Origin: Halorientalis sp. IM1011
GTDB taxonomy: Archaea > Halobacteriota > Halobacteria > Halobacteriales > Haloarculaceae
Assembly (NCBI RefSeq): GCF_001989615.1
Contig: NZ_CP019068.1
Coordinates: 62,001 to 126,000, forward strand
Direction of reading: 5' to 3'
DNA: 64,000 bases
Shown: one piece after another, positions 1 to 64,000 of the stretch
Layout: each line of letters opens with the position of its first letter
How positions within the stretch are numbered: position 1 is the first letter of the stretch
Notes under the pieces: generated by a model
Seen by the model: only the letters and a program-made list of their open reading frames with translations
The model's database searches: none
What the model was told of the DNA's origin: nothing
Program-made: the position numbers and the translations under genes

Positions 1-921
1 TTCGAGGGCTTCGATGCCGTCTTCGCCCGTGACTGGCGGATCCTCGCCCGTCCGGGAGGCCGTCACGAACGCGTCGAGTTCCGCTTTCAGCGGCTCCCGG
101 TTCTCGATGCTGAGTTCTTCGACGACCCGCTCGTGACGGTGGGTCACCGATCCGTCTTCCCGGACGTACTCCGGGGCGGAGCGGCGGGTGATCTCGATGC
201 ACTGGTCGATGTAGTCGAGGGTCACCCGGCAGTCCGTCGCCGAGACGGTGAGCTCCCGGACCTTCTCCTGGGTGATGCGGCTGGCGGTGAGCTGGCCGAC
301 GACGCCCGACTCGAACCGGACGTTCGCGCTCGCGTAGCGCGCGTCGCGGTTGCCGACCGCGTCGACGTGTGCCACGTTTTCGTCGAACATCGCCAGCAAC
401 ACGTCGATGTCGTGGATCATCAGGTCGAGGACGGCGCTCTCGTCGATCTGGCGGTCGACGGGCGGGCCGAGCCGGTGGGCGTCGACGGCGATCACGTCCA
501 GATTCGACACCAGATCGAGCAGCGCCTGCACCGCCGGGTTGAACCGCTCGATGTGACCGACCTGCAACACCACGTCGCGCTCGTCGGCGTAGTCGACCAG
601 GCGGCGGCCGTTCTCGATCTCCTCGACGAACGGTTTCTCGACGAGGACGTCCACGTCCGCCTCGATACACTGTCTGGCGACCTCGTAGTGGTAGGCCGTC
701 GGAACGGCGACGGAAACGGCGTCACACACCGACAGGAGGTCCGGCAACTCGCGGTAGGTCGTGTCGTACTCGGCCGCCAGCTCCCGGGCCCGGGACGCGT
801 CGGCGTCGGAGACGCCCATCAGTTTCGTGTCGGGCAGTTCGCGGTAGGCCCGCGCGTGATTCTGCCCCATGCTGCCGACGCCGACGACGCCGACACGTCG
901 TGGTTTCTGTTCTCCCGTCAT
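1..921 (-). CDS. Gfo/Idh/MocA-family NAD(P)-dependent sugar oxidoreductase (C-terminus cut by window edge)
   Basis: A nucleotide-sugar dehydrogenase-type enzyme. The visible 307 residues open with a Rossmann fold (VGVVGVGSMGQNHARAY, a GxGxxG-type loop) and carry the family EKP motif (VDVLVEKPF) near residue 90, followed by the Gfo/Idh C-terminal alpha/beta domain. The start is ATG at 921; its first bases overlap the TGA of the upstream aminotransferase gene as ATGA (918-921), so the two are translationally coupled. Pairing with a DegT aminotransferase resembles the WbpB/WbpE pair that makes 3-amino sugars; this substrate is an inference. The family assignment is firm. Confidence 0.9.
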   Translation of the reverse strand, partial: MTGEQKPRRVGVVGVGSMGQNHARAYRELPDTKLMGVSDADASRARELAAEYDTTYRELPDLLSVCDAVSVAVPTAYHYEVARQCIEADVDVLVEKPFVEEIENGRRLVDYADERDVVLQVGHIERFNPAVQALLDLVSNLDVIAVDAHRLGPPVDRQIDESAVLDLMIHDIDVLLAMFDENVAHVDAVGNRDARYASANVRFESGVVGQLTASRITQEKVRELTVSATDCRVTLDYIDQCIEITRRSAPEYVREDGSVTHRHERVVEELSIENREPLKAELDAFVTASRTGEDPPVTGEDGIEALE

Positions 922-2012
922 ACTGTGGTGTGGAGTGCAGTGAGTTCCGTGGCTATCTCGTCGATATCGTCCTCGTCGACGTTCGGGTGTACGGGCAGCG
1001 AGAGCACCTCGTTCGAGGCCTGCTCGGCTCGCGGCGCGTTCGCGGCGAACCCGTCGTAGGCGTCGAGTTGGTGGATCGGCGTCGGGTAGTAGATCCCCGT
1101 TCCGATCCCCCGGGATTCGAGCGCGGACGCGAGCCCCTCCCGGTCGTCACAGCGGACGGTGTACTGGTGGTAGACGTGTCGCCGGCCGTCGGGTTCGGTC
1201 GGCGTCTCCACGTCGCTCCCGGCCAGTCGCTCGGTGAGGAGCCGGGCGTTCTCGCGCCGCTGGCGGTTGAACTCCGGCAACCGTTGGAGCTGAACGCGGC
1301 CGATGGCGGCTTCGAGGTTCGTCATCCGGAAGTTGTGCCCGAGTTCCACGTGTTCGTACGTGTCCGTCCCGCGGCCGTGGTCGATGAACCGCTCGGCGGC
1401 GTCCGCGATGTCCTCGCGGTCGGTGGTGATCATCCCACCCTCGCCCGTGGTCATGTTCTTCGTCGGGTAAAACGAGAACGACGAGACGTCGGCGAGCGAG
1501 CCGACGCGCTGTCCGTCGATCTCGGCCCCGTGTGCCTGGGCGGCGTCCGCGACCAGAGCCACGTCGTAGGTGTCCGCGATGTCTCGCAGGTGGTCCATAT
1601 CCGCCGGACACCCGTACAGGTGGACCGCGAGGATGGCTGCGACCTCCTCGTCCGTCGCCCGGATGCGCTCCTCGACGCTGTGTGGGTCGAGGTTGTAGGT
1701 CTCGGGGTCGATGTCCGCGAACAGCGGGATGCCTCCTGCGAACCGGACGGCGTTGCCCGTCGCGACGAACGAGAACGGCGTCGTCACGACGGCGCGTCCA
1801 GGTTCGACGCCGGCGGCTTCGAGCGCCGTCTGGAGGGCCGTCGTCCCGTTGGTCGTCGCCACGGCGTGGTCCGTCCCGCAGTAGTCCGCGAACTCCGACT
1901 CGAACGCGCGGACGACGTCGCCGTCCGCCAGCTGGCCGGAGTCGAGTACGGAGAGCACGCGCTCGCGCTCTTCCGGCCCGAGTTCGGGGTCCGCGATGGA
2001 GACGTCTACCAT
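918..2012 (-). CDS. DegT/DnrJ/EryC1/StrS-family PLP-dependent sugar aminotransferase
   Basis: Transfers an amino group to a keto nucleotide-sugar. The protein begins MVDVSIADPELGPEERERV, the usual family N-terminus, and contains the PLP-lysine region (SSFSFYPTKNMTTGEGGMI; Lys of PTKN) and the C-terminal YHQYTVR segment. I chose ATG 2012 (364 aa, normal family length); an in-frame GTG at 2156 would add 48 unconserved residues, although the promoter box at 2181-2198 lies 25 nt before that GTG, so a leaderless longer form cannot be excluded. It overlaps the downstream Gfo/Idh gene by 4 bp. The likely partner role is amination of the ketone made by that enzyme (WbpB/WbpE-like logic, inferred). 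Confidence 0.92.
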   Translation of the reverse strand: MVDVSIADPELGPEERERVLSVLDSGQLADGDVVRAFESEFADYCGTDHAVATTNGTTALQTALEAAGVEPGRAVVTTPFSFVATGNAVRFAGGIPLFADIDPETYNLDPHSVEERIRATDEEVAAILAVHLYGCPADMDHLRDIADTYDVALVADAAQAHGAEIDGQRVGSLADVSSFSFYPTKNMTTGEGGMITTDREDIADAAERFIDHGRGTDTYEHVELGHNFRMTNLEAAIGRVQLQRLPEFNRQRRENARLLTERLAGSDVETPTEPDGRRHVYHQYTVRCDDREGLASALESRGIGTGIYYPTPIHQLDAYDGFAANAPRAEQASNEVLSLPVHPNVDEDDIDEIATELTALHTTV

Positions 2013-2180
2013 CGTCCCCTCCGTCTGTGTCTCGGTGACCGGTGACCGTCCGATACGGCCACCCGACCACCGTACGATGCGCTCGTACCGTCGATCGATT
2101 CCCATTCTGTCATCGGTGATACTCCTGACAGCGTAGCGCCCACCGTCGTCTGTCACCCGACCCGACGAGAGCGGCGGCCT

Positions 2181-2198
2181 TTATTATAGAGCCGGTAA
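2181..2198 (-). promoter_or_regulatory. Shared glycan-cluster promoter box (TTAC-N7-ATAATAA)
   Basis: Read on the minus strand: TTAC-CGGCTCT-ATAATAA. It is nearly identical to the box before the asparagine-synthetase-like gene at 24597 (CGGCTTACCG, one mismatch, then CTCTATAATAAA). It lies upstream of the aminotransferase/oxidoreductase pair. Confidence 0.7.
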
Positions 2199-2350
2199 GC
2201 CGCGGCCGCCCGTTCACCCGCCCGGATCACCGCCGAATCCACGCCGAATCGCCGTCCAGCACCGCTGATTCCCGACCCACTGCCATCGACCCCGGGATCG
2301 ACGACACCGGACCTTCCCGGCTAGAACTATCGAATACCGTATACTAGTGG

Positions 2351-2388
2351 GTCCGGAATCGCGGCTTAGCGCCCGTCAAATTCCGGAC
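2351..2388. repeat. Perfect 9-bp inverted repeat with 20-bp spacer
   Basis: GTCCGGAAT (2351-2359) and ATTCCGGAC (2380-2388) are perfect complements. They lie in the roughly 500-bp gene-poor stretch between the aminotransferase promoter and the 3' end of the hybrid kinase gene. I see no convincing ORF here. The function is unknown: an RNA hairpin, a protein site or a small-RNA gene are all possible. Confidence 0.5.
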
Positions 2389-2524
2389 AGTGGTTTACAG
2401 CAGTATGATTGTAAATCAGACCGTCAGATTCGATTGGGGCCTGCGTAACTCGGTATCCGGGAGTGGGTGTTCCGGGACGGCGGTCCCCGGAGCAGTCGCT
2501 CGGGGTCCAGTAGTAGAGGGGTCC

Positions 2525-2538
2525 GGGGTCGCGACCCC
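2525..2538. repeat. 14-bp GC palindrome downstream of kinase gene
   Basis: GGGGTCGCGACCCC is a perfect palindrome about 125 bp past the stop of the minus-strand kinase gene. It belongs to the same gene-poor interval (2199-2663), which otherwise shows only GC-rich, non-coding-looking sequence and a TTTACA/TGTAAA inverted repeat at 2394-2415. Confidence 0.45.
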
Positions 2539-2663
2539 GCAACGCACGGTCTCGGTGTGTGGGGTGCACCTGGAAACGACCCCGAACGGACGGACCAACG
2601 GGTGATCGGCGTATCGTTATTCGGTCGATAAGTGGTCGCGTGAGGGACCTGCCCGGACGGACG

Positions 2664-3755
2664 TCACGCGCGCTGGAGTTCGACGTGGACGACGGTCCCC
2701 GTGGGATCGTTGTCGGCGACCCAGATCTCCCCGCCGTAGCTGTCGACCAGCGACGCGACGAGGTAGAGCCCGATCCCGATCCCGCTGCCCTCCAGATCGG
2801 TCTGTTCGGGCGAAAAGAGGCGTTCACGCTGGCGCGGCGGGATCCCGGGACCGTTGTCGGCGATGGCGACGGTGACGGTCTCCTCGCTGACCGTCGTGCG
2901 GACGGTCACCAGCGGCTGTTCGGTGTCGTTGTACGTCATGGCGTTGCTGAGGAGGTTCCCGAACACCGACGAGAGCAGTCGGTTGGCCTGCACCTCGACC
3001 GACGGGATCTCGCTGTCGACGCGTATCTCGGCGCTCTCGTAGAGCTGGCGAGCCTGATCGATCTCCGACTCGAGGATCGAATCGAGCGGCACCGGGTCCA
3101 GCGACGTCTCCTCCTGATCGGTGACGGCCTCGACCGTGTTCCCGATGGTGCGGGTCAACTGGAGGACGTGGTTACTCGCCGTGAGCACTTCCGTCAGGAG
3201 TTCGTCGTGGCGGTCGTCGACGAGCTCGCGCAGTTCGTGGAGGCGACCGATCACGAGGCTCACGTCGTTGCGGATGTCGTGGCGGGTCAACTGGTTCATG
3301 ATCTCCAGTTGCCTGGTCCGCTGGCGCAGTTTGCGCTCGGTCTGCTTGCGCTGGATCGCGTACCGGATGACGTGGGCGAGCCGGTCGGCCGTGATGTCGT
3401 CCTTGACGAGGTAGTCCTGCGCGCCGGCCCTGACTGCCTCGATGGCGAGTGCGGCGTCGCGTTTCCCCGTCAGCACGACGACCGGAATCTCACTCGTCGC
3501 CTCGAGGATCGACTCGACCGTCGTCATCCCCTTGCTGTCCGGCAGGTGGAGATCCTGCAGTACCACGTCCACCGTCACGTCGTCGCCCTCCAGAACCGCG
3601 ACGCCGTCGCCGACGGTCGTCTCGTGGTGGATGGTGACGGTGCCGTCCTCGGTGAGAATATCCTCGCTCCGCGCGCCGACCTCGCCGAGCAGTTCCTCCA
3701 CGAACCGTGCGTCGCCGGGGTTGTCCTCGACGAGCAACACCGTGAGGTCGGTCAT
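2664..3755 (-). CDS. Hybrid response-regulator histidine kinase (REC-HisKA-HATPase), soluble
   Basis: A 363-aa cytoplasmic sensor kinase. Residues 1-130 form a receiver (VEDNPGDARF acidic pocket; phosphoacceptor Asp68 in VVLQDLHLPD; Lys in DYLVKDD). A dimerisation/phosphoacceptor helix follows (LTRHDIRNDVS, His159), then an ATPase domain with N-box (NLLSNAMTYND), G1 (DNGPGI) and G2 (GSGIGIGLYLV). There are no membrane segments. The gene is last in a three-gene unit; its ATG overlaps the upstream stop as ATGA (3752-3755), so it is co-translated with the CheY-like protein and the HxlR-REC-HalX regulator. The input signal is unknown and probably arrives through phosphorylation of its own receiver. 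Confidence 0.9.
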   Translation of the reverse strand: MTDLTVLLVEDNPGDARFVEELLGEVGARSEDILTEDGTVTIHHETTVGDGVAVLEGDDVTVDVVLQDLHLPDSKGMTTVESILEATSEIPVVVLTGKRDAALAIEAVRAGAQDYLVKDDITADRLAHVIRYAIQRKQTERKLRQRTRQLEIMNQLTRHDIRNDVSLVIGRLHELRELVDDRHDELLTEVLTASNHVLQLTRTIGNTVEAVTDQEETSLDPVPLDSILESEIDQARQLYESAEIRVDSEIPSVEVQANRLLSSVFGNLLSNAMTYNDTEQPLVTVRTTVSEETVTVAIADNGPGIPPRQRERLFSPEQTDLEGSGIGIGLYLVASLVDSYGGEIWVADNDPTGTVVHVELQRA

Positions 3756-4207
3756 TCGTACGTGTTACGTGGGGGTAACGACGCGTTCGAGAGCCAGAAC
3801 GACTGGACGCTGCCGATCATATCGATGAACTTCGACATCGACTCGGGCTTGGTCACGAACGCGTTCGCGTAGTTGTCGTACAGGTCGGCGATGGTCGCGT
3901 CGTCGTCGGTCGTCGTCAGCACGATCACCGGAATCTGCCGGAGCGTGTCGTCGGATTTGATCTCCGCGAGAATCTCCCGCCCGTTTCGCCCCGGGAGGTC
4001 CAGGTCGAGTATGATGAGCTGTGGCGTCGTCGCGTCGGAGTAGCCGTTCTCCTTCCGGAGAAAGGAAAGCGCGCTCTCGCCGTCGGTGACGACGTTCAGT
4101 GAGACGTCGGCGTTTACCTCCTCGAAGGCTTCCTTGGCGAGTCGGCTGTCACCCGGATTGTCCTCGACCATCAGAACGTCGGCTCGTTTCGATGTCGTAG
4201 TCGTCAT
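3752..4207 (-). CDS. Single-domain response regulator (Rcp1/CheY-like)
   Basis: A 151-aa stand-alone receiver: acidic pocket VEDNPGDSRLAKEAF, phosphoacceptor Asp68 (LIILDLDLPGRNG), conserved Thr (VIVLTTT) and Lys (AFVTKP). It belongs to the group with an Asn-Pro-Gly-Asp loop that commonly shuttles phosphate between kinases. It overlaps both neighbours by ATGA junctions (3752-3755 and 4204-4207). It has no output domain, so it probably acts as a phosphate carrier between the neighbouring hybrid kinase and the HxlR-REC-HalX regulator (inference). Confidence 0.9.
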   Translation of the reverse strand: MTTTTSKRADVLMVEDNPGDSRLAKEAFEEVNADVSLNVVTDGESALSFLRKENGYSDATTPQLIILDLDLPGRNGREILAEIKSDDTLRQIPVIVLTTTDDDATIADLYDNYANAFVTKPESMSKFIDMIGSVQSFWLSNASLPPRNTYE

Positions 4208-5079
4208 GAGTCGATGAGAGTGTGGACCGTTTCGGAGTTGATCGCCTGTTCGGCCGGTTCATCGAGCTGTTCTTGCAGTTCCTCGAGTCGCTCGACGAGC
4301 CGGCGGTACTCCGTGCTCGTCGAGAGTTCCCCCCGGGTCATCTCGGACTCCAGGAGCGCCCGCCGGGCCCGCAGTGAGAGATACTCCAGGACCGGTTCGT
4401 CTTCGCTCGGCCGGTTCAACATGTCCTCGATGACCGACTCGAGCTCGGGCTTGAACCCCGGTTTGACGACGTAGGCGTCGAACGGCATCTCCGCCACGTC
4501 GAAGTCCGGTTCGACTGCGGTCAGCATGACCACGCGGCAGTCGACGTTCAACTCGCGAATCTTCTCTAAGACTTCGCTCCCGGAGAGTCCCGGCATGCGC
4601 CGGTCGAGCAGGACGACGTCGACCTCGGCCGAGAGGCTCCGTAACGCCTGTCGGCCGTTGTACGCCCGCTCGATGTCGTAACTGTCCTCGAGCCAGTTGG
4701 CGTGCATCCGAACCAGCCGCGGGTCGTCGTCTACGATCAACACCGTCGGCCGGCCGGACTCACCGAGGTTGCGCTGTCCCCACTCGGCCAGTTCCGCCAT
4801 GACCGACTGCAGGTCACGCCCGTCGCGGGTCAAGGTGTACTCGACCCGCTTCGGTGACTCGCTGACGACGGTCCGTTCGACCAGATCCTTCTCGACGAGG
4901 TCCTCCAGGCTGTCGGTCAGTACCTTCCCGGAGATACCGTCGAGACGGTCCTGTAGCTCGGAGAACCGAAGCGGCCCGTCGTCCAGCAGTTGCTTGATGA
5001 TCGTCGGGTGCCACTTCTTGGAAATGAGTTGCACCGTCTCCCGAACCTGTTCGGCCGGATCGTCTCGCCCACTGTCCAT
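4204..5079 (-). CDS. HxlR-type winged-helix fused to receiver and HalX domain
   Basis: A 291-aa transcriptional regulator with an unusual order. Residues 10-105 are an HxlR-family winged helix (VQLISKKWHPTIIKQLL, LRFSELQDRLDGISGKVL, VEYTLTRDGRDL). Residues 112-220 are a receiver with VDDDP pocket, Asp159 (VVLLDRRMPG) and Lys (YVVKP). Residues about 225-285 match the haloarchaeal HalX C-terminal helical domain (ARRALLESEMTRGEL, TEYRRLVERLEELQEQLDE). HalX receivers normally lack a DNA-binding domain, so this fusion gives a direct route from phosphorelay to promoter. It is first in the operon, 38 nt after a shared promoter box, and overlaps the CheY-like gene by ATGA. Confidence 0.88.
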   Translation of the reverse strand: MDSGRDDPAEQVRETVQLISKKWHPTIIKQLLDDGPLRFSELQDRLDGISGKVLTDSLEDLVEKDLVERTVVSESPKRVEYTLTRDGRDLQSVMAELAEWGQRNLGESGRPTVLIVDDDPRLVRMHANWLEDSYDIERAYNGRQALRSLSAEVDVVLLDRRMPGLSGSEVLEKIRELNVDCRVVMLTAVEPDFDVAEMPFDAYVVKPGFKPELESVIEDMLNRPSEDEPVLEYLSLRARRALLESEMTRGELSTSTEYRRLVERLEELQEQLDEPAEQAINSETVHTLIDS

Positions 5080-5116
5080 CTTGTCGTCCTGTTCTCCGAA
5101 AGGACACCCACCCCCA

Positions 5117-5134
5117 TTATTATCGCCCTGCTAA
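5117..5134 (-). promoter_or_regulatory. Shared promoter box (TTAG-N7-ATAATAA)
   Basis: Minus-strand reading: TTAG-CAGGGCG-ATAATAA-TGG. Its 3' edge is 38 nt before the ATG of the HxlR-REC-HalX gene, which places that regulator in the same promoter class as the glycan genes. Confidence 0.65.
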
Positions 5135-5178
5135 GCACCGGGGCGCCGCGAACCGTGGTCGACCGGGCGGCGATTTGA

Positions 5179-6483
5179 TCAGGCAGTCACCGGACGTTTC
5201 GTGGACCGGTCCGCCACGCGCGCGTACAGATCGAGGAACTGAGCCACGACCGACTCGGGATCGAACCGCCGCAGCGTCGACGGAATCGCGTCGACGTGTG
5301 TCTCGTAGTTCGTGAGCACCTGGTCGACACCCTCCGCGAGCGCACCCGGATCCCCGGGCTCGACGATCTCGCCCGCGTCGCCGACGATGTAGTCGGTGCT
5401 GCCCACGTCGGAGGCGACGATCGGCGTGTGTGTCGCGAGCGCCTCCAGCAGGACGCGCCCGAAGGGTTCGTCGAGTAGTCCGGGGAAGACGAACGCGTCC
5501 GCCGCCGCGTAGTGGTCGGGGAGCCGGTCGTGGTCGACGTACCCCAGCCACTCCACCACGTCGGCGACGCCGAGGTCCGTCGCCAGTTCACGGAGTTCCT
5601 CGGCGTAGGATCCCGTGCCAGCCACCTTGAGCGTCACGTCGTACCCGCGATCTATGATCAGCGGTAGCGCGCGAATCAGGATCTGTGGCCCCTTGTTGTC
5701 CTTCAGTCGGCCGGCGAACAGCAGCGTCACGTCCTCGGCGTCGGGGCGGGAGTTGCCCGGGGGCCGGTAGAAGGCGTCGTCGTAGAAGTGCGGGACGACC
5801 GTGATCTTGTCGGGATCGATCCCGAAGTCGGCGTAGTCGCGCTCGATGTGTGGCGAGATGGCCTGGAACGCGTCGATATCGTCGGTCGCGGCCATCGCGT
5901 CGTCGACGTAGCCGATCTTGCCCAGCGAAGAGTAGGCCGCCCGGAGGCTGTTGGTGAGGCCCTGCCGGCGGTCGAGGTTCGCGTTGGCGATGCAGTTGAC
6001 GCACTTCCCGGTCGAAGGGCCGTCGCACTTGCTCCCGTCGTGATAGAGCAGGTCACCTTTCGGACAGACCGGCAGATACGAGTTCAGCGTCGAGATGGTC
6101 GGCACGGAGAGATCCGCGAGGACGGGGATGAACCCCGGTGAGTAGGTGTGGACGAGGTCGTGTGTCTCCAGGGCGTCGACCTCCTCGCGGAGGGCGTCGA
6201 GTTTCGTCGAGAGCGGGTGGGGTAGCGACGGCAGGTCGTCGTGGAGTACGTACTCGACCCGGTCGCTGGCGGGCAGGCTCTCGGGGGCGGTCGCCTGACT
6301 CGCGACGTAGACCGTCATATCGTGGTGTCTGGACAGTCGCCGGATCAGCAGCTCGGAGGTCCGCGTCGCACCGGCCGACCCGGTCCCGGGACACTCCGCG
6401 GGAACGAATCCTACGTCGAGCGATGTCGTCGTCGAGACCGAGCCCGTGTCGTCGGTCCCCGCCGTGCTGTTTCGTCGGTCCAT
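5179..6483 (-). CDS. GT4-type glycosyltransferase with four-cysteine cluster
   Basis: A 434-aa GT-B retaining glycosyltransferase. The N-terminal half carries a Cys pattern C140-x12-C153-x7-C161-x2-C164, suggestive of a metal site. The C-terminal half has the group-1 transferase signature: LLFAGRLKDNKGPQILI, WLGYVDHDRLPDHYAAAD and the E-x7-E region (DEPFGRVLLEALATHTPIVASDVG). No signal peptide or membrane segment is visible. Start ATG 6483 lies 27 nt after the ATAATAA box, so the mRNA is probably leaderless. It is divergent from the phosphodiesterase-like gene at 6709. It probably adds a sugar to a lipid-linked surface glycan; donor and acceptor are unknown. Confidence 0.9.
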   Translation of the reverse strand: MDRRNSTAGTDDTGSVSTTTSLDVGFVPAECPGTGSAGATRTSELLIRRLSRHHDMTVYVASQATAPESLPASDRVEYVLHDDLPSLPHPLSTKLDALREEVDALETHDLVHTYSPGFIPVLADLSVPTISTLNSYLPVCPKGDLLYHDGSKCDGPSTGKCVNCIANANLDRRQGLTNSLRAAYSSLGKIGYVDDAMAATDDIDAFQAISPHIERDYADFGIDPDKITVVPHFYDDAFYRPPGNSRPDAEDVTLLFAGRLKDNKGPQILIRALPLIIDRGYDVTLKVAGTGSYAEELRELATDLGVADVVEWLGYVDHDRLPDHYAAADAFVFPGLLDEPFGRVLLEALATHTPIVASDVGSTDYIVGDAGEIVEPGDPGALAEGVDQVLTNYETHVDAIPSTLRRFDPESVVAQFLDLYARVADRSTKRPVTA

Positions 6484-6509
6484 GCACGGGCTGTCGTGAG
6501 CCGAAGCCG

Positions 6510-6527
6510 TTATTATCTGTAAAGTAA
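6510..6527 (-). promoter_or_regulatory. Shared promoter box, leaderless spacing
   Basis: Minus-strand reading: TTAC-TTTACAG-ATAATAA-CGG, ending 27 nt before ATG 6483. The spacing fits a TATA box of a leaderless transcript. Confidence 0.7.
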
Positions 6528-6610
6528 ACCGGATTCGGCGGAGTGGCCCGGAGCCGACCGAGACGCGTCAGGCGGGCCGGTCGTCGCGCACTCGCCCGAG
6601 AGCTGTCCCG

Positions 6611-6628
6611 TTACCTGTGACATAATAA
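6611..6628 (+). promoter_or_regulatory. Shared promoter box (TTAC-N7-ATAATAA)
   Basis: TTAC-CTGTGAC-ATAATAA-TGG on the plus strand, 80 nt before the GTG start at 6709. With the box at 6510-6527 it forms a divergent pair of the same promoter type. Confidence 0.68.
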
Positions 6629-6708
6629 TGGATCGACCGCCACAAGCGGCGACCAACGATGACACGTTCGTCGACGATAGCGCAGCCGGTTACCAGAGGT
6701 GAGACGCA

Positions 6709-8334
6709 GTGAGCGACGGGACACTCGACACATTACTCGTCGGTATCGACGCGGGCTGTCTCCCGGTGTTCGACCGCCTCGCGGCCGACGACCGGATTCC
6801 GAACATCGAAGCGATCTGCGAGGGCGGTGTCGCCGCCCCGCTCGAATCACAGATCCCGCCGTGGACGCCCAGCGCCTGGCCCTCGATGTACACCGGCGTC
6901 AACCCGGGCAAACACGGCGTCTACGGGTTCATAGACTTCGACGGGTACGACTGGGAGGTCGTCTCTGCCGACCACGTCCAGGAACACAGCCTCTGGTCGC
7001 TCCTCGACCGCCACGGCATCTCGAGTGTCGTCGTGAACGTCCCAGTCACGTCCCCGCCCGCGGAGATCGACGGCGCGATCGTGCCGGGGTTCATCGGCCC
7101 CGAAGACCCGCCCTGCCAGCCGAGCGGCATCCTCGACGACGTTCGCGACGCCATCGGCGAGTACCGGGTCTACCCCGACTACACGCGGGGCTGTACTGAC
7201 AAGAGCGACGCCGAGAAGATGGCCGAATACCGCCGTCTCGTGCGGATGCGCGGCGAAGCCTTCCGCTATCTCGTCGACCGATTCGATCCGGGATTCGGGT
7301 TCGTCGAGTTCCAGAAGACCGACACCGTCTTCCACGAGTTCGACGGCGACGAGGAGAAAGTCGAGTCCGTCTACGAGACCACGGACGAAGAGATCGGCAA
7401 GATCCTCGACGCCCACGACCCCGACACGGTCATCCTCGCGAGCGATCACGGGATGGGCCCCTACGAGAAAAGCGAGTTCCGCGTCAACGAGTTCCTCCGT
7501 GACAAGGGGTTCGTCGAGACGACCAAGGGCGGCCGTGGCATGCCCTCGTGGAACCCGATCCGGGAGGGACTCCGGGACGGGGAAGACCAGCGGTCCTGGG
7601 ATCCCGGCGTCGTCGGACGCGCGGCGGCGATGGCGGCGAAACTGGGCATCACCGCCGACCGCGTCGGCCACGGTCTCCGCCAGGTCGGACTCGAACAGGT
7701 CGCCAGACAGTACGCACCCGACAGCCTCGTCCGGACGGCGACCGAGCAGGTCGACTTCCAGAACTCCATCGCGTACATGCGCGCACGAACGGAACTGGGC
7801 GTCCGGCTGAACGTCGCGGGGCGGGAGCCCAGCGGCGTCGTGCCGCCGGAGGATTACGAACGCGTCCGTGAGCAGGTGATAGACGCGCTCGCTGACGTGA
7901 CGACGCCAGCCGGCGACCCCGTCTTCGAGACCGTCGCGCCCCGCGAGGAGTTTTTCGACGGCCCCCACACCGAGGGGGCCGTGGACGTGGTCACCGTGCC
8001 GAACGAGTTCGAGCACTTCCTGTCGGCCCAGCTGGTCGGCGACCAGTTCGGCGACCCGACCGAGCCATGGAATCACAAGCGAGACGGCGTGTTCGCGGCC
8101 ACCGGGGCCGGAATCGACGCGACCGCCGCGGTCGGGCACCCGCACCTCTTCGACGTGGCACCGACGGTCCTGGCCACGTTCGGCATCGAGTACAGCGACC
8201 GGATGGACGGCCACCCGGTGCCGGTGGTCGACGACCCCGGGACCACGACGTACCCGGCCTACGAGGACGGGATGGTACAGTCGACGGGGGACGAGGGGGT
8301 CGAAGACCGCCTCGAAGACCTCGGTTACCTCTGA
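6709..8334 (+). CDS. Alkaline-phosphatase-superfamily phosphodiesterase/phosphohydrolase
   Basis: A 541-aa enzyme of the type I phosphodiesterase/nucleotide pyrophosphatase branch. The N-terminus gives metal ligands (LLVGIDAGCLPVF) and the nucleophile region (IPPWTPSAWPSMYTGVNPGKHG, Thr/Ser nucleophile), and the middle the second metal site (VILASDHGMGPYEKSEFRVNEFL). Translation starts with GTG at 6709, directly after a GAGACGCA stretch. No signal peptide is seen, so it is probably cytoplasmic. Homologous predicted hydrolases often sit in archaeal polysaccharide clusters. Its promoter is divergent from a glycosyltransferase and of the same box type, which suggests a role in processing a phosphorylated glycan or nucleotide-sugar; the substrate is not predictable. 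Confidence 0.85.
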   Translation: MSDGTLDTLLVGIDAGCLPVFDRLAADDRIPNIEAICEGGVAAPLESQIPPWTPSAWPSMYTGVNPGKHGVYGFIDFDGYDWEVVSADHVQEHSLWSLLDRHGISSVVVNVPVTSPPAEIDGAIVPGFIGPEDPPCQPSGILDDVRDAIGEYRVYPDYTRGCTDKSDAEKMAEYRRLVRMRGEAFRYLVDRFDPGFGFVEFQKTDTVFHEFDGDEEKVESVYETTDEEIGKILDAHDPDTVILASDHGMGPYEKSEFRVNEFLRDKGFVETTKGGRGMPSWNPIREGLRDGEDQRSWDPGVVGRAAAMAAKLGITADRVGHGLRQVGLEQVARQYAPDSLVRTATEQVDFQNSIAYMRARTELGVRLNVAGREPSGVVPPEDYERVREQVIDALADVTTPAGDPVFETVAPREEFFDGPHTEGAVDVVTVPNEFEHFLSAQLVGDQFGDPTEPWNHKRDGVFAATGAGIDATAAVGHPHLFDVAPTVLATFGIEYSDRMDGHPVPVVDDPGTTTYPAYEDGMVQSTGDEGVEDRLEDLGYL

Positions 8335-8469
8335 GCAGTCCGGCGGCTCCCTCCGATTTCAGTTTTCCGCCGTCGCCCGGCACTGGTCGATAAGAGCGAC
8401 TGGTGGCTCGGTTGGACTGTGGATACCGTGCGTTCGGCGGTCGGAACACCGGCGAACGGTGAAAAGGCG

Positions 8470-8790
8470 CTACTGTTCGATGTCGAGCGGTTCGACTTCC
8501 TCGAGAAGGTCCTCCGGGCAGCAGTCGCGTTCCCACTGCATCCGGGCGATCACCTCCCGGCGGCCCCGGTTGCTGAGGGTGTACTCGTTGGTGCGGCGGT
8601 CCTGCTGGCCTTTCTCGACCAGTCGGGCTTCGACCAGTTTGTCCAGGTTCGGGTACAACCGTCCGTGGCGAACGTTGTCGTCGTAGTACTCCTGAAGTTC
8701 GTCTTTGATCGCGAGTCCGTGCGGTTCGTCCAGGCTCGCGAGGACGAACAACAGGTCACGCTGGAAACCGGTCAGGTCGTACATCGCCAT
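8470..8790 (-). CDS. PadR-family transcriptional regulator
   Basis: A small winged-helix regulator (106 aa from ATG 8790): YDLTGFQRDLLFVLASLDEP, then the recognition region HGRLYPNLDKLVEARLVEKG and the wing NEYTLSNRGRREVIARM. Start 8790 (MAMYDLTG) is preferred because a GTATATAC box ends 27 nt upstream; ATG 8808 is also in frame. It is a clear paralogue of the protein at 42274-42564, with the same core motifs. The palindromic GTATATAC overlapping the promoter would suit autoregulation (inference). The gene is convergent with the phosphodiesterase gene. Confidence 0.9.
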   Translation of the reverse strand: MAMYDLTGFQRDLLFVLASLDEPHGLAIKDELQEYYDDNVRHGRLYPNLDKLVEARLVEKGQQDRRTNEYTLSNRGRREVIARMQWERDCCPEDLLEEVEPLDIEQ

Positions 8791-8816
8791 CTCGTCTCCA
8801 GATGGCACGTACCGCC

Positions 8817-8824
8817 GTATATAC
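8817..8824 (-). promoter_or_regulatory. TATA-like palindrome GTATATAC before padR
   Basis: An 8-bp palindrome ending 27 nt before ATG 8790. It is the best TATA candidate in 8791-9059; the rest of that gap shows no gene. Confidence 0.5.
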
Positions 8825-9059
8825 CCCCAACGCTGTTCAAATTTTTATCATGGGGATAATGTCTGTTGTGCCGAACGGTCGTCCCGGAACGGACACCGAT
8901 CGGCGACCGAACCCGACGGGGAGTCCCCGGGAACGGGCGTCGTCGGCCGTCCCGGGCACGTCCCGTACAATCGGCGATCAGGGGGAACAATCGAATTGGA
9001 GAGCAGCGCTTACGCGGTGAGTAAGTGGCCGGACCGGGTGGTTGGGCCGCCGGTCCGGG

Positions 9060-11045
9060 TCAGTCGTTCGCGGGTGACAGCAACTGCCCGGCGTCGGGTT
9101 CCTCGACCGACTCGGGTGGAAGGGTGAAATAGACGGTCGTCCCCTCACCCGGTTCGGACTCGGCCCAGATCCGGCCGCCGTGGTTCTCGACGATCTTCTG
9201 ACAGACTGCGAGCCCGATCCCGGTCGAGTCGCTGTCCTCGCCGCTGTAGAATATCTCGAACACCTGGTCGATCTCCTCGGGCGACATGCCCTGCCCGTCG
9301 TCGGCGACGGCGAACCGGTACCGGTCGCCGTCGCGCTCGGCCTCGATCCGGACGGTCGGTTCGGTCTCGCCCCCGTGCGTGATGGCGTTGCTGACGAGGT
9401 TCTGGAACAACTGGACGAGGTGGCTCCGGTCGCCCGTGACCGTGGGTAGCGACTCCGTTCGCACCTCGGCGTCGGCTTCGTCGAGGGCGACCGTGAGGTT
9501 CGAACAGACGGTCTCGACGACGGCCTCGGTGTCGACGGGTTCGAAGTCGTCGGTGTGGCGGTGCGTCCGGGAGTACTTCAGGAGGCCGTTGATGAGCTCC
9601 CGCATGCGTTCGGCGCCGTCGGTCGCGTAGTCGATGAAGTCCTGGGCGTCCTCGTCGAGCTGGTCACCGTAGCGCCGTTCGAGCAGGCCGAGGTAGTTCG
9701 AGATCATCCGGAGCGGTTCCTTCAGATCGTGGGACGCCACGTAGGCGAACCGTTCGAGTTCGGCGTTCGAGCGGGTGAGTTCCGCCTCCCGGCGTTGCAG
9801 TTCCTGCTCGCGTTCTTTGAGTTCGGTCACGTCCTCGACGGCGACGACGACCTGTGAGATCCCACCCGTCTCGTCGAGAAGCGGAGCGGCGTTCGTCGAG
9901 ACCCACTTCTCCTCACCGTCGGGCGTCTCGACACGATGTCTGTGGCCGTAGATCGACTCGCCGGTCCGGAGGACGCGCGCCACCGGATGGTCGTCGGGAT
10001 CGAGTTCCGCGCCCGAATCGTCGTAGAACTGCCAGCTGTCGGCGAAGGTGGGCGTCGACTCGTCCCCGGAGAGACCGAGGAGGTTCGTCGCCCGGCTGTT
10101 GGTCCGCCGGACCCGACCGTCGGCGTCGAGTACGACGATCGCGATGGGGCTCGTCTCGAACACGCGGTCGATGAGGTCGCGCTCGCGCCGGAGCTGGCGC
10201 ACACGCGCCTTCCGTTTGCTGATGTCACGGCCGATCCCGGCGATGTAGGTGCCCGTGTCGTCTTCGATCAGTGACCCCGTGAACGAGTAGGGGAGCACCC
10301 GTCCACCGTTCGTCCGAACGTTGAGCTCCGCGCTCGATTCGCCCGTCTGGACGATCTCCTCGATCCTGTCGAGCGTCCGCTCGTGGTGGTCCTCGACGAT
10401 GATGTCCATGGGGTCCATCGTCTCGATCGCCTCGTCGCTGTACCCCAGCACGTCGTTGAAACTGTCGTTCCAGAGCCGGAAGTTCAGGTCCAGGTCGAAC
10501 ACGAAGAAGATGTCGACGATGTTGTTGAGGAACGTGTCCACGGCAGTGGGCGTGTTCTCGAACGTGTCTGTGATGTCGCCGGGCACGCCCGTACGTTCCG
10601 CTTCTCCGGGATCGTGCCACTGCAGCGTGTCGGCGAATCTTCGTGATCTGGTTGAGCCACCGGTCGACCCGTCGCCCTCGTCCGCCGCCGCCCGGTCGAT
10701 CAGTCGAGTGAGCCGCTTCCGGCGCTGGTCCGCCGGCGCGTCCGCACGGAGCACCGTCACGTCCGCCTCCACGTCGACTGGCGTCTCATCAGTCGTTCTG
10801 ACCACTACGTCCGTGTCGGAAATCACGGCCGAGAGCCGGTTCAGCAACCGATTGAGGTCCTCCTCGACGAATCTCGCCTCGACGATCAGACAGTTTGCTT
10901 CAGTCCGTCTGAGATGGTCGACGGCCGCGTCTGTCGACCGAACCACCGAGACCACGACGTCCTCGTAGCCGGCGTCGTCGTATACCAGCTCCTGGAGCGG
11001 TGTCGCGTCCGCGCCGAGATAGACGAGGTGGCTGGTCCGACCCAT
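9060..11045 (-). CDS. Soluble multi-PAS sensor histidine kinase
   Basis: A 661-aa kinase without membrane segments. Residues 1-130 look like a degenerate receiver-type alpha/beta domain; two PAS domains follow (about 165-290, with FVFDLDLNFRLWNDSFNDVLGY, and about 295-415, with IAIVVLDADGRVRRTNSRA and the PAC motif). A HisKA helix follows (ERFAYVASHDLKEPLRMISNY) and an ATPase domain (FQNLVSNAITHGG, VADDGQGM, STGIGLAVCQKIVENHGG). The SHDLKEPLR type is found in haloarchaeal light/redox and phytochrome-like kinases. No response regulator is adjacent, so its partner is elsewhere. The 250-bp gap to 11297 is a divergent promoter region. Confidence 0.92.
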   Translation of the reverse strand: MGRTSHLVYLGADATPLQELVYDDAGYEDVVVSVVRSTDAAVDHLRRTEANCLIVEARFVEEDLNRLLNRLSAVISDTDVVVRTTDETPVDVEADVTVLRADAPADQRRKRLTRLIDRAAADEGDGSTGGSTRSRRFADTLQWHDPGEAERTGVPGDITDTFENTPTAVDTFLNNIVDIFFVFDLDLNFRLWNDSFNDVLGYSDEAIETMDPMDIIVEDHHERTLDRIEEIVQTGESSAELNVRTNGGRVLPYSFTGSLIEDDTGTYIAGIGRDISKRKARVRQLRRERDLIDRVFETSPIAIVVLDADGRVRRTNSRATNLLGLSGDESTPTFADSWQFYDDSGAELDPDDHPVARVLRTGESIYGHRHRVETPDGEEKWVSTNAAPLLDETGGISQVVVAVEDVTELKEREQELQRREAELTRSNAELERFAYVASHDLKEPLRMISNYLGLLERRYGDQLDEDAQDFIDYATDGAERMRELINGLLKYSRTHRHTDDFEPVDTEAVVETVCSNLTVALDEADAEVRTESLPTVTGDRSHLVQLFQNLVSNAITHGGETEPTVRIEAERDGDRYRFAVADDGQGMSPEEIDQVFEIFYSGEDSDSTGIGLAVCQKIVENHGGRIWAESEPGEGTTVYFTLPPESVEEPDAGQLLSPAND

Positions 11046-11296
11046 CAGTCGCCCCCGGACGCGGGTCGGGACACCGACCGGTGGACCGATTTCGACCTCG
11101 ATCGTCGAACTACCGATCGCATATTGCTACAGACATTTGACTACCGAACATTCTTAGTGGTTTTGTACGGGTGCCGGACAGATCCCGGCAACCGACCGGC
11201 CAGGACCCCCGACTAACCGACCAGTAACCGACCGGACTTACCGTTTTGTTGTCTTAATTACATAAGTGCTGGTCACATCCTTCCGATAGAGCAAAG

Positions 11297-11974
11297 ATGA
11301 GTTCACGAGACAGCGTTCGACCGACGACCTCGGAGCTGGATAGGCCAGGAATCCCCGTTTCGGCCGTTCGAGCGGGCAACGAAGACCGTGCACACCGGAT
11401 CGCGACCCGGCTCTGTGAGGGGTTCGTCGCACACGACGAACGCGACGGGGCTGGCTGCCGAGACGCCTTCGTCGCGGTCGATCGAGCGCAGTTCCCGCAC
11501 CTGACGGACGAGGCGGCCGAGCGGGCGGGGACGGCCTTCGCGGCCGCGCTCTGGGAGAAAGACGCCGTCGAGGAGCCCTACGTCGAGGGCGACACCGTCG
11601 TCGATCCGGACGGGCTCGCGGCGGCCGACTGGAGTCGTGTCCGGGAGTGGCTGGAGTACCGCGCCGATATCGTGGGGATGGACCGCGCGTACGCGGTGGA
11701 GACGACGACCGCCTGGAAGCGCCACAAGGTCGGCGGCGACTACTGGACGCCGACGATGGCGGCCCAGCGGATCGAACTCGCGGCCGCCATCGGCGACCCC
11801 ACGTACCCGCAGAAACCCCGCTTCGGTGCCGACGGGTTCGGCCACCTGGCCACGCGATACCTGACGGGACTCGAACTCCACGACATGCGGAGCGAAGACC
11901 ACTGGGCCGCGGCGGTCGAGGAGATGACGGCGTACTTCACGGAACTGCTCGCGCGACAGGAGGGGTCGGCATGA
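11297..11974 (+). CDS. Uncharacterised haloarchaeal protein, first gene of a coupled trio
   Basis: A 225-aa acidic protein that I do not recognise. It contains the stretch FVAHDERDGAGCRDAFVAV and a C-terminal part rich in aromatic and charged residues (TTAWKRHKVGGDYWTPTM, KPRFGADGFGHLATRY). No signal peptide, membrane helix or obvious catalytic motif is visible. ATG 11297 follows the TATA-like CATAAGTG by about 29 nt. Its stop overlaps the next start as ATGA (11971-11974), and that gene overlaps the third in the same way, so the three products are probably made in fixed ratio and may form one complex. Confidence 0.75.
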   Translation: MSSRDSVRPTTSELDRPGIPVSAVRAGNEDRAHRIATRLCEGFVAHDERDGAGCRDAFVAVDRAQFPHLTDEAAERAGTAFAAALWEKDAVEEPYVEGDTVVDPDGLAAADWSRVREWLEYRADIVGMDRAYAVETTTAWKRHKVGGDYWTPTMAAQRIELAAAIGDPTYPQKPRFGADGFGHLATRYLTGLELHDMRSEDHWAAAVEEMTAYFTELLARQEGSA

Positions 11975-12132
11975 CGTTGACCATCGCACAGCGGGTCGCA
12001 GCCGCGCGGGAACTGCTCAGCGGCTGGTCGGAAGCGGAGTTCGAGAGCCTCTCCGTCCAGGGGAAGGTCGATCTCATGGAGGCTGTCGACTACCTCGAAT
12101 CGTTCGACGAGGTGGAGGCGGGAAACAGATGA
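11971..12132 (+). CDS. Small uncharacterised helical protein (53 aa)
   Basis: Starts MTLTIAQRVAAARELLSGW and is predicted almost fully helical, with an acidic C-terminus (LMEAVDYLESFDEV). Both ends overlap neighbours through ATGA junctions (11971-11974 and 12129-12132), the best evidence that it is a real gene in spite of its size. Function unknown; it may be an assembly or binding partner of the other two products. Confidence 0.7.
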   Translation: MTLTIAQRVAAARELLSGWSEAEFESLSVQGKVDLMEAVDYLESFDEVEAGNR

Positions 12133-12347
12133 CGCGGAGCAAGTCGGACGAGTCGACGACCTCGACGACCGCTGACTGGCCGACGTTCGGCCTGTCGTAC
12201 ACGTACAACCCCACGACGGAACTGTCGGTCTCGCTGGACCTGCGGCCGGACGAACTGCTCGTCACGGAGGCCGGCGAGGAAGGTGTCGAAGATCGATGGC
12301 TGTCCGCAGAACGAGGCTCGTACGTCCCGATAGAGGACGTACGGTGA
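12129..12347 (+). CDS. Small uncharacterised beta-rich protein (72 aa)
   Basis: Begins with a Ser/Thr-rich segment and then has beta-strand-like repeats (FGLSYTYNPTTELSVSLDL) ending with LLVTEAGEEGVEDRWL and SYVPIEDVR. I have the impression that short proteins with this C-terminal pattern are widespread in haloarchaea, but I know of no assigned function. It is the third gene of the ATGA-coupled operon. Confidence 0.7.
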   Translation: MTRSKSDESTTSTTADWPTFGLSYTYNPTTELSVSLDLRPDELLVTEAGEEGVEDRWLSAERGSYVPIEDVR

Positions 12348-12666
12348 GTCGCGTCGGAAACGGATAGCCGGAACAGCACCTGAGTGTGCCTGCGTGCCTG
12401 GTGAGGGGTCACGACTCCACGACGGGAGCGTGCGGTGCAGGACCACAGGTGAACGGGTGACGTCTGGTGGGTGTGCTTTGGTACCGATCCGGTGTGGCTC
12501 CGGATCCGGCGGGGTGCTGTGATTCCGGCTAGACCACTGTACGACCGCGCTGGTATTTATTATGCGCCCGCCAACCGCTCTGTTGTTCCGTATTTCGACG
12601 GTGTAGTCGCCTATAGTGGGTCTTAGGGGGGCAATAAGTAACCCGCCGAACGACCAGCGTCGCGGT
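12348..12666. other. Gene-free interval with promoter at its right end
   Basis: The 319 bp are GC-rich with no ORF resembling a protein. A TATTTATTATG patch lies at about 12549-12559 without an associated gene. The right end carries the promoter of the gene at 12667. Confidence 0.5.
12623..12640 (+). promoter_or_regulatory. Variant of shared promoter box, leaderless spacing
   Basis: TTAG-GGGGGCA-ATAAGTA, ending 27 nt before ATG 12667. The geometry is the same as in the glycan genes but the AT core is degenerate. Confidence 0.55.
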
Positions 12667-13056
12667 ATGTCGGGCGAGGACGATACCGGGGCGGCCATTC
12701 GTGAGGCGTTCGAGCAGTGCGAGTCCTGCGGGACGTTCGTCGTCGCGTTGCCCCAGCACCGGTGTCGGACGGACGCGGCCGACGCTCGCCCGGATCGGAG
12801 CGAGCGCTCGGCCCGCGCGAACGCGGACGACCGCGCCGACGGGACGCCGGTGGGTATCTTCCCCAGCAGTCAGGGCAACCGCTACGCCTACCACGACCTC
12901 GACGGGAACGATCGGACCCGGTGTGGCTGTGAGAAGTACACGGACGCGTCCGATCTGGTCGAAACGACGCTCGGGGACGCGAAACGCCGAGGCCGTTCAC
13001 CCTGCGGGAGCTGTCGGCACCTGCGCCGACTGGCCGACGATGCGACGGAGGAGTGA
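12667..13056 (+). CDS. Small cysteine-rich putative zinc-binding protein
   Basis: 129 aa. Cys/His pairs are spread along the chain: CESCG near residue 18, PQHRC near 35, RCGCEKY near 90 and SPCGSCRHL near 112, so two structural zinc sites are plausible. The middle is disordered and Arg/Asp-rich. A conserved-looking segment IFPSSQGNRYAYHDLDG precedes the second cysteine group. I do not recognise the family. Start ATG 12667 is 27 nt after a TATA-like box, consistent with a leaderless mRNA. Convergent with the protease gene. Confidence 0.7.
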   Translation: MSGEDDTGAAIREAFEQCESCGTFVVALPQHRCRTDAADARPDRSERSARANADDRADGTPVGIFPSSQGNRYAYHDLDGNDRTRCGCEKYTDASDLVETTLGDAKRRGRSPCGSCRHLRRLADDATEE

Positions 13057-13071
13057 CCGACCGGGCCGTCC

Positions 13072-14511
13072 TCAGGGGTCGGTCAAGGTCACGTCGTCGA
13101 ACGTGGCGAGTGAGTCAGCCTCGGCCCGGTCGACCGCTGTGGGGGCGTCGACGAAGCCGGCGCCCATGCTGGCGGGCGTGTAGGCCGTTCTCGCCTCGGT
13201 CGCGGTGGCCTCGACGGTGTTGAGCAGGTCGATCGCGCTCGGGTGGGAGCCATGGGTCTGGTAGTAGGCGTCGGCGACCAGTGCGACGACGCCGCTGACG
13301 ACCGGACAGGACATGCTCGTCCCGCTGATCCGTGCGTACCAGGGGTCGCTGTCGGCGTTGGTCAGTTGCAGCGGGTCAAGCGGCGACATCGTGCTGTCGA
13401 TCATGTTCCCCGGCGCGCCCACGCCGTTGCGGTACAGTCCCACCGGCCCGTCGGCACTCCCGGACTCGTAGTACGTCCGGAGGTTCGAGAGCGCCGTCTG
13501 GCGGTCGTAGTTCGCGCCGCTGTCGGCCGCCCGGCCCCGCGAGGAGAAGTCCGTGACGGCCCGCTCGTCGTCGGTCGCCGCGACCGCGAGCACGTGAGGC
13601 GCCTTCGCGAAGTCGTTGAGGGTCCGGGTGTCCGGGCCGCTGTTGCCCGCCGAGAAGACCGGCAGGACGTCGGCCTGGAAGGCCTCCCAGGTCGCCGTCT
13701 GGAGCGCGCCGTCGGGGTTGTACTCCCCGCCGCCCGACGCGCCGAAGGAGTTCGTGACCAGGTGGTAGTTCGCGCCGTTTCGCTGGTTCGCGAGCATGTC
13801 GTCGTAGGCAGCCGCTGCCTTGAGGATAGACAGCCCGGCACTCGCGGAGTAGACGGTGAGCGACGCCCCGGGGGCCATCCCCCGGTCGGTCCCGTCGCTC
13901 TGGGTGCCGTCGCCGGCGAGTGTCCCACTGACGTGGGTACCGTGTCCGATCTCGTCCGAGTCGAGGCTCCCCACACCAGCCCACAGTGTCGGCGACCCGA
14001 GCGGGTTGCCGACCCACTGGTAGTTCGTGGCGCCCTCGAGGTCCGGGTGGTCGCCGTCGACGCCGCTATCGATGACGACCGCGTTCACCGAGTCGCCGCG
14101 GTAGCCGTCCACGTTCTGGACCGTGTCGACGCCCGTCGCGGCCCGGGCGTCGGCGTTGTGATACTCCAGTTCCCGGTTGGCCTCGACGTATCGAACGCCG
14201 TCGCTGGCCGCGAGCGCCTCGATCTGTGGGCCGGTGAGCAGGGCGTACGCCACCGGCAACACGTCGAAGGCGAGATACCCCTCGGCGAGGTCGAAGTCGT
14301 CCAGCAGGGGTATCGCCGCGCGGGACTCGAAGACGACGAGGCCCTCCTGGAGCACGTCGCTGGCCAACTCCAGTCGGTCGTCGACCAGCCCCGCGAGTCC
14401 GTCCGTGTCGGCCCCGGCCACCCCCGAGAACGGGAGCGTGGCTCCCAGTCCGACTGCGCCGCCGGCTTTCAGCACGCTACGTCGGTCGAATCCTGAATCG
14501 TTCGCTGTCAT
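13072..14511 (-). CDS. Tat-exported subtilisin-like serine protease (halolysin type)
   Basis: A 479-aa secreted protease. The N-terminus is a twin-arginine signal (FDRRSVLKAGGAVGLGATL) and residues about 40-125 form a propeptide. The S8 catalytic triad is complete: Asp148 (VVIDSGVDGDHPDLEG), His193 (GHGTHVSGT) and Ser399 (SGTSMSCPVVSG), with the oxyanion Asn in FSAGNSG (residue 290). There is no C-terminal extension beyond the fold. The only strong TATA (TTTATAT, 14653-14659, minus strand) implies a leader of roughly 117 nt holding two hairpins, unlike the leaderless neighbours. It may degrade extracellular protein or mature surface proteins. Confidence 0.95.
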   Translation of the reverse strand: MTANDSGFDRRSVLKAGGAVGLGATLPFSGVAGADTDGLAGLVDDRLELASDVLQEGLVVFESRAAIPLLDDFDLAEGYLAFDVLPVAYALLTGPQIEALAASDGVRYVEANRELEYHNADARAATGVDTVQNVDGYRGDSVNAVVIDSGVDGDHPDLEGATNYQWVGNPLGSPTLWAGVGSLDSDEIGHGTHVSGTLAGDGTQSDGTDRGMAPGASLTVYSASAGLSILKAAAAYDDMLANQRNGANYHLVTNSFGASGGGEYNPDGALQTATWEAFQADVLPVFSAGNSGPDTRTLNDFAKAPHVLAVAATDDERAVTDFSSRGRAADSGANYDRQTALSNLRTYYESGSADGPVGLYRNGVGAPGNMIDSTMSPLDPLQLTNADSDPWYARISGTSMSCPVVSGVVALVADAYYQTHGSHPSAIDLLNTVEATATEARTAYTPASMGAGFVDAPTAVDRAEADSLATFDDVTLTDP

Positions 14512-14659
14512 CGTTACTGATCGGTCAGGCGGTCACACTCCCCCGAGGCGCCGCCTGCTCGCCTCGGCTCACGACGTCGTCTCGCTCACAGCCCTCCCCA
14601 ACACCCGCTCCCCAGCGGGGTCGTCACCTGTCGTCGCGTTCACACACCCCACATATAAA
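14512..14659 (-). promoter_or_regulatory. Protease promoter with structured 5' leader
   Basis: TATA box TTTATAT at 14653-14659 (minus). The presumed leader contains two perfect stems: CCGAGGC 14543-14549 with GCCTCGG 14561-14567, and CCCGCT 14604-14609 with AGCGGG 14614-14619. The remaining interval up to 14889 holds the divergent promoter of the Bat-type regulator, without another gene. Confidence 0.45.
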
Positions 14660-14889
14660 CGGTAGTCGTCACGACACAGAGTGTTTAAAGAACTAACATG
14701 AATCCGATCGGAACCGCACCGTACGTGGCTCAAACCAGTAACAATGCGGCTGTCAGCGTATTCAGCCGTGAAACTTATGTTGGCAGAATTGAAACGGTTT
14801 TCCAATGACCCAAAATACTTCGGTATCGTCGACGGTTCTGGTTCCAGTGGTTCACGGGGGGCGATCTGTCTGTTCGGACGGACGGAGCG

Positions 14890-17800
14890 ATGACTGACCC
14901 GGGGATTCAGGAGGAGTCGGTCGAGGAAGTTCTCGGTCGGGTGAGTGACGCCTTCTTCGCGCTCGATACGGACTGGCTGTTCACGTACGTCAACGAACGG
15001 GCCGAGACGGTCCTCGAGAAGTCCCGGGAGGACATCCTCGGCGAGGGGATCTGGGACCACTTCGCCGAGGCCCGTGGGACGACGTTCTTCCACGAGTACC
15101 ACGAGGCGATGCAGACACAGGAGACGCGGTCGTTCGAGGAGTACTATCCGCCGCTGTCGGCGTGGTTCAGGGTGCACGCGTATCCGTCTGACTCGGGCCT
15201 GTCGGTGTACTTCGAGGACATCTCCGACCGCAAGGAACGCGAACGGGAGCGAGCCCGCTACGAGTCCGTCGTCGAGACCATGGGCGACGGCGTCTACGTC
15301 GTCGACGAGACGGGGGAGTTCACGTTCGTCAACGACGCCTATGCCGAAATGGTTGGGTACGACCGCGAGGACCTCGTCGGTGCGCCGGCGACTACGGTCG
15401 TCCCGGAACAGGATCACAGGGAGGCGACCGAACTCGGGGCGACACTCCGTGAGGAAGACCGGGAGACGATGACCATGGAGGCCGAACTCCAGCGCTCGGA
15501 CGGCGAGACGCTGATCGCGGAGGCGACGTTCTCGCTGATGACGGCGGGGGGCGAGACCGAGCGCGTCGCGGTCGTCCGTGACATCACCGACCGCAAGGAG
15601 CGCCAGCGCCAGCTCGAAGACCACAGGGACATGCTGGCCGCACACGTCGACCGGACGGACCTCGTCCAGCGGATCAACACGGCCATCGCCGGGGCGACCT
15701 CGCAGACGGAGATCCGGGATGCGGTCTGTGACCTCCTGGCCGACTCGGACCACTACCAGACCGCCTGGATCGGCCACCGGGAGGACGGTGAGGTACGGCT
15801 CCAGACGGGAGCAGGCCTTCCGGCAGACGATCTGACGGCTCTCGTCGACGCGGCCAGAGCGGACGGCGGGACGGGGCCAGTCGGGCGCGCGTTCGAGCGA
15901 GAAACGATTCAGGTCCAACAGAACGTGGACGGCGACACGGACGACCCCCGGGCGGAAGCGTTCGCCGAGTGGGGGTATCACTCGAGTATCTGCATCCCGC
16001 TTTCCTACGACGGCGAGACCGTCGGCGTCCTGACGATCGACTCCGAACGGACACACGCCTTCTCGGGGACGGAACGTGAGTTGCTGGGGAGTCTCGCGGA
16101 CACGATCGCGTATGCCCTCCAGACGATTACGGAGCGACGGCAGTTCCGAACGCTCGTCGACGCCACGACGGAGTACGCCATCTTCAGACTCGATACGGAC
16201 GGCTGCGTCCAGACGTGGAATCGGGGGGCCGAGCGAATCAAGGGCTACGAAGCCGAGGAGATCCTCGGGGAACATTTCTCGACGTTCTACACCGAAGAGG
16301 CACGCGAGGCGGGCGTGCCCGAGGAGAACCTCGAGACGGCCGTCGAAGCGGGGACCGTCGAGGACGAGGGCTGGCGCGTCCGGCGCGACGGGTCGACCTT
16401 CTGGGCGAACGTCACCATCACGGCGATCCGTGACGAGGACGGCAGCCTCGACGGGTTCGCGAAGGTCACCCGCGACATGACCGAGCGCCGCGAGTACCAG
16501 CAGCGACTCAGGCGACAACACGACCTGACCGAGCAACTGATCGATACCACACCCGTCGCCATCCTCGCGTTCGACACCGACGGGACGCTCGTTCGCGCCA
16601 ACGCCCAGGCCGTCGACGAACTGGGGATCGACGACGCCGCGCTGGACGCGGCCGAATCCGCCGACGAATACAGCGTCGGTGATCTGACAGTGTACGACGA
16701 GGAGGGTGAGCTGATACCGCGGACCGAACGGCCGGTCACACGCACGCTCGAGCACGGCGAGACGATCTCCGACGAGACGATCGTCGTCGAGACCGACAGC
16801 GGGCAGCCACGCTGGCTCTCCTATCACTCCGCGCCGGTGTTCGACGACGACGGCGACGTTGAACTCGCGGTCGTCGCCTGCGACGACATCTCCGAGACGA
16901 AGCGGCGGGAGGCGGAGCTCTCGCGGCTCGATCACATCAACTCGATCATCAGACGGCTCAACTCGACGCTCGTCGAGTCCTCCGACCGCGAGACCGTCCA
17001 CGAGACCGTCTGTTCCGAGCTCGCGGCGGCGGAGCCGTACGACGCGGCCTGGTACCACGAGGTGGATCTCGCGGCGGACGAACTCCACCCGTCGGCAAGC
17101 GCCGGGCTCGACATCGACGTGGACGACGTGGTCGTCCCCGTCGACGACACGCTGGCGGGTCGGGCCATCAGGACGGGCGAGGTGACGACCGGCCGACTCT
17201 CCTGGGACCACCCGCTGGCCAACGACGTACCGACGTCCGATATCGGCGACGCGCCGGTGGTCGCCGCGGTCCCGATCACGTACTCCGAGACCCAGCACGG
17301 CGTCCTCTGTCTGGCCGCGACCGACGAGACGGTGTTCACCGAGGACATCCGGGATCTGTTCGGCGAACTGGGCGAGACCATCGGCCACGGGCTCACCTCT
17401 ATCGTCCGCAAGGAAGGGTTGTTGAGCGACGGTGCGACGCGACTGGAGTTCCGACTCCGCGATTACCAGACCGAGAGCGACGGCGTCGCGACCGAGTTCG
17501 CCGACGACGGCCTCGAGATCACGTTCGAGGACACGGTGTCCGTCGGCGACGGGACCGTCCTCCAGTACGTCAGCGTGCCCCGTGAATCGACAAACGAAGC
17601 GACGGCGCTGTTCGAGAGCCAGGACGCTATCGAACGGTTCCGGAGGCTCGACGGGGACGAGGAGGCCGAGGCAGATTCCGGGCGCGGCCACTACGAGATC
17701 AGACAGACCGAAGCCCCGTTGATAGCTGCGCTGACGGAGTTCGGTGGTCGCGTCGTCGCCGTCGAGGCCGCGGACGGCGACTTCCACATCGTGACCGAGT

Positions 17801-18117
17801 TCCCCCGGTCGGTGAGCGTCCGCGAGGTGGTCCAGCGGGTGACCGACGTCTACCCGTCGGCCGACCTTGAAGCCCAGCGGTCCGTCCGCTCGCCCGACGA
17901 ATCATCGACCCACCGACACAAACGCATCCTCGACGAACTCACCGACCGACAGCGGACCGTCCTCGAGACCGCCCAGTACGCCGGCTACTTCGAGTGGCCC
18001 CGCGAGAGCACCGGCGAGGAAGTGGCCGACGCGCTCGATCTCTCCCCGTCGACGTTCTCACAGCACCTCCGGGCCGGCCAGCGCAAGACCTTCGACGGGC
18101 TGTTCGGCGACAGCTAG
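14890..18117 (+). CDS. Bat-type multi-PAS/GAF sensor with HTH_10 DNA-binding domain
   Basis: A 1075-aa one-component regulator of the bacterio-opsin-activator family. Order: PAS (about 8-115), PAS (125-235), GAF (250-400), PAS (415-530), PAS (540-660), GAF (670-830), Bat-type domain (850-1010) and a C-terminal HTH_10 (LTDRQRTVLETAQYAGYFEWPRE to LDLSPSTFSQHLRAGQRK). PAC signatures such as FEDISDRKERE and VTRDMTERREYQQ follow the PAS domains. There is no kinase domain and no membrane segment. Such proteins couple redox, oxygen or light cues to transcription; the ligand here is unknown. A 1072-codon open frame on the opposite strand is a codon-bias shadow. Confidence 0.93.
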   Translation: MTDPGIQEESVEEVLGRVSDAFFALDTDWLFTYVNERAETVLEKSREDILGEGIWDHFAEARGTTFFHEYHEAMQTQETRSFEEYYPPLSAWFRVHAYPSDSGLSVYFEDISDRKERERERARYESVVETMGDGVYVVDETGEFTFVNDAYAEMVGYDREDLVGAPATTVVPEQDHREATELGATLREEDRETMTMEAELQRSDGETLIAEATFSLMTAGGETERVAVVRDITDRKERQRQLEDHRDMLAAHVDRTDLVQRINTAIAGATSQTEIRDAVCDLLADSDHYQTAWIGHREDGEVRLQTGAGLPADDLTALVDAARADGGTGPVGRAFERETIQVQQNVDGDTDDPRAEAFAEWGYHSSICIPLSYDGETVGVLTIDSERTHAFSGTERELLGSLADTIAYALQTITERRQFRTLVDATTEYAIFRLDTDGCVQTWNRGAERIKGYEAEEILGEHFSTFYTEEAREAGVPEENLETAVEAGTVEDEGWRVRRDGSTFWANVTITAIRDEDGSLDGFAKVTRDMTERREYQQRLRRQHDLTEQLIDTTPVAILAFDTDGTLVRANAQAVDELGIDDAALDAAESADEYSVGDLTVYDEEGELIPRTERPVTRTLEHGETISDETIVVETDSGQPRWLSYHSAPVFDDDGDVELAVVACDDISETKRREAELSRLDHINSIIRRLNSTLVESSDRETVHETVCSELAAAEPYDAAWYHEVDLAADELHPSASAGLDIDVDDVVVPVDDTLAGRAIRTGEVTTGRLSWDHPLANDVPTSDIGDAPVVAAVPITYSETQHGVLCLAATDETVFTEDIRDLFGELGETIGHGLTSIVRKEGLLSDGATRLEFRLRDYQTESDGVATEFADDGLEITFEDTVSVGDGTVLQYVSVPRESTNEATALFESQDAIERFRRLDGDEEAEADSGRGHYEIRQTEAPLIAALTEFGGRVVAVEAADGDFHIVTEFPRSVSVREVVQRVTDVYPSADLEAQRSVRSPDESSTHRHKRILDELTDRQRTVLETAQYAGYFEWPRESTGEEVADALDLSPSTFSQHLRAGQRKTFDGLFGDS

Positions 18118-18223
18118 CCATACCGAGCTATTTTGGTATGCAACTTACCCATGTCAGGTACGTTGTCAGAACACCCGGAACGAGGGGACGAGACCATGAA
18201 CGAGATGCCCGAGCCAACAGCTG

Positions 18224-18415
18224 GTGTCGATATCCGTGACTGACGACCAGAACAGCACAGGACCGGTCGATGGGGAGTCAGCCACCGTGTACAGTTGCGA
18301 CAACTGCGAGTCCCTGCTCGATATCAGCAGCTGGACGCCGATCGAGACGGACGAGGATGCAACTGTGTACCGGTTCTGCGACGAGAGCTGTCGCGACGAG
18401 TGGACTGACGATTGA
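18224..18415 (+). CDS. Small zinc-finger-like protein
   Basis: About 60 aa. A CDNC pair in VYSCDNCESLLDISSW and a CDESCRDEW pair form a treble-clef/MYM-like zinc site. GTG 18224 and GTG 18236 are both possible starts; a 15-codon reading frame (ATG 18196) ends over the second one. Short proteins of this type are common in haloarchaea, with no established role that I know of. Confidence 0.65.
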   Translation: MSISVTDDQNSTGPVDGESATVYSCDNCESLLDISSWTPIETDEDATVYRFCDESCRDEWTDD

Positions 18416-18516
18416 GCCGCGGACGCGGTCGGTTTCTTCTCAGATGTTCAGGTCAGTTCATCGAACCTGTTTGGGTATCGGATTAAAGGGAATCGGATAT
18501 GAGTACTTGAACGAAG

Positions 18517-19158
18517 ATGACAGAGACAGCTCCAGACGCCGACACGGCGGCCAGTAACGGCGGTGGGACGGGTGACCCTGCCGACTCGGACCTGGATCTC
18601 GACACGACGTTTCACCTGTTGCAGACGGAACGGCGACGGCTCGCTCTCCGATATCTGTTCGAACGCGAGCGTGCGGGTGACGCGGTGGTTCCGATGGGTG
18701 ACGTGGCCGATCAGGTCGCGGCCTGGGAACACGACACGACCGTCGAGCGACTCGAGTCCACCCAGCGCCAGCGGGTGTACGTCGGTCTCTACCAGACTCA
18801 CCTGCCGAAACTCGACCAGCACGACGTCGTCGACTACGACCAGTCGCGCGGCCAGGTCGAACTGCGGCCGCGATGTCGCATGCTCGAACCGTATCTCGAC
18901 CTCGCGCCCGAGTCGGGCGGGGCTGACTCCCGGAGCCAGACTCCGGCGAACGAGGACGCCCCGTCCGAACACACGCTGTCCATCCGGGCGAAGCACCTGC
19001 TGCTCACTGCAGTCGGACTCGTGCCGCTGGCCGTGCTGGCGGCCCAGGTCGGTCCGGCACTCGTCGTCTCGACGGTGCTGCTGGCGGCCGTCCTCACCAT
19101 CGCCGCGATCGTCGGAGGCGAACCGCAACGCTACGTGCCTCACACGGCAATCTCCTGA
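18517..19158 (+). CDS. Winged-helix domain protein with two C-terminal membrane helices
   Basis: 213 aa. Residues about 28-125 resemble the haloarchaeal DUF7344-like winged helix (FHLLQTERRRLALRYLF, VYVGLYQTHLPKLDQHDVV). Residues about 155-205 form two hydrophobic helices (LLLTAVGLVPLAVLAAQV, ALVVSTVLLAAVLTIAAIV). A membrane-anchored DNA-binding or signalling protein is the likely form. ATTAAAG about 29 nt upstream can serve as TATA box. It precedes another small HTH gene on the same strand by 20 nt, so they may share a transcript. Confidence 0.75.
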   Translation: MTETAPDADTAASNGGGTGDPADSDLDLDTTFHLLQTERRRLALRYLFERERAGDAVVPMGDVADQVAAWEHDTTVERLESTQRQRVYVGLYQTHLPKLDQHDVVDYDQSRGQVELRPRCRMLEPYLDLAPESGGADSRSQTPANEDAPSEHTLSIRAKHLLLTAVGLVPLAVLAAQVGPALVVSTVLLAAVLTIAAIVGGEPQRYVPHTAIS

Positions 19159-19178
19159 GTCTCACGCTTCCTCTCTCG

Positions 19179-19553
19179 ATGAGCCAACGACCCACTACCA
19201 TGCGATCAAGCGATACCGAACAGAGGACGATGATCGGCCGTAATCGCCTGCGCGAGACAGTCGACCGGATTCGACGGTCGCTGTTTGGCGCCACCGGCGG
19301 CGGAGAGCAGCGTTTGCTAACCGAATCCGGCCGGGTCGACACCGACGGTCTCGACATCGACGACGAGACGGTCGTCCTCCGACTGCTGACCGCAAAGGGT
19401 GGACGCATCAGGCAGAGTTCGGTCGTCGAACGGACGGACTGGTCACCCGCGAAGGTGAGCCGGCTACTCACGCGAATGGAGAAACGCAACCGGATCGACC
19501 GGGTTCGAATGGGACGCGAGAAAATCGTCGTCAGCGGCGACGGCGCGAGCTAA
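19179..19553 (+). CDS. MarR-like winged-helix regulator
   Basis: 124 aa with a clear C-terminal winged helix (VVLRLLTAKGGRIRQSSVVERTDW, then WSPAKVSRLLTRMEKRNRI and the wing RVRMGREKIVVSG). The N-terminal 55 residues are basic and poorly conserved; ATG 19200 or 19230 are alternative starts. The stop is one base from the stop of the convergent amidotransferase gene at 19555. No ligand domain is visible. Confidence 0.75.
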   Translation: MSQRPTTMRSSDTEQRTMIGRNRLRETVDRIRRSLFGATGGGEQRLLTESGRVDTDGLDIDDETVVLRLLTAKGGRIRQSSVVERTDWSPAKVSRLLTRMEKRNRIDRVRMGREKIVVSGDGAS

Positions 19554-19554
19554 G

Positions 19555-21447
19555 TTACTCGTCGACGGGCCCGACGGGTTCCCCCGCAGGCGGCGAGTCG
19601 GGCGTGGCGACCTGCTCCGTGACCGGCATCTCAAGCAGCGTCAGCAGCGAGTACAGCAGCGGCTGATTGTTCTCGCCGTTCACGTGCCGGCGATAACACT
19701 CGAGCGCACCGTCGAAGTCAAGCAACGGGAGGCGCTCCAGCAGGGCCTCGTTCTCCCGGATCGTCTCGAGCGTGAACGACGACCGGCGGACGATCTCGGC
19801 GCGGTTCGGCCAGGGCCCCTGGTCGAGGTGGGGTGCCGGTCCGTCGTCGGCGAAGTGCTTCCAGCGGAACTGGTTCAGGTTCCCGCCGACGTACTGGACC
19901 GGGAACGGATACTGGAGCGGGATCCCGGTATGGGCGTGCGGGATCGACGCGAGGTCGGGATCGAGATCCGACACGATCCGGTGGATCAGGTCCCGCCGCA
20001 CCAGCAGGTCGCGTGGAATCCGCTGTTGGAGGTCGAGCAGCCGGTTGTCGAGGAACGGGGTCCGGTACGGCCGGAGTTGCATGAGGCTCCGCGAGAAGAT
20101 GGCGTCGGTGTCCGCGCCCATCGGGTAGTAGTCGCCGTACATCACCATGTCGGTGAGGGTGTCGTAGGTGACGCCGTGGTTCTCGACCCGGGCGACGCCC
20201 TGGTCGATTCGGTTCTGGAGGATCCGATCGATGTCGCGCGAGTCGCTGACGTAGTGGACCGGTTCGATGGCTTCGGCGGTCTTGGCGGCGACGTACTGAT
20301 CGACGGTGTCGACGGGTTTCTCGGCCGGGAGCGTCACCTTGCCGACCGGCCCCAGCGACAGGTCGTGTGTCTGGAGCGGGCCGCCGTCGAACAGCATGTC
20401 GGCGTACAACCCAGAGAGGAGCACGTCCACGTTCTCCCGGATCTCGCCCTCGAACGGGGCGGTGTAGGCCTGATCGAACCACCCGCTGAAGTTCGACGTG
20501 GCGGGGCTCCGGTCGAGAATCGTCGCGTCGGTGTCGAGTTCCCGTTCGAGCATGTGGAACTCGTCGCCCGACGCGTCGGTCACGTCCCGGGCGATCCGGG
20601 TCTCGCGGCTCATCCAGTCGGTGATGTGGAACGCGTCGACGTCCCGATCGAGACCCGCGAGGAGGGCCCGGGAGTCGCTGCCGCCGCTGAGGAGGACGCC
20701 GTAGTCGAGGTCGTCGTCGTCGGTCCACTCGGCGAGCACCTGCTGGAACGTGTCGCGGAGGTCGTCGACGACCGTCGAGAGGGACTGATCGACCGGGCGG
20801 TACCGGGGTCGCCAGTAGGTCTCGGTCCGTTTCGAGGCGTCGGTCAGGTCGACCGTCACGACGGACGCGGGCGGGAGTTCGCGGACGCCAACGAGTGGCG
20901 TCTGGGTCCCGAACACGCGCCTGAGGACGAGGTACTCGTACAGGAGGTCCTCGTCGAAGGCGGGGTCGACCGCGGGGTGGTCGGGCAGCGCCTGGATGCT
21001 GGACGCGAAGACGAACCGGCCGTCGTCGGTCCGGGTGTAGTAGATCGGACGCGTCGCCAGTCGGTCGGTGACGAACGCGAGCGTGTCGGCCTCGCGGTCG
21101 AGCACCAGGATGGCGAAGTCACCGTTCAGGCCCTCGGCGAAGTCGAGCCCGTGGCGCTCGTAGAGGTCGGCACAGTACCGGGCGCTGTCGCCCGGCGCGT
21201 CCGCACGTGGCGTGTAGGACGTCCCGTCGTCGTAGCCGTACACGTCGCCCCAGACCCACAGCGAGACGTCCTCGCCGTCGACGGCCGCCGGCTGGTCGGT
21301 CGCGTAGAGGTCGTGGAACGAAGTCCACAGTGAGACCCGGTCACCGTCGTAGGTCGTTTCGACTTCGTCGTCGTGGGTCGTGATGCCGTCGACGAGCGCG
21401 TCCGTGCCGGCCGCGCCGGGACCGACGACCCCGCAGATTCCGACCAT
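19555..21447 (-). CDS. Asparagine-synthetase-like amidotransferase lacking Cys2
   Basis: A 630-aa homologue of AsnB/WbpS-type enzymes. The class II glutaminase domain is recognisable (MVGICGVVGPGAAG, GLNGDFAILVLDR), but Val stands where the catalytic Cys2 belongs; a Cys sits at position 5 instead, which cannot act as an N-terminal nucleophile without processing. The synthetase domain keeps the PP-loop (LLSGGSDSRALLAG). It lies 3 nt downstream of the sulfatase-like gene, so the two are coupled. In bacterial O-antigen clusters such proteins amidate uronic acids (WbpS, WbtH); ammonia or another amine may be the donor here. Cytoplasmic. Confidence 0.88.
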   Translation of the reverse strand: MVGICGVVGPGAAGTDALVDGITTHDDEVETTYDGDRVSLWTSFHDLYATDQPAAVDGEDVSLWVWGDVYGYDDGTSYTPRADAPGDSARYCADLYERHGLDFAEGLNGDFAILVLDREADTLAFVTDRLATRPIYYTRTDDGRFVFASSIQALPDHPAVDPAFDEDLLYEYLVLRRVFGTQTPLVGVRELPPASVVTVDLTDASKRTETYWRPRYRPVDQSLSTVVDDLRDTFQQVLAEWTDDDDLDYGVLLSGGSDSRALLAGLDRDVDAFHITDWMSRETRIARDVTDASGDEFHMLERELDTDATILDRSPATSNFSGWFDQAYTAPFEGEIRENVDVLLSGLYADMLFDGGPLQTHDLSLGPVGKVTLPAEKPVDTVDQYVAAKTAEAIEPVHYVSDSRDIDRILQNRIDQGVARVENHGVTYDTLTDMVMYGDYYPMGADTDAIFSRSLMQLRPYRTPFLDNRLLDLQQRIPRDLLVRRDLIHRIVSDLDPDLASIPHAHTGIPLQYPFPVQYVGGNLNQFRWKHFADDGPAPHLDQGPWPNRAEIVRRSSFTLETIRENEALLERLPLLDFDGALECYRRHVNGENNQPLLYSLLTLLEMPVTEQVATPDSPPAGEPVGPVDE

Positions 21448-21450
21448 CGG

Positions 21451-22905
21451 TCAGAGGTATCCCAGTTCTTCGAGTCGTGACTCGACCGCCGTGTCGAACT
21501 CCATCGACTGTTCCGCGGCGGCCGCACGGTCCTTGTACGTCTGGATGGGGACGTCGAACTGCTCGGTCGCGAACGGCGGCACGTCCACCTCGGCCCCACG
21601 CTGTGACTGCCAGGACGGAGTGTCCGGGTCGAGCTCGTACGCGTAACTCTCGTCGAGGGAGTTCCACTGGTACTTGGTGTCGCCGTCGTAGACACAGCGG
21701 ATCATGCGGTTCCAGTAGGCGTACTCGTCGTCCGTGAACTCCCGATTCCAGGTTCCGTCGCCCGTGCCGAGGAGGCCGACCGTCTCGGCGGCGACGCGGT
21801 CGCGACCGAACCGGTCGTCGTACTCCTCGTCGTGGGCCAGGCGGACGACGAGTTCGCCCAGATCCAGATGGGAGAAATACCGGTGTTCGGTCTCGGGGTA
21901 CCCGTCGGGCGGGTTGACGACTTCACAGGGCGTGTGGAGGACGCCCTCGGTCGCGGTGGCGGTGTGGTGGAACTCCTCGTCGTCGGCCGGGTAGCCGAGG
22001 TTGTGGCCGTGATCGGAGACGATCACGAACGTGGTCTCGCGATCGGTCTGGGCGCGCACGTCGTCGATCAACTGCGACACGGTGCGGTCGAGGTAGTCGA
22101 CGGCGGTGCGGTAGAGCGCCCGGTAGTTCTCGGTGTACTCCGTGGTCGCTTTCCCGTCGCGGTTGAGTTCCCACTTGTCGAGTTCCGTCGAGCGCCAGGT
22201 GTCGGGCACGTCGTGTAAGTCCTGATCGTACTGCCGGAGGTTCCGCAGCGGCGTGTGTGCGTCCATGTAGTTGACGAACGCGAAGAACGGTTCGTCGCCG
22301 TCGGCCTCGTCCTCGAGCCGGTCGGAGATGACGGTCGCGCCGTCGTCGACGGGTTCGGGGACCGGGAGCCGGCGGTAGTGGTCACCGAGCAGTGACCAGG
22401 CACCGTTGGCCACGCTCTTGCCGGGGTGGTCGTGGGACAGACAGGCACGCAGGAACGCCAGATACCGCTCGGCGGCGCTGTCGTGGTCGACTTCCGCTTT
22501 GGCCTCCTCGACGGTGAGGGCCTCCGGGAACAGCGACTCGTTGGTGTGAGAGCCGATCGAGAAGTCGTGGAACGCGTCGAACAGCGAATCGAACTCGAAA
22601 AACGAGTTCATGTACGCGTTGGCGCTCAGTCCGACCGTCCGATGGTCGGGCAGTCGGCCGAGGAAGGTGTCGTCGCGGTCGAGCGACGAGAAACTGAAGT
22701 CGGCGTCGAACCGCTCTGCGTGGACGCCGTGGGTGTGTGGTAGCCTGCCGGTGAAGATGCTCGTGTGACTGGGCACGCTCCAGGAACTCGCCGCGCGAGC
22801 CTGCTCGAAGGAGAGGTCGGACTTCGAGCGCAGGCGCGGCGCGTACTCGTCGAAACAGTCCTTCCGGACGGTGTCCAGGACGACGAACACGACGTTTCGT
22901 GTCAT
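21451..22905 (-). CDS. Sulfatase-family hydrolase (AP superfamily) with Ser-type active site
   Basis: 484 aa. The N-terminus provides the metal site (VVFVVLDTVRKDCFDEY) and the sulfatase signature is present in altered form: SWSVPSHTSIFTGRLPHTHG, where C/S-x-P-S-R is expected and His replaces Arg. A second metal site is VIVSDHGHNLGY. No signal peptide is seen, so it probably acts in the cytoplasm. It is first in an operon with the amidotransferase-like gene and is driven by the shared box at 23023-23040. It could be a sulfatase, or a phospho-transferring AP-superfamily enzyme acting on glycan intermediates. Confidence 0.87.
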   Translation of the reverse strand: MTRNVVFVVLDTVRKDCFDEYAPRLRSKSDLSFEQARAASSWSVPSHTSIFTGRLPHTHGVHAERFDADFSFSSLDRDDTFLGRLPDHRTVGLSANAYMNSFFEFDSLFDAFHDFSIGSHTNESLFPEALTVEEAKAEVDHDSAAERYLAFLRACLSHDHPGKSVANGAWSLLGDHYRRLPVPEPVDDGATVISDRLEDEADGDEPFFAFVNYMDAHTPLRNLRQYDQDLHDVPDTWRSTELDKWELNRDGKATTEYTENYRALYRTAVDYLDRTVSQLIDDVRAQTDRETTFVIVSDHGHNLGYPADDEEFHHTATATEGVLHTPCEVVNPPDGYPETEHRYFSHLDLGELVVRLAHDEEYDDRFGRDRVAAETVGLLGTGDGTWNREFTDDEYAYWNRMIRCVYDGDTKYQWNSLDESYAYELDPDTPSWQSQRGAEVDVPPFATEQFDVPIQTYKDRAAAAEQSMEFDTAVESRLEELGYL

Positions 22906-23022
22906 CGAATCACTTCGGAATGGTCCGATTGAGCCGCGATCGACGACGATACTGCCGGTGGGTTCGTCGCTGTGCTTTCGGGTAACCGTGATTCATACAT
23001 CCCGTTACCGGAGCCGACCGTG

Positions 23023-23040
23023 TTATTATAGGCGCCGTAA
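23023..23040 (-). promoter_or_regulatory. Shared promoter box (TTAC-N7-ATAATAA)
   Basis: Minus-strand reading: TTAC-GGCGCCT-ATAATAA-CAC, 118 nt before ATG 22905, implying a leader of roughly 90 nt. The remainder of 22906-23277 is GC-rich; I see no gene in it. Confidence 0.65.
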
Positions 23041-23277
23041 GTTCGCCCCGGAACGGACCCCGTTCAGTTCCGGATCGATGGGAACGGGAGTACAACACCG
23101 GCAGTGACGGGAGCACCGATACGCCGCCGCTCGGGTGGTGGGCTAGAAGGGGATCGTCGTCAACGCCGGCGGGGTCGTACTTACGGGGGCCGTAATCACG
23201 GCACAGCCGGCCCGACACACCGATCCGGGGCGTCGGCGGCCGAAACACACAGGGTGGTGCCGCAAACAGTGCCCCCA

Positions 23278-24402
23278 ATGGCACACACGGCAGATCAGTC
23301 GATAGCTCCCTTGCTCGTCGACGACGATCCCGCCAGCGGCAAGCGGCTGCGCCACCACTTGCGAGACGACGCGTTCCGGTTCGACACGCCGTCGGCGGAC
23401 CTCACACGCGTCGAGACGGTCGCCGCTGGCCGGGAGGCCGTCGAGTCCGGGACGTACGACGTGGTGTTGCTGTCGCTCGGGGTCGGGGACACCGAGGGAC
23501 TCGACGCCCTAGATCGATTCCTCGAGGAGGACCACGGCGTTCCGATCGTCGCGCTGACCGAGATCGACGGACGCGACGTGGGTGAGCGGGCGGTCCGTCG
23601 CGGTGCGCAGGACTTCCTCGTGAAAGGGTCGCTGGACGGGGACCGGCTCTGGCGTGCCATCAGGTACGCCGTCGAGCGACAGGCACAGGTCGAGGAACTC
23701 GAACAACGGGCACGGGAACTCCGCCGGCAAAACGATCGGATGGCGTTTTTCAACGCCGTGCTCCGTCACGACCTCCTGAACGGGATGAACGTCATCAGAG
23801 GCCGGGCACAGCTGTTGCGGGACTCGGTCGACGACGAGGAGCGTGACCACGTCGAGGCGCTGCTGGAGTGGAGCGACAGTCTCGTCGACCTCACCGAGAA
23901 GGTCCGTGCAGTCCTCGACTCCGTGACCGAGGGCGAGGAGCGGGACCGCCAGCCAGTCGATCTGGCCCCGGTCGTAGCGGGCGAGGCCGAGCGCGTGCGC
24001 GGGATGGCCGAGGGTGTGACGGTAACCGTGGACGTGCCGGCGGAGGCGACGGTCCTGGCCGACGACCTGCTCGGGGACGTGATCGGCAACCTCATGACGA
24101 ACGCCGTCGAGCACAACGATCCCGACGGGCTGACGGTGACGGTGACGGCGTCGGTCGCGGACGACACCGTCACCCTGTCCGTCGCCGACGACGGGGCGGG
24201 ACTCCCCGCGACCGAGCACGCGACGCTGTTCGAGCGCGGCGAGTCCGGGACGGCGTCGAACGGGTCCGGGTTCGGCCTCCACTTCGTCGACGTCATGGTC
24301 GACACGTACGGCGGCGACGTGCGAGCGGGCGAGTCCGACGCCGGCGGTGCCGAGTTCGTCCTCACTCTCCCGCGGGCTGATACTGCCGGACAGAATATTT
24401 AA
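23278..24402 (+). CDS. Histidine kinase with N-terminal receiver lacking the phospho-acceptor Asp
   Basis: A 374-aa soluble kinase. The N-terminal receiver keeps the acidic pocket (LLVDDDPASGKRL) and the Lys (DFLVKGSLD), but position 66, normally the phosphorylated Asp, is Ser (YDVVLLSLGVGD). A HisKA helix (NAVLRHDLLNGMNVIRGRAQLL) and an ATPase domain follow (LMTNAVEHNDPDG, VADDGAGLP, GSGFGLHFVDVMVDTYGG). I chose ATG 23278 because the receiver begins right after it; an in-frame start at 23104 adds only low-complexity sequence. The architecture matches the hybrid kinase at 2664-3755. It may respond by protein contact rather than phosphorylation. Confidence 0.88.
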   Translation: MAHTADQSIAPLLVDDDPASGKRLRHHLRDDAFRFDTPSADLTRVETVAAGREAVESGTYDVVLLSLGVGDTEGLDALDRFLEEDHGVPIVALTEIDGRDVGERAVRRGAQDFLVKGSLDGDRLWRAIRYAVERQAQVEELEQRARELRRQNDRMAFFNAVLRHDLLNGMNVIRGRAQLLRDSVDDEERDHVEALLEWSDSLVDLTEKVRAVLDSVTEGEERDRQPVDLAPVVAGEAERVRGMAEGVTVTVDVPAEATVLADDLLGDVIGNLMTNAVEHNDPDGLTVTVTASVADDTVTLSVADDGAGLPATEHATLFERGESGTASNGSGFGLHFVDVMVDTYGGDVRAGESDAGGAEFVLTLPRADTAGQNI

Positions 24403-24551
24403 CAGCCGGTGTTCGAGGGAGGCGGTATGACGATGTCCCCGGACAGATTCGACGAGCAACGGTTACGAACCTCTGGCCGGCAGTATGGTACCGGGACAGT
24501 GCTGACGACCACGTGTGACCGTCCGATCGGGAGGCGGCCGGCGGCCACGGC

Positions 24552-24569
24552 TTACCGCCTCTATAATAA
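24552..24569 (+). promoter_or_regulatory. Shared promoter box, leaderless spacing
   Basis: TTAC-CGCCTCT-ATAATAA-ACC, ending 28 nt before ATG 24597. With its flank it is nearly identical to the minus-strand box at 2181-2198. Confidence 0.72.
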
Positions 24570-24596
24570 ACCGCCCGGGTCGTCTACGGATGGACG

Positions 24597-26357
24597 ATGC
24601 CAGGGGTCAGTATCGTCCGCGAGGCCGGTGGCGACGCCGCCGGCTTCGACGCGGCGCTGTCTGCCGTTCGCTTCTTCGACGAGTATCGAACCACGGTCCA
24701 CTACGACGGTGACGATCTGACCGTCGCGTCCACGGGGTACGACGGGTACCCGGTCCGGACGGTCGAGACCGAGCACGGCTGTGTCGTCCTCGAGGGGTAC
24801 CTCTACGACGTGGACGACGCGGACGCCCACCTCGCGGACGTGGCCGAGTGGGTCGCGACCGACGACCGCACGGCGCTGCGGTCCTGGGTCCGTGACCGCG
24901 ACGGCGACTTCCTCGTGGTCGTCGTCGACGAGACCGAGGAGACGGCGACGGTCGTCCCCGACGCGCTCGGTCGGCTCCCGCTGTACCACGCCGAGATCGA
25001 CGGGGCGACGGTCGTCTCCCGGGAGCTGAAGCTGATCCGGGAGCTAGCGGAGATCCGGGACGAGCCGGTCGGCGTCGACGACCTCGCGGTCGCCCAGTCG
25101 CTGCTGTTTGGCTATCGGCTGGGGACGGGAACGCTCTTCGACAGCGTCGACCGGTTGCCGCCGGCCGCGACGCTGTCCGTCGGCGAGGATCGGGAGGTGT
25201 CGCGGCTGTTCCGACACGACTTCGGCGCGACGGTCTACGATCACCGCTCGCCCGACGAGAACGCGGCACAGCTCGCGGACCTGTTCGAGACGGCCTGCGA
25301 GAACCGCACCGCGCTCCCCGGCGGGACGGTCCTCGCGCTCTCGGGGGGCCTCGACTCGCGGGCGGTCGCCGGCGCGTTCGAGGCCACGGGCGTCGACTTC
25401 ACGGCGGCGACGTTCGACCGGCCTGACGGGTCCGCCTCCGACGAGGTCCGGGCCGCGGCGTCGGTCGCCGATGCACTCGACGTGGACTGGCAGCAGTACG
25501 TCGCTCACGACACCGACGAACACCGGGAGACGCTGCTGGAACTCAAACAGGGGATGAACTACCTCCGGCTCTCCTTCCTCGTGGACTTCCTGGAGCGACT
25601 CGATCCGCCACGGGGGGCGGCGACCTACGTCACCGGCGACGGCGGCGACAAGGTCTTCCGGGACATGCGCCCGTCGCGGTCGTTCGCGGATCGCGGTGAG
25701 ATGGTCGACTACGCCATCGCCGCGAACAGCATCTTCGACGCGAGCGAGGCGGCGGCCATCGCGGGCGTCCCCGAGGAACGGCTGCGGGCGTCGGTCCGTG
25801 ACCGCTTCGAGCAGTACCCCGAGTCCGACCACAGGGACGCGTACGTCCACTTCCTCGTCCGCGAGCGCGGGATGAACTGGCTCTATCAGGGCGAGGACCG
25901 GAACCGCTACTACTACTGGAGCGTCAGCCCCTTCTACTCCCAGTCGTTCTTCCGGGCGGCGATGCAGTGTCCGCCCGACCAGAAGGGGCCGGAGTTCTAC
26001 CAGCGGTTCCTCCGGCAGTTCGCGCCCGAGCTGGTCGACATCGAGTACGTCAACTTCGGCGCGTCGATCACATCCGCGGAGTACCGGGTCAAGCGGTTCG
26101 TCTACGACACCCTGTCGCGGTACCCCTCGCTCCAGGATGCCGTCGTCGACGTGGTCAAACGGCTCGGGAACGACAGCACCGTGTCGGCCCCGGAAGTCGT
26201 CGAGGACATCGAGCGGGAACTGGCGGCCGACGGCGTCGAGCGGACGCTCTCGACGGCGGCCGTCGAGGACGTCGTCCACAACCCCGACGCGTACAGCGAA
26301 CCGGAGATGTACCACCTCCTGACGGTCGCGACGCTCGTCGGCGAAGCCTCGGGGTAG
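24597..26357 (+). CDS. Second asparagine-synthetase-like protein, also without Cys2
   Basis: 586 aa. The N-terminal glutaminase-like domain starts MPGVSIVREAGGDAAG, so the nucleophilic Cys2 is replaced by Pro; the later GTGTLFDSVDRLPPAATL segment is typical of the family. The synthetase domain retains the PP-loop (VLALSGGLDSRAVAGAF) and a GDGGDKVF motif. It shares fold and defect, but little sequence, with the protein at 19555-21447. Candidate reactions are ammonia-dependent amidation of a uronic acid or intramolecular amide formation, as in beta-lactam synthetases. Start 24597 is supported by the promoter spacing. Convergent with a glycosyltransferase (8-bp gap). Confidence 0.88.
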   Translation: MPGVSIVREAGGDAAGFDAALSAVRFFDEYRTTVHYDGDDLTVASTGYDGYPVRTVETEHGCVVLEGYLYDVDDADAHLADVAEWVATDDRTALRSWVRDRDGDFLVVVVDETEETATVVPDALGRLPLYHAEIDGATVVSRELKLIRELAEIRDEPVGVDDLAVAQSLLFGYRLGTGTLFDSVDRLPPAATLSVGEDREVSRLFRHDFGATVYDHRSPDENAAQLADLFETACENRTALPGGTVLALSGGLDSRAVAGAFEATGVDFTAATFDRPDGSASDEVRAAASVADALDVDWQQYVAHDTDEHRETLLELKQGMNYLRLSFLVDFLERLDPPRGAATYVTGDGGDKVFRDMRPSRSFADRGEMVDYAIAANSIFDASEAAAIAGVPEERLRASVRDRFEQYPESDHRDAYVHFLVRERGMNWLYQGEDRNRYYYWSVSPFYSQSFFRAAMQCPPDQKGPEFYQRFLRQFAPELVDIEYVNFGASITSAEYRVKRFVYDTLSRYPSLQDAVVDVVKRLGNDSTVSAPEVVEDIERELAADGVERTLSTAAVEDVVHNPDAYSEPEMYHLLTVATLVGEASG

Positions 26358-26365
26358 TTCCCGGC

Positions 26366-27274
26366 CTACCCGGTGACGCGTCGATAGACGCGCTCTATCT
26401 CGGCTCCCATCCGATCCAGTCCGTCGACAGCCGCGCGGCCGTCGCTGCGCTGGCCGGCGTCGAGTACCGACTCCAGCCCCGCGACCAGTTCCGACTCCGT
26501 CTCACAGACCCGGGAGTTGGACACGTCTGTGAGCGTCTCGCGGACGAATCCCACGTCCGTCGAGACGACGGGGACGTTGCAGGCCGCGGCCTCCTTGACG
26601 ACCATCGGCCCGCTCTCGCGGTCGGAGGTCACCAGCACGGCGTCACTCGCGTTCATGTAGAAAGGGACGTCCTCGTAGGGGACGCCGTGCATCGTCCGGA
26701 GGTCGACGTCGCCGTCGACGGCGTCGGCGACGCGCTCGGCCAGCGGGTAGTTCTTCACCTCGCGGCCGGGCGGATAGGGGAAGAGGACGACGGGTCCGTC
26801 GGTGTCCCAGCCGAGTCGGTCGCGGGCGCGCTCGCGGTCGATGGGCCGGAACTGCTCGGTGTCGACGCCCCAGGGGATCACCTCGTGGTCCGTGTCGAGG
26901 TGGTCGCTCATCGTCTCGGAGGGGAGGACGACGGCGTCGCTCAGCCGCGCCGAGAGCCGGCTCAGCCGGGGGACGAACGAGTCCGTGGCCATGAGGTCCG
27001 ACCCCCAGAGGTGGAGGACGACGGGGCAACTCGGCTGTGCGATCGCGAACGGACCGAGCAGCCCGTAGTGGGCGTGGATCACGTCGTAGTCGTCCAGAGC
27101 GTGGTCCAGGACGTCCGGATAGTACCGGAGGTAGTCGACGGCCGAACGGGACTCGGTCGTCGAGTGTTCGCCGGGAACGGTCAGCGTCGTACACGACACG
27201 CCGTGGGCCTCGACGGCTGCGACCTGCTTCTCGAAGAACGACCGCGGCGTGTTGACCAGCTGTAACACTTTCAT
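26366..27274 (-). CDS. GT4-type glycosyltransferase (short form)
   Basis: 302 aa, somewhat shorter than typical GT4 enzymes. Begins MKVLQLVNTPRSFFEKQVAAV and has DVIHAHYGLLGPFAIA and HLWGSDLMA in the acceptor domain, VIPWGVDTEQFRP at the domain junction, and a C-terminal donor site with SDRESGPMVVKEAAACNVPVVSTDVG (E-x7-E region). Cytoplasmic. The ATG is 71 nt after a box identical over 20 nt to the one before the DUF354 gene at 36139, suggesting co-regulation of two enzymes of one pathway. Confidence 0.9.
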   Translation of the reverse strand: MKVLQLVNTPRSFFEKQVAAVEAHGVSCTTLTVPGEHSTTESRSAVDYLRYYPDVLDHALDDYDVIHAHYGLLGPFAIAQPSCPVVLHLWGSDLMATDSFVPRLSRLSARLSDAVVLPSETMSDHLDTDHEVIPWGVDTEQFRPIDRERARDRLGWDTDGPVVLFPYPPGREVKNYPLAERVADAVDGDVDLRTMHGVPYEDVPFYMNASDAVLVTSDRESGPMVVKEAAACNVPVVSTDVGFVRETLTDVSNSRVCETESELVAGLESVLDAGQRSDGRAAVDGLDRMGAEIERVYRRVTG

Positions 27275-27344
27275 GGATAGGCGTGGACGGCCACCGCGCC
27301 GGGGTGGCCGAGTGTCCGTACCGACGGCTGGCGTCGGTCGACCG

Positions 27345-27362
27345 TTATTATAGAGGTGATAG
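27345..27362 (-). promoter_or_regulatory. Shared promoter box (CTAT-N7-ATAATAA)
   Basis: Minus-strand reading: CTAT-CACCTCT-ATAATAA-CGG. The 20-mer CTATCACCTCTATAATAACG recurs exactly at 36033-36052 on the plus strand. Confidence 0.72.
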
Positions 27363-27382
27363 TCGTGGACTGCCGCCGGCGC

Positions 27383-27958
27383 TCACTCCGAGCGAACGGC
27401 CCACTGGTAGAGTTCGCGCAGGCCCGGTGCGCCGTCGACCAGCCAGAGCGCGATCGCCGCCAGCGGCGGGCCGAAGAAGACGACGAACACCGTCGGATCC
27501 TCGGCCGTGACGAGCAGTTCGAGGAAGGCGACGAGGAACCCCATGACGGTCGTGATCGCCCCGGCCGGGTCCTCGCTCCCGGGGAAGATCACCAGCGGCC
27601 AGAGCACCTTGCCGACGGTGTACGGTTTGTCCAGCAAGATCGCGAGGAGCACGTCGCCGGCGAGGTGTGACCAGTAACCGACGACGAAGGCGAGACCGAG
27701 GGACTCGCTGTCGCGTCGCTGTGCGAGCCAGTAGACCGCGAGGCCGACCGGGAGCGCCACGAAGAGCGAGTGGCCGGCCGCGTAGCCGCTCGCGAACACG
27801 TCGAACACCCAGGCCGCGCTCTTGTCGACGAGATCTGGAAGCTGCGTCGCGACGGCGAGGACGAGCACGTCCCGGCCGGTGACGCCGGGGTCGGCGGTCA
27901 GTCGCGACGACAGCGAGTAGAGCACGTAGCCGAAGGCGGCGTGTCCCCACGGCCACAT
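27383..27958 (-). CDS. Membrane-bound metal-dependent hydrolase, YdjM/DUF457-like
   Basis: 191 aa with four to five hydrophobic segments. The family hallmarks are histidines near helices: MWPWGHAAFGYVLYSL at the N-terminus, AAGHSLFVALPVGLAVYW and VGYWSHLAGDVLLAILLDKP. The gene overlaps the preceding GT-C-like gene through a TGATG junction (27956-27960), so they are co-translated. Members of this family are known as inner-membrane proteins of poorly defined, possibly phospholipase-like activity. Here it may act on the lipid carrier or the membrane side of the glycan pathway (inference). Confidence 0.8.
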   Translation of the reverse strand: MWPWGHAAFGYVLYSLSSRLTADPGVTGRDVLVLAVATQLPDLVDKSAAWVFDVFASGYAAGHSLFVALPVGLAVYWLAQRRDSESLGLAFVVGYWSHLAGDVLLAILLDKPYTVGKVLWPLVIFPGSEDPAGAITTVMGFLVAFLELLVTAEDPTVFVVFFGPPLAAIALWLVDGAPGLRELYQWAVRSE

Positions 27959-29919
27959 CAGTTGCCTCTCGCGGTTCCGATCCCGCGTTCACAGACCGAC
28001 ACCTGGCCGTTGTCGTAGTTGATCCCGTAGCCGCCACAGAGCTGGGACCGATCGACGGCTGGCTTGTGCGCCCGTCCCTGGCCGCTCCGGAAGTACGCGC
28101 CACCCGTCTGGGCGTACTCCCGGTAGACGAGGGTACCGTTCGGACTGGTCCCGTTCACGATCGCGATGGGTTCGGTATGGGTGCCCCACGCCCGTTCGAA
28201 GACCGTGCCGTAGGGGTGATCGGCCGAGAGCTGGTCTTGCCGGCTCGTGTTCACCGTCCCGTTGATCGTCTCGACGGCGGCCAGTTCGCTCTCGGTGTAG
28301 CTGTAGCGGGTCTGGACCCCGTCGAACGGCGGCGAGTCGAGGGAGCCCTGACTCGACAGCAGCGTGACGGGCGGGTACGTGACCGCGAACAGTACGAGTA
28401 CCGTCGCGACCACGGCCCGCGGCGTCTCGCTGGCGAGGTAGCCGACACCGATCGCCGCGAGGACGGCGGCCGGCGCGGTGAGGAAGGAGGGCCACCGGCC
28501 CGGGACGAACGTCCGGATGCCGAAAAGCGGGAGGCCGAAGATGAACACGAGCATCACGAGGACAGCGATGATGCACGCGATGGTCGTCTGCGACGTGCGC
28601 TTGCGGTGGAGGACGTAGAGGCTCCCGATGACCGTCAGGAGCAGGATGAGGACGAGTCCCATCGCGTTGACGTACGTGATCGCCACCTCGAAGGTGCTGG
28701 GCTGGGCGGCCGCGGATTCGCCGCCACCGCCGGCGCTGCCCTGGCTCGCGAGGTTCAGGAAGCCGGCCGAGGTCCGCAGCGTCTCCCCGAAGTAGCTGAA
28801 CATCGTCTCGAGGAACGACGACCCCTGGTAGGGCGTCAGCGACCACATGAACGTGAGCAGGCCCAGGTCGAACACCAGGAGACTGGAGAGGTTCACCGAC
28901 TCGCGGACCCGTCCGCCGAGACCGCCCTCGAGTTTCGGTGCCAGCAGGCCCGTCGAGAGCAGGAGCTTCGCGATCAGCCCCGACCCGATGAACACGAGCA
29001 TGACGAACGACGAGATCTGGTGTGTGAGGATGATCGCGACGCTGAACAGGACGACGAGCAGGTAATCGCGTGGCCCGTAGTTCGACGCCATGATTCGGGT
29101 CAGTGCGTACACGATGGCGACGAAGAAGACGAGCCCGAGACTCGTCGGGATCAGGTGGATCCCCCACTCGATTACGTTCCCGCTCAAGGCGAAGAGGGCC
29201 GCGGCGAACACGGCCAGCCGCTTCTCGACGAGCACGTCCGCGGTCGCGTAGACCAGAAGCGTCGACAGCGGCATGGCGATCCCGACGGTGAGAAACAGCG
29301 CCTGCCGGATCGACACGTCGAGCAACTGGCTGCCGACCGCGACGAGCAGGTGAAAGAGCGGCGAGGCGTAGTACTTCGAGGACGCGATGGGCGACAGCGA
29401 GTTCTCGTTGGCGATGCCGTGGACGTAGTTGGCCACGTGGCTCCAGATGTCGATGCCGACGTAGCCCGGTGCGGTGTACGCGCCCGCCAGCCGGACGACC
29501 GCGCCGAAGACGACCACCTCGGTCAACAGGAGCCCGACGTGGTAGTCCTGCTCGTCGGAGAACAGCACCTGCACGAGCAGGGTGATCCCCGTCCAGACCG
29601 CGAGGTAGTAGAACAGCGGCGAGCGGGACTGGTGGACCGCGACGACGACCATCGCGGCCATCCCGGCGAACACGAGGGTCGGGAGGAGTCGGGTCAGCCA
29701 CGGCGACAGCGTCGGCATGCCCGTCCCGTTCGAGTACCGGACCCCGAGCAGGTACAGCAGGCTCGCGACCACGAGCACCAGCGGCAGCGTATCGATGTAC
29801 ACCTGTGAGACGACGAACCGGAGCGGGAGCATCGCGAGCCCCAGAAGCAGGGCCAGGATCGCACCGGCGACGTCGAGGCGAAAGTCGAACCAGCGAGCGT
29901 CGTTCGTTTGTTGAGCCAT
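27958..29919 (-). CDS. Polytopic GT-C-like membrane glycosyltransferase
   Basis: 653 aa, about 12-14 predicted transmembrane helices in the first 490 residues and a hydrophilic exterior C-terminal domain. Between helices lie the external acidic motif GIDIWSHVANYVHGIANENSL and YYASPLFHLLVAVGSQLL, consistent with a lipid-phosphate-sugar-dependent GT-C fold (DxD-like loop, not proven). It lacks the oligosaccharyltransferase WWDYG motif, so it is probably not AglB. It probably modifies the glycan on the outer face of the membrane. Overlaps the YdjM-like gene; promoter at 29985-30002. Confidence 0.75.
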   Translation of the reverse strand: MAQQTNDARWFDFRLDVAGAILALLLGLAMLPLRFVVSQVYIDTLPLVLVVASLLYLLGVRYSNGTGMPTLSPWLTRLLPTLVFAGMAAMVVVAVHQSRSPLFYYLAVWTGITLLVQVLFSDEQDYHVGLLLTEVVVFGAVVRLAGAYTAPGYVGIDIWSHVANYVHGIANENSLSPIASSKYYASPLFHLLVAVGSQLLDVSIRQALFLTVGIAMPLSTLLVYATADVLVEKRLAVFAAALFALSGNVIEWGIHLIPTSLGLVFFVAIVYALTRIMASNYGPRDYLLVVLFSVAIILTHQISSFVMLVFIGSGLIAKLLLSTGLLAPKLEGGLGGRVRESVNLSSLLVFDLGLLTFMWSLTPYQGSSFLETMFSYFGETLRTSAGFLNLASQGSAGGGGESAAAQPSTFEVAITYVNAMGLVLILLLTVIGSLYVLHRKRTSQTTIACIIAVLVMLVFIFGLPLFGIRTFVPGRWPSFLTAPAAVLAAIGVGYLASETPRAVVATVLVLFAVTYPPVTLLSSQGSLDSPPFDGVQTRYSYTESELAAVETINGTVNTSRQDQLSADHPYGTVFERAWGTHTEPIAIVNGTSPNGTLVYREYAQTGGAYFRSGQGRAHKPAVDRSQLCGGYGINYDNGQVSVCERGIGTARGN

Positions 29920-29984
29920 TGTGTGGAAATCAGCGACGGCGACGTGATCGGCGACTGTGCGTCGTCACACGCGAGCGGTCCTGT

Positions 29985-30002
29985 TTATAATACGGTCCCT
30001 AA
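29985..30002 (-). promoter_or_regulatory. Variant shared promoter box
   Basis: Minus-strand reading: TTAG-GGACCGT-ATTATAA-ACAGG, 66 nt before ATG 29919. It separates the membrane-protein operon from the upstream deacetylase. Confidence 0.58.
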
Positions 30003-30019
30003 GGTGGTTTGGGAGCCGG

Positions 30020-30778
30020 CTATCCGAACTCCTGTGCCAGATACCGCTCGCGTGCGTACGTGGCGGTCCGGCGCCGGGTCTCCGCGACACCCTCGTGAAC
30101 GCGGTGTTCGAAGGGGTCGTCGGTCTCGCCCCAGAGTCCGGGGTGGACGAGCACCTGTGCTTTGGACCCGAACCCGGCCGGGTCGGGCGGGTCCCCGCGC
30201 CAGCGCTGGTCGGAGTCGCCGTGGTACTCGATGTCGGTGAAGAATCGCGGTTCGTACGTGCTGGGGAAGGCATCGAATTCGCGGCGCAACACCCGCTCGG
30301 GCGGGATGTGGAACGAGACCGTCTCGATCGGGTCGAGGACCGTCGAGAGGGTCGCCCGCTCGTCCCGGACGCGCTCGGCGATGGGTGCCTCCGCAGTCGG
30401 GACCGCGTCCGGCGACCAGTACTGGTGCGTGCTGAAGTGCACCCCGATGTCGTGGCCGAGATCCGCGATCTCGGTCAGTGTCTCGCGGGTGTTCGCTTCC
30501 AGCACGTTGTACATGGGCGAGGCGACGAGCACGAAGTAGGTACTCTCGATCCCGAGGTCGGCCTCGATCTCGGCCATCCGGCGTGCACGCCGGGGAGACA
30601 GATCCACGTCGTGGCGCAACAGGACGGTCCCCGGGGCGACCGAGTCGCCGTACCGCCCGAACGTGTACCCCTCCGAACGGATCTCGCGGAGGAACGACTC
30701 GTACCAGTCGAACGAGAACGTGACGGCGTCGGTAAGCGACGCCGACGCGCCGTCCGCTCGGTGATCAGACGTCGTCAC
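30020..30778 (-). CDS. Polysaccharide-deacetylase-like protein (NodB fold)
   Basis: 252 aa. The first NodB motif appears as LLRHDVDLSPRRA (Asp-Val-Asp with preceding His) and the second as GHDIGVHFSTHQYW (His for metal). No signal peptide, so action is cytoplasmic. GTG 30778 is the start; it lies 14 nt inside the upstream glycosyltransferase gene, whose TGA is at 30765-30767, showing translational coupling. In glycan clusters such proteins remove N-acetyl groups from lipid-linked or nucleotide sugars; the exact substrate is unknown. Confidence 0.85.
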   Translation of the reverse strand: MTTSDHRADGASASLTDAVTFSFDWYESFLREIRSEGYTFGRYGDSVAPGTVLLRHDVDLSPRRARRMAEIEADLGIESTYFVLVASPMYNVLEANTRETLTEIADLGHDIGVHFSTHQYWSPDAVPTAEAPIAERVRDERATLSTVLDPIETVSFHIPPERVLRREFDAFPSTYEPRFFTDIEYHGDSDQRWRGDPPDPAGFGSKAQVLVHPGLWGETDDPFEHRVHEGVAETRRRTATYARERYLAQEFG

Positions 30779-31772
30779 GGGTGTCCTCCCGGATCTGCAG
30801 GTGGTCGTTGTTCTGCCGGTCCGTGACCATCGACAGGAACAGACAGACGACGCCGAGCATCGTCAACACGAGTGACTCGACGACGCCCGGATCCTCGCCG
30901 TGGTCCGTGAGCCGACTCAAAAGCGCCAGGCCGCCGGTGCCGACGGCGAACGCGCCCAGCGGGTAGAGGATCGCCAGCGGGTGGAACTCACGGACGAGGT
31001 ACTTCGCCCGCAGTCGCCAGAGGAAGTCCCGGAGCAGGAGCGCCGACAGCTTCGGGACGAACGATCGGTAGGAGATGTGGCTCGTCTCGTCCTTGTAGAC
31101 GGCGCGTCGCGCCACGTCGGCGATCCGCATCTCGTGGACGTTGAGTCGGACGAGCAGGTCGTTCGCGAAGCCGTAATCCTCGTAGAGCTCGTCGATCTCG
31201 ACTTTCTCCAGGGCCTCGAGCGAGATGGCGGTGGACCCGTTCTGGGGATCCATCACGCTCCAGTAGCCGCTGGCGATCTTGGTGAGCGCCGAGAGGGTGA
31301 CGTTCCCGAACTGCCGGAACGCGGGCATGTCCTCGTTGTCGCGGTCGAGCAGTCGGTTCCCCTTGGCGTAGTCGGCCCGGTCCTCGGCGACGGGCGCGAC
31401 GATGCGTTCGACGATGTCGGGTTCGGTCTGCCCGTCACCGGAGATGACGACCGTCACGTCGATTCCGTCGTCGCGCGTGTGCTCGTAGCCCGTCTTGATC
31501 GCGCCGCCGACGCCCCTGTTTTCCTCGTGCTGGAGCGGGACGACCTGTGGATCGAGTTCGACGCCGCCGTCGGTGACGACCGCCGGATCGGCCGTCTGCT
31601 CGTTCACGCGGTCGGCGTGTGTCTGGATCTCCGTCCAGGTCTCGTCGGTCGAGGCGTCGTCGATCACGTAGGCGCGGTCGACGAACTCCGGGAGCGTCTC
31701 GATCACGTCGCCGATGTGTCCGGCCTCGTTGTAGGCCGGAATCACGGCACCGACGGTGTTACCCTCGTACAT
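30765..31772 (-). CDS. GT2-family glycosyltransferase with C-terminal membrane anchor
   Basis: 335 aa, dolichyl-phosphate-sugar-synthase-like. The GT-A nucleotide site is visible (VGAVIPAYNEAGHIGDVIETL, AYVIDDASTDETW, VVISGDGQTEPDIVERI with the DGQ form of the DxD region). Two helices follow at about 255-320 (LAILYPLGAFAVGTGGLALL, VVESLVLTMLGVVCLFLSMV). It would load a sugar onto the polyprenyl phosphate carrier at the cytoplasmic face. Overlaps the deacetylase by 14 nt; the shared box at 31865-31882 lies 93 nt upstream. Confidence 0.9.
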   Translation of the reverse strand: MYEGNTVGAVIPAYNEAGHIGDVIETLPEFVDRAYVIDDASTDETWTEIQTHADRVNEQTADPAVVTDGGVELDPQVVPLQHEENRGVGGAIKTGYEHTRDDGIDVTVVISGDGQTEPDIVERIVAPVAEDRADYAKGNRLLDRDNEDMPAFRQFGNVTLSALTKIASGYWSVMDPQNGSTAISLEALEKVEIDELYEDYGFANDLLVRLNVHEMRIADVARRAVYKDETSHISYRSFVPKLSALLLRDFLWRLRAKYLVREFHPLAILYPLGAFAVGTGGLALLSRLTDHGEDPGVVESLVLTMLGVVCLFLSMVTDRQNNDHLQIREDTRDDV

Positions 31773-31864
31773 GGTTCACTCCGGACCCGCAGGGACGCGT
31801 GGTCCAGTCGGCGAACGACGATGCTGTACTGTCATGTCGGTTCGGACGAGGAGACCCGGCGTCG

Positions 31865-31882
31865 TTATTATGTACCAGATAG
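31865..31882 (-). promoter_or_regulatory. Shared promoter box (CTAT-N7-ATAATAA)
   Basis: Minus-strand reading: CTAT-CTGGTAC-ATAATAA-CGAC. It drives the GT2/deacetylase operon. Confidence 0.68.
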
Positions 31883-31934
31883 CCGATGCTTACGAGACCG
31901 GTAAGACTGACCGGGAATTCCGCCGGAGCGGACC

Positions 31935-31952
31935 TTAGACCCATCGTAGTAA
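31935..31952 (+). promoter_or_regulatory. Degenerate shared box before the LpxD-like gene
   Basis: TTAG-ACCCATC-GTAGTAA-G, ending 28 nt before ATG 31980. Same geometry with two changes in the AT core. Confidence 0.5.
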
Positions 31953-31979
31953 GGGGTGTCGGGGTCGACGCTCCGGTGA

Positions 31980-32798
31980 ATGGACGCGTACTCGACGACC
32001 GAGATCGCGGCGGCGCTCGACCTCGACCACACGGGTACCCCGACCCGTGTGACCGGCGTCGACGCGCTCGATCGCGCGACGGCCACCGAGCTCTCCTTTT
32101 GCGTCTACGAGGACGCCGACCCGATCAGGGAGTCCGACGCGGGCGCGGTCGTCTGCCCGCCGTCGGTGTCGCCGGGTGACGACACGACGCTGCTGGTGGC
32201 CGAGCGGCCGAAACTCGCGTTCGCCAGAGCCGTCGAGCAGTTCTTCGAGCCGGAGCGGCCGACCGGTGTCCACCCCTCGGCGGCCGTCGCGGACGGGGCG
32301 ACCGTCGGCGCGGACACGTACATCGGCCCCAACGTCACCGTCGCGAGTTGCGTGACGATCGGCGAGGGCTGTACGATCCGGGCGGGGACGACCCTCGGGA
32401 GCGAGGGATTCGGGTTCGCCCGGGACGGTTCGGGGACACCTCACCGATTACCCCACCGGGGTCGCGTCCGGATCGAGGACGGCGTCGAGATCGGCGCGAA
32501 CTGTTCGATCGACCGGGCCGTGTTCGGCGAGACGGTCGTCGGACCGCGGGCGAAACTGAGCGGTCAGGTCCACCTCGCCCATCACGTCGAGATCGGGGCG
32601 GACACGCTCGTGGCCTCGAACTGCGCGTTCGCCGGCGGGGCCGTGCTCGGCGACCGGGTGATGTGTCACCCTCACGCCGCCGTCGCCAACGACGTTCGCG
32701 TCGGCGACGACGCCGAACTCGCGGCCAACGCCGGGGTCCTCGACGACGTAGATCCGGGGACGACCGTCGCGGGGACGCCGGCCACGCCGATCAGATGA
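31980..32798 (+). CDS. LpxD-like left-handed beta-helix N-acyltransferase
   Basis: 272 aa with the complete LpxD layout: an N-terminal uridine-binding-like domain (STTEIAAALDLDHTG, ALDRATATELSFCVYEDAD), then hexapeptide repeats (VHPSAAVADGATVGADTYIG, VTIGEGCTIRAGTTLG) including GFGFARDG and the catalytic-type His201 in VHLAHHVEIGADT. Archaea have no lipid A, so the substrate is not UDP-acyl-glucosamine; an N-acetyl or acyl transfer onto an amino nucleotide-sugar, in the manner of WbpD or QdtC, fits the aminotransferase in the window. Divergent from the GT2 operon. Confidence 0.85.
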   Translation: MDAYSTTEIAAALDLDHTGTPTRVTGVDALDRATATELSFCVYEDADPIRESDAGAVVCPPSVSPGDDTTLLVAERPKLAFARAVEQFFEPERPTGVHPSAAVADGATVGADTYIGPNVTVASCVTIGEGCTIRAGTTLGSEGFGFARDGSGTPHRLPHRGRVRIEDGVEIGANCSIDRAVFGETVVGPRAKLSGQVHLAHHVEIGADTLVASNCAFAGGAVLGDRVMCHPHAAVANDVRVGDDAELAANAGVLDDVDPGTTVAGTPATPIR

Positions 32799-32921
32799 CC
32801 TGTCGGCAACTACGAATATCGAACCCGACCTGTCTGTTCCGTGTTCCGATTTTATTTCACGTTTTCCGTGGAAATCGACTCGGAAATTCCAGTCTTCACA
32901 TAATATTTGCTATAGATCGAC

Positions 32922-32930
32922 ATTTTTAAA
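32922..32930 (+). promoter_or_regulatory. TATA box ATTTTTAAA, leaderless spacing
   Basis: Ends 28 nt before ATG 32958, inside an AT-rich 150-bp stretch that contrasts with the surrounding GC-rich DNA. A CTAT lies 8 bp upstream. Confidence 0.55.
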
Positions 32931-32957
32931 CCCATCTCGCAAGGCCTTCAATATGCG

Positions 32958-34529
32958 ATGGGTTCACCGAAGCATTTGGGTAGCGGAAAGCGTATCGGAA
33001 GACGGACATTTCTTGGCGGACTCGGCGCGGCTGTCGGTGCGAGCGTCGTGACAGGGACTGCGTCGGGATACCACGACGCGTACGACCCGGTGAACGTGGT
33101 CGAGGCCGGGGCCGACCCCAACGGTGAGGAACCGATCAACGACGTGCTCGAGGAGATAGCCTACGGGGAGGACGAGGTGGCGATCGAGTTCCCGCCGGGA
33201 GAGTACCGGATGGACGAGCAGTTCCGGTACACCGGTATGGAGTCGTTCGCCATGTTCGGCGACGACGCGACCATCGTCCCGGCGTCGGGCGACGAGTTCT
33301 CGGGTACCCCCCGGCTGTTCAAACTCGGCACGCACGTGAGTCCGGCCGACTGGGTCCGGATCCAGGGGCTCGAGTTCGACTTCACGGCTCCCAACACCGG
33401 GTTGCGAGCGCTCCAGGTCCAGGCCAACGACATGTACGTGGCCAACATCGACTGCCTCGGGACGCACGACGGGGGGACCTGGGGGCCGTACCTGTTCGAC
33501 GTGACCGACCCCGCCTGTACCGCCGTGGTTCGGGACGTGCGCGCGCCCGACGGCGGCGAGTACACCGAAAACACCGAGGCGGCGTACGAACACACGGTCT
33601 CGGGCGGTCCCACGGGAATGATCGTCGGTCCGGCCCACGAGGGGACCATCTGGTTCAACTACTGCGAACTGGGCGGGTTCCCCGGCAACGGGCTCTACTC
33701 CTCTGCCGAAGAGGGGACGATCGTCGTTCAGGGCGGGGAGTACCGCAACAGCAACGTCGCGAACATCCGTCTCGACGGCCACCGCTGTTACGTCAACGAG
33801 GTGTCGGTCGTCGTGGACGAGGCCCGGCCACAAGACACCAACCAGCGGGGAATCCGCTTCGACGACGGCACGGACTTCGGTGTGTACAACACCACGATCG
33901 AGCTGTCACCGGCCACGGGGGAGGCCATCCGCGTCACGAACGAGGCGGAAGACGTCACCATCGAGGGCGTGTCGGTCACGATCGAGGACCCCGACCACTC
34001 CGAGGAGGCGATCGCTGTCTCCGGCGGCGCGTCCGACGTTCACATCGTCGACTCGGACGTCGAGGTGCGCGCCGGCTCCCAGGCGATCAAGCTCTACGAG
34101 GGCGACGGTACCGACCCGGTCGTCATCGAGAACGTGACGGTCACCGGCGACGCCGACGGCGGGTTCGGCGGCAGCAACGCCATCCGCTGTGAGCGAGACG
34201 AGTCCGAGTTCCACGACCTCACGGTCGACCAGCCCGGCGACTCCTATCGCCGCTGTCTGTACATCGAAGGCGAGGACTGTACCGTCGAGGGCGGCGAGTA
34301 TCGCTCCACGCACCATCCGATCGTCAACAACGCGACGGGCACGGAGATCGCCAACCTCGAAGCCGAGGCGTACAACGACCTCGAGGGCCTCAAGATGTAT
34401 CGCACCGAGGACTGCGAGGTCCACGGGTGCACCATCTACAACGGCATCCAGGACGCCACCGACCAACTCGCGGCCGGTGCTGACGATGCGGCCGCGGAGA
34501 TCTACGACAACACCTTCCCGAGTTCCTGA
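32958..34529 (+). CDS. Tat-exported right-handed beta-helix protein
   Basis: 523 aa. The twin-arginine signal is RIGRRTFLGGLGAAVGASVV, followed by a pectate-lyase-like N-cap (YDPVNVVEAGADPNGEEPI, VAIEFPPGEYRMDEQFRY). Repeated coils of about 22-25 residues with G/N turns follow to the end (VTIEGVSVTIEDPDHSEEAI, VHIVDSDVEVRAGSQAIKLYE). No lyase or polygalacturonase catalytic cluster is obvious to me. An extracellular polysaccharide-binding or -cleaving role fits its place among glycan genes; a purely structural surface protein is also possible. Confidence 0.8.
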   Translation: MGSPKHLGSGKRIGRRTFLGGLGAAVGASVVTGTASGYHDAYDPVNVVEAGADPNGEEPINDVLEEIAYGEDEVAIEFPPGEYRMDEQFRYTGMESFAMFGDDATIVPASGDEFSGTPRLFKLGTHVSPADWVRIQGLEFDFTAPNTGLRALQVQANDMYVANIDCLGTHDGGTWGPYLFDVTDPACTAVVRDVRAPDGGEYTENTEAAYEHTVSGGPTGMIVGPAHEGTIWFNYCELGGFPGNGLYSSAEEGTIVVQGGEYRNSNVANIRLDGHRCYVNEVSVVVDEARPQDTNQRGIRFDDGTDFGVYNTTIELSPATGEAIRVTNEAEDVTIEGVSVTIEDPDHSEEAIAVSGGASDVHIVDSDVEVRAGSQAIKLYEGDGTDPVVIENVTVTGDADGGFGGSNAIRCERDESEFHDLTVDQPGDSYRRCLYIEGEDCTVEGGEYRSTHHPIVNNATGTEIANLEAEAYNDLEGLKMYRTEDCEVHGCTIYNGIQDATDQLAAGADDAAAEIYDNTFPSS

Positions 34530-34722
34530 GCGCCATCGACGGCGTCGGTCCCCGCTACCTGCCTGCCCATCCACTGGCTGCGTCAGGCTGAAACGGCCCC
34601 ATCGGTCGCTTATGATCCAGATAAAACCCGCGACCACTTCGTACTCCCGGGTCTGACGCGTCTCTGACGTGTCTCATCGCCCGTATGGTAACTCCTAGCG
34701 TCGACGGACAGCGAGGGGATCG

Positions 34723-34740
34723 TTACGTAACCAATAGTAA
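34723..34740 (+). promoter_or_regulatory. Shared promoter box variant, leaderless spacing
   Basis: TTAC-GTAACCA-ATAGTAA-GG, ending 27 nt before ATG 34767. Confidence 0.62.
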
Positions 34741-34766
34741 GGTCTGTGTCGGCCAGTGTATGTTCC

Positions 34767-35909
34767 ATGGACGAGACAGGTCCGGAACAGTCGAGACGTG
34801 GGGTTCTCAGAGCGATCGGCGGCGGGGTCGGTGTGGCGATGGCCGGAAACGGCATCGCCGGTTCCGCACTGGGACAGACCACGACCGGGAACGGCGGCGG
34901 CTCCGACAACACGAGCAAACTCGTATTCACGTACGACGACAGTCCGGCCGAGGACGTCACGAAGACGCTCCCGATCCACCAGGAGGAGGGCGTCCCGGCC
35001 AGTATCGGTGCAGTCTCCAGTCACATCAATCACTCCGAGGAGTGGCTCTCGGGCCAGCAGTTGCAAAAACTGGAGTCGGAAGGGTGGGAGATCATGTCCC
35101 ACACCGCCGAGCACCGTGCGCTCGACGAGATCGAGGTCACGCGTGACGTCGCCCCGGGCGACACGAAGCTGTACGTCGAGTCGAACATCCACTCGCGAAC
35201 GCCCGATCCGATTCTGATCAGCGACGGCGAGACGGAAACGACCGCGACGATCGTCGACGGTGGGGAAGACGCCAACGGAGAGTACCTCGAACTCGAATCG
35301 TCGGTCGGCCAGTCGTTCTCCGCGAGCGACGGGGTGACCGAGCGGTTCACGGACGAGGTGCTCCGGTCCGCGCTCGAAAACTCGAAGACAGCACTCGAAC
35401 AGTACGGGGTGACCGTCTCGAATCTGGTCCTGCCGTACGATCGCTACGGCGAGCGCGCGAAGGAACTCATCCCCGAGTACTACGACGCGGTTCCGAACGC
35501 CGATTACGGCGGCGTCAACCACGTCGACGACCTCGATCCCTACGAGATGGAGCGGAAGTACTTCGCGATGGGACGGTCCGGCGTGACCGAACTCGGGGAC
35601 TTCATGGACACCGTCGCAGACGAGAACGCGATCGGGATTCTGGCCGGTCACAGCCAGTCCGAGGAACTCACTCCCGACCGGATCCGGCTCGCCATCCGCA
35701 TGGCGAAGGAACGCGACATCGAGATCGTCACGCTCCGTGAGGCCCTCCAGGACGCGGGGGTCGTCGACGAATCGAACACGTCGACGTCGGAGTCGACCGG
35801 ACCGTCCGGTGACGACTCGACGGGGTCGTCGGACTCCTCGGGTGGATTCTTCGATTCGCTGGCACAGACGATCAGCAACATCATCGACTCGGTCCTGAGC
35901 GTTTTCTAG
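34767..35909 (+). CDS. Tat-exported polysaccharide deacetylase
   Basis: 380 aa. Tat signal SRRGVLRAIGGGVGVAMAGN, then a NodB domain with motif 1 KLVFTYDDSPAEDVTKTL (two Asp), motif 2 IMSHTAEHRALDEI (His-x3-His) and later NLVLPYDRYG. The C-terminal 45 residues are Ser/Thr/Gly/Asp-rich (a possible wall-spanning linker) and end in a short amphipathic helix. ATG 34767 is 27 nt after the promoter box; the longer frame from 34746 is disfavoured. Unlike the deacetylase at 30020 it acts outside the cell, probably trimming acetyl groups from the assembled polysaccharide. Confidence 0.87.
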   Translation: MDETGPEQSRRGVLRAIGGGVGVAMAGNGIAGSALGQTTTGNGGGSDNTSKLVFTYDDSPAEDVTKTLPIHQEEGVPASIGAVSSHINHSEEWLSGQQLQKLESEGWEIMSHTAEHRALDEIEVTRDVAPGDTKLYVESNIHSRTPDPILISDGETETTATIVDGGEDANGEYLELESSVGQSFSASDGVTERFTDEVLRSALENSKTALEQYGVTVSNLVLPYDRYGERAKELIPEYYDAVPNADYGGVNHVDDLDPYEMERKYFAMGRSGVTELGDFMDTVADENAIGILAGHSQSEELTPDRIRLAIRMAKERDIEIVTLREALQDAGVVDESNTSTSESTGPSGDDSTGSSDSSGGFFDSLAQTISNIIDSVLSVF

Positions 35910-36032
35910 CCGACGGCCAAGCCGGTATCGGAGGCCCCTAACACGGCCCGTTGTTCCGACCCGACTCGCCGATCGGGCCGGCCGACGACACACTCACCGA
36001 CCGAGAACCCGAGACGCCGTCGACCCCGGCCA

Positions 36033-36050
36033 CTATCACCTCTATAATAA
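36033..36050 (+). promoter_or_regulatory. Shared promoter box (CTAT-N7-ATAATAA)
   Basis: CTAT-CACCTCT-ATAATAA-CG. Identical over 20 nt to the box at 27345-27362 on the opposite strand. Confidence 0.72.
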
Positions 36051-36138
36051 CGACCGCAGAGCGAGTGGCGTCGACTATGACACGTCAGCGACGACGGAGT
36101 CGCGTCGAACCGCCTGCGAACTCGCCGGGGTGGCATCG

Positions 36139-37224
36139 ATGACTGTCCTGGTCACGATCCAGCACCCGGCCCACGTCCACTTCTTCAAACACGCCATCGC
36201 GGAACTGGAGGCGAACGGACGGGACGTCCACGTCGTCGCCCGCGACAACGAGGTGGCGGTGGACCTGCTCGACGCCTACGACATCGAGCACGAGGTGCTG
36301 GCGAGCGAGAGCGACTCGCTGGCCCAGCTGGCGATAACCCAGGCGACCTACGAGTTCAGGGCCGTCCGCTACGCTCGCCGGATCGATCCCGACGTGGTCA
36401 CCGGCATCGGCGGCGTCACCGCGGCGCACACGGCGGCGCTCGCCGGGGCCGAGAGCGTCGTCTTCACCGACACCGAGCACGCGAAACTGATCAACCACCT
36501 CACGCACCCGGTCGCCGACCGGATCGTCACCCCCGACTGTTACACCGACGACCTCGGCGGGAAACAGGTCTCGTACTCCGGGTACCACGAACTCGCCTAC
36601 CTCCACCCCGACCGGTTCACGCCGGACCCGTCGGCGCTCGCGGACCTGCGCGTCGACCCCGAGGACACGTTCGTCGTCCTCCGGGTGAGCGCGTGGGACT
36701 CCTCCCACGACGTGGGCGCGAGCGGATTCGCTGACCTCGGCGAGGCCGTCGACCGCCTCGAAGACGCCGGCGCGACCGTCCTCGTCACGTCGGAGGTCCC
36801 GCTCCCCGACCGTCTCGAACGGTGTCGGACGTCGGTGCCGCCGGAGGACATGCACCACCTGCTTTCGTACGCGGACCTGTTCGTCGGCGAGGGGGCGACG
36901 ATGGCCTCCGAATCGGCGGCCCTCGGGACGCCGGCGATCTACGTGAACTCTCTGACGATGGGGTACATCGACGAACTCGACACCCGGTACGACCTGCTCG
37001 CGCGGTACCCGGAGGCCGGCAGTCACGACGCCGCGATCGAACACGCCGTCGATATCCTCGAATCGGACGACGACGGCCGCTGGTCGAGTCGCCGCGAGCG
37101 ACTGCTCGAAGAGAAACGGGATACGACGGACGTCATCCTCCGGGCGCTCGGCGCGACAGTCGACGACGTGACTACCGACTCGGACCGCGCCGACGGACCG
37201 ACGGTCGCCACTGCGGACACCTAG
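36139..37224 (+). CDS. DUF354 protein, GT-B fold related to UDP-GlcNAc 2-epimerases/glycosyltransferases
   Basis: 361 aa from ATG 36139 (GTG 36130 also in frame). The N-terminus TVLVTIQHPAHVHFFKHAI is diagnostic for DUF354; further matches are DVVTGIGGVTAAHTAALAG, VFTDTEHAKLINHL, YSGYHELAYLHPDRF and the C-terminal donor-site-like stretch FVGEGATMASESAALGTPAIYVN. The fold is that of WecB/MurG-type enzymes. In archaeal and bacterial glycan clusters these proteins act near C2-epimerisation or transfer of acetamido sugars; which one applies here cannot be told. Shares an exact 20-nt promoter box with the glycosyltransferase at 26366. Confidence 0.87.
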   Translation: MTVLVTIQHPAHVHFFKHAIAELEANGRDVHVVARDNEVAVDLLDAYDIEHEVLASESDSLAQLAITQATYEFRAVRYARRIDPDVVTGIGGVTAAHTAALAGAESVVFTDTEHAKLINHLTHPVADRIVTPDCYTDDLGGKQVSYSGYHELAYLHPDRFTPDPSALADLRVDPEDTFVVLRVSAWDSSHDVGASGFADLGEAVDRLEDAGATVLVTSEVPLPDRLERCRTSVPPEDMHHLLSYADLFVGEGATMASESAALGTPAIYVNSLTMGYIDELDTRYDLLARYPEAGSHDAAIEHAVDILESDDDGRWSSRRERLLEEKRDTTDVILRALGATVDDVTTDSDRADGPTVATADT

Positions 37225-37318
37225 CGACCACGACCCACCCATCGAACCCCCTCCTGTTCTCTGCGATTGATACACACCCCGCAAAGAGCATCGCGCAGTA
37301 GCGGCCCCAGAACCCTCG

Positions 37319-37357
37319 TTACCGACTGGTAAGTGACCGCGCTTACTAATATGTAAG
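37319..37357. repeat. Two adjacent TTAC/GTAA inverted repeats
   Basis: TTACC-GACT-GGTAA (37319-37332) and CTTAC-TAATAT-GTAAG (37342-37357), centres 24 bp apart, just upstream of the TTAATAA box at 37364-37370 and the beta-helix gene. A tandem operator is the likeliest reading. Confidence 0.5.
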
Positions 37358-37401
37358 CTCAGATTAATAAGTATGTAGGCATAAGATTGAGTTGTGATAG
37401 T

Positions 37402-38742
37402 ATGACGGACGAACTACGCGGAAGCGACTCGCGGACGGAGGCGGCAGGCGGCAGCACCCGGCGGAAGTTCATGCAGGGACTCGGCATCGCCGGACTCAGC
37501 GCAGCGGTACTTTCGGGAACCAGTAGTGGAACCATGTCAGACACTAGCTCGATGGACGACGAACCGGAGACGTTCGAATTTGGCGGCGACAGACTCATCC
37601 TCGGCGGCACGCGGGTCGTCGGCGACGACGGCTACTCCACGATCGCAGCGGCCTGGGCCGACGCGGCCTCGGGTGACACGGTGTACGTGCACTCGTCGTA
37701 CGACGCCGAGGAGGCCGGGGAGCAGTTCCCCATCCAGCTGAACTACGAGGAAAAAGAGGTCATGCTGACCGGCGGCCACCCCTCGGGGTCGGTCATCGAC
37801 GCCAGCCACACCAACGCGAACGTGATCGAGGTGCTCGGCCGCGGGATGAACGACTACCGGAACAACCCGCTGGTCCAGAACCTCAAGATCGTCGGCGGGA
37901 ATATCGGCCTGCGCGTCCGGGCCGCGCCCTACTCGACGTACAACAACCTCGTGTTCTACAAGAACGGCTCGCACGGGGTCAGCATCGAACCCTACACCGA
38001 CCCGGACAGCGGCCGCGACAAGGGTACCTGGGGCGCGACGTTCAACGACTGTCAGGCGTGGTCCTGTGGTGACAACGGCTTCAACACCCACAAAGACGCG
38101 CTCCCGCACGGGACGACGTTCATGAACTGCAAGGCGACCTGGAACGGTGGCGTCGGCTTCAACCTTCGGGGCTACACCAACAAGATCATCGGCGGCACGA
38201 CCCAGCTCAACGACAGCTACGGGATCAAGGCCAAACTCGGCAAAGGCTCCCTGATTCAGGGCGTCTACCTGGAGGGCAACAGCCGACAGGCCGACTTCCC
38301 CGTCGAACTGTACGCCACGAACGCGGACGGCCTCAGCGTCCAGAACTGCTACTTCAACGGGATCAACCCCGGCCCGACGGCCCACGACCACGATCACGTC
38401 CTCCGGGGCGTGAACGTCCACGACACGCAGAAGCTATCGGTCAGGGACTGCACCGTCCGGAACTACGGGCAGGGCTTTATCTCCCTGTTCAGCTGTTCGG
38501 ACGCGGACGTGTACGCTGCGTCGCACTACCTGCTCGACGCGGGCGATGGACTGTTCGCGACCGACGTCCTCGGTCACGGCAACGTCCGTCCGCGCTCCGA
38601 CGGCATCGTCATGCCGATGGATCTCTCGAACGTGGAGGGCCAACACGAGTGTGACCGGGGCTACCACATCGGCAAGAAGGAGGAAGGCCCCGCCGTCTGG
38701 CGCGACGGCGAATGGCACGTCACCAAGACCAACACGATCTGA
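37402..38742 (+). CDS. Tat-exported right-handed beta-helix protein (pectate-lyase superfamily)
   Basis: 446 aa. Twin-arginine signal TRRKFMQGLGIAGLSAAVLS, then a beta-helix (TIAAAWADAASGDTVYVHSS at the N-cap; repeats such as VSIEPYTDPD, FNTHKDALPHGTTFMNCKA, GVNVHDTQKLSVRDCTVRNYG). Conserved Asp/His/Asn-rich turns (WSCGDNGFNTHKD) could be catalytic, but no family signature is clear. ATG 37402 is preferred over 37387. Second such protein in the window; neither is obviously derived from the other by recent duplication. Probable surface or extracellular polysaccharide function. Confidence 0.8.
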   Translation: MTDELRGSDSRTEAAGGSTRRKFMQGLGIAGLSAAVLSGTSSGTMSDTSSMDDEPETFEFGGDRLILGGTRVVGDDGYSTIAAAWADAASGDTVYVHSSYDAEEAGEQFPIQLNYEEKEVMLTGGHPSGSVIDASHTNANVIEVLGRGMNDYRNNPLVQNLKIVGGNIGLRVRAAPYSTYNNLVFYKNGSHGVSIEPYTDPDSGRDKGTWGATFNDCQAWSCGDNGFNTHKDALPHGTTFMNCKATWNGGVGFNLRGYTNKIIGGTTQLNDSYGIKAKLGKGSLIQGVYLEGNSRQADFPVELYATNADGLSVQNCYFNGINPGPTAHDHDHVLRGVNVHDTQKLSVRDCTVRNYGQGFISLFSCSDADVYAASHYLLDAGDGLFATDVLGHGNVRPRSDGIVMPMDLSNVEGQHECDRGYHIGKKEEGPAVWRDGEWHVTKTNTI

Positions 38743-38769
38743 GCCGGCCAGGTGACCCGAGTACGCCGA

Positions 38770-39762
38770 TCAGGCCGACTCGTCGGCGGGCGGCCCCGAC
38801 GGCCAGAACCGCGTGACGCGGTAGGCGTCTTCTCCCGTCGGATCCGAGGGCGCGTCGCCGCGGTAGAGCAACACCCGAACGCGAACGTTCTCGCCACCCT
38901 GAACCGTATCCGAGAGCCGTTCAGTCTCGCCATCGGCGACCGTCGTCGTGGCGGAATCGACGACGGTCGAGTTGCTGACGACAGTCCGGTTATCCGAGCG
39001 GGTCGCTTGCTGTCGCTGAACGACCACCGTGTACCGCGTTCGCTCGTCCTCGTGATTTTCGATGGCCACCGTGTAGGGCAACGAGCCGTCGGCCGACACC
39101 GGCGCGTCCGTGCCGAGCAGGCGGTCGCCGTTCTCGTCGAGCAGGTACAGTTCGGTGTGCGTGCCGTCCTGTGACGGGAGGGGCGGACCGACGGCAGCGT
39201 ACGCGACGCTGCTGAGGAGTGCGATGACGGCACCGGCCAGCAGGAGGTTCAGGATCCACTGGGTGTCCGTCCGGGCCTCGAAGGGTTTGCGCTGGTCGAG
39301 GGTCGGGCGACTCCGGACGAAATAGCGCTGAATACCGCCACCGAGCGAGCCGCCGGCGACGCGGAACTGCCCGTCGCCGGACCGCAGAAACCGGCGGCCG
39401 ACCGCCACGAGCGTCAGGAAGACGGTCACGGCCGCCGTCCCCGCGAGCACCGGCTCGGCGCGGACGCCGTACCGGGTGAAGTTGCTCACGAGTGCGACCA
39501 GTGGGACGATGGCGACCGACGCCGCGACGGCGAGGCCGACGCGTTCGGTCGGGTTCAGGCTCCACCCCTCGTCGTCCCGGTCTGCTGGGTCCGGATACAG
39601 TGCGCTCACCAGTGCGTACCCCGGCAGGAACAGGATCACGGGCAAGACGGCGGCGATTCTGAGCGGACCGTCGAGTGGGGTCAGGAAGACGACACCCACG
39701 GCCACCCCGAGCAAGGCGAGGACGGCCACCAGGTCCGCGACGGCGCGAACGCGGGAACTCAT
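38770..39762 (-). CDS. DUF1616 membrane protein
   Basis: 330 aa. Four hydrophobic segments in the first 130 residues (LVAVLALLGVAVGVVFL, IAAVLPVILFLPGYALVSAL, VGLAVAASVAIVPLVALV, AAVTVFLTLVAVG), one more at about 185-205, then an exterior beta-rich domain (LYLLDENGDRLLG, YTVAIENHEDERTRYTVVV). This is the DUF1616 layout, often found next to S-layer, glycan or archaellum genes; the function is unknown. TATA-like TTATAC lies about 27 nt before ATG 39762, so it is monocistronic. Convergent with the beta-helix gene. Confidence 0.85.
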   Translation of the reverse strand: MSSRVRAVADLVAVLALLGVAVGVVFLTPLDGPLRIAAVLPVILFLPGYALVSALYPDPADRDDEGWSLNPTERVGLAVAASVAIVPLVALVSNFTRYGVRAEPVLAGTAAVTVFLTLVAVGRRFLRSGDGQFRVAGGSLGGGIQRYFVRSRPTLDQRKPFEARTDTQWILNLLLAGAVIALLSSVAYAAVGPPLPSQDGTHTELYLLDENGDRLLGTDAPVSADGSLPYTVAIENHEDERTRYTVVVQRQQATRSDNRTVVSNSTVVDSATTTVADGETERLSDTVQGGENVRVRVLLYRGDAPSDPTGEDAYRVTRFWPSGPPADESA

Positions 39763-39870
39763 CGGTTCACCGGAGGTGTGTGTCGAGTATAAGGGACCGG
39801 GATCGTTCGCGTGTTGAGGGTGCGGCTAAGTGATCTACCGGGCTCCTAAACAGGAGACACGGCGGCTACG

Positions 39871-40620
39871 TCAGCCGTCCGAGCGGCCGAGGGCCGACAG
39901 CTGCTGTCGTGTCGCCGCCGGATCGAGCGTCGGCGCCGTCGCCTCACCGTGTAACCTGAGTCGTGGGATCCCGTCGAAGCCCAGCTGGTGTACCCGATCC
40001 ATCGTCTCCTGCCACAGCGAGCGGTACCGGCCGTCCGTGATAGCTTCGCGAATCGTGTCTGTCTGCTCGATCCCGGCCGCCGCTGCGTGATCGAGGAGGG
40101 TGTCGACCGTGGCCCACTGGCGGGTCTCCGGCGGCTGTGACTCGAACACCCGTGTGAAGTACCGCCAGAACGCCTCCGGGCGCTCGTGCCAGACCGCGAG
40201 TCCGGCCCGGTTGGCCCGCGGTTCGTCCGCGCCGTGTGGCTCCCCGGTCAGGAACCGGACCGCCCGAAACCGGATGCGGAGATCCCCCGGCTGCACGTAC
40301 TGCCGGACGATCTCCGGGAACTGGTTCCGGACGAACTGCCGCGTGTACGGACACTTCCAGCCGCCGTACAGCGTCGCCAGCGGCGCGTCCCCGTCCCCCA
40401 TGACTGCGTAGTCCGTCCCGGTCGTCGGGATCGACGCCGAGGCGACGGCGTCGCGGTCGTCGGGGTCGAACGACGCAGGTCGGTCGGCGGCGGTCTCCGT
40501 GTCGGTCGGCGTCGACGTCGGTGACCCGCTGGCGTCCGTCCCGCCGGAACACCCGGCGGCGACGCCGGCCACCAGCGTCCCGGCCGTGGCCAGATAGCGG
40601 CGGCGAGTGTGCGGCGACAT
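39871..40620 (-). CDS. Tat lipoprotein with DsbA/thioredoxin fold and single-Cys CPYT site
   Basis: 249 aa. Signal TRRRYLATAGTLVAGVAAGC with lipobox Cys24, a Ser/Thr/Asp linker, then a DsbA-like domain: YAVMGDGDAPLATLYGGWKC-PYT gives Cys90 but Thr93 where the second Cys is expected, and IPRLRLHG contains the cis-Pro. Such CxxT sites favour isomerase/reductase or monothiol chemistry over disulfide formation. Start ATG 40620 is set by the Tat signal. It lies 1 nt after the stop of the propeller gene, so both exported proteins are probably co-translated and may work together. Confidence 0.83.
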   Translation of the reverse strand: MSPHTRRRYLATAGTLVAGVAAGCSGGTDASGSPTSTPTDTETAADRPASFDPDDRDAVASASIPTTGTDYAVMGDGDAPLATLYGGWKCPYTRQFVRNQFPEIVRQYVQPGDLRIRFRAVRFLTGEPHGADEPRANRAGLAVWHERPEAFWRYFTRVFESQPPETRQWATVDTLLDHAAAAGIEQTDTIREAITDGRYRSLWQETMDRVHQLGFDGIPRLRLHGEATAPTLDPAATRQQLSALGRSDG

Positions 40621-40621
40621 C

Positions 40622-42046
40622 TCAGAGTGGGCACTGGCCGCGGTCGTCGTCGTCCGTGGATTCCTCGCCGTCGTCCGGCGAGTCGCCGCCGGACCCGTCC
40701 GAATCGTCCGGCGTCGACGAACCGGAGTCCGGGTCGGTCGTCGGGTCGTCGTCCGACGGGGTGCCGTCCTCCGGTCCGTCGCCGTCCGAGCCATCGAGTT
40801 CGGCGTCGGGTTCGAGTTTGACCAGCGTGTTCGACTGCGAGGCGAGCAGACAGGCGTAGCCGCCGTCGGCGGTCTCGACGAGAGCGGCCGCGTCGCTGGC
40901 GTCGGCCTCGTCGAAGAGTCGCCGCCACTGCTCGGTGCCGTCGGCGTCGGTCCGCACGATGGCGGGCGTGTGATCGCCGTCGTATCCCGCGCGCATGTAC
41001 CCGTACAGGACGAACCCGCTGTCGGCGGTCGCGACGACGCCGCTGGCGAGGTCGTTGCCACCGTAGGCCCCGGCGTACTCCTCGCGCCACTGCCGGCTCC
41101 CGTCGGCGTCCAGTCGGCCGAGCACCATGTTCTCGCGGTTCTGGTCGCGGCCGGTGTAGGCACAGCCGCCGTCCCCGGTGAGTGCGAACCGGTGGTTGTA
41201 CGGCGTCTCTGCGTAGTCGATACCGTCGTCGTCGAGCGCGGTCCGGTTCTGGACGCGACCGTCGCCGTCGAGTGTCAGTGCGACGTTCGTCTCCCGGCCA
41301 CCGACGACCGCCCGGTAGCCCTCGCCGGTGGGTTCGACGGTCTCGAAGCGGAACCCCGTCTCGTAGTGGCGCTCCCAGCGGGTCTCGCCGGCGGCGTCGA
41401 GCGCTATCAACCAGGGGGATCCCTCGAAGGTACCGCCGGTGACGACCCCGCCGTCGGCGGTCGGCGTGACCGTCTGCAGGATGGCGTTGTCGCTGTGGCC
41501 CTGATCGAAGTCCGAATCCTCGTTCTCGTCGAACGCGTCGAACCGCTGGAGCCACGAGACCGTCCCGTCGGAGGTCACCTTCGCCGCTTCCGCCACTTTA
41601 CCGCCCACCTGGTCGTCGGCCCCGGTCGCGGGGTTCGTCGCACAGCCGACCAGTACGAAGCCGCCGTCGCTCGTCTGGGTGAGGTCGAAAAAGGAGAGCT
41701 CGTCCGTCTCCGGCGTCTCGTCGTTCGCGAACGCGACCCACTCCCGTGACCCGTCGGCCGCGGCCTTCACCAGCGTGAACTGCTCGGTCCCCACGCCTGT
41801 CTCGGTGATCGGCGCACCGCTTCCGGCGAGCGCGTAGCCGCCGTCGTCCGTCTGTACGACCGCGGTGAGACCCACGTCGTACTCGCGTTCACCGCCGCTG
41901 TAGTCGTGACGCCACGCCACCCCGGGTGTGGCACTCGCGTCCTGTCCGATCGTCGTACTCGTGAACGCTGCGGTCCCGGCCACCCCGGCGAGACCGGCGA
42001 GGACGGTTCGGCGACCAATGCGGGCGGACTCGGATCGTTCCTCCAT
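40622..42046 (-). CDS. Tat-exported beta-propeller-like repeat protein
   Basis: 474 aa. Tat signal RIGRRTVLAGLAGVAGTAAF, then repeats of about 50 residues with the motif T-D-G-G-[YF]-[AV]-L-x-G (TDDGGYALAGSG, TSDGGFVLVGC, TADGGVVTGGT, TGDGGCAYTG, TADSGFVLYG, TADGGYACLL), each followed by K-x4-G-x2-W-like strands, as in PQQ/quinoprotein-type propellers. The last 60 residues are Asp/Ser/Gly-rich and disordered, ending RGQCPL. Start 42046 fits a promoter box 30 nt upstream. Probably an extracellular binding protein; no enzymatic residues can be named. Confidence 0.8.
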   Translation of the reverse strand: MEERSESARIGRRTVLAGLAGVAGTAAFTSTTIGQDASATPGVAWRHDYSGGEREYDVGLTAVVQTDDGGYALAGSGAPITETGVGTEQFTLVKAAADGSREWVAFANDETPETDELSFFDLTQTSDGGFVLVGCATNPATGADDQVGGKVAEAAKVTSDGTVSWLQRFDAFDENEDSDFDQGHSDNAILQTVTPTADGGVVTGGTFEGSPWLIALDAAGETRWERHYETGFRFETVEPTGEGYRAVVGGRETNVALTLDGDGRVQNRTALDDDGIDYAETPYNHRFALTGDGGCAYTGRDQNRENMVLGRLDADGSRQWREEYAGAYGGNDLASGVVATADSGFVLYGYMRAGYDGDHTPAIVRTDADGTEQWRRLFDEADASDAAALVETADGGYACLLASQSNTLVKLEPDAELDGSDGDGPEDGTPSDDDPTTDPDSGSSTPDDSDGSGGDSPDDGEESTDDDDRGQCPL

Positions 42047-42075
42047 GACACCTCGCCGTAGTCGGAACATCCGCA

Positions 42076-42093
42076 TTATTATGTGTTAAATAA
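42076..42093 (-). promoter_or_regulatory. Shared promoter box (TTAT-N7-ATAATAA)
   Basis: Minus-strand reading: TTAT-TTAACAC-ATAATAA-TGCGG, ending 30 nt before ATG 42046. Confidence 0.65.
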
Positions 42094-42225
42094 GGTCTAT
42101 ACTGGGGTGTTAATACCCCTCGTCACGGGGCCGTCCCGGAATCACGAGTTGCTCGATAGCGATCCGACTGCAGGACGAGTGACTCGCCGCCAGCCCAGCG
42201 AAACCCGCCAAATGATATCCCTAAT

Positions 42226-42247
42226 TACTATAGTACGTAGATAATAA
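42226..42247 (+). promoter_or_regulatory. padR promoter with adjacent palindrome
   Basis: TACTATAGTA (42226-42235) is a perfect 10-bp palindrome touching the ATAATAA box (42241-42247), which ends 27 nt before GTG 42274. A likely site for autoregulation. Confidence 0.55.
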
Positions 42248-42273
42248 TGTGCCCCCGATACGATATCGGAATC

Positions 42274-42564
42274 GTGCACGACCTAACTGGATTCCAACGC
42301 GATCTCCTGTACGTGATCGCGGGATTCGACGAACCGTACGGACTAGCGATCAAGGACGCCCTCGACGAGTACTACGAGGGAGAGATCCATCACGGGCGGC
42401 TGTACCCGAACCTCGACGTCCTCGTCGAAAAGGGTCTCGTCGAAAAAGGCAAGAAGGACCGCCGAACCAACGTCTACACCACGACCCAGCGCGGGCGTCG
42501 CGAACTCGAAGCCAGACGCGAGTGGGAAGATCAGTACCTCGAAGAGAGTCCGCTCCCTGTGTAG
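42274..42564 (+). CDS. PadR-family transcriptional regulator (second copy)
   Basis: 96 aa from GTG 42274: VHDLTGFQRDLLYVIAGFDE, recognition helix region HHGRLYPNLDVLVEKGLVEK and wing TNVYTTTQRGRRELEARR. GTG 42274 is preferred to ATG 42247 because homologues, including the copy at 8470-8790, start just before DLTGFQRDLL and because the ATAATAA box overlaps the ATG. It stands between the propeller/thioredoxin unit and the MATE transporter; PadR proteins often control efflux pumps, so the neighbour at 42671 is a candidate target (inference). Confidence 0.9.
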   Translation: MHDLTGFQRDLLYVIAGFDEPYGLAIKDALDEYYEGEIHHGRLYPNLDVLVEKGLVEKGKKDRRTNVYTTTQRGRRELEARREWEDQYLEESPLPV

Positions 42565-42566
42565 TG

Positions 42567-42590
42567 AACGTTCCCGATGATGGGAACGTT
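42567..42590 (+). terminator. Perfect 9-bp hairpin after padR
   Basis: AACGTTCCC (42567-42575), loop GATGAT, GGGAACGTT (42582-42590), two bases after the padR stop. No long T-run follows, so it may instead be a protein-binding palindrome between convergent genes. Confidence 0.45.
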
Positions 42591-42670
42591 TCCGCGATTT
42601 GTGGCGTCTCGTTGGACACGACTGGTAGCGACGCTGTTCGTTCGTCGTGGTCGGCTGTCGGCTCGTGACC

Positions 42671-44149
42671 TCAGTCGTCGGCGGTCGGCTCCGGCCGGTA
42701 CGCCCGACTGACGACCTTCCACGATCCGGTATCGAACCGATAGTACGTGACGAACGCAGGGACGAGGGTCTCGAGGACGAGCGCGACGTATAGTGCCGGT
42801 AGTCCCAGCGGCGTCAGCGAAGTCAGCGGTCCGAGCGGTATCGTGACAGCACCAGCGTACGCCAGCGGGAGCGTCACCACGTAGAGCCCGAGGAACTGTC
42901 CATAGAGCGGCCATCGCGTGTCGCCGCTCGCCCGGAGCGGTCCGGTCGTCCCGGCGTTGATGCCACGGAAGACGACGCTGATAGCGGCGACGACGACGAA
43001 CGTGGTTACCAGCGGCACCATCCCGGGGTCGGACACGAACAGATTCGCGACCTGACGGGCGAGCACGATCACAGCCACCGCACCGATAGCGTACACGACG
43101 GTTCCGAAGAGCAAAATCTCCCGGGCGTAGGTATCTGCGTGCTGTTCGTCCCCGGTACCGAGCACCTGGCCGACGAGGCTGCTCGACGCGAGTGAGAACC
43201 CCCACCCGGGCGTATCGAGGAGGTCTCGCACCCGACGCGCGACGACGTACGCGGCCGCGACGTTCGGGCCGAATAGCGCCACGACGGCGAGCATCGGGAT
43301 CTGGGCCCCGCGACGTGCGAGGTTCGTGAACACCAGCGGTGCGCCGATCGTGACGATATCGCGGAGTTCACCCGCCGTTACGGGCGGTGCCGAGAGGTCG
43401 ATGGTGACCGGGAAGTGGCCGACGATCGGTAGTCGGAGTCCGACGAACCCAGCGACGAAGCACCCGAGCACGACGACGTTGGCGACGACCGTCCCGATAG
43501 CGGCACCGACGACGCCGAGTCCGAACCCGAAGATGAGGACGGCGTTGATGGCGACGTTGATGACTGCGCCTGTCCCCCGCAGCATCATCGGCGTCCAGGC
43601 GTCGTCGGCCCCGACGAGTGTGCGACTCCCGATGAGATTGAGTGCGGCGAACGGGACGCCGAAGGCCACGACACGCAGATACTCCGTGCCGTACGACAGC
43701 GCCGCACCGTCGCTGGCGATGAGCCCGACGAACCACTCGGGGACGGACCAGAAGACGACGGCCAGTGGCACCATCGTCGCGAGAACGACGAACGCACTCG
43801 TCGTGACCGCCAGCGAGATGAGTTCGGGCGCGTCGGCCCCGTACCGCTGGGAGACGAGACTGATCGTGGCTCCGGCGACGCCGCCCCCGGTCGCGAACGC
43901 GAGCGCCCAGAACGGCGTTGCGAACCCGACGCCCGCGATGGCTGCCGCTCCCAACGCCGTGCCGACCATCGCGACGTCGGCCGCGGACTTGGACATCCGC
44001 GCCACACCGGTCACGATGCGCGGCCACGCCAGATCTGTCGTCTCTTCGGCACGCCCCCGGTCGACGATGCCGCCCCGTGCCAGCAGGGCACCGACACCGA
44101 GCAGGAGCCAACGAATCGGATTCGGGACGCGTCGGTCGCGAGAACCCAC
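42671..44149 (-). CDS. MATE-family (MOP superfamily) multidrug/solute exporter
   Basis: 492 aa with about 12 transmembrane helices in two repeats. Typical MATE segments are AAIAGVGFATPFWALAFATGGGVAGATISLVSQRYGA near the N-terminus, VVAFGVPFAALNLIGSRTLVGADDAWTPM, and GFSLASSSLVGQVLGTGDEQHA in the second half. It would use an ion gradient to expel a cationic or organic compound. It converges with the padR gene; the 250-bp divergent region to 44400 contains its promoter but no other gene. Confidence 0.93.
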   Translation of the reverse strand: MGSRDRRVPNPIRWLLLGVGALLARGGIVDRGRAEETTDLAWPRIVTGVARMSKSAADVAMVGTALGAAAIAGVGFATPFWALAFATGGGVAGATISLVSQRYGADAPELISLAVTTSAFVVLATMVPLAVVFWSVPEWFVGLIASDGAALSYGTEYLRVVAFGVPFAALNLIGSRTLVGADDAWTPMMLRGTGAVINVAINAVLIFGFGLGVVGAAIGTVVANVVVLGCFVAGFVGLRLPIVGHFPVTIDLSAPPVTAGELRDIVTIGAPLVFTNLARRGAQIPMLAVVALFGPNVAAAYVVARRVRDLLDTPGWGFSLASSSLVGQVLGTGDEQHADTYAREILLFGTVVYAIGAVAVIVLARQVANLFVSDPGMVPLVTTFVVVAAISVVFRGINAGTTGPLRASGDTRWPLYGQFLGLYVVTLPLAYAGAVTIPLGPLTSLTPLGLPALYVALVLETLVPAFVTYYRFDTGSWKVVSRAYRPEPTADD

Positions 44150-44399
44150 TATCTGATGGCAGGGGACTGCGCCTGAAATCTCTTAAGATTCGTGCCATTG
44201 GCACTCACATCGGGCGAACCCACGGTCTCCGACGGCGCTGGGGGATGCCTGGCAAAAATATATCAGAAAATAAGATACTCAGCATGCTCCGATCTCGATC
44301 TGGTGTACTTCATCAGCCATGAATGCAGGCGATAATAACGGTCCTATCGCCCTCGCGTGATTTCGAAGGGTGTTTTCACGGCTGGATATATCATCTGCT

Positions 44400-45356
44400 A
44401 TGGGTAGTGAAAGTGGTATTTCACGCACTGCACAGTTTGCAACAAAGTATTTCGTCGTCTGGGTCGCTGCCTTCGCAGGCCTGGCCCTCCTTCGCCCGTC
44501 GACGTTCGTGCCGATCCTGGATTACGTGAACCCACTGCTCGGGATCGTCATGCTCGGGATGGGGTTGACGCTCCAGCCCGAGGACATCCGCCGGCTCGCC
44601 GAACGGCCGCGGGACGTTGGAATCGGGGCCCTGACCCAGTGGCTCGTGATGCCGTTGGCTGCGTACGGGCTGTATCTCCTGTTGAATTTGCCGGATGCGA
44701 TCGGTGTCGGTCTCATCCTCGTCGGTGCGGCACCTGGCGGGACCGCATCGAACGTGATGACCTATCTCGGCCGCGGAGACGTGGCCCTCTCCGTCGCGAT
44801 CACGACGGTGACCACGCTCGCCGCACCGATCGTGATGCCGGCGTGGACGCTGTTCATCCTTGGTGAGAGTATCGACGTGACGTTCGCACAGATGTTCACG
44901 AGCATCATCCAGATCGTCATTATCCCCGTCGTGCTCGGGTTCACGCTCCGCTACCTGCTCGATCAGTACGCCCCACGTGTTGCAGAGATCGGCATCGACG
45001 TGTTCCCGGTCGTGAGTGTCGCTGCGATCGTCGCCATCGTCGCAGGCGTCGTCGGTGCCAACGTCGAAAACATTCTCACAGCGGGCGCCTTCGTGTTGCT
45101 CGCCGTCGTTCTCCACAACGGCATCGGATTGGGAGCCGGCTACGGTGTCGGCCACCTAACCGGCATGAGCGAAGACCGAAAGCGTACGAGTGCGTTCGAG
45201 GTTGGGCTCCAGAACAGTGGTCTGGCAGTCGCACTGGCCACGTCCCTCTTCGCGCCCACGGCTGCGCTCATCCCTGCGTTGTTCAGTGTCTGGCACAACA
45301 TCAGTGGTCCAGCGCTCGCGAATTACTTCACGTGGCGTGATTCCAGTTCGGACTAG
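44400..45356 (+). CDS. Bile acid:sodium symporter (BASS) family transporter
   Basis: 318 aa from ATG 44400, 9-10 helices. Signature stretches are PLLGIVMLGMGLTLQPEDIRR, LILVGAAPGGTASNVMTYLGRGDVALS (sodium/substrate site GGTASN) and FEVGLQNSGLAVALATSLF in the second repeat. Imports an organic anion with sodium. An ATAATAACGG box lies at 44332-44341, 62 nt upstream, but without a matching YTAN element. ATG 44370 is in frame but adds a non-hydrophobic extension. The actual substrate (pyruvate-like or other carboxylate) is unknown. Confidence 0.92.
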   Translation: MGSESGISRTAQFATKYFVVWVAAFAGLALLRPSTFVPILDYVNPLLGIVMLGMGLTLQPEDIRRLAERPRDVGIGALTQWLVMPLAAYGLYLLLNLPDAIGVGLILVGAAPGGTASNVMTYLGRGDVALSVAITTVTTLAAPIVMPAWTLFILGESIDVTFAQMFTSIIQIVIIPVVLGFTLRYLLDQYAPRVAEIGIDVFPVVSVAAIVAIVAGVVGANVENILTAGAFVLLAVVLHNGIGLGAGYGVGHLTGMSEDRKRTSAFEVGLQNSGLAVALATSLFAPTAALIPALFSVWHNISGPALANYFTWRDSSSD

Positions 45357-45444
45357 CATCACCACTCAGCGCCACTGGACGGGTTACGATCGGTCGACCG
45401 GCCTGCACCGAAGTCTTATCCGGGTGACGGACGTATAAAAAACG

Positions 45445-45798
45445 ATGAGACGGAATCCGGACGACGACGAAGACCCGTTCGGCGATCTCTTCGGCGAGAT
45501 CAACGAGATGCTCTCCGGGATGGCTGGTGACGAGACGGAGCCTGTCGACGTCCACGAGTACGACGACGAACTCCGTGTCGTCGCAGATATTCCGGACGCA
45601 AGCCAGGACGAGATCGATATCCAGTGCGACGGGCGGATCCTGGCGATCCGTGTCGCGCGCGACCCGCGACCGGTCGTCAAGCGCGTCGATCTGCCAGCGT
45701 ACGTCGACGATGAATCCGCAGAGCTGAGCTTCAACAATGGCATCCTCGAAGTCACGCTCGACCGGACGACCGATCCTGCAAATATCGGGTTCCAGTGA
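45445..45798 (+). CDS. Hsp20/alpha-crystallin-like small heat-shock protein
   Basis: 117 aa. Acidic N-terminus (MRRNPDDDEDPFGDLFGEI), then an alpha-crystallin-type domain: VDVHEYDDELRVVADIPD, IDIQCDGRILAIRVARD, RVDLPAYVDDESAELSFNNG and ILEVTLDR in place of the usual GVL-x-I-x-x-P. There is no C-terminal IxI tail, as in GvpH-like proteins. A TATAAAA lies only a few bases before ATG 45445, so either an upstream box (CTTATC near 45415) is used or translation begins internally at ATG 45508. A general chaperone role is likely. Confidence 0.82.
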   Translation: MRRNPDDDEDPFGDLFGEINEMLSGMAGDETEPVDVHEYDDELRVVADIPDASQDEIDIQCDGRILAIRVARDPRPVVKRVDLPAYVDDESAELSFNNGILEVTLDRTTDPANIGFQ

Positions 45799-45968
45799 AC
45801 GGAACTCGTTCTCCATTCTCCGACTGTCAGCAGCAGATGTTGTGACCAGTCGTTGAGGGTGGAATCACTACCACGTCAGAAATCTTCGTGTCAGGAGTAG
45901 CCAGCTGAATGTGCGTCCCAGCAGCGCCAATCCGGTCAATGTGCGCGGGTGGTGGCCATCCTCAGATA

Positions 45969-46999
45969 TAGTGACCGTTAGAACTTTTTACTCATCGTGT
46001 GTTGCAGTCGCTGATGGATCACCTCGACGAGATCTCTGTCGAAGAGTTACAAGATACTCTCGACCAAGTAGAGGGAAAGAAGCCGACACAACGGATCATA
46101 GCGGCGATCGCGTACAAGAATGGGGTCACGCAAACCGAGTTAGCTGAGTGGTACGGGGTCCAACGACGTACAATCTATAGCTGGCTCAAACGACTGGACG
46201 ATGACGAGTCGCTTGTACAGGCCGTGTCTGATGATAAGCGAACTGGGAGAAAGAGGAAGCTAACAGAAACCCAACTAAAAGAATTCGAAGCGGCTGTTCA
46301 TAATTCTCCTAAAAAAGTTGGGCTCGAGTCGCCGGCGTGGACGCCGGAGCTCGCTCAGCAATATCTCCAAGAAACGTACAATGTCGAATATTCTATCCCG
46401 AGTTGTCGGCGGTTGTTGAAAGAAGCAGGGTTGCGATATCACAAATCACGCAGTTCTGTCGCAGACGCCGACGAAGACGAACAAGAAGCGTTCCCCGGCG
46501 AACACAAACAAAGCGACGGGAGATGGATGCCACTGTAGCCTGTATGGACCAGACTAAGACATCTGTGCAAGTTGAGTCCCGTGCCGCGGGGAAACCACGT
46601 GGTACGCGATCTACCATCGAATCTCTGTTCAACGTGACTGGACGTGACGAGCGTGTTATAGAAGGGTCCTCAATAAATCATAAGTACGTTGCCATGGGAT
46701 AAAATACATATAAGCTGTGGGTTATGAACTGAATTTTGAGATAATTGGATTGTAGTACTGGATGGCGCGCCGTACTTTCAGGCATCAGCCATAACGGACC
46801 TGGCAGCTCGTGGCGACATTGTCTTTGTGAGGTTACCGGTATATTCGCCGGAGCTAAACTCGGTCGAGGATTGCTGGAGACAACGTCGATCGTCTCAGCA
46901 ACCGCTTTTTATTACATTCGATGATCTGACGACAATGAATGATATAGCTTTCGACCAATACACTGCCACTAATTGAGTTACTATTTCTAATGGCCACTG
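45969..46999 (+). mobile_element. Decayed IS630-family insertion sequence with terminal inverted repeats
   Basis: Left end TAGTGACCGTTAGAAC... (45969-45993) and the reverse complement of the right end (46975-46999) match at 18 of 25 positions, bracketing the broken transposase. Length is about 1.03 kb. The right end cuts into TnpB-like sequence, and the left flank also contains a short TnpB-like stretch, so the element appears to have landed in an older TnpB gene. Both ends and the transposase are degenerate, so it is unlikely to move. Confidence 0.7.
46014..46973 (+). pseudogene. IS630-family transposase, frameshifted and internally deleted
   Basis: Frame 1 (46014-46538) gives the helix-turn-helix half (GVTQTELAEWYGVQRRTIYSWLKRL, WTPELAQQYLQETYNVEYS). 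A frameshift near 46510 moves to the DDE start (MDATVACMDQTKTSVQVESR) in another frame, which stops at 46702. After a deletion the C-terminal part resumes near 46755 (VVLDGAPYFQASAITDL, VYSPELNSVEDCWRQ, second Asp and Glu) and ends at 46973. Catalytic pieces are recognisable but not in one protein. Confidence 0.85.
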
Positions 47000-47262
47000 G
47001 AAATGCCGGGTGGATCGTCCTTATCATCGTCACTGGAGTACCACGAATTGAGGGCTTCAGCGAACTGCTCTAGAACCGCTGACTGGACTGTGAGTCCTTT
47101 GAACTCTGGATGGGTCTTCAACTCGTCTTTCAACTTCTCGTGGTTGGCGATCTCGCCTGTCCTCGCCCAGACCTGCCGGGAGGGGTAGTTGACGACGGTC
47201 CAGAACTTGCTGATACTCTACCCGTGGTGGCCGAGTGACTTCGCAACCTGTGAGTGGTTGCA
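46991..47262 (-). pseudogene. TnpB (IS200/IS605 OrfB-type) N-terminal remnant
   Basis: Minus-strand translation reads HSQVAKSLGHHG-stop-SISKFWTVVNYPSRQV, then WARTGEIANHEKLKDELKTH and VLEQFAEALNSWYSS to DDPPG, the usual N-terminus of haloarchaeal TnpB. An amber codon stands where Tyr is expected (HGYSISKFW), and the frame is cut by the IS630 end just after PPG. A hairpin at 47267-47282 lies directly upstream. Confidence 0.75.
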
Positions 47263-47266
47263 GTTT

Positions 47267-47282
47267 TGCCCCGTTGGGGGCA
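47267..47282. repeat. Hairpin upstream of the TnpB remnant
   Basis: TGCCCC (47267-47272), loop GTTG, GGGGCA (47277-47282). IS200/IS605 elements use end hairpins for transposition; this could be such a relic. The rest of 47283-47683 has no ORF that I believe. Confidence 0.4.
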
Positions 47283-47446
47283 GTGAATGTCCAGCATTCT
47301 GAACGGCTATATAATCGCTTATCTCGTGTGCAGTCAGATCTCGAGTGCAGCTCTCTCGATGTACGGACTCTGACGACACATCTGTTGGTTTGTCTGCTGC
47401 ACCAGCGGTGAAATCCCATTCCGCTAATCCTCAGGTTCAGTAGCAT

Positions 47447-47472
47447 GAATAACACTATTAGAATTGTTATTC
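47447..47472. repeat. AT-rich inverted repeat GAATAACA/TGTTATTC
   Basis: Perfect 8-bp arms (47447-47454 and 47465-47472) with a 10-nt loop in the AT-rich, gene-free interval left of the IclR gene. Possibly an element boundary or a terminator for either side. Confidence 0.35.
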
Positions 47473-47683
47473 TAGTCTGGGCTCACCGTCACCTCTACCG
47501 GACGAGCCGATAGGAAGTCCGGACGAGATGCATGACCACGCGTCAATCCATGTCTCTGTTGGCGCTCTTTGTAAAATACAATGCCTATCAATCCAAGAAC
47601 AGGGGGACCCAGTTCGGTCGTTTCGGTGCCTTCTTGCGTTTCCTATCTACGAACAGGTGGGCTAGAGGGATAACGGAAGGTAT

Positions 47684-48475
47684 TCAGGAATGAGCAATGT
47701 TTAATTCGACTTCGTTTGCTATACTAAGCAATAATTCCGATATCTCCCCATCTTCTGTTCGTCCTTTCATCCGATGTGATGGGCCCGAGACTGCACACGC
47801 ACCGACGACATCGTCGTTCGGCTTCGTTATCGGGGCTGCAGCAGCGTGTAGCCCCTCAGTACTCTCGGTCCTATTGATCGCATAGCCTCGTTCTCGGGTC
47901 CGATCGAGTTCCTCAAACAGTTCCTCCCTGGTAGTGATCGTGTCGTCCGTGGCAGGTTCCAACCCGTGACGATTGATAATCTCTTCAACGCGCGACTCCG
48001 GCATATACGCTAGCATCGCCTTCCCAGAGGCAACCTGATGCATCTGAAGATGGGTACCCGGACGCGTACGTGTGGAGACACCATGCCGACCGACTTCTTT
48101 GTAGACGATGACGGACCAGCCCCGCTCTTCGACCATGAACTGTGCTACCTCGCCAGTTTGTTCAGCCACTTCACTAATCCGTGGCTGGATGAACTGGACC
48201 CCCTCGTGTCGTTTCCGAACCTCTCCACCGAAATCGAGGTACCGAAGACTCAGACGATACTTATCGCCCTCCTTGACGACAAATCCCGCCTGTTGGAGCG
48301 TAATAATATGTTTGTGGACGTTACTCTTCGAGAGTCCCGTCGCCTCGGCCAGGTCGGTGATACCTGCTAGATCTTGCTGTTTGAGCGATTCTACGATAGT
48401 GACCGACGTTTCAACTGACTTCACGGTCGGCCGGTCCGGATTGGGGCTGTCACCGCTGTTTTCGGCGTTTTCCAT
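47684..48475 (-). CDS. IclR-family transcriptional regulator
   Basis: 263 aa. N-terminal winged helix (VKSVETSVTIVESLKQQD, ITDLAEATGLSKSNVHKHI, TLQQAGFVVKEGDKYRLSL) and C-terminal effector domain (WSVIVYKEVGRHGVSTRTRPG, HQVASGKAMLAYMPESRVEE, RGYAINRTESTEGLHAAAAP, VVGACAVSGPSHRM). IclR proteins sense small carboxylates or aromatics and regulate adjacent catabolic genes. The promoter contains a GCATATA/TATATGC inverted repeat overlapping the TATA position, so autorepression is likely. It is the presumed regulator of the CoA-transferase/ABC/CitE block to its right. Confidence 0.94.
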   Translation of the reverse strand: MENAENSGDSPNPDRPTVKSVETSVTIVESLKQQDLAGITDLAEATGLSKSNVHKHIITLQQAGFVVKEGDKYRLSLRYLDFGGEVRKRHEGVQFIQPRISEVAEQTGEVAQFMVEERGWSVIVYKEVGRHGVSTRTRPGTHLQMHQVASGKAMLAYMPESRVEEIINRHGLEPATDDTITTREELFEELDRTRERGYAINRTESTEGLHAAAAPITKPNDDVVGACAVSGPSHRMKGRTEDGEISELLLSIANEVELNIAHS

Positions 48476-48495
48476 GAATGGGAATGTCTACCGTA

Positions 48496-48517
48496 GCATA
48501 TATGATTTTCTATATGC
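48496..48517 (-). promoter_or_regulatory. Inverted repeat over the iclR promoter
   Basis: GCATATA (48496-48502), 8-nt spacer, TATATGC (48511-48517). The CATATATG part lies about 27 nt before ATG 48475, where the TATA box should be. Confidence 0.55.
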
Positions 48518-48648
48518 GAACGTTTATGCGAATAGTTTCCCAGCAACGGGGGAAGCGTTCTCAATTATAGAACAGTTGCTGCCATGACGGGCACCTCCAT
48601 CGACGAACCAAACGGACAAATCAGCGCAGAATGTGCTGGTCTACCGGG

Positions 48649-49842
48649 CTACGGTTGGGACGGTTCTGACCGAATCGCATCCTCAAATTCGTCGATCTCG
48701 CTCTCTGAGTAGCCAGCATCTGATAGAAGGTCTCTGGTGTGTTCACCGAGCTCGGGCACACCGCGTTGTATTGCGGTGTCGAGATTCTCGAACTTCACGG
48801 GATGACGGATAGTCTCGAACGAGCCGTCACCATCCTGAACGGTCGCGAGGAGCTCTCGCGCGCGAATGTGCTCATCGTCCCAGACTTCGTTAGTATTGTA
48901 TATTGGCGCTGCGGGGACGTACTCGTCCGCGAGTGCTTCGAACCAGTACTCTGCAGACTGCTGGACGAAGACGTCTGTGAGTAATGCTTCTAGTTCGTCG
49001 CGATTTTGACGCCGAGCGTCGACTGTAGCGAATCGTTCGTCATCGCCTAACTCGGGTCGATCGATGACACGACAGAGTCGTTGCCAGTGGTCGTCACTGA
49101 CGACGACAACCGCGATCGGAGAGTCTGCCGTCTCGAAGACGCCATAGGGGACGTACTCAGTGAGTTTGTTCCCCATTCGCGGATATCGCTCACCCTTCGC
49201 GAATGTATACCCTGCACGGACGGTGAGCCAGGAAATCGTACTATCGAGCATCGACACGTCGATATAATCGCCAGTCCCCGAGTCCTCGCGTTCGTACAGC
49301 GACAGCAGTATACTCTGAACAGCGTACATCGAACCGGCAATATCACCGATAGGGATACCGGCCCGGTACGGTTGGTCGTCTGGTGGACCAGTTATGCTCA
49401 TCACGCCCGACATCGCCTGCACGACGATGTCCAGTGCTGGTAATTTTTGATACGGACCAGTTTGCCCGAACCCAGTAATCGAACAGTAGATGATCTCTTC
49501 ATTGTGTTCACGAACACTCTCGTACCCGAGTCCGAACTTCTCCATACGCCCGGATGGGTTGTTTTCGACGACGACATCGGCTTTCTCCGCGAGCGAGAGA
49601 AACGCCTCCTTATCACGATCACGTTTCAGATTGAGCGCCACCGACTTTTTGTTCCGATTGACGGACGTGAAGTAGCCGCTGTGTCCGTTCATAAATGGCG
49701 GATTGGCGCGACCAATATCACCGCCGTTCGGTCGTTCGATCTTGACCACCTCTGCGCCCATATCAGCCAACATCATCGACGCAAACGGTCCAGAGACGAC
49801 CTGTGTTGCATCGATGACTGTGATACCGTCTAGTGGGGGCAT
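48649..49842 (-). CDS. Class III (CaiB/BaiF-type) CoA-transferase
   Basis: 397 aa from ATG 49842. Begins PPLDGITVIDATQVVSGPF, contains KIERPNGGDIGRANPP and FTSVNRNKKSVALNL, and the catalytic Asp in GIPIGDIAGSMYAVQSILLS. Transfers CoA between carboxylates (for example from succinyl-CoA to a hydroxy-acid). The start is supported by TATAAAT ending 28 nt upstream; 49869 is also in frame. It lies on the IclR side and diverges from the ABC operon. Together with the CitE-like lyase it resembles malate/citramalate activation and cleavage; the acid itself is not determined. Confidence 0.92.
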   Translation of the reverse strand: MPPLDGITVIDATQVVSGPFASMMLADMGAEVVKIERPNGGDIGRANPPFMNGHSGYFTSVNRNKKSVALNLKRDRDKEAFLSLAEKADVVVENNPSGRMEKFGLGYESVREHNEEIIYCSITGFGQTGPYQKLPALDIVVQAMSGVMSITGPPDDQPYRAGIPIGDIAGSMYAVQSILLSLYEREDSGTGDYIDVSMLDSTISWLTVRAGYTFAKGERYPRMGNKLTEYVPYGVFETADSPIAVVVVSDDHWQRLCRVIDRPELGDDERFATVDARRQNRDELEALLTDVFVQQSAEYWFEALADEYVPAAPIYNTNEVWDDEHIRARELLATVQDGDGSFETIRHPVKFENLDTAIQRGVPELGEHTRDLLSDAGYSESEIDEFEDAIRSEPSQP

Positions 49843-49981
49843 GCTAACACGGGTAAGTTGAATTACCACTATAAATATCTATGCGTATCGGCCATCTGTG
49901 TTCTCGGTCGGGGTATTATACTAGTCACCTAATTTCGTTATCAATTAGTTTTATATACATCTATCGTGACAGGGGTTGTGT

Positions 49982-51367
49982 ATGGTTAACGACAATCCCT
50001 CTCACAGCGATAGAGAATCACCACCAACGGATACCGTCAACCGTCGAACCGTTCTGAAGGCCACGGGCGGTCTCGGAGCTGCAACGGCGATCGCAGGGTG
50101 TAGCGGCGGTGGAGACGGTAATAGCAGTAATGAAGTCCACTTTCTGACCGACGAGTCTTCAGACGGATTCCGAAATTTTTTCTCGACGGTCAAGGAGGAT
50201 TTCGAATCCGAGACGGACTACACCGTGAACATGGAGTTCGTGGGTGTCGGTGGGTCGGCCGAAGACCGCTTGGCCCAACTGACACAGGCCGGTGACCCAC
50301 CGGAAGTGTTCCTCACTGGTGCCTCACAGGCTGCACTGTTCCTTAATCAGGACGCCATCGCACCGGTTTCGGATGCATTCAGCTCGATTTCGGACCGCTT
50401 CGGCAGCCCCTCTGACAGTTGGCGGCTGCAATCCGACGGCGAGGATTACATCGCCCCGCTTTGGGGGAATATCGGGATCACCTGGTACCGGACAGACATC
50501 ATGTCCGACCAGACCCCGAATACCTGGGACTCACTACTCACCGCTGCGCAGAATGCAGACAGTTCCAGTCTGCGGGGGTCGTTCGTCCCTGCCGGACAGG
50601 ACATCTGTACTGATCTCTACGTCCTCGGGTGGGCGTACTCGAACGGCGCGCGAGTGTGTGAACGCCAGGGCGGTAACATCTCTGTGATCATGACCGAGGG
50701 TGACAACCGCCAGCGCTGGCTCGAAACGTTACAGTTCTTCCAGGACCTCCATCAATACTCGCCGAACAACTCCGACGCCGGCTGTAGCCAGATGAGTCAG
50801 GCACTCGCCTCAGAGAGTGCCGCACACACGTGGTACGTCGGTTCGCGTCCGAAGTACCAGCCGATTTCGCAGGATGCAGGCTTCGCAAGCGACATCTCTG
50901 CGATACCTCAGCCGACCCCGGAGTCGGGACAGGACCCGACGACCGCCGCACTCGCGGAAGGGTTGGTCTCGTTCAAGGGCTCGAACACCGAAGCAGCAAA
51001 CGAGTACATCGACTTCCTGTTCCAGACGAAGTATCTCAACGAGATTTACTTCCTGACCCCACTGCAGAACGTTCCGGCGTTCCCAGAGATATCGGAGACA
51101 GACAGCTATCAGACCAAACTGGAGTCAACCGTCTCGGATACTGCATTCACTCAGGAGGACGTCGAGGCGACCAATACCGCGTCGCAAAACATCGTGACGC
51201 TCGCCTCCGAGACGAGCCCACCGAACCCCTACTCCGGTGCGATTCTCGGGTCACGCAAACTGAGTGAGTTGGTCTACGACGTGACTGTTGGTGAGATGTC
51301 TCCGTCGGAGGCGCTTGAAACTCGCGCGAGTGAGATCGAGAGTGCTATCGAGAATGCTCGCAGCTAA
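49982..51367 (+). CDS. ABC transporter extracellular solute-binding lipoprotein (MalE/UgpB-like)
   Basis: 461 aa. Tat-type lipoprotein signal VNRRTVLKATGGLGAATAIAGC, then a family 1 binding protein: VHFLTDESSDGFRNFF, NVDLxG-type hinge region GDPPEVFLTGASQAALFL, APLWGNIGITWYRTDIMSDQ and a C-terminal lobe with ALAEGLVSFKGSNTEAANEY. Anchored on the outer membrane face, it delivers substrate to the two permeases that follow. ATG 49982 is 27 nt after TTTATATA. MalE-like proteins usually bind sugars or glycerol derivatives, but the neighbouring CoA enzymes argue for an acid or an acylated compound. Confidence 0.92.
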   Translation: MVNDNPSHSDRESPPTDTVNRRTVLKATGGLGAATAIAGCSGGGDGNSSNEVHFLTDESSDGFRNFFSTVKEDFESETDYTVNMEFVGVGGSAEDRLAQLTQAGDPPEVFLTGASQAALFLNQDAIAPVSDAFSSISDRFGSPSDSWRLQSDGEDYIAPLWGNIGITWYRTDIMSDQTPNTWDSLLTAAQNADSSSLRGSFVPAGQDICTDLYVLGWAYSNGARVCERQGGNISVIMTEGDNRQRWLETLQFFQDLHQYSPNNSDAGCSQMSQALASESAAHTWYVGSRPKYQPISQDAGFASDISAIPQPTPESGQDPTTAALAEGLVSFKGSNTEAANEYIDFLFQTKYLNEIYFLTPLQNVPAFPEISETDSYQTKLESTVSDTAFTQEDVEATNTASQNIVTLASETSPPNPYSGAILGSRKLSELVYDVTVGEMSPSEALETRASEIESAIENARS

Positions 51368-51369
51368 GC

Positions 51370-52308
51370 ATGTCCATCTCTAATCACACGGGGTACCAGC
51401 GTATTCGCGATGGGGCCTTTAGTGCCCTCTCGAACAAGTGGGTCCTCATCTCGCTCACGGTGTTGCCGGTACTTGCGCTGTTCACGCTGGTCATCGTTAT
51501 CCCCGTTATCTGGACGATCTGGTCGGGGTTTCACGAAATCCCGATCTTCTCGCCCAGCTGGCAATGGGTCGGTATCGACCACTATCTGTCGCTCGCATCC
51601 AACGAGGGGTTCCAGCAGGCGCTGTTCCGATCGTCGGTGTTCGCCGGCGGCTCCGTCGCGTTTCAGCTAGTCACTGGGACACTCCTCGCACTCGCGTTGA
51701 ATCGCTCGTTCAAATACGTCGGCCTGGTCAGAGCAATCGCGATGCTTCCCTATCTCATCCCGACAGCCGTCCTCGGCTTCATCGGGCTCTGGATGGGCAA
51801 CAGCCAGTGGGGTATCATCAACAGTCTGCTGATGCGGGTCGGGATAATCAACGAATCCATTGCCTGGTACGGGAACCCGGACGTAGCGATGGTCGCCGTC
51901 ATCCTGACCAGTTCCTGGAAGTTCACCATCTTCGTCACCATCATGGTACTCGCACGACTGCAGTCGATCCCTGACGGGTACTACGAGGCTGCACAGATGT
52001 CTGGTGCAACGGCCTATCAGCGGTTCCGGGACATCACACTCCCGAACCTCAAAGGCGTCATCTTCATCGTCGTGTTGCTCCGTGGGATCTGGATGTTCAA
52101 TAAATTCGATATCATCTGGGTGCTCACGGAGGGTGGTCCGGGTAGTTCGACGACCACGGCACCGATCTACGTCTACCAGGTCGCGTTCAACAGCACTAAT
52201 CTCGGTGAGGCTGCAGCGCTCTCGACGGCGCTGTTCGGGATGCTCGTGGTCGGCGCCATCCTGTACTTCTACGTCCTCTCTCCCGAAGAGGAGGTGCGTG
52301 TCGAATGA
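51370..52308 (+). CDS. ABC transporter permease (MalF/UgpA-like)
   Basis: 312 aa, six helices (VLISLTVLPVLALFTLVIVI at the N-terminus). The coupling loop has the EAA motif YYEAAQMSGATAYQRFRDITLPNLKG, which docks on the ATPase. Starts 3 nt after the binding-protein stop; its last codons overlap the next gene as ATGA (52305-52308). Forms the channel with the MalG-like partner. Confidence 0.94.
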   Translation: MSISNHTGYQRIRDGAFSALSNKWVLISLTVLPVLALFTLVIVIPVIWTIWSGFHEIPIFSPSWQWVGIDHYLSLASNEGFQQALFRSSVFAGGSVAFQLVTGTLLALALNRSFKYVGLVRAIAMLPYLIPTAVLGFIGLWMGNSQWGIINSLLMRVGIINESIAWYGNPDVAMVAVILTSSWKFTIFVTIMVLARLQSIPDGYYEAAQMSGATAYQRFRDITLPNLKGVIFIVVLLRGIWMFNKFDIIWVLTEGGPGSSTTTAPIYVYQVAFNSTNLGEAAALSTALFGMLVVGAILYFYVLSPEEEVRVE

Positions 52309-53198
52309 GCCGGGAAAATTCGGGCATCGACAGGGGCTCTCGGCTTCCCTTCCTGTCGACCCTCTCGCGTGGCCAGCGAGAGTCCGCCTATCGGTACGCG
52401 TGGTTCGGCGTGCTCCTCGCGGGCCTGGCACTCATTGCCTTCCCGCTGTTCTGGATGTTCTCGACGGCGCTCCGTCCGAACAGTCAGATGTTCACGCAGC
52501 CGATCCCGCTCGTGCCGCGGACGCTGACGCTCGAGCACTTCACGGCCATCTTCACTGAAACTGCGTTCGTGACGTTCTACAAGAACAGCATCATCGTGGC
52601 CGTCGGCGTCGTGTTCACGACGACCGTGACGGCGACGCTCGGTGGCTACGGGCTCACCCGTCTCGACATCCCGTTCAAGAAAACCTTCGCTCGCACCATT
52701 CTGTTCGGCTACATGTTCCCGCCGATTCTCCTGTCGATCCCGATGTTTCTGTTCTGGCGAGAACTCGGCATCATCAACAGCTACGTCGGTCTCATACTGG
52801 CGGAGACGGCGATCTCGTTGCCGTTCTCGCTGTGGTTGATGTGGCAGTTCTTCCAGACCGTCCCCGAGAGTCTGGAAGAGTCGGCACAGATGTCCGGGGC
52901 GAGTCGCTTCCGGGCGTTCTGGGACATCGCTCTCCCGATGGCCAAGCCGGGGATGGTCGCAGTCGCGGTCTTCTCCTACGCGGTGTCGTGGAACGCGTAC
53001 ACGATGCCCAAGGTGTTGATGACGAACCTGGAGAAGTGGCCGCTGACCGTCGGGGTCCACTCCCTGACCCAGCAGCACCAGGTGCTGTGGGGGCAGGTGA
53101 TGGCTGCGAGCGCACTCATCATCCTGCCAGCGTTCGTGTTCGTCTACTTCCTGCAGAAATACCTCCTTCGCGGGTTCGAGGCAGGTGGTATCGGATGA
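52305..53198 (+). CDS. ABC transporter permease (MalG/UgpE-like)
   Basis: 297 aa, six helices. EAA loop ESLEESAQMSGASRFRAFWDIALPMAKPG; N-terminal FPLFWMFSTALRPNSQMFTQ is typical of MalG homologues. Overlaps the first permease and the ATPase by ATGA junctions. Second half of the membrane channel of the same importer. Confidence 0.94.
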   Translation: MSRENSGIDRGSRLPFLSTLSRGQRESAYRYAWFGVLLAGLALIAFPLFWMFSTALRPNSQMFTQPIPLVPRTLTLEHFTAIFTETAFVTFYKNSIIVAVGVVFTTTVTATLGGYGLTRLDIPFKKTFARTILFGYMFPPILLSIPMFLFWRELGIINSYVGLILAETAISLPFSLWLMWQFFQTVPESLEESAQMSGASRFRAFWDIALPMAKPGMVAVAVFSYAVSWNAYTMPKVLMTNLEKWPLTVGVHSLTQQHQVLWGQVMAASALIILPAFVFVYFLQKYLLRGFEAGGIG

Positions 53199-54484
53199 CG
53201 CTCCGCCATTCACTCCGCCAGCTGCTTCGACTCACAGACAGCCACGCAGATCACTCGACAACGATGAATCAGAACACGCCATCCAACTCGGACGGAGGGA
53301 CCGACAGCATCGCTGAGTCAGACAGCGGCGCACCGGCTACTGCACAGTCAGCAAACTCTGAGGCGACTGCGACTGCAGTTACACTCGAGGACCTCTATAA
53401 GGAATTCCCGTCACCCGACGGCGGGACGATCACGGCAGTGAACGGCATCTCTCTCGAAATCAAAGACGGCGAATTCTTCACCTTCGTTGGTCCGTCCGGG
53501 TGTGGGAAAACGACGACACTTCGGATGATCGCAGGTCTCGAAACACCGACGAGCGGGTCCCTATACTTCCAAGGCGAGGACGTAACGGACCTGGCCGCCA
53601 ACGACCGGAATCTCGCGATGATGTTCCAGAACATCGCGCTCTATCCGCACATGAAGATCAAGGATAACATCTCCTATCCACTGAAGGTTCGGAACGTCCC
53701 GAAATCCGAACGTTACGACAAGGCGGCAGACGCGGCCGAAGTGATGCAGATTCCGGATCTCCTCGAGAAACACCCGGCCGAACTCTCCGGTGGTCAGCGC
53801 CAGCGGGCAGCTCTCGCACGGACCATCGTGCAGGATCCGGTCGCATTCCTCATGGACGAACCACTGTCTGACCTCGACGCGAAACTCCAGGTCGAAATCC
53901 GGAAGGAAATCCAGCGAGTCCACAACCAAGTCGAGAAACCCACCATCTACGTTACCCACAATCAGGAGGAAGCTATGACTATGTCCGACCGCATCGCGGT
54001 ACTCAACGACGGTGAAGTCGCACAGGTCGGCACCCCCGAGGAACTCTATAGCGAACCGGCCAACGTTTTCGTCGCGGAGTTCATCGGCATGCCGTCGATG
54101 AACTTCATCTCGGGCGAACTCCGCGAGCTCGACCAGAGTGAAACGACGGTGTCAAGCTATGGCGAAACCTTCACTTGGGGTATCGAAGGCATTCGGCGCG
54201 AACCATCGAGCGACGACGTCACGATCGGCTTCCGCCCGGAAGCAACCTCGTTGGCAAAAGACGAGGCCAACGCCGATATCGAAGGTGAAGTCCAGTTACT
54301 CGAACGCATCGGTGATCGACTGCTCGCGTATATCGATGGTCCAGAAGATGAGATTCGGCTGACTGTCGATGCCAGTGACGATATTCGAGAAGGCCAGCAC
54401 ATCCCCATTTGCATCGACACGGACGGGATGTACCTGTTCGACCGTGACACGGAGGAACTGATCGCCTGCGGCCAGGGCGCCTGA
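53195..54484 (+). CDS. ABC transporter ATP-binding protein (MalK/UgpC-like)
   Basis: 429 aa from ATG 53195, which overlaps the permease stop as ATGA; ATG 53264 is a shorter option, since residues 1-60 are disordered. Walker A GPSGCGKTT, Q-loop MMFQNIALYPHMKIKDNI, signature LSGGQRQRAALAR, Walker B VAFLMDEPLSDLDAKL, H-loop YVTHNQEEAMTMSDRI. The C-terminal 130 residues form a TOBE/OB domain (NFISGELRELDQ, VTIGFRPEATSLAKDE). Energises the importer and completes a full four-gene MalEFGK set. Confidence 0.95.
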   Translation: MTLRHSLRQLLRLTDSHADHSTTMNQNTPSNSDGGTDSIAESDSGAPATAQSANSEATATAVTLEDLYKEFPSPDGGTITAVNGISLEIKDGEFFTFVGPSGCGKTTTLRMIAGLETPTSGSLYFQGEDVTDLAANDRNLAMMFQNIALYPHMKIKDNISYPLKVRNVPKSERYDKAADAAEVMQIPDLLEKHPAELSGGQRQRAALARTIVQDPVAFLMDEPLSDLDAKLQVEIRKEIQRVHNQVEKPTIYVTHNQEEAMTMSDRIAVLNDGEVAQVGTPEELYSEPANVFVAEFIGMPSMNFISGELRELDQSETTVSSYGETFTWGIEGIRREPSSDDVTIGFRPEATSLAKDEANADIEGEVQLLERIGDRLLAYIDGPEDEIRLTVDASDDIREGQHIPICIDTDGMYLFDRDTEELIACGQGA

Positions 54485-54504
54485 GACTGCCCCAGAACCT
54501 CTCT

Positions 54505-55386
54505 CTATATATCGAACTGTTCCGCTCGCTCGATGACGTCTTCAGCGTGTCTGACGTGTGCCAAATCGAGCATTTCACCCTTGTAGCTGACGCTCCCATG
54601 AGCAGCGGCCTCTGCTTCGTCGACAGCAGAGACGATTTCCCGACAGCGCTGGACTTCCTCGGGATCCGGTGTGAAGATCTCGTTTACGGGGGCAACCTGC
54701 GACGGGTGGATACATTGATAGCCGGTGAATCCAAGCTGACGGCACCACGCAGCCTCATCGACCAGTCCCTCGGCATCGTCGATATCGAGCCAGGGACCAG
54801 CGAGTAGCTGAGTAATACCAGCAGCGCGCCCATCCATTGCGATTTTTGAGAGCATATACTGTTTCTCGTCACCGGCTGCTGTCCACTCGTAGCCGAGTGC
54901 CCGTTCGACATCAGCCCCCTTGCTCGTAGCACCGATCAGCGCCCCAACGCGGTCGCTGGCTGCTGCGATGTCGTGAGCATTGTGAAAGCCTTGAGCGGTT
55001 TCGGGTAAGGCGAGTATCTCGATTGGATCACCAATACCACGCACCCGTTCCAGGTACGTTAGCAGATGATCGACTCGCTGGACATCCGCAGCCGTTTCGA
55101 GTTTCGGGAGGACAAGTGCATCGACCGCCGGTGTCACGATTCGATCGAGATCAGCTTCGAAGAACCGCGAGTCGACCGGATTGACACGGACGGTGATCGT
55201 TGCATCCGGATCGTCGAATGTTTCGAGTCCCTCTATAAGTGTATCGCGCGCTTGGGCCTTCTCGTCGACCGGAACAGCGTCTTCCAAGTCGAAGATGAAG
55301 GCATCTGCATCGGTGTTGGTGGGTGCATCGACGACCCACTCGTGACGGTTCGCTGGAATGTAGAGGAGTGTTCGTAGCGGTCGCAT
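54505..55386 (-). CDS. CitE-like HpcH/HpaI-family lyase (citrate-lyase beta / malyl-CoA-lyase type)
   Basis: 293 aa TIM barrel. Motifs: RTLLYIPANRHEWVVDAP, FIFDLEDAVPVDEKAQAR (metal-binding Glu/Asp), TITVRVNPVDSRFFEADL (substrate Arg), ALVLPKLETAADVQRV, IEILALPETAQGFHNA and GYQCIHPSQVAPVNEIF near the C-terminus. Family members cleave or form C-C bonds of acyl-CoA hydroxyacids such as malyl-CoA or citramalyl-CoA. Convergent with the ABC operon (20-bp gap). It probably acts on the product of the CoA-transferase at 48649, giving acetyl-CoA or a homologue plus a 2-oxoacid. Confidence 0.92.
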   Translation of the reverse strand: MRPLRTLLYIPANRHEWVVDAPTNTDADAFIFDLEDAVPVDEKAQARDTLIEGLETFDDPDATITVRVNPVDSRFFEADLDRIVTPAVDALVLPKLETAADVQRVDHLLTYLERVRGIGDPIEILALPETAQGFHNAHDIAAASDRVGALIGATSKGADVERALGYEWTAAGDEKQYMLSKIAMDGRAAGITQLLAGPWLDIDDAEGLVDEAAWCRQLGFTGYQCIHPSQVAPVNEIFTPDPEEVQRCREIVSAVDEAEAAAHGSVSYKGEMLDLAHVRHAEDVIERAEQFDI

Positions 55387-55836
55387 CTCTAGAGACCCTC
55401 CTGTTGATGACGGTCACTCACACGACGAGAATCGTCGACTGTATGTAAAAATATTCTCCCCACTAGTCCGGTGGTGTTCAGATACGGTCGAAAGATGAGG
55501 CGTCGCGTTTGCTGAGGTGTACATGGCCGAAAACAAGAGCTTCAACGGCACGACCAGATGGAGTTATAGTTCGTGGAACGAGAGGCGACACCGGAGTCGG
55601 TAATGCGGCTCAGTATACCCCTTTCATGTGGCAGAATTATATATTTCAAATACTGCTAGTAGATTCGATAGTTTCGACGTCCAGTATGCTCAACCCACCG
55701 TTCACAACTGGGTGCTCGAAGCTGATCTACAGCCATAAGATAGGAAGAGTCCGGATCACCTTGCGGCCGACGAAAACATGATTTAACTTAACTGTAAACT
55801 AATTTGTCAGTACGCTGCTGTCGATCCCAAACGAAC

Positions 55837-56151
55837 GTGTTTCTGCATCTTAGGCTGTTTCCAACACGAACCACCGTCTTGACAATTCAGTTCCTGCAGG
55901 AAATCCAAGAGGAACATGACGTCGTCGATCCCGTGGTTCCCGTCGATGGCGTCCCATGGTTGCAGGCTGCGCTATTCGAAGTAGACCTTCGATTTCAGCA
56001 CGTCACCCGTGGGAATCAGAATGGTCTCGAACGTGTTTTCAAAACGGTAATACAGTGTATGTGTCGGATCTCTGACTATTGTCACGCTTCAGCAGAATCC
56101 GCTAAAACATGGCTGCAAACGTTTGCGTTAGCGTGGACCCAGCTAATCTGA
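55837..56151 (+). pseudogene. IS6-family transposase, C-terminal fragment
   Basis: About 104 residues: FLQEIQEEHDVVDPVVPVDG (second catalytic Asp), LRFQHVTRGNQNGLERVFKT (catalytic Glu) and AKTWLQTFALAWTQLI to the stop match the end of haloarchaeal IS6 transposases. The N-terminal half, including the helix-turn-helix and the first Asp, is absent. Several family-typical residues are changed (NQNGLERVF for NRNSVERVF), pointing to an old remnant. The AT-rich DNA from 55387 to 55836 has no credible gene. Confidence 0.75.
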
Positions 56152-56292
56152 ACAATTCCTGTCGAGTCAATCCGGCAGGGGAGATACTCTGGTCACTGGC
56201 AAACCTCTTTCCTGAGTCATACCACATATATGATCCGAAGTTAGGAATCAAACTATAGAGAGGCTATTCTCCCCGCGACCGTACGTATTCGA

Positions 56293-57144
56293 TTAGTCCG
56301 AAGACCTCGGCGGAACACCCCAGGTAGCTCGTGCTGAAGAAAGTGACGTGCCCGCAGTCTCGCCCTTGTAGCCGAGGATGTCGTCGTATCCTGTCTCGGA
56401 CATCAGGATGGGGACGAAGGCGTCGTCGGCCACGTACTCACGGTCTTCGCTCCGTGCGACAGTCGTCCCGGGTTCGACCACCTCGAAGTTCTCGATCTGA
56501 AGTTCATAGTCGGTATCGGGCTGTTTCGAGACGGCATCGGTCACCGTATAATATGTCGAATCAGTCGTCGGCACCTCTCCCGGGAGCGCGTCGGTCAGTC
56601 GTAGAAACGCCGCAACGATATCCGTGGCGTTTTCGGTCGCTTCCTCGGTGAGCTGTCGCCCTGCTTCCACACTGACGACGGGAGCGCAAGCTGGGAACGC
56701 TCCGTCGAAACAGGGCGTTGGATCGACGATGTGAGATACCGGAAGGCGCGCGGCCAGGCCCTGAACAGGTGGGTTCGACCGGGAGACGAGCGCGATCGGA
56801 TCGTCGTAGGAGTGCGTCGAATGAAGCGAGAGGACGACGCTACAGTCGTTGATTTCCTTGAGTGTCGCAGCGGCGAGTCTGCGTTCCTGGTCCGGGCTGG
56901 CAGGATCGCCCGGAAACACCCGGTTCATGTCCACATCGAGGTAGCGGCGGTGACTCGCGACGGCGGGCGGATTCGCTATCACGAGTTTGACGGGCCGCTG
57001 AAAGGAGGGATTGGATTCGATGACGCGTCGGACTGCGCGAACGCCGCTCGGTTCGTCGCCGTGAATACCTCCGACGATGGCAACATCAGCGTCAGCACCT
57101 GGCCCGAGTATCGTCGTGGCCGGCGTGACGTCTGCTCCGAACAC
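56293..57144 (-). CDS. Succinylglutamate desuccinylase/aspartoacylase (AstE/AspA)-family zinc hydrolase
   Basis: 283 aa. Zinc motif IVGGIHGDEPSGVRAVRRVI (His, Glu), DVDMNRVFPGDP and the third ligand in VVLSLHSTHSYDD; catalytic-type Glu in VVSVEAGRQL. The C-terminal lipoyl-like beta domain (ENFEVVEPGTTVARSEDREY, FVPILMSETGYDDI) is present, so the protein is full length. Start is GTG 57144; a stop codon lies upstream in the same frame. Hydrolyses N-acyl amino acids or related amides and could release the carboxylic acid processed by the neighbouring CoA enzymes. Last gene of the accessory block. Confidence 0.9.
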   Translation of the reverse strand: MFGADVTPATTILGPGADADVAIVGGIHGDEPSGVRAVRRVIESNPSFQRPVKLVIANPPAVASHRRYLDVDMNRVFPGDPASPDQERRLAAATLKEINDCSVVLSLHSTHSYDDPIALVSRSNPPVQGLAARLPVSHIVDPTPCFDGAFPACAPVVSVEAGRQLTEEATENATDIVAAFLRLTDALPGEVPTTDSTYYTVTDAVSKQPDTDYELQIENFEVVEPGTTVARSEDREYVADDAFVPILMSETGYDDILGYKGETAGTSLSSARATWGVPPRSSD

Positions 57145-57191
57145 AGCAGGTATAGCCGTGTCGGGCCAATAGACCTACTGGTTCGGAAAGG

Positions 57192-59627
57192 CTAGTCCGA
57201 GTGGGCGGGAGATCCAAGCTGATCGTTGCCGTCGCTAGAGTCGGTCGCAGCCACCTGATCTCCGTTCGCCGAGAGCAGGCGGCGCTTCGAGTTGAAGACG
57301 ACGATGAGACTACTGATTGCCATCATCACGGCGGCGATCAACGGCGTGATGAGGCCAGCCATCGCCAGTGGGAGCGCGATCGCGTTGTAGCCAGCCGCCC
57401 AGAGAAGGTTCTGTTTGATTCGGCCTCGCGTTTCACTCGCCAGCTCGAAGACCTCGGGAACGGCGTCGAGACGGTCGTCCAGTACTACCGCGTCGGCCGC
57501 CTCGATCGCCAGATCGGTGCTGCTCGAGACAGCGATCCCGAGATCCGCGCTCGCGAGAGCGGGCGCGTCGTTCGTTCCATCGCCGATCATCGTCGTCGTC
57601 CCGCGCTCGCGGAGGCCCTGGACGATCACTTCCTTCGACTCGGGGCGCACGCCTGCGAATACGTGATCGATCGCGGGATGGTTCGCGAACGTCTCGGTCA
57701 TCCGTTCGTCGTCGCCGGTCAGCACGACGATGTCCCGGTCCGCAGCCGCGAGATCGGAAACCACGCGGTCCCAGTTCTCGCGCGGCGTGTCTCGGACCGA
57801 GACGATCCCCTGGACGACACCGTCCCAGGCAACCGCCGTGGGATGAGTCCCCGATTCGTAGGCGTCCGTGACGGCCGCGCCGATCTCCGCTGGAATCGTC
57901 CACTCGTCGGCGCCGAAGGAGTCCGGATGACCGACAACCACGCGAGTATCGTCGACGAGGGCCGACACGGTACGGTCGGCGCTCTCGAAACGCGACACCG
58001 AGCGTGTGGTCGGCGGGGCGGCATCGTCGATCGCAGCGGCGATGGGGTGGCTCGACCGGCGTTCGACGGCGGCCGCCATCGCGAGCACTTCGTCGGAGTC
58101 GTCGCCGACGACGTCCACGAGTTCCATCTCCCCCGTGGTGAGCGTTCCCGTCTTGTCGAACACGACGACTGCGGAGTCGTCGATCTGCTCGAGCACTGAC
58201 TCGTTGAGAACGAGCATGCGATTGTCGGTGGCATCGCGGGTGGCCGCCGCGAGGGCGAGCGGGGTCGCGATACCGAGCGAACACGGACACGAGACCACTA
58301 GCACGGAGACACCGGCCAGTATCGCTGTATTCAGGTCGTTGCCGAGGACGAACCAGCCAGTGGTAGTCAGTGCGGCGAGTCCGAGTACGAACGGAACGAA
58401 CAGTACCGCAAAGCGGTTGACGATGTGCTGGACACCTGTCGCCGAGCTCTTGACGTTCCAGAGGAGTTCGACGAGGCGATCCATCGTGCTGGTGTTTTCT
58501 GGCCCAACTTCGACGACGACCGCATTGTCAGTGAGGATCGACCCGCCGAGTACGGTGTCCCCGACGGATTTCCGTTGCGGGAGCGATTCACCTGTGACGA
58601 GCGCCTCGTCGATCGTGGCCGTTCCGTCGACGATCTGGCCGTCGACTGGGATCCGTTCGCCGGGTTTGACTAACAGCCGGTCGCCGGGCTCACACGCTGC
58701 AATGTCGATGGTTTCGGTGGCCTCGCTGTCGTCGTCGAGCCGGCGTGCCTCCTCGACGCGTGAATCAGTGAGGTCAGCGCGATTCCCGAGCGCAGCGCGT
58801 TTGACCCGTGACTCGAGATGGTTGCCGATAGTGACGATCGCGAGTACCATCACTGCGACGTCGAAGTACGGATCGCGACCGCCCGTGAGGTAGGTGGCCA
58901 GCGAGTAGAGATACGCTGCGAGCACCGCGATGGCGATCAACACGTCCATGTTCGGCCGCCCGACTTTCAGGCTCACGTAGGCCCCGCGGAAGATGGGGTA
59001 TCCGAGCCCGATAACGATGAGTGTGCTCCAGACCGCTAGCGGCCCGAACACCATCGCCTCGACGGTACTCCCGTAGAGGAAGCTCTCGGGATAGATGCCG
59101 AGATACACCGGATAGATGAACAGGACGTAGAGAATCAACACGGGCATCATCAGTACCGCCGCGAGTACTGCACGGTATTTGCCGAACTCGACGCGCGAAC
59201 GCAGCGAGTCGTTTTCCTCGTCGGGATCGCGGGCCTGATAGCCCAGTCGACTGAGTGCCGCAGCGATCGCGTTGCGATCGATCTGGGCGGGATCGTACAC
59301 CACCTGCGCCATTTCGGTCGCGTAGCTCGCACGTGCCTCGTGAACGCCGTCCTCTTCCTCGGCAAGGAGTTCGATGAATCCTTCGCAGGTCTGACAGTGC
59401 ATGCCGTCGATCGAGAGGTAGGCTGTCTCGGCACCCTCGGGGACATCGGGTCGGGAATCCCCGGCCGCGACGCGGTCACGGACGGCCGCAATGGAGAGGT
59501 CGACATCCTCACCGTTGTCGACCAGGCGTGCGACCTCTAGACACCCCCGACAGCAGAACTCGCCGTCGATGGCCTCGTCGATGATTGGGTCTTCGACAGG
59601 GAGGTCACAGAGTGTGCAGGTGGACAT
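57192..59627 (-). CDS. Copper-type heavy-metal P1B ATPase with extra N-terminal metal domain
   Basis: 811 aa. An N-terminal Cys-rich domain (STCTLCDLPVEDPI, EFCCRGCLEVARL) precedes an HMA domain (YLSIDGMHCQTCEGFIELL). The eight-helix core has VSCPCSLGIATPLALA (CPC metal site), actuator TGES (DEALVTGESLPQRK), phosphorylation site VVFDKTGTLTTGEMEL and hinge GDGTNDAPALASADLG. The extra domain is typical of CcoI/FixI-type pumps serving cytochrome oxidase assembly. Start ATG 59627 lies 1 nt after the SafE stop; longer frames are non-homologous. Exports Cu(I) from the cytoplasm. Confidence 0.94.
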   Translation of the reverse strand: MSTCTLCDLPVEDPIIDEAIDGEFCCRGCLEVARLVDNGEDVDLSIAAVRDRVAAGDSRPDVPEGAETAYLSIDGMHCQTCEGFIELLAEEEDGVHEARASYATEMAQVVYDPAQIDRNAIAAALSRLGYQARDPDEENDSLRSRVEFGKYRAVLAAVLMMPVLILYVLFIYPVYLGIYPESFLYGSTVEAMVFGPLAVWSTLIVIGLGYPIFRGAYVSLKVGRPNMDVLIAIAVLAAYLYSLATYLTGGRDPYFDVAVMVLAIVTIGNHLESRVKRAALGNRADLTDSRVEEARRLDDDSEATETIDIAACEPGDRLLVKPGERIPVDGQIVDGTATIDEALVTGESLPQRKSVGDTVLGGSILTDNAVVVEVGPENTSTMDRLVELLWNVKSSATGVQHIVNRFAVLFVPFVLGLAALTTTGWFVLGNDLNTAILAGVSVLVVSCPCSLGIATPLALAAATRDATDNRMLVLNESVLEQIDDSAVVVFDKTGTLTTGEMELVDVVGDDSDEVLAMAAAVERRSSHPIAAAIDDAAPPTTRSVSRFESADRTVSALVDDTRVVVGHPDSFGADEWTIPAEIGAAVTDAYESGTHPTAVAWDGVVQGIVSVRDTPRENWDRVVSDLAAADRDIVVLTGDDERMTETFANHPAIDHVFAGVRPESKEVIVQGLRERGTTTMIGDGTNDAPALASADLGIAVSSSTDLAIEAADAVVLDDRLDAVPEVFELASETRGRIKQNLLWAAGYNAIALPLAMAGLITPLIAAVMMAISSLIVVFNSKRRLLSANGDQVAATDSSDGNDQLGSPAHSD

Positions 59628-59628
59628 G

Positions 59629-60480
59629 TTACGCAACCGCCCCCGAGTCGGCGATCGGTTGATAGTACGGGATGTCGGGCAACGGGAGCATGACGCCAAA
59701 CCGCATGAGCCCCATCGCCAACAGTACGTATCCGAGCCCGATGAACAACACACCGAGTCCATAGTGGACCACCTGTCGCTGGCGGGCGCTCACTGACTGG
59801 ATCACCGTTCCGTAGAGGAACACACTCGGGATCGTCCCGAGGCCGAGCGCGGCGAGCGAGAGGAGGCCATGTACAGGCGAGCCCTGTGCGAACGCGTACA
59901 GGAATGCGGGATAGAGCAGCATACACGGCAACAGTCCATGCAGTGCGCCGAGGCCGACGATGCCGATGCCGTTGACCCAGCGGTCGATCCGTGTCGAGAT
60001 CACTGTGTAGGTTCGCGCGAATACTGATCCGATACCAGTATCGGCAATCACACCTTCGACGGCTCCTTGTTGGTAGCCGGCTACCCGGGTGACTCCCATC
60101 CCGAGGATTGCCACGCCGATACAGATGCCGACGACACCCTGGACTGGCCCGAGAATCCCGGCGAGCCCGATCGTCCCGTAGAGGAGCGCGCCGGCAGTCC
60201 CGAAGACAGCTCCGATGAGGGCGTAGCTCATCGTCCGGCCGAGGTTGAACAGCGTGTGCTGTCGCACTTCAAAGAGGGTGAGTGCGCCCGACCAGCGGTC
60301 GTCGGTTTCCATACGCTCGGCGTAGGTTGCGACGAGCGGTCCGCACATTCCAATACAGTGTGCACCGCCGAGGAGGCCAATCAGAAAAAACACCGCGAGT
60401 CCGTAGCCACTCGCGATGCCGATCTCACTCAGTTGTACTAGAACTGCTGATATCAGACTCACGGCTGGCAAAGCCAGCAT
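59629..60480 (-). CDS. SafE/UreH-like membrane protein linked to copper ATPase
   Basis: 283 aa, six to seven helices. The family motif GLLGGAHCIGMCGPLVATYA (C-x3-C in a helix) near residue 40 is the likely metal-binding site, and GLGALHGLLPCMLLYPAFLYAFA in the second half forms the repeat with a second Cys. Homologues of the sulfite-exporter/UreH type accompany CcoI ATPases in bacteria. Its stop is 1 nt from the ATPase start, so they are one operon. It probably hands over or takes up copper for oxidase maturation (inference). Confidence 0.88.
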   Translation of the reverse strand: MLALPAVSLISAVLVQLSEIGIASGYGLAVFFLIGLLGGAHCIGMCGPLVATYAERMETDDRWSGALTLFEVRQHTLFNLGRTMSYALIGAVFGTAGALLYGTIGLAGILGPVQGVVGICIGVAILGMGVTRVAGYQQGAVEGVIADTGIGSVFARTYTVISTRIDRWVNGIGIVGLGALHGLLPCMLLYPAFLYAFAQGSPVHGLLSLAALGLGTIPSVFLYGTVIQSVSARQRQVVHYGLGVLFIGLGYVLLAMGLMRFGVMLPLPDIPYYQPIADSGAVA

Positions 60481-60552
60481 AGATTAGAGTGTACCACCCG
60501 TCCTGTGTAGTTGGTTTCGGTTCGGGCCGTGACCTCGGGGGTTAGTAACACC

Positions 60553-60562
60553 GTAATATTAC
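60553..60562 (+). promoter_or_regulatory. Palindromic TATA region before mscS
   Basis: GTAATATTAC is a perfect 10-bp palindrome ending 28 nt before ATG 60590, so it fits the TATA position of a leaderless transcript. Confidence 0.55.
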
Positions 60563-60589
60563 TGTCGAGGCCCTGACGCACGTACCAGT

Positions 60590-61468
60590 ATGGTACTACT
60601 CCAGACGGTATCCGTCGATCCACAGCAATATATTCCACCGATCGTGAGCGCGCTCACGACGGCCGTCTTGTTCGTCGTCGCGTTCGCGGTCATCTACTGG
60701 CTCGGGAAGTACTTCCTGTCCCGGACAGTCGAGCGCGGGCTCGAACACCGGGATTTCGATCAAACACTCATCGACCTCGCTGTGAGCACGACCGTCGTCG
60801 TGGTCGCCGTCGTCGCCGCCGCGTTGGCCGCGACGGTCGCGGGCTTCGGTGTCGTCCTCGCGGCGTTCGCGACGCTCGCTGGGGCACTCGCACTGGCGGT
60901 CGGCTTCGCCGCACAGGATATCATCGCGAACTTCGTCGCTGGCGTGTTCATCATTCAGGACGAACCGTTCACGACCGGCGACTGGATCGAGTGGAACGGC
61001 AACTCGGCCGTGGTCCGCGAAGTCCAGCTCAGGGTAACGAAACTCGAGACGTTCGACAACCAGCTCGTCACCGTTCCGAATAGCGACCTCGCCGGCGCTG
61101 CGCTGATCAACAACGAGGCGAACGACGAACGCCGCGTCTCGGTCGGGTTCGGGATCGGATACGAGGACGACATCGAACAGGCCCGTGAGGCGATACTCGA
61201 CGAAGGATCGCGGATCGAGGGCGTGCTGGACGAGCCCGAACCGACCGCGCCCGTGACGGAACTGGGCGACTCGGCCGTCGTGCTTCAGGGCCGAATCTGG
61301 ATCGATCCCGAGGAACACAGTTACGGAGCGGTCCGCGCCCAGTTCCTCGAGGCAGTCAAGGAGCGCTTCGATGCAGACGGGATCGACATGCCGTATCCCA
61401 ACACCGAACTCTCCGGCGGGCTCGAAGTCACGAACGTCGGTGAGATTGAGTCGGGCGCTGACGACTGA
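60590..61468 (+). CDS. MscS-family mechanosensitive ion channel
   Basis: 292 aa. Three N-terminal helices, the pore helix GALALAVGFAAQDIIANFVAG, then the beta domain (FIIQDEPFTTGDWIEWNGNSA, VTKLETFDNQLVTVPNSDLAG) and the C-terminal alpha/beta cage (VGFGIGYEDDIEQAREAIL, VLQGRIWIDPEEHSYGAVRA). Releases solutes after hypo-osmotic shock, a key need for a halophile. Divergent from the SafE/ATPase operon. Confidence 0.95.
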   Translation: MVLLQTVSVDPQQYIPPIVSALTTAVLFVVAFAVIYWLGKYFLSRTVERGLEHRDFDQTLIDLAVSTTVVVVAVVAAALAATVAGFGVVLAAFATLAGALALAVGFAAQDIIANFVAGVFIIQDEPFTTGDWIEWNGNSAVVREVQLRVTKLETFDNQLVTVPNSDLAGAALINNEANDERRVSVGFGIGYEDDIEQAREAILDEGSRIEGVLDEPEPTAPVTELGDSAVVLQGRIWIDPEEHSYGAVRAQFLEAVKERFDADGIDMPYPNTELSGGLEVTNVGEIESGADD

Positions 61469-61751
61469 GCGCGACGTCTCCCAGCGTGACGAACAGGCAG
61501 GGCACCGACTCCTCGTCCGAGGCTGGCTGCCGTCACCGCGACTCCGAGCGTTCGGTCTCGTCGCGGTCGGCGTACTGGTGCTCGTCAAATCGCTCCTTGA
61601 GGACGGGGACTCCACTCGACGAAATTGAACCACAGGTCGTGATAACAATTCCCTTGTAAACGGCCCACACGCACGCTCTATCGCCACTTTGTTATCAGAT
61701 GTTGTAATCGAGCCATAACCATTAGACCGGCAACCGGGAAATTGACCGACG

Positions 61752-63068
61752 ATGGCAACACGCGCTACTATGCAGGATTTGGTCCCGGAGTCGATGGAGG
61801 GCGGTCAGGAGTTCTGGCTGCAGACCTTCGAATCTCTAGTCACCGATCTCCCCGAACCGGCCTTCGTCGTCGACGCGGACGGTGTAATCACGCACTGGAA
61901 CGAGGCAGTCGGCGAGCTACTGGGACTGCCGGCGAGCAAAGCCGTCGGGATGAACGCCTACGACGTATTCGGGACCGAAGGCGAATCCGAAACCCTCGCC
62001 GAGGAAGTGATCCGAACCGGCACTCCCATACGGGAATCCGACTTCCGGTCCGCGGAGCGACCGGACGGGTCGGTTGGGCACGCCCGCGCGGTGGCGGTCC
62101 CCTTGCAGGGCCCCGACGGTGATGCCATCGGCGCAATGGAGCTGTTGGTCGATTTCAGTGATATCGTCGAACAGCGCAAGGAGCTACAGGAACTCCAGTC
62201 ACAGATGGCCGACGACGTCGAATCCGCTGTCGGAGAACTCAGTGACTCGGCCGACGCCGTCACAGCACAGTCCAGCGATATCAGGGACGTCGCCGACGAC
62301 CAGGCCAGTGATCTGGAGGAAGTCCAGTCCGAGGTCTCCGGATTCAGCGCAAGCGTCGAGGAAATCGCCTCCAGCGCCGAGGAAGTGAGCAACCAGAGCA
62401 AACGAACGAAAGACCTCGCCGACGAGTCCGTCGAGACGGCAACCGAAACCATCGAGCGGGTCGAGAAAGCTACCGAATCCGCCGAACAGGTCGCCGAGGA
62501 GACGACAGAACTCCAGTCTCACATCGAGGAAATCGACGAGTTCGTCGAGGTCATCAACGATATCGCCGACCAGACGAACATCCTGGCGCTGAACGCCAAC
62601 ATCGAAGCCGCCCGCAGCGAAGGCAACAACGACGGATTCGCGGTGGTCGCTGACGAGATCAAGGAGTTAGCCAACGAGTCCAAACAGCACGCCGACGAGG
62701 TCGAACGCATCGTCACAGAGGTCAGTGAGATGGCCGACGACACTGTCGAAGGTGTCGAGGCAGCCACGGACGAGATCCAACGCGGGCTCTCGGAGCTGGA
62801 GACGGTGCTCGAAAATCAGGAAGCGATCCGCTCGGCAACGATCGAAACCGACGAGGGGATCAGCGAGATCGCCGAGGCCACCGACGACCAGGCGGCAAGC
62901 GCCGAGGAGATGGCCAGTATGATCGACGACGTCGCCCGCCGGGCCGCTGATATCTCCGACTCGATCGACGAACTGGCAGAAGCCAACGAAACCCAGCATC
63001 AAATGGTGCAGGATCTCGGCGAGAACGTCGAACGCGTCGAACACCAGCTCTCCACGATCACGGAGTGA
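61752..63068 (+). CDS. Soluble methyl-accepting-chemotaxis-type transducer with PAS domain
   Basis: 438 aa, no membrane segment. Residues about 25-140 are a PAS domain (PAFVVDADGVITHWNEAVGELLG). Residues 145-435 are an uninterrupted coiled coil with the highly conserved CheA-contact tip (IADQTNILALNANIEAARSE, FAVVADEIKELANESKQHAD). Methylation-type Glu/Gln repeats flank the tip. It would sense an internal cue such as redox state or light and signal to CheA/CheW, which are not in this window. ATAACC lies about 27 nt before ATG 61752. Confidence 0.95.
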   Translation: MATRATMQDLVPESMEGGQEFWLQTFESLVTDLPEPAFVVDADGVITHWNEAVGELLGLPASKAVGMNAYDVFGTEGESETLAEEVIRTGTPIRESDFRSAERPDGSVGHARAVAVPLQGPDGDAIGAMELLVDFSDIVEQRKELQELQSQMADDVESAVGELSDSADAVTAQSSDIRDVADDQASDLEEVQSEVSGFSASVEEIASSAEEVSNQSKRTKDLADESVETATETIERVEKATESAEQVAEETTELQSHIEEIDEFVEVINDIADQTNILALNANIEAARSEGNNDGFAVVADEIKELANESKQHADEVERIVTEVSEMADDTVEGVEAATDEIQRGLSELETVLENQEAIRSATIETDEGISEIAEATDDQAASAEEMASMIDDVARRAADISDSIDELAEANETQHQMVQDLGENVERVEHQLSTITE

Positions 63069-63171
63069 CGACGGCCCCGTTTCGAAACGTCAGCACAAAA
63101 CTAGTTTTCGCCGTGGTATACGCACCGTTCCCAGCGCAGAGAACTCCGAGCGTTCCACCGTTCCAATTCAA

Positions 63172-63318
63172 TCACAGTTCATACTGTGCTACTTCTGCGG
63201 ACCCACACTCAGGACAGTTCTCGGTCGGGTCGTCGATAGTGGCGCCACAGTGGCGACACTCACAGAATCGACGCCGCTGTCGCTGCCGTGTGACCACTCG
63301 CGTTATCCGTTTGATCAT
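63172..63318 (-). CDS. Small zinc-ribbon protein (48 aa)
   Basis: Basic N-terminus (MIKRITRVVTRQRQRRR) followed by a zinc ribbon with CECRHCG and NCPECGSAE (two C-x2-C knuckles). ATG 63318 is preferred because a TATTTAT box (63345-63351, minus) ends 27 nt upstream. A longer frame from 63402 would span the promoter. No specific function can be given. Confidence 0.75.
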   Translation of the reverse strand: MIKRITRVVTRQRQRRRFCECRHCGATIDDPTENCPECGSAEVAQYEL

Positions 63319-63344
63319 GACTATCGGTGCATGACCGACACGGG

Positions 63345-63351
63345 ATAAATA
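63345..63351 (-). promoter_or_regulatory. TATA box of the zinc-ribbon gene
   Basis: TATTTAT on the minus strand, 27 nt before ATG 63318. The interval 63352-63614 otherwise contains only the palindrome at 63411-63430. Confidence 0.55.
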
Positions 63352-63410
63352 GGCCAGCCAGCCATACCGGAACTGAAAACCACAGGACGGAACGTCGGTC
63401 ACGAAATTCG

Positions 63411-63430
63411 CGTCAGACGTTCGTCTGACG
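63411..63430. repeat. 20-bp inverted repeat CGTCAGAC-GTTC-GTCTGACG
   Basis: Perfect 8-bp arms with a 4-nt centre, between the divergent zinc-ribbon and membrane-protein genes. Candidate operator or RNA hairpin. Confidence 0.5.
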
Positions 63431-63614
63431 GCCCCAGTAGCGCGGGTGGCCTGCTTCCCGGGGGTTTGAGAGACTCCTTGTGTTCAAGACGAGGTGGGGC
63501 TCGGAACGTCACATTTCCCCGAGCCAGTCGGCTGAGGCCTCAGAGTAGTCGCCTGGGACTGGAGTACACTGAATCCAAACGCCGGATACAATCCCGCGTC
63601 GAAATTCCACCAGA

Positions 63615-64000
63615 ATGAAGCGGCAGCCTCGAGCAATACGCCGCACACCCATGGCCCTCCCCGGTGGACTGGCGATCACGACACTCTTCGGCGGTGCGAT
63701 GCTTCTGATCGGCGGCCTCGTGCTCGCCGTGAGCGGCCGATACATCTGGCGAGCGACTGCCGTCCTCCGTGCGACGGAACTCGAGACACTCGACGACGTC
63801 CCAGCCAACACACTCGTCCGAGTCACCGGTGCCATCACTGCGGGCGAGGAAGGAACGCTCGTCGCGCCGTTCAGTGACGTCGACTGCGTCGCACTCCGGT
63901 ACCAGATCGAGGAACGACGGTTGTCAGTTCTCTATTTGCTCCCGTGGTACGTGACAGTTCACGAAGCGACGGCAGCCGTCCCGTTTACGGTTCGAACGGG
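63615..64000 (+). CDS. Membrane-anchored hypothetical protein, cut by the window end
   Basis: At least 128 residues from ATG 63615 (ATG 63651 is an in-frame alternative, starting MALPGGLAITTLFGGAMLL). One N-terminal helix (TTLFGGAMLLIGGLVLAVS) is followed by a beta-rich domain (VRVTGAITAGEEGTLVAPFS, VDCVALRYQIEERR, LPWYVTVHEATAAVPF). The pattern recalls GIDE-type membrane proteins, but the C-terminus is missing and I do not assign a function. Confidence 0.65.
   Translation, partial: MKRQPRAIRRTPMALPGGLAITTLFGGAMLLIGGLVLAVSGRYIWRATAVLRATELETLDDVPANTLVRVTGAITAGEEGTLVAPFSDVDCVALRYQIEERRLSVLYLLPWYVTVHEATAAVPFTVRT

Follow-up and report, generated by a model that had tools for sequence, protein, structure and literature searches.

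The question raised by this locus was what two asparagine-synthetase-like proteins with no N-terminal Cys might do in an archaeal glycan region. The window, which is the whole 64,000-nucleotide stretch of Halorientalis sp. IM1011 DNA that was analyzed, contains the genes for P1 at 19555..21447 (−; 630 aa, starting MVGICGVVG) and P2 at 24597..26357 (+; 586 aa, starting MPGVSIVRE). Both reading frames lie where a sequence-only reading had placed them. That reading had described the proteins as having an intact PP-loop (SGGxDS) and no Cys2, had compared them with beta-lactam synthetase (BLS), and had treated them together as members of one glycan region.

Start codons, fold and the glutamine site

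No mis-assigned start codon hiding an MCG terminus was found. The P1 gene has an in-frame stop right before its ATG (TGA-CCG-ATG), and in P2 an in-frame stop lies ten codons upstream, with no ATG, GTG or TTG in the gap. Met-Cys was absent throughout both proteins, and no ATG, GTG or TTG followed by a Cys codon occurred in the first 150 codons of either gene. The in-frame stops, the three same-strand frames and the family-wide alignments excluded a hidden Cys start or a frameshift. Residue 2 is Val in P1 and Pro in P2, and it was Cys in none of the 34 P1-family and none of the 29 P2-family sequences, which bears out the loss described in the sequence-only reading. Judged from these alignments, the start without Cys2 is a family-wide trait of P1 and P2, more than would be expected by chance. 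P1 does have a Cys at position 5 (MVGICG). This residue was considered as a hidden or exposed propeptide Cys and was rejected, because it is not conserved in the family (Cys in only 15 of 34 sequences); the L019 and L022 members begin with MVGISA.

AF2 models of P1 and P2 had pLDDT values of 87.8 and 92.0, respectively, and Foldseek matched both models to TsnB9, BLS, AsnB and carbapenam synthetase (CPS) across both domains. P1 and P2 are thus predicted by the models to be full-length two-domain asparagine-synthetase/beta-lactam-synthetase folds. Both were over the cut-off for Asn_synthase (PF00733; 5.9e-9 for P1 and 9.4e-6 for P2). For GATase_7 (PF13537; cut-off 25) P1 scored 51.7 bits and P2 only 21.9 bits, and for TIGR01536, the curated model of glutamine-hydrolysing asparagine synthetase, both fell below the cut-off of 267.1, at 110.5 (P1) and 64.9 bits (P2).

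In place of the glutamine-binding N74-G75-E76 of AsnB, P1 has W-G-D (residues 66–68; 21244..21252, −), as placed by alignment to the E. coli protein with hmmsearch and hhalign, and P2 has E-G-Y (residues 66–68; 24792..24800, +). In the P2 family E66 and G67 are invariant and position 68 is variable (E-G-x). With neither Cys2 nor N-G-E in P1 and P2, we consider the loss of glutaminase function complete. P1 retains the PFLD motif of AsnB.

The PP-loop and the missing lysine

The PP-loop proved to be intact, as the sequence-only reading had it, and in both proteins it is followed by Arg: SGGSDSR in P1 (residues 254–260; 20668..20688, −; Arg invariant) and SGGLDSR in P2 (residues 249–255; 25341..25361, +). 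S-G-G-x-D-S-R was invariant in the P1 and P2 families (34 and 29 sequences), and S-x-G-x-D-S-R was invariant in these and in eight sequences of a third family, B, at 35–56% identity to the first sequence. Invariance of the PP-loop at this level of identity argues against decayed proteins.

The characterized enzymes have an essential Lys, K449 in AsnB and K443 in BLS, within an RxKxGF region. K-type relatives retain this Lys; the equivalent stretch had no conserved Lys in the 34 P1, 29 P2 and 8 B sequences. P1 has IPHAxTG there (residues 502–508; 19924..19944, −; Lys in 0 of 34 sequences), placed by position and secondary structure and not by HMM alignment, and P2 has IxYx[DN][FY]G (residues 482–488; 26040..26060, +; Lys in 0 of 29), assigned by position. 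The claim that the Lys is lost rests on motif position, because the HMM and profile-profile alignments of P1 and P2 with AsnB end before the C-terminal part that holds the Lys region. The segment corresponding to Tyr348–Glu382 of BLS contains SGLYAD in P1 and TGDGGDK in P2, and no aligned Tyr or Glu was seen. The analogy with BLS is incomplete: the Cys-less start, the missing glutamine pocket and the shared fold stand, but the conserved Lys region has been replaced by family-specific motifs. With no Lys at this place, the amide chemistry may differ from that of AsnB and BLS. The invariant Lys530 of P1 or Lys463 of P2 might stand in for it and, purely as a hypothesis, the Arg after the PP-loop could assume part of its role.

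In the tree, proteins with S-x-G-x-D-S-Arg fall together on one side of a supported split (98/94). From these features we propose an R-type branch, recognized by S-x-G-x-D-S-R, absence of Cys2 and absence of a conserved Lys in the RxKxGF region; P1 and P2 have all of these and belong to it. This AsnB-like branch of haloarchaeal glycan clusters is so far uncharacterized. P1 and P2 are members of two of at least three Cys-less families in haloarchaeal polysaccharide clusters.

Partners and glycan context

Two Cys-less proteins in one region had been reported, and both are real, but the contig holds four within about 40 kb, since two more relatives, A (G000:C2:48015-49784) and B (C2:52353-54095), lie outside the window. 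Furthermore, P1 and P2 are not each other's conserved partners, although they had been taken together; they are close (3 kb) only in this genome among the places compared, and we rejected them as a conserved pair. The conserved partner of P1 is B together with an alkaline-phosphatase (AP)/sulfatase-like gene, and some P1 relatives adjoin ATP-grasp genes; P2 is part of a separate, larger polysaccharide locus. The P1 family was found in 65 and the P2 family in 50 of 391 haloarchaeal genomes, and the B family in 31%. P1 and B were separated by 90–360 bp in 12 of the 391 genomes, and P2 and B by 8–21 kb in five. Halorussus vallis is an example of a genome with a P1-B operon. Co-occurrence, uncorrected for phylogeny, gave a Fisher value of 4e-14 for P1 with B and 1.6e-10 for P2 with B.

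In the window the AP-superfamily gene (21451..22905, −; PF00884, 1.7e-19) is directly upstream of P1 and in the same frame, the junction being the TGA-CCG-ATG described above. Such a gene adjoins a P1-family member in L011, L012, L015, L016, L018, L020 and L125, and in all of these except L012 and L020 we found the full module of AP-superfamily gene, P1 and B. Several P1 modules, as in L012 and L016, have surroundings without obvious glycan genes, which counts against the glycan function proposed below. A DUF7344 protein (18517..19158, +; PF24035) recurs beside the P1 module and B. A profile search for solved relatives of B returned none, and B is annotated merely as 'asparagine synthase-related', with a misleading asparagine-biosynthesis GO term.

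That the surroundings are a glycan region was confirmed by glycosyltransferase (GT), DegT aminotransferase, GlmS and NDP-sugar dehydrogenase genes, and by a flippase in related loci. The DegT gene (918..2156, −; PF01041, 4e-118) ends a neighboring run of NDP-sugar dehydrogenase, N-acyltransferase and 3-dehydrogenase genes; those next to the window encode a UDP-GlcNAc 6-dehydrogenase-like protein, a second NDP-sugar dehydrogenase, an acyltransferase, and UDP-GlcNAc 3-dehydrogenase-like and DegT proteins. Conserved in both P2 and B loci are a GT4 glycosyltransferase (26366..27274, −; PF00534), a DUF354 protein (36130..37224, +), which we take to be glycosyltransferase-like, and a DUF1616 protein (38770..39762, −). 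Conserved in B loci are a YdjM-like membrane protein (27383..27958, −; PF04307), a GT2 (30765..31772, −; PF00535) and a GT39-like membrane glycosyltransferase (27958..29919, −; PMT_2 just below cut-off); a GT39 gene is also annotated in the Haloferax gibbonsii locus. Found in P2 loci are a probable polysaccharide-deacetylase-like gene (30020..30778, −; no Pfam match, named from sequence reading), an LpxD-like hexapeptide acyltransferase (31980..32798, +; in two other P2 loci) and a secreted beta-helix protein (32958..34529, +; PF13229) repeatedly linked to P2. An AP-superfamily phosphodiesterase-like gene (6709..8334, +; PF01663) is conserved near P2 and stands beside some P1 relatives, a polysaccharide deacetylase gene lies at 34746..35909 (+; PF01522), and some P2 loci have a FemAB-like gene. 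B adjoins glmS in 9 of 20 loci, and its gene set also includes NDP-sugar dehydrogenase, GlmU/GlmM-like, flippase and deacetylase genes. The B and P2 loci are conserved polysaccharide loci producing hexosamines and uronic acids. Most of the B-locus set is annotated on pHGLR2 of H. gibbonsii, and the B copy in strain LR2-5, HfgLR_RS18765, makes R-type function directly testable; this strain serves as a virus-host model that is open to genetic work (PMC7921747, PMC9229481). Literature searches turned up nothing about genes resembling asparagine synthetase in the polysaccharide loci of haloarchaea; a paper on a transposon screen (PMC5198076) proved not to be relevant, the gene there being an AsnC-type regulator.

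Proposed function, alternatives and known systems

We propose, with confidence just short of even, that P1, P2 and B are glutamine-independent, ATP-using R-type ligases that act on the uronic-acid carboxylate of surface glycans, the nucleophile being some amine in place of glutamine-derived ammonia. As members of the branch, P1, P2 and B, which is not adjacent to them here, would have lost glutamine use for good. ATP would bind at the conserved PP-loop, and the carboxylate of a surface-polysaccharide uronic acid, most likely an N-acetylated amino-uronic acid from the neighboring sugar-nucleotide genes, would probably be activated. In the least certain step an amino acid, amino sugar or amino alcohol would attack this carboxylate, giving an amide decoration or bridge. 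The loss of all glutamine features and the ATP-grasp and FemAB-like genes near some relatives lean toward such an amine, and haloarchaeal Cys-less AsnB-like proteins probably attach to acidic sugars something that is not glutamine-derived ammonia. P1 may act with B and the adjacent AP-superfamily enzyme, which by analogy could add or remove sulfate or phosphate on the modified glycan. In Halobacterium, AP-superfamily proteins affect glycan sulfation (PMC11980604).

If R-type proteins make surface-sugar amides, they would be candidate enzymes for a long-known archaeal glycan chemistry that produces N-glycyl bridges and uronic acids substituted with amino acids and for which few enzymes have been assigned, and they would show the AsnB fold operating without both Cys and Lys. 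The Methanococcus voltae glycan has ManNAcA substituted with Thr, the attaching enzyme being still unassigned in 2010 (PMC2952790), and Halococcus has N-glycyl-glucosaminyl bridges (PMC4187196). Roughly one in three of the haloarchaeal genomes sampled encodes B, in a conserved polysaccharide locus.

Ammonia-driven uronamide formation is rather unlikely. The uronic acid would be activated in the same way, and free ammonium would be the nitrogen donor, giving the primary amide that WbpS-type enzymes make with glutamine. AsnB-type enzymes such as PesC can take ammonia instead of glutamine (PMC13060819), and a uronic-acid pathway adjoins the window. However, replacement of the whole glutamine pocket and the Lys region, and linkage to AP-superfamily, ATP-grasp and FemAB-like genes, suggest altered chemistry rather than a mere switch of nitrogen source. 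The combined absence of Cys2, glutamine pocket and Lys region, and the pairing of P1 with B, would also fit ATP-binding scaffolds or pseudoenzymes that organize the polysaccharide machinery. We regard this as unlikely, because the PP-loop and the G and D residues of the second phosphate-binding segment are invariant over wide divergence, and the P1 and P2 families have their own invariant His, Arg and Lys residues.

A more specific form of the ligase proposal seems distinctly unlikely as a whole: P1 and B would form a two-protein ligase independent of glutamine and Lys, with the PP-loop Arg replacing the Lys, that links uronic-acid carboxylates to an amino acid or a deacetylase-freed amino group, and the AP-superfamily enzyme would modify the linked unit. 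PP-loop chemistry other than amide formation, such as adenylation or group transfer of the kind seen in PP-loop sulfurtransferases, has a slim prospect; the lost Lys region favors it, as do the weaker Foldseek matches between the synthetase domain and LarE, TtuA and NAD synthetase, but the full two-domain architecture fits AsnB, BLS and CPS best, and nothing positive pointed to sulfur or nucleotide transfer. Lasso-type or other RiPP peptide cyclases are largely refuted, because the NF033535 (lasso cyclase) matches of 59.1 and 38.8 bits are far below the cut-off of 525, the annotated neighbors are glycan genes among which no transglutaminase-like protease or precursor was noticed, and the lasso-like haloarchaeal relatives (L131 and L156) lie on the opposite side of the tree.

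Among known systems, E. coli AsnB (1ct9) shares with P1 and P2 the two-domain fold, the SGGxDS loop and the shape of the glutaminase-like domain, but P1 and P2 lack its Cys2, N-G-E and conserved RxKxGF Lys and have Arg after the PP-loop. BLS and CPS (1jgt and 1q15) share the fold, the Cys-less N-terminal domain and glutamine independence; in contrast, P1 and P2 have not kept the Lys region nor, probably, the Tyr-Glu dyad, identity is 14–18%, and the gene context is glycan, not beta-lactam. The hydroxyamidotransferase TsnB9 (7ylz) was the best fold and profile match of both proteins, at 12–18% identity in structural alignments, and has a different gene context. WbpS and WbtH, described as glutamine-dependent, are AsnB-like proteins of surface-glycan clusters, encoded near NDP-uronic-acid genes, whereas P1 and P2 have none of the glutamine-site features tested. 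A parallel to the proposed job, ATP-dependent formation of a uronic-acid amide with a separate hydrolase, is in the Campylobacter jejuni capsule, where the uronamide ligase Cj1438 is of the ATP-grasp type and Cj1435 is a HAD phosphatase (PMC11800379); their folds are unrelated to those of P1 and P2, so that they are analogs and not homologs.

Reading frames and the missing glutaminase site

P1 (630 aa, window 19555-21447, minus strand) and P2 (586 aa, window 24597-26357, plus strand), two proteins resembling asparagine synthetase B (AsnB), were found as open reading frames where the sequence-only reading had placed them. That reading had also described both as lacking the catalytic Cys2, and the upstream frames were checked for mis-assigned starts hiding an MCG N-terminus. 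The P1 frame reads ...TAC-CTC-TGA-CCG-ATG, in which TGA ends the adjacent alkaline-phosphatase-superfamily/sulfatase-like gene (AP gene); the P2 frame has an in-frame stop ten codons 5' of the ATG, with no start codon between them. Met-Cys was sought in both proteins and was absent from both; the Cys-less N-termini are real. Only TGA-CCG (window 21448-21453) separates the AP gene from P1 in one shared reading frame, and a read-through fusion would be possible.

Both proteins matched Asn_synthase in Pfam; GATase_7 was matched above cut-off by P1 and weakly by P2, and the two share 26% identity across ~200 N-terminal residues. Their AlphaFold2 models (mean pLDDT 87.8 for P1 and 92.0 for P2) matched TsnB9, beta-lactam synthetase (BLS), AsnB, and carbapenam synthetase across both domains, with TM-scores of ~0.46-0.70 and a large rmsd that may reflect differing domain orientation.

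Residue comparisons indicate that loss of glutamine use is family-wide for P1, P2, and B, a Cys-less relative outside the window on the same contig (C2:52353-54095). Residue 2 is mostly Val in P1 relatives, with some other non-Cys residue in the more remote members, where the N-terminal alignment is less certain. P2 relatives have Pro or Val at this position, and B has Asn or Gln; Cys5 of P1 is not conserved among its relatives. AsnB residues are numbered from Cys1, the Met having been removed. The glutamine-binding N74-G75-E76 of E. coli AsnB aligns with W66-G67-D68 in P1 and E66-G67-Y68 in P2.

The synthetase half

The PP-loop had been called intact in P1 and P2, and S-x-G-x-D-S-R was indeed invariant across the family alignments, Arg always following the loop (34 P1, 29 P2, and 8 B sequences). 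In contrast, DS is followed by S, T, or A and an R-x-K motif is present in haloarchaeal AsnB of the canonical MCG type (L127-129), in E. coli AsnB, and in many of the stand-alone C-terminal-type proteins read (e.g., L001, L134). A further Cys-less AsnB-like protein of the same genome, A (L024:10015-11784 = G000:C2:48015-49784), retains R-x-K within DREKGAG. A sits about 2.6 kb from B, and L157-L160 in other haloarchaea are possibly its relatives.

Because sequence alignments end before the Lys region, its counterpart was placed by position and secondary structure, using the AlphaFold2 models for P1 and P2. The equivalent stretches are IPHAxTG in P1, IxYx[DN][FY]G in P2, and ILxHRPP in B, none with a conserved Lys. 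The simple Lys-motif pattern was also missed in lasso-like L131/L156 and in some A-type and stand-alone proteins; proteins lacking a recognised Lys motif are thus not all of the R-type branch (S-x-G-x-D-S-R, no Cys2, no conserved Lys), and the PP-loop Arg and the Lys loss are linked but imperfectly paired. In the synthetase-region tree, which carries a warning for one long branch (L164), every R-type row lay on one side of a branch with support 98/94. L156 and L131/L170 are haloarchaeal MSGFVA-type, lasso-cyclase-like AsnB relatives; L156 has two divergent neighbours.

Gene neighbourhoods

P1 relatives with 49-56% identity occurred in 13 named haloarchaeal genomes. The AP gene, P1, and B were consecutive in five loci (L011, L015, L016, L018, L125); the AP gene and P1 occurred without B in L012 and L020, and P1 and B without the AP gene in L013, L017, L019, L021, and L022. 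In more distant relatives an ATP-grasp gene often adjoins P1 (cluster C9 in eight loci, C39 in two). P1 lies 90-360 bp from B in 12 genomes, and P2 8-21 kb from B in five. Among 391 sampled genomes of the class, P1 was found in 65, P2 in 50, and B in 121; co-occurrence with B was far above independence for P1 (p 4e-14) and P2 (p 1.6e-10), values uncorrected for phylogeny and genome size. An IS200/IS605 OrfB/TnpB-like frame, read from sequence, adjoins B (L024:12729-14069) and is perhaps tied to a rearrangement parting B from P1 in this genome.

P2 neighbours encode a flippase, GT4, DUF354, DUF1616, an AP-phosphodiesterase, an LpxD-like protein, and secreted beta-helix proteins; Haloprofundus halobius provides an annotated example. 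Two secreted proteins are tightly linked to P2 (L086:5742-7643 and window 32958-34529), one a beta-helix and one with long internal repeats. B loci as a set carry NDP-sugar dehydrogenases, GlmU/GlmM-like proteins, a flippase, a deacetylase, GTs, DUF7344, and DUF1616, most of them annotated on Haloferax gibbonsii pHGLR2; glmS adjoins B in many. In the present genome, 6 kb reaching into the window's left end hold UDP-GlcNAc 6-dehydrogenase-like and UDP-GlcNAc 3-dehydrogenase-like genes, a second NDP-sugar dehydrogenase, a hexapeptide acyltransferase, and DegT, with some models below cut-off; from pathway knowledge, we infer that these are the genes that synthesis of an N-acetylated 3-amino-uronic acid would call for.

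The glycan region also includes several sensor kinase and response regulator genes (window 2664-5079, 9060-11045, 14890-18117, and 23104-24402). At window 46000-56000, GC falls to 0.51-0.59 near what read as an IclR regulator, a CoA transferase, an ABC sugar transporter, and a citrate-lyase-like gene; this stretch is probably a catabolic island that the genome acquired.

Proposed chemistry and known systems

The fold and ATP site are of an already known kind. No family naming P1, P2, or B was found in curated models, and no publications on them in the open-access literature. Within the plasmid collection their close families were limited to haloarchaea; among the matches listed, bacterial ones to P1 had ~24-25% identity, and those bearing a product name were ordinary AsnB.

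P1, P2, and B combine an absent glutaminase site and a conserved PP-loop with glycan loci and partner genes. Proteins of this type would activate the carboxylate of a uronic acid, which an amine would then attack. Loss of the Lys is the main argument against simple AsnB or BLS chemistry; hypothetically, the PP-loop Arg might compensate for it. Precedents for the product type are mannuronic acid substituted with Thr in Methanococcus voltae (PMC2952790) and N-glycyl-glucosaminyl bridges in Halococcus (PMC4187196). A further one comes from Campylobacter, where an ATP-grasp ligase with a phosphatase makes serinol and ethanolamine uronamides (PMC11800379), and for the AP gene there is precedent in Halobacterium, where two AP-superfamily proteins affect glycan sulfation (PMC11980604).
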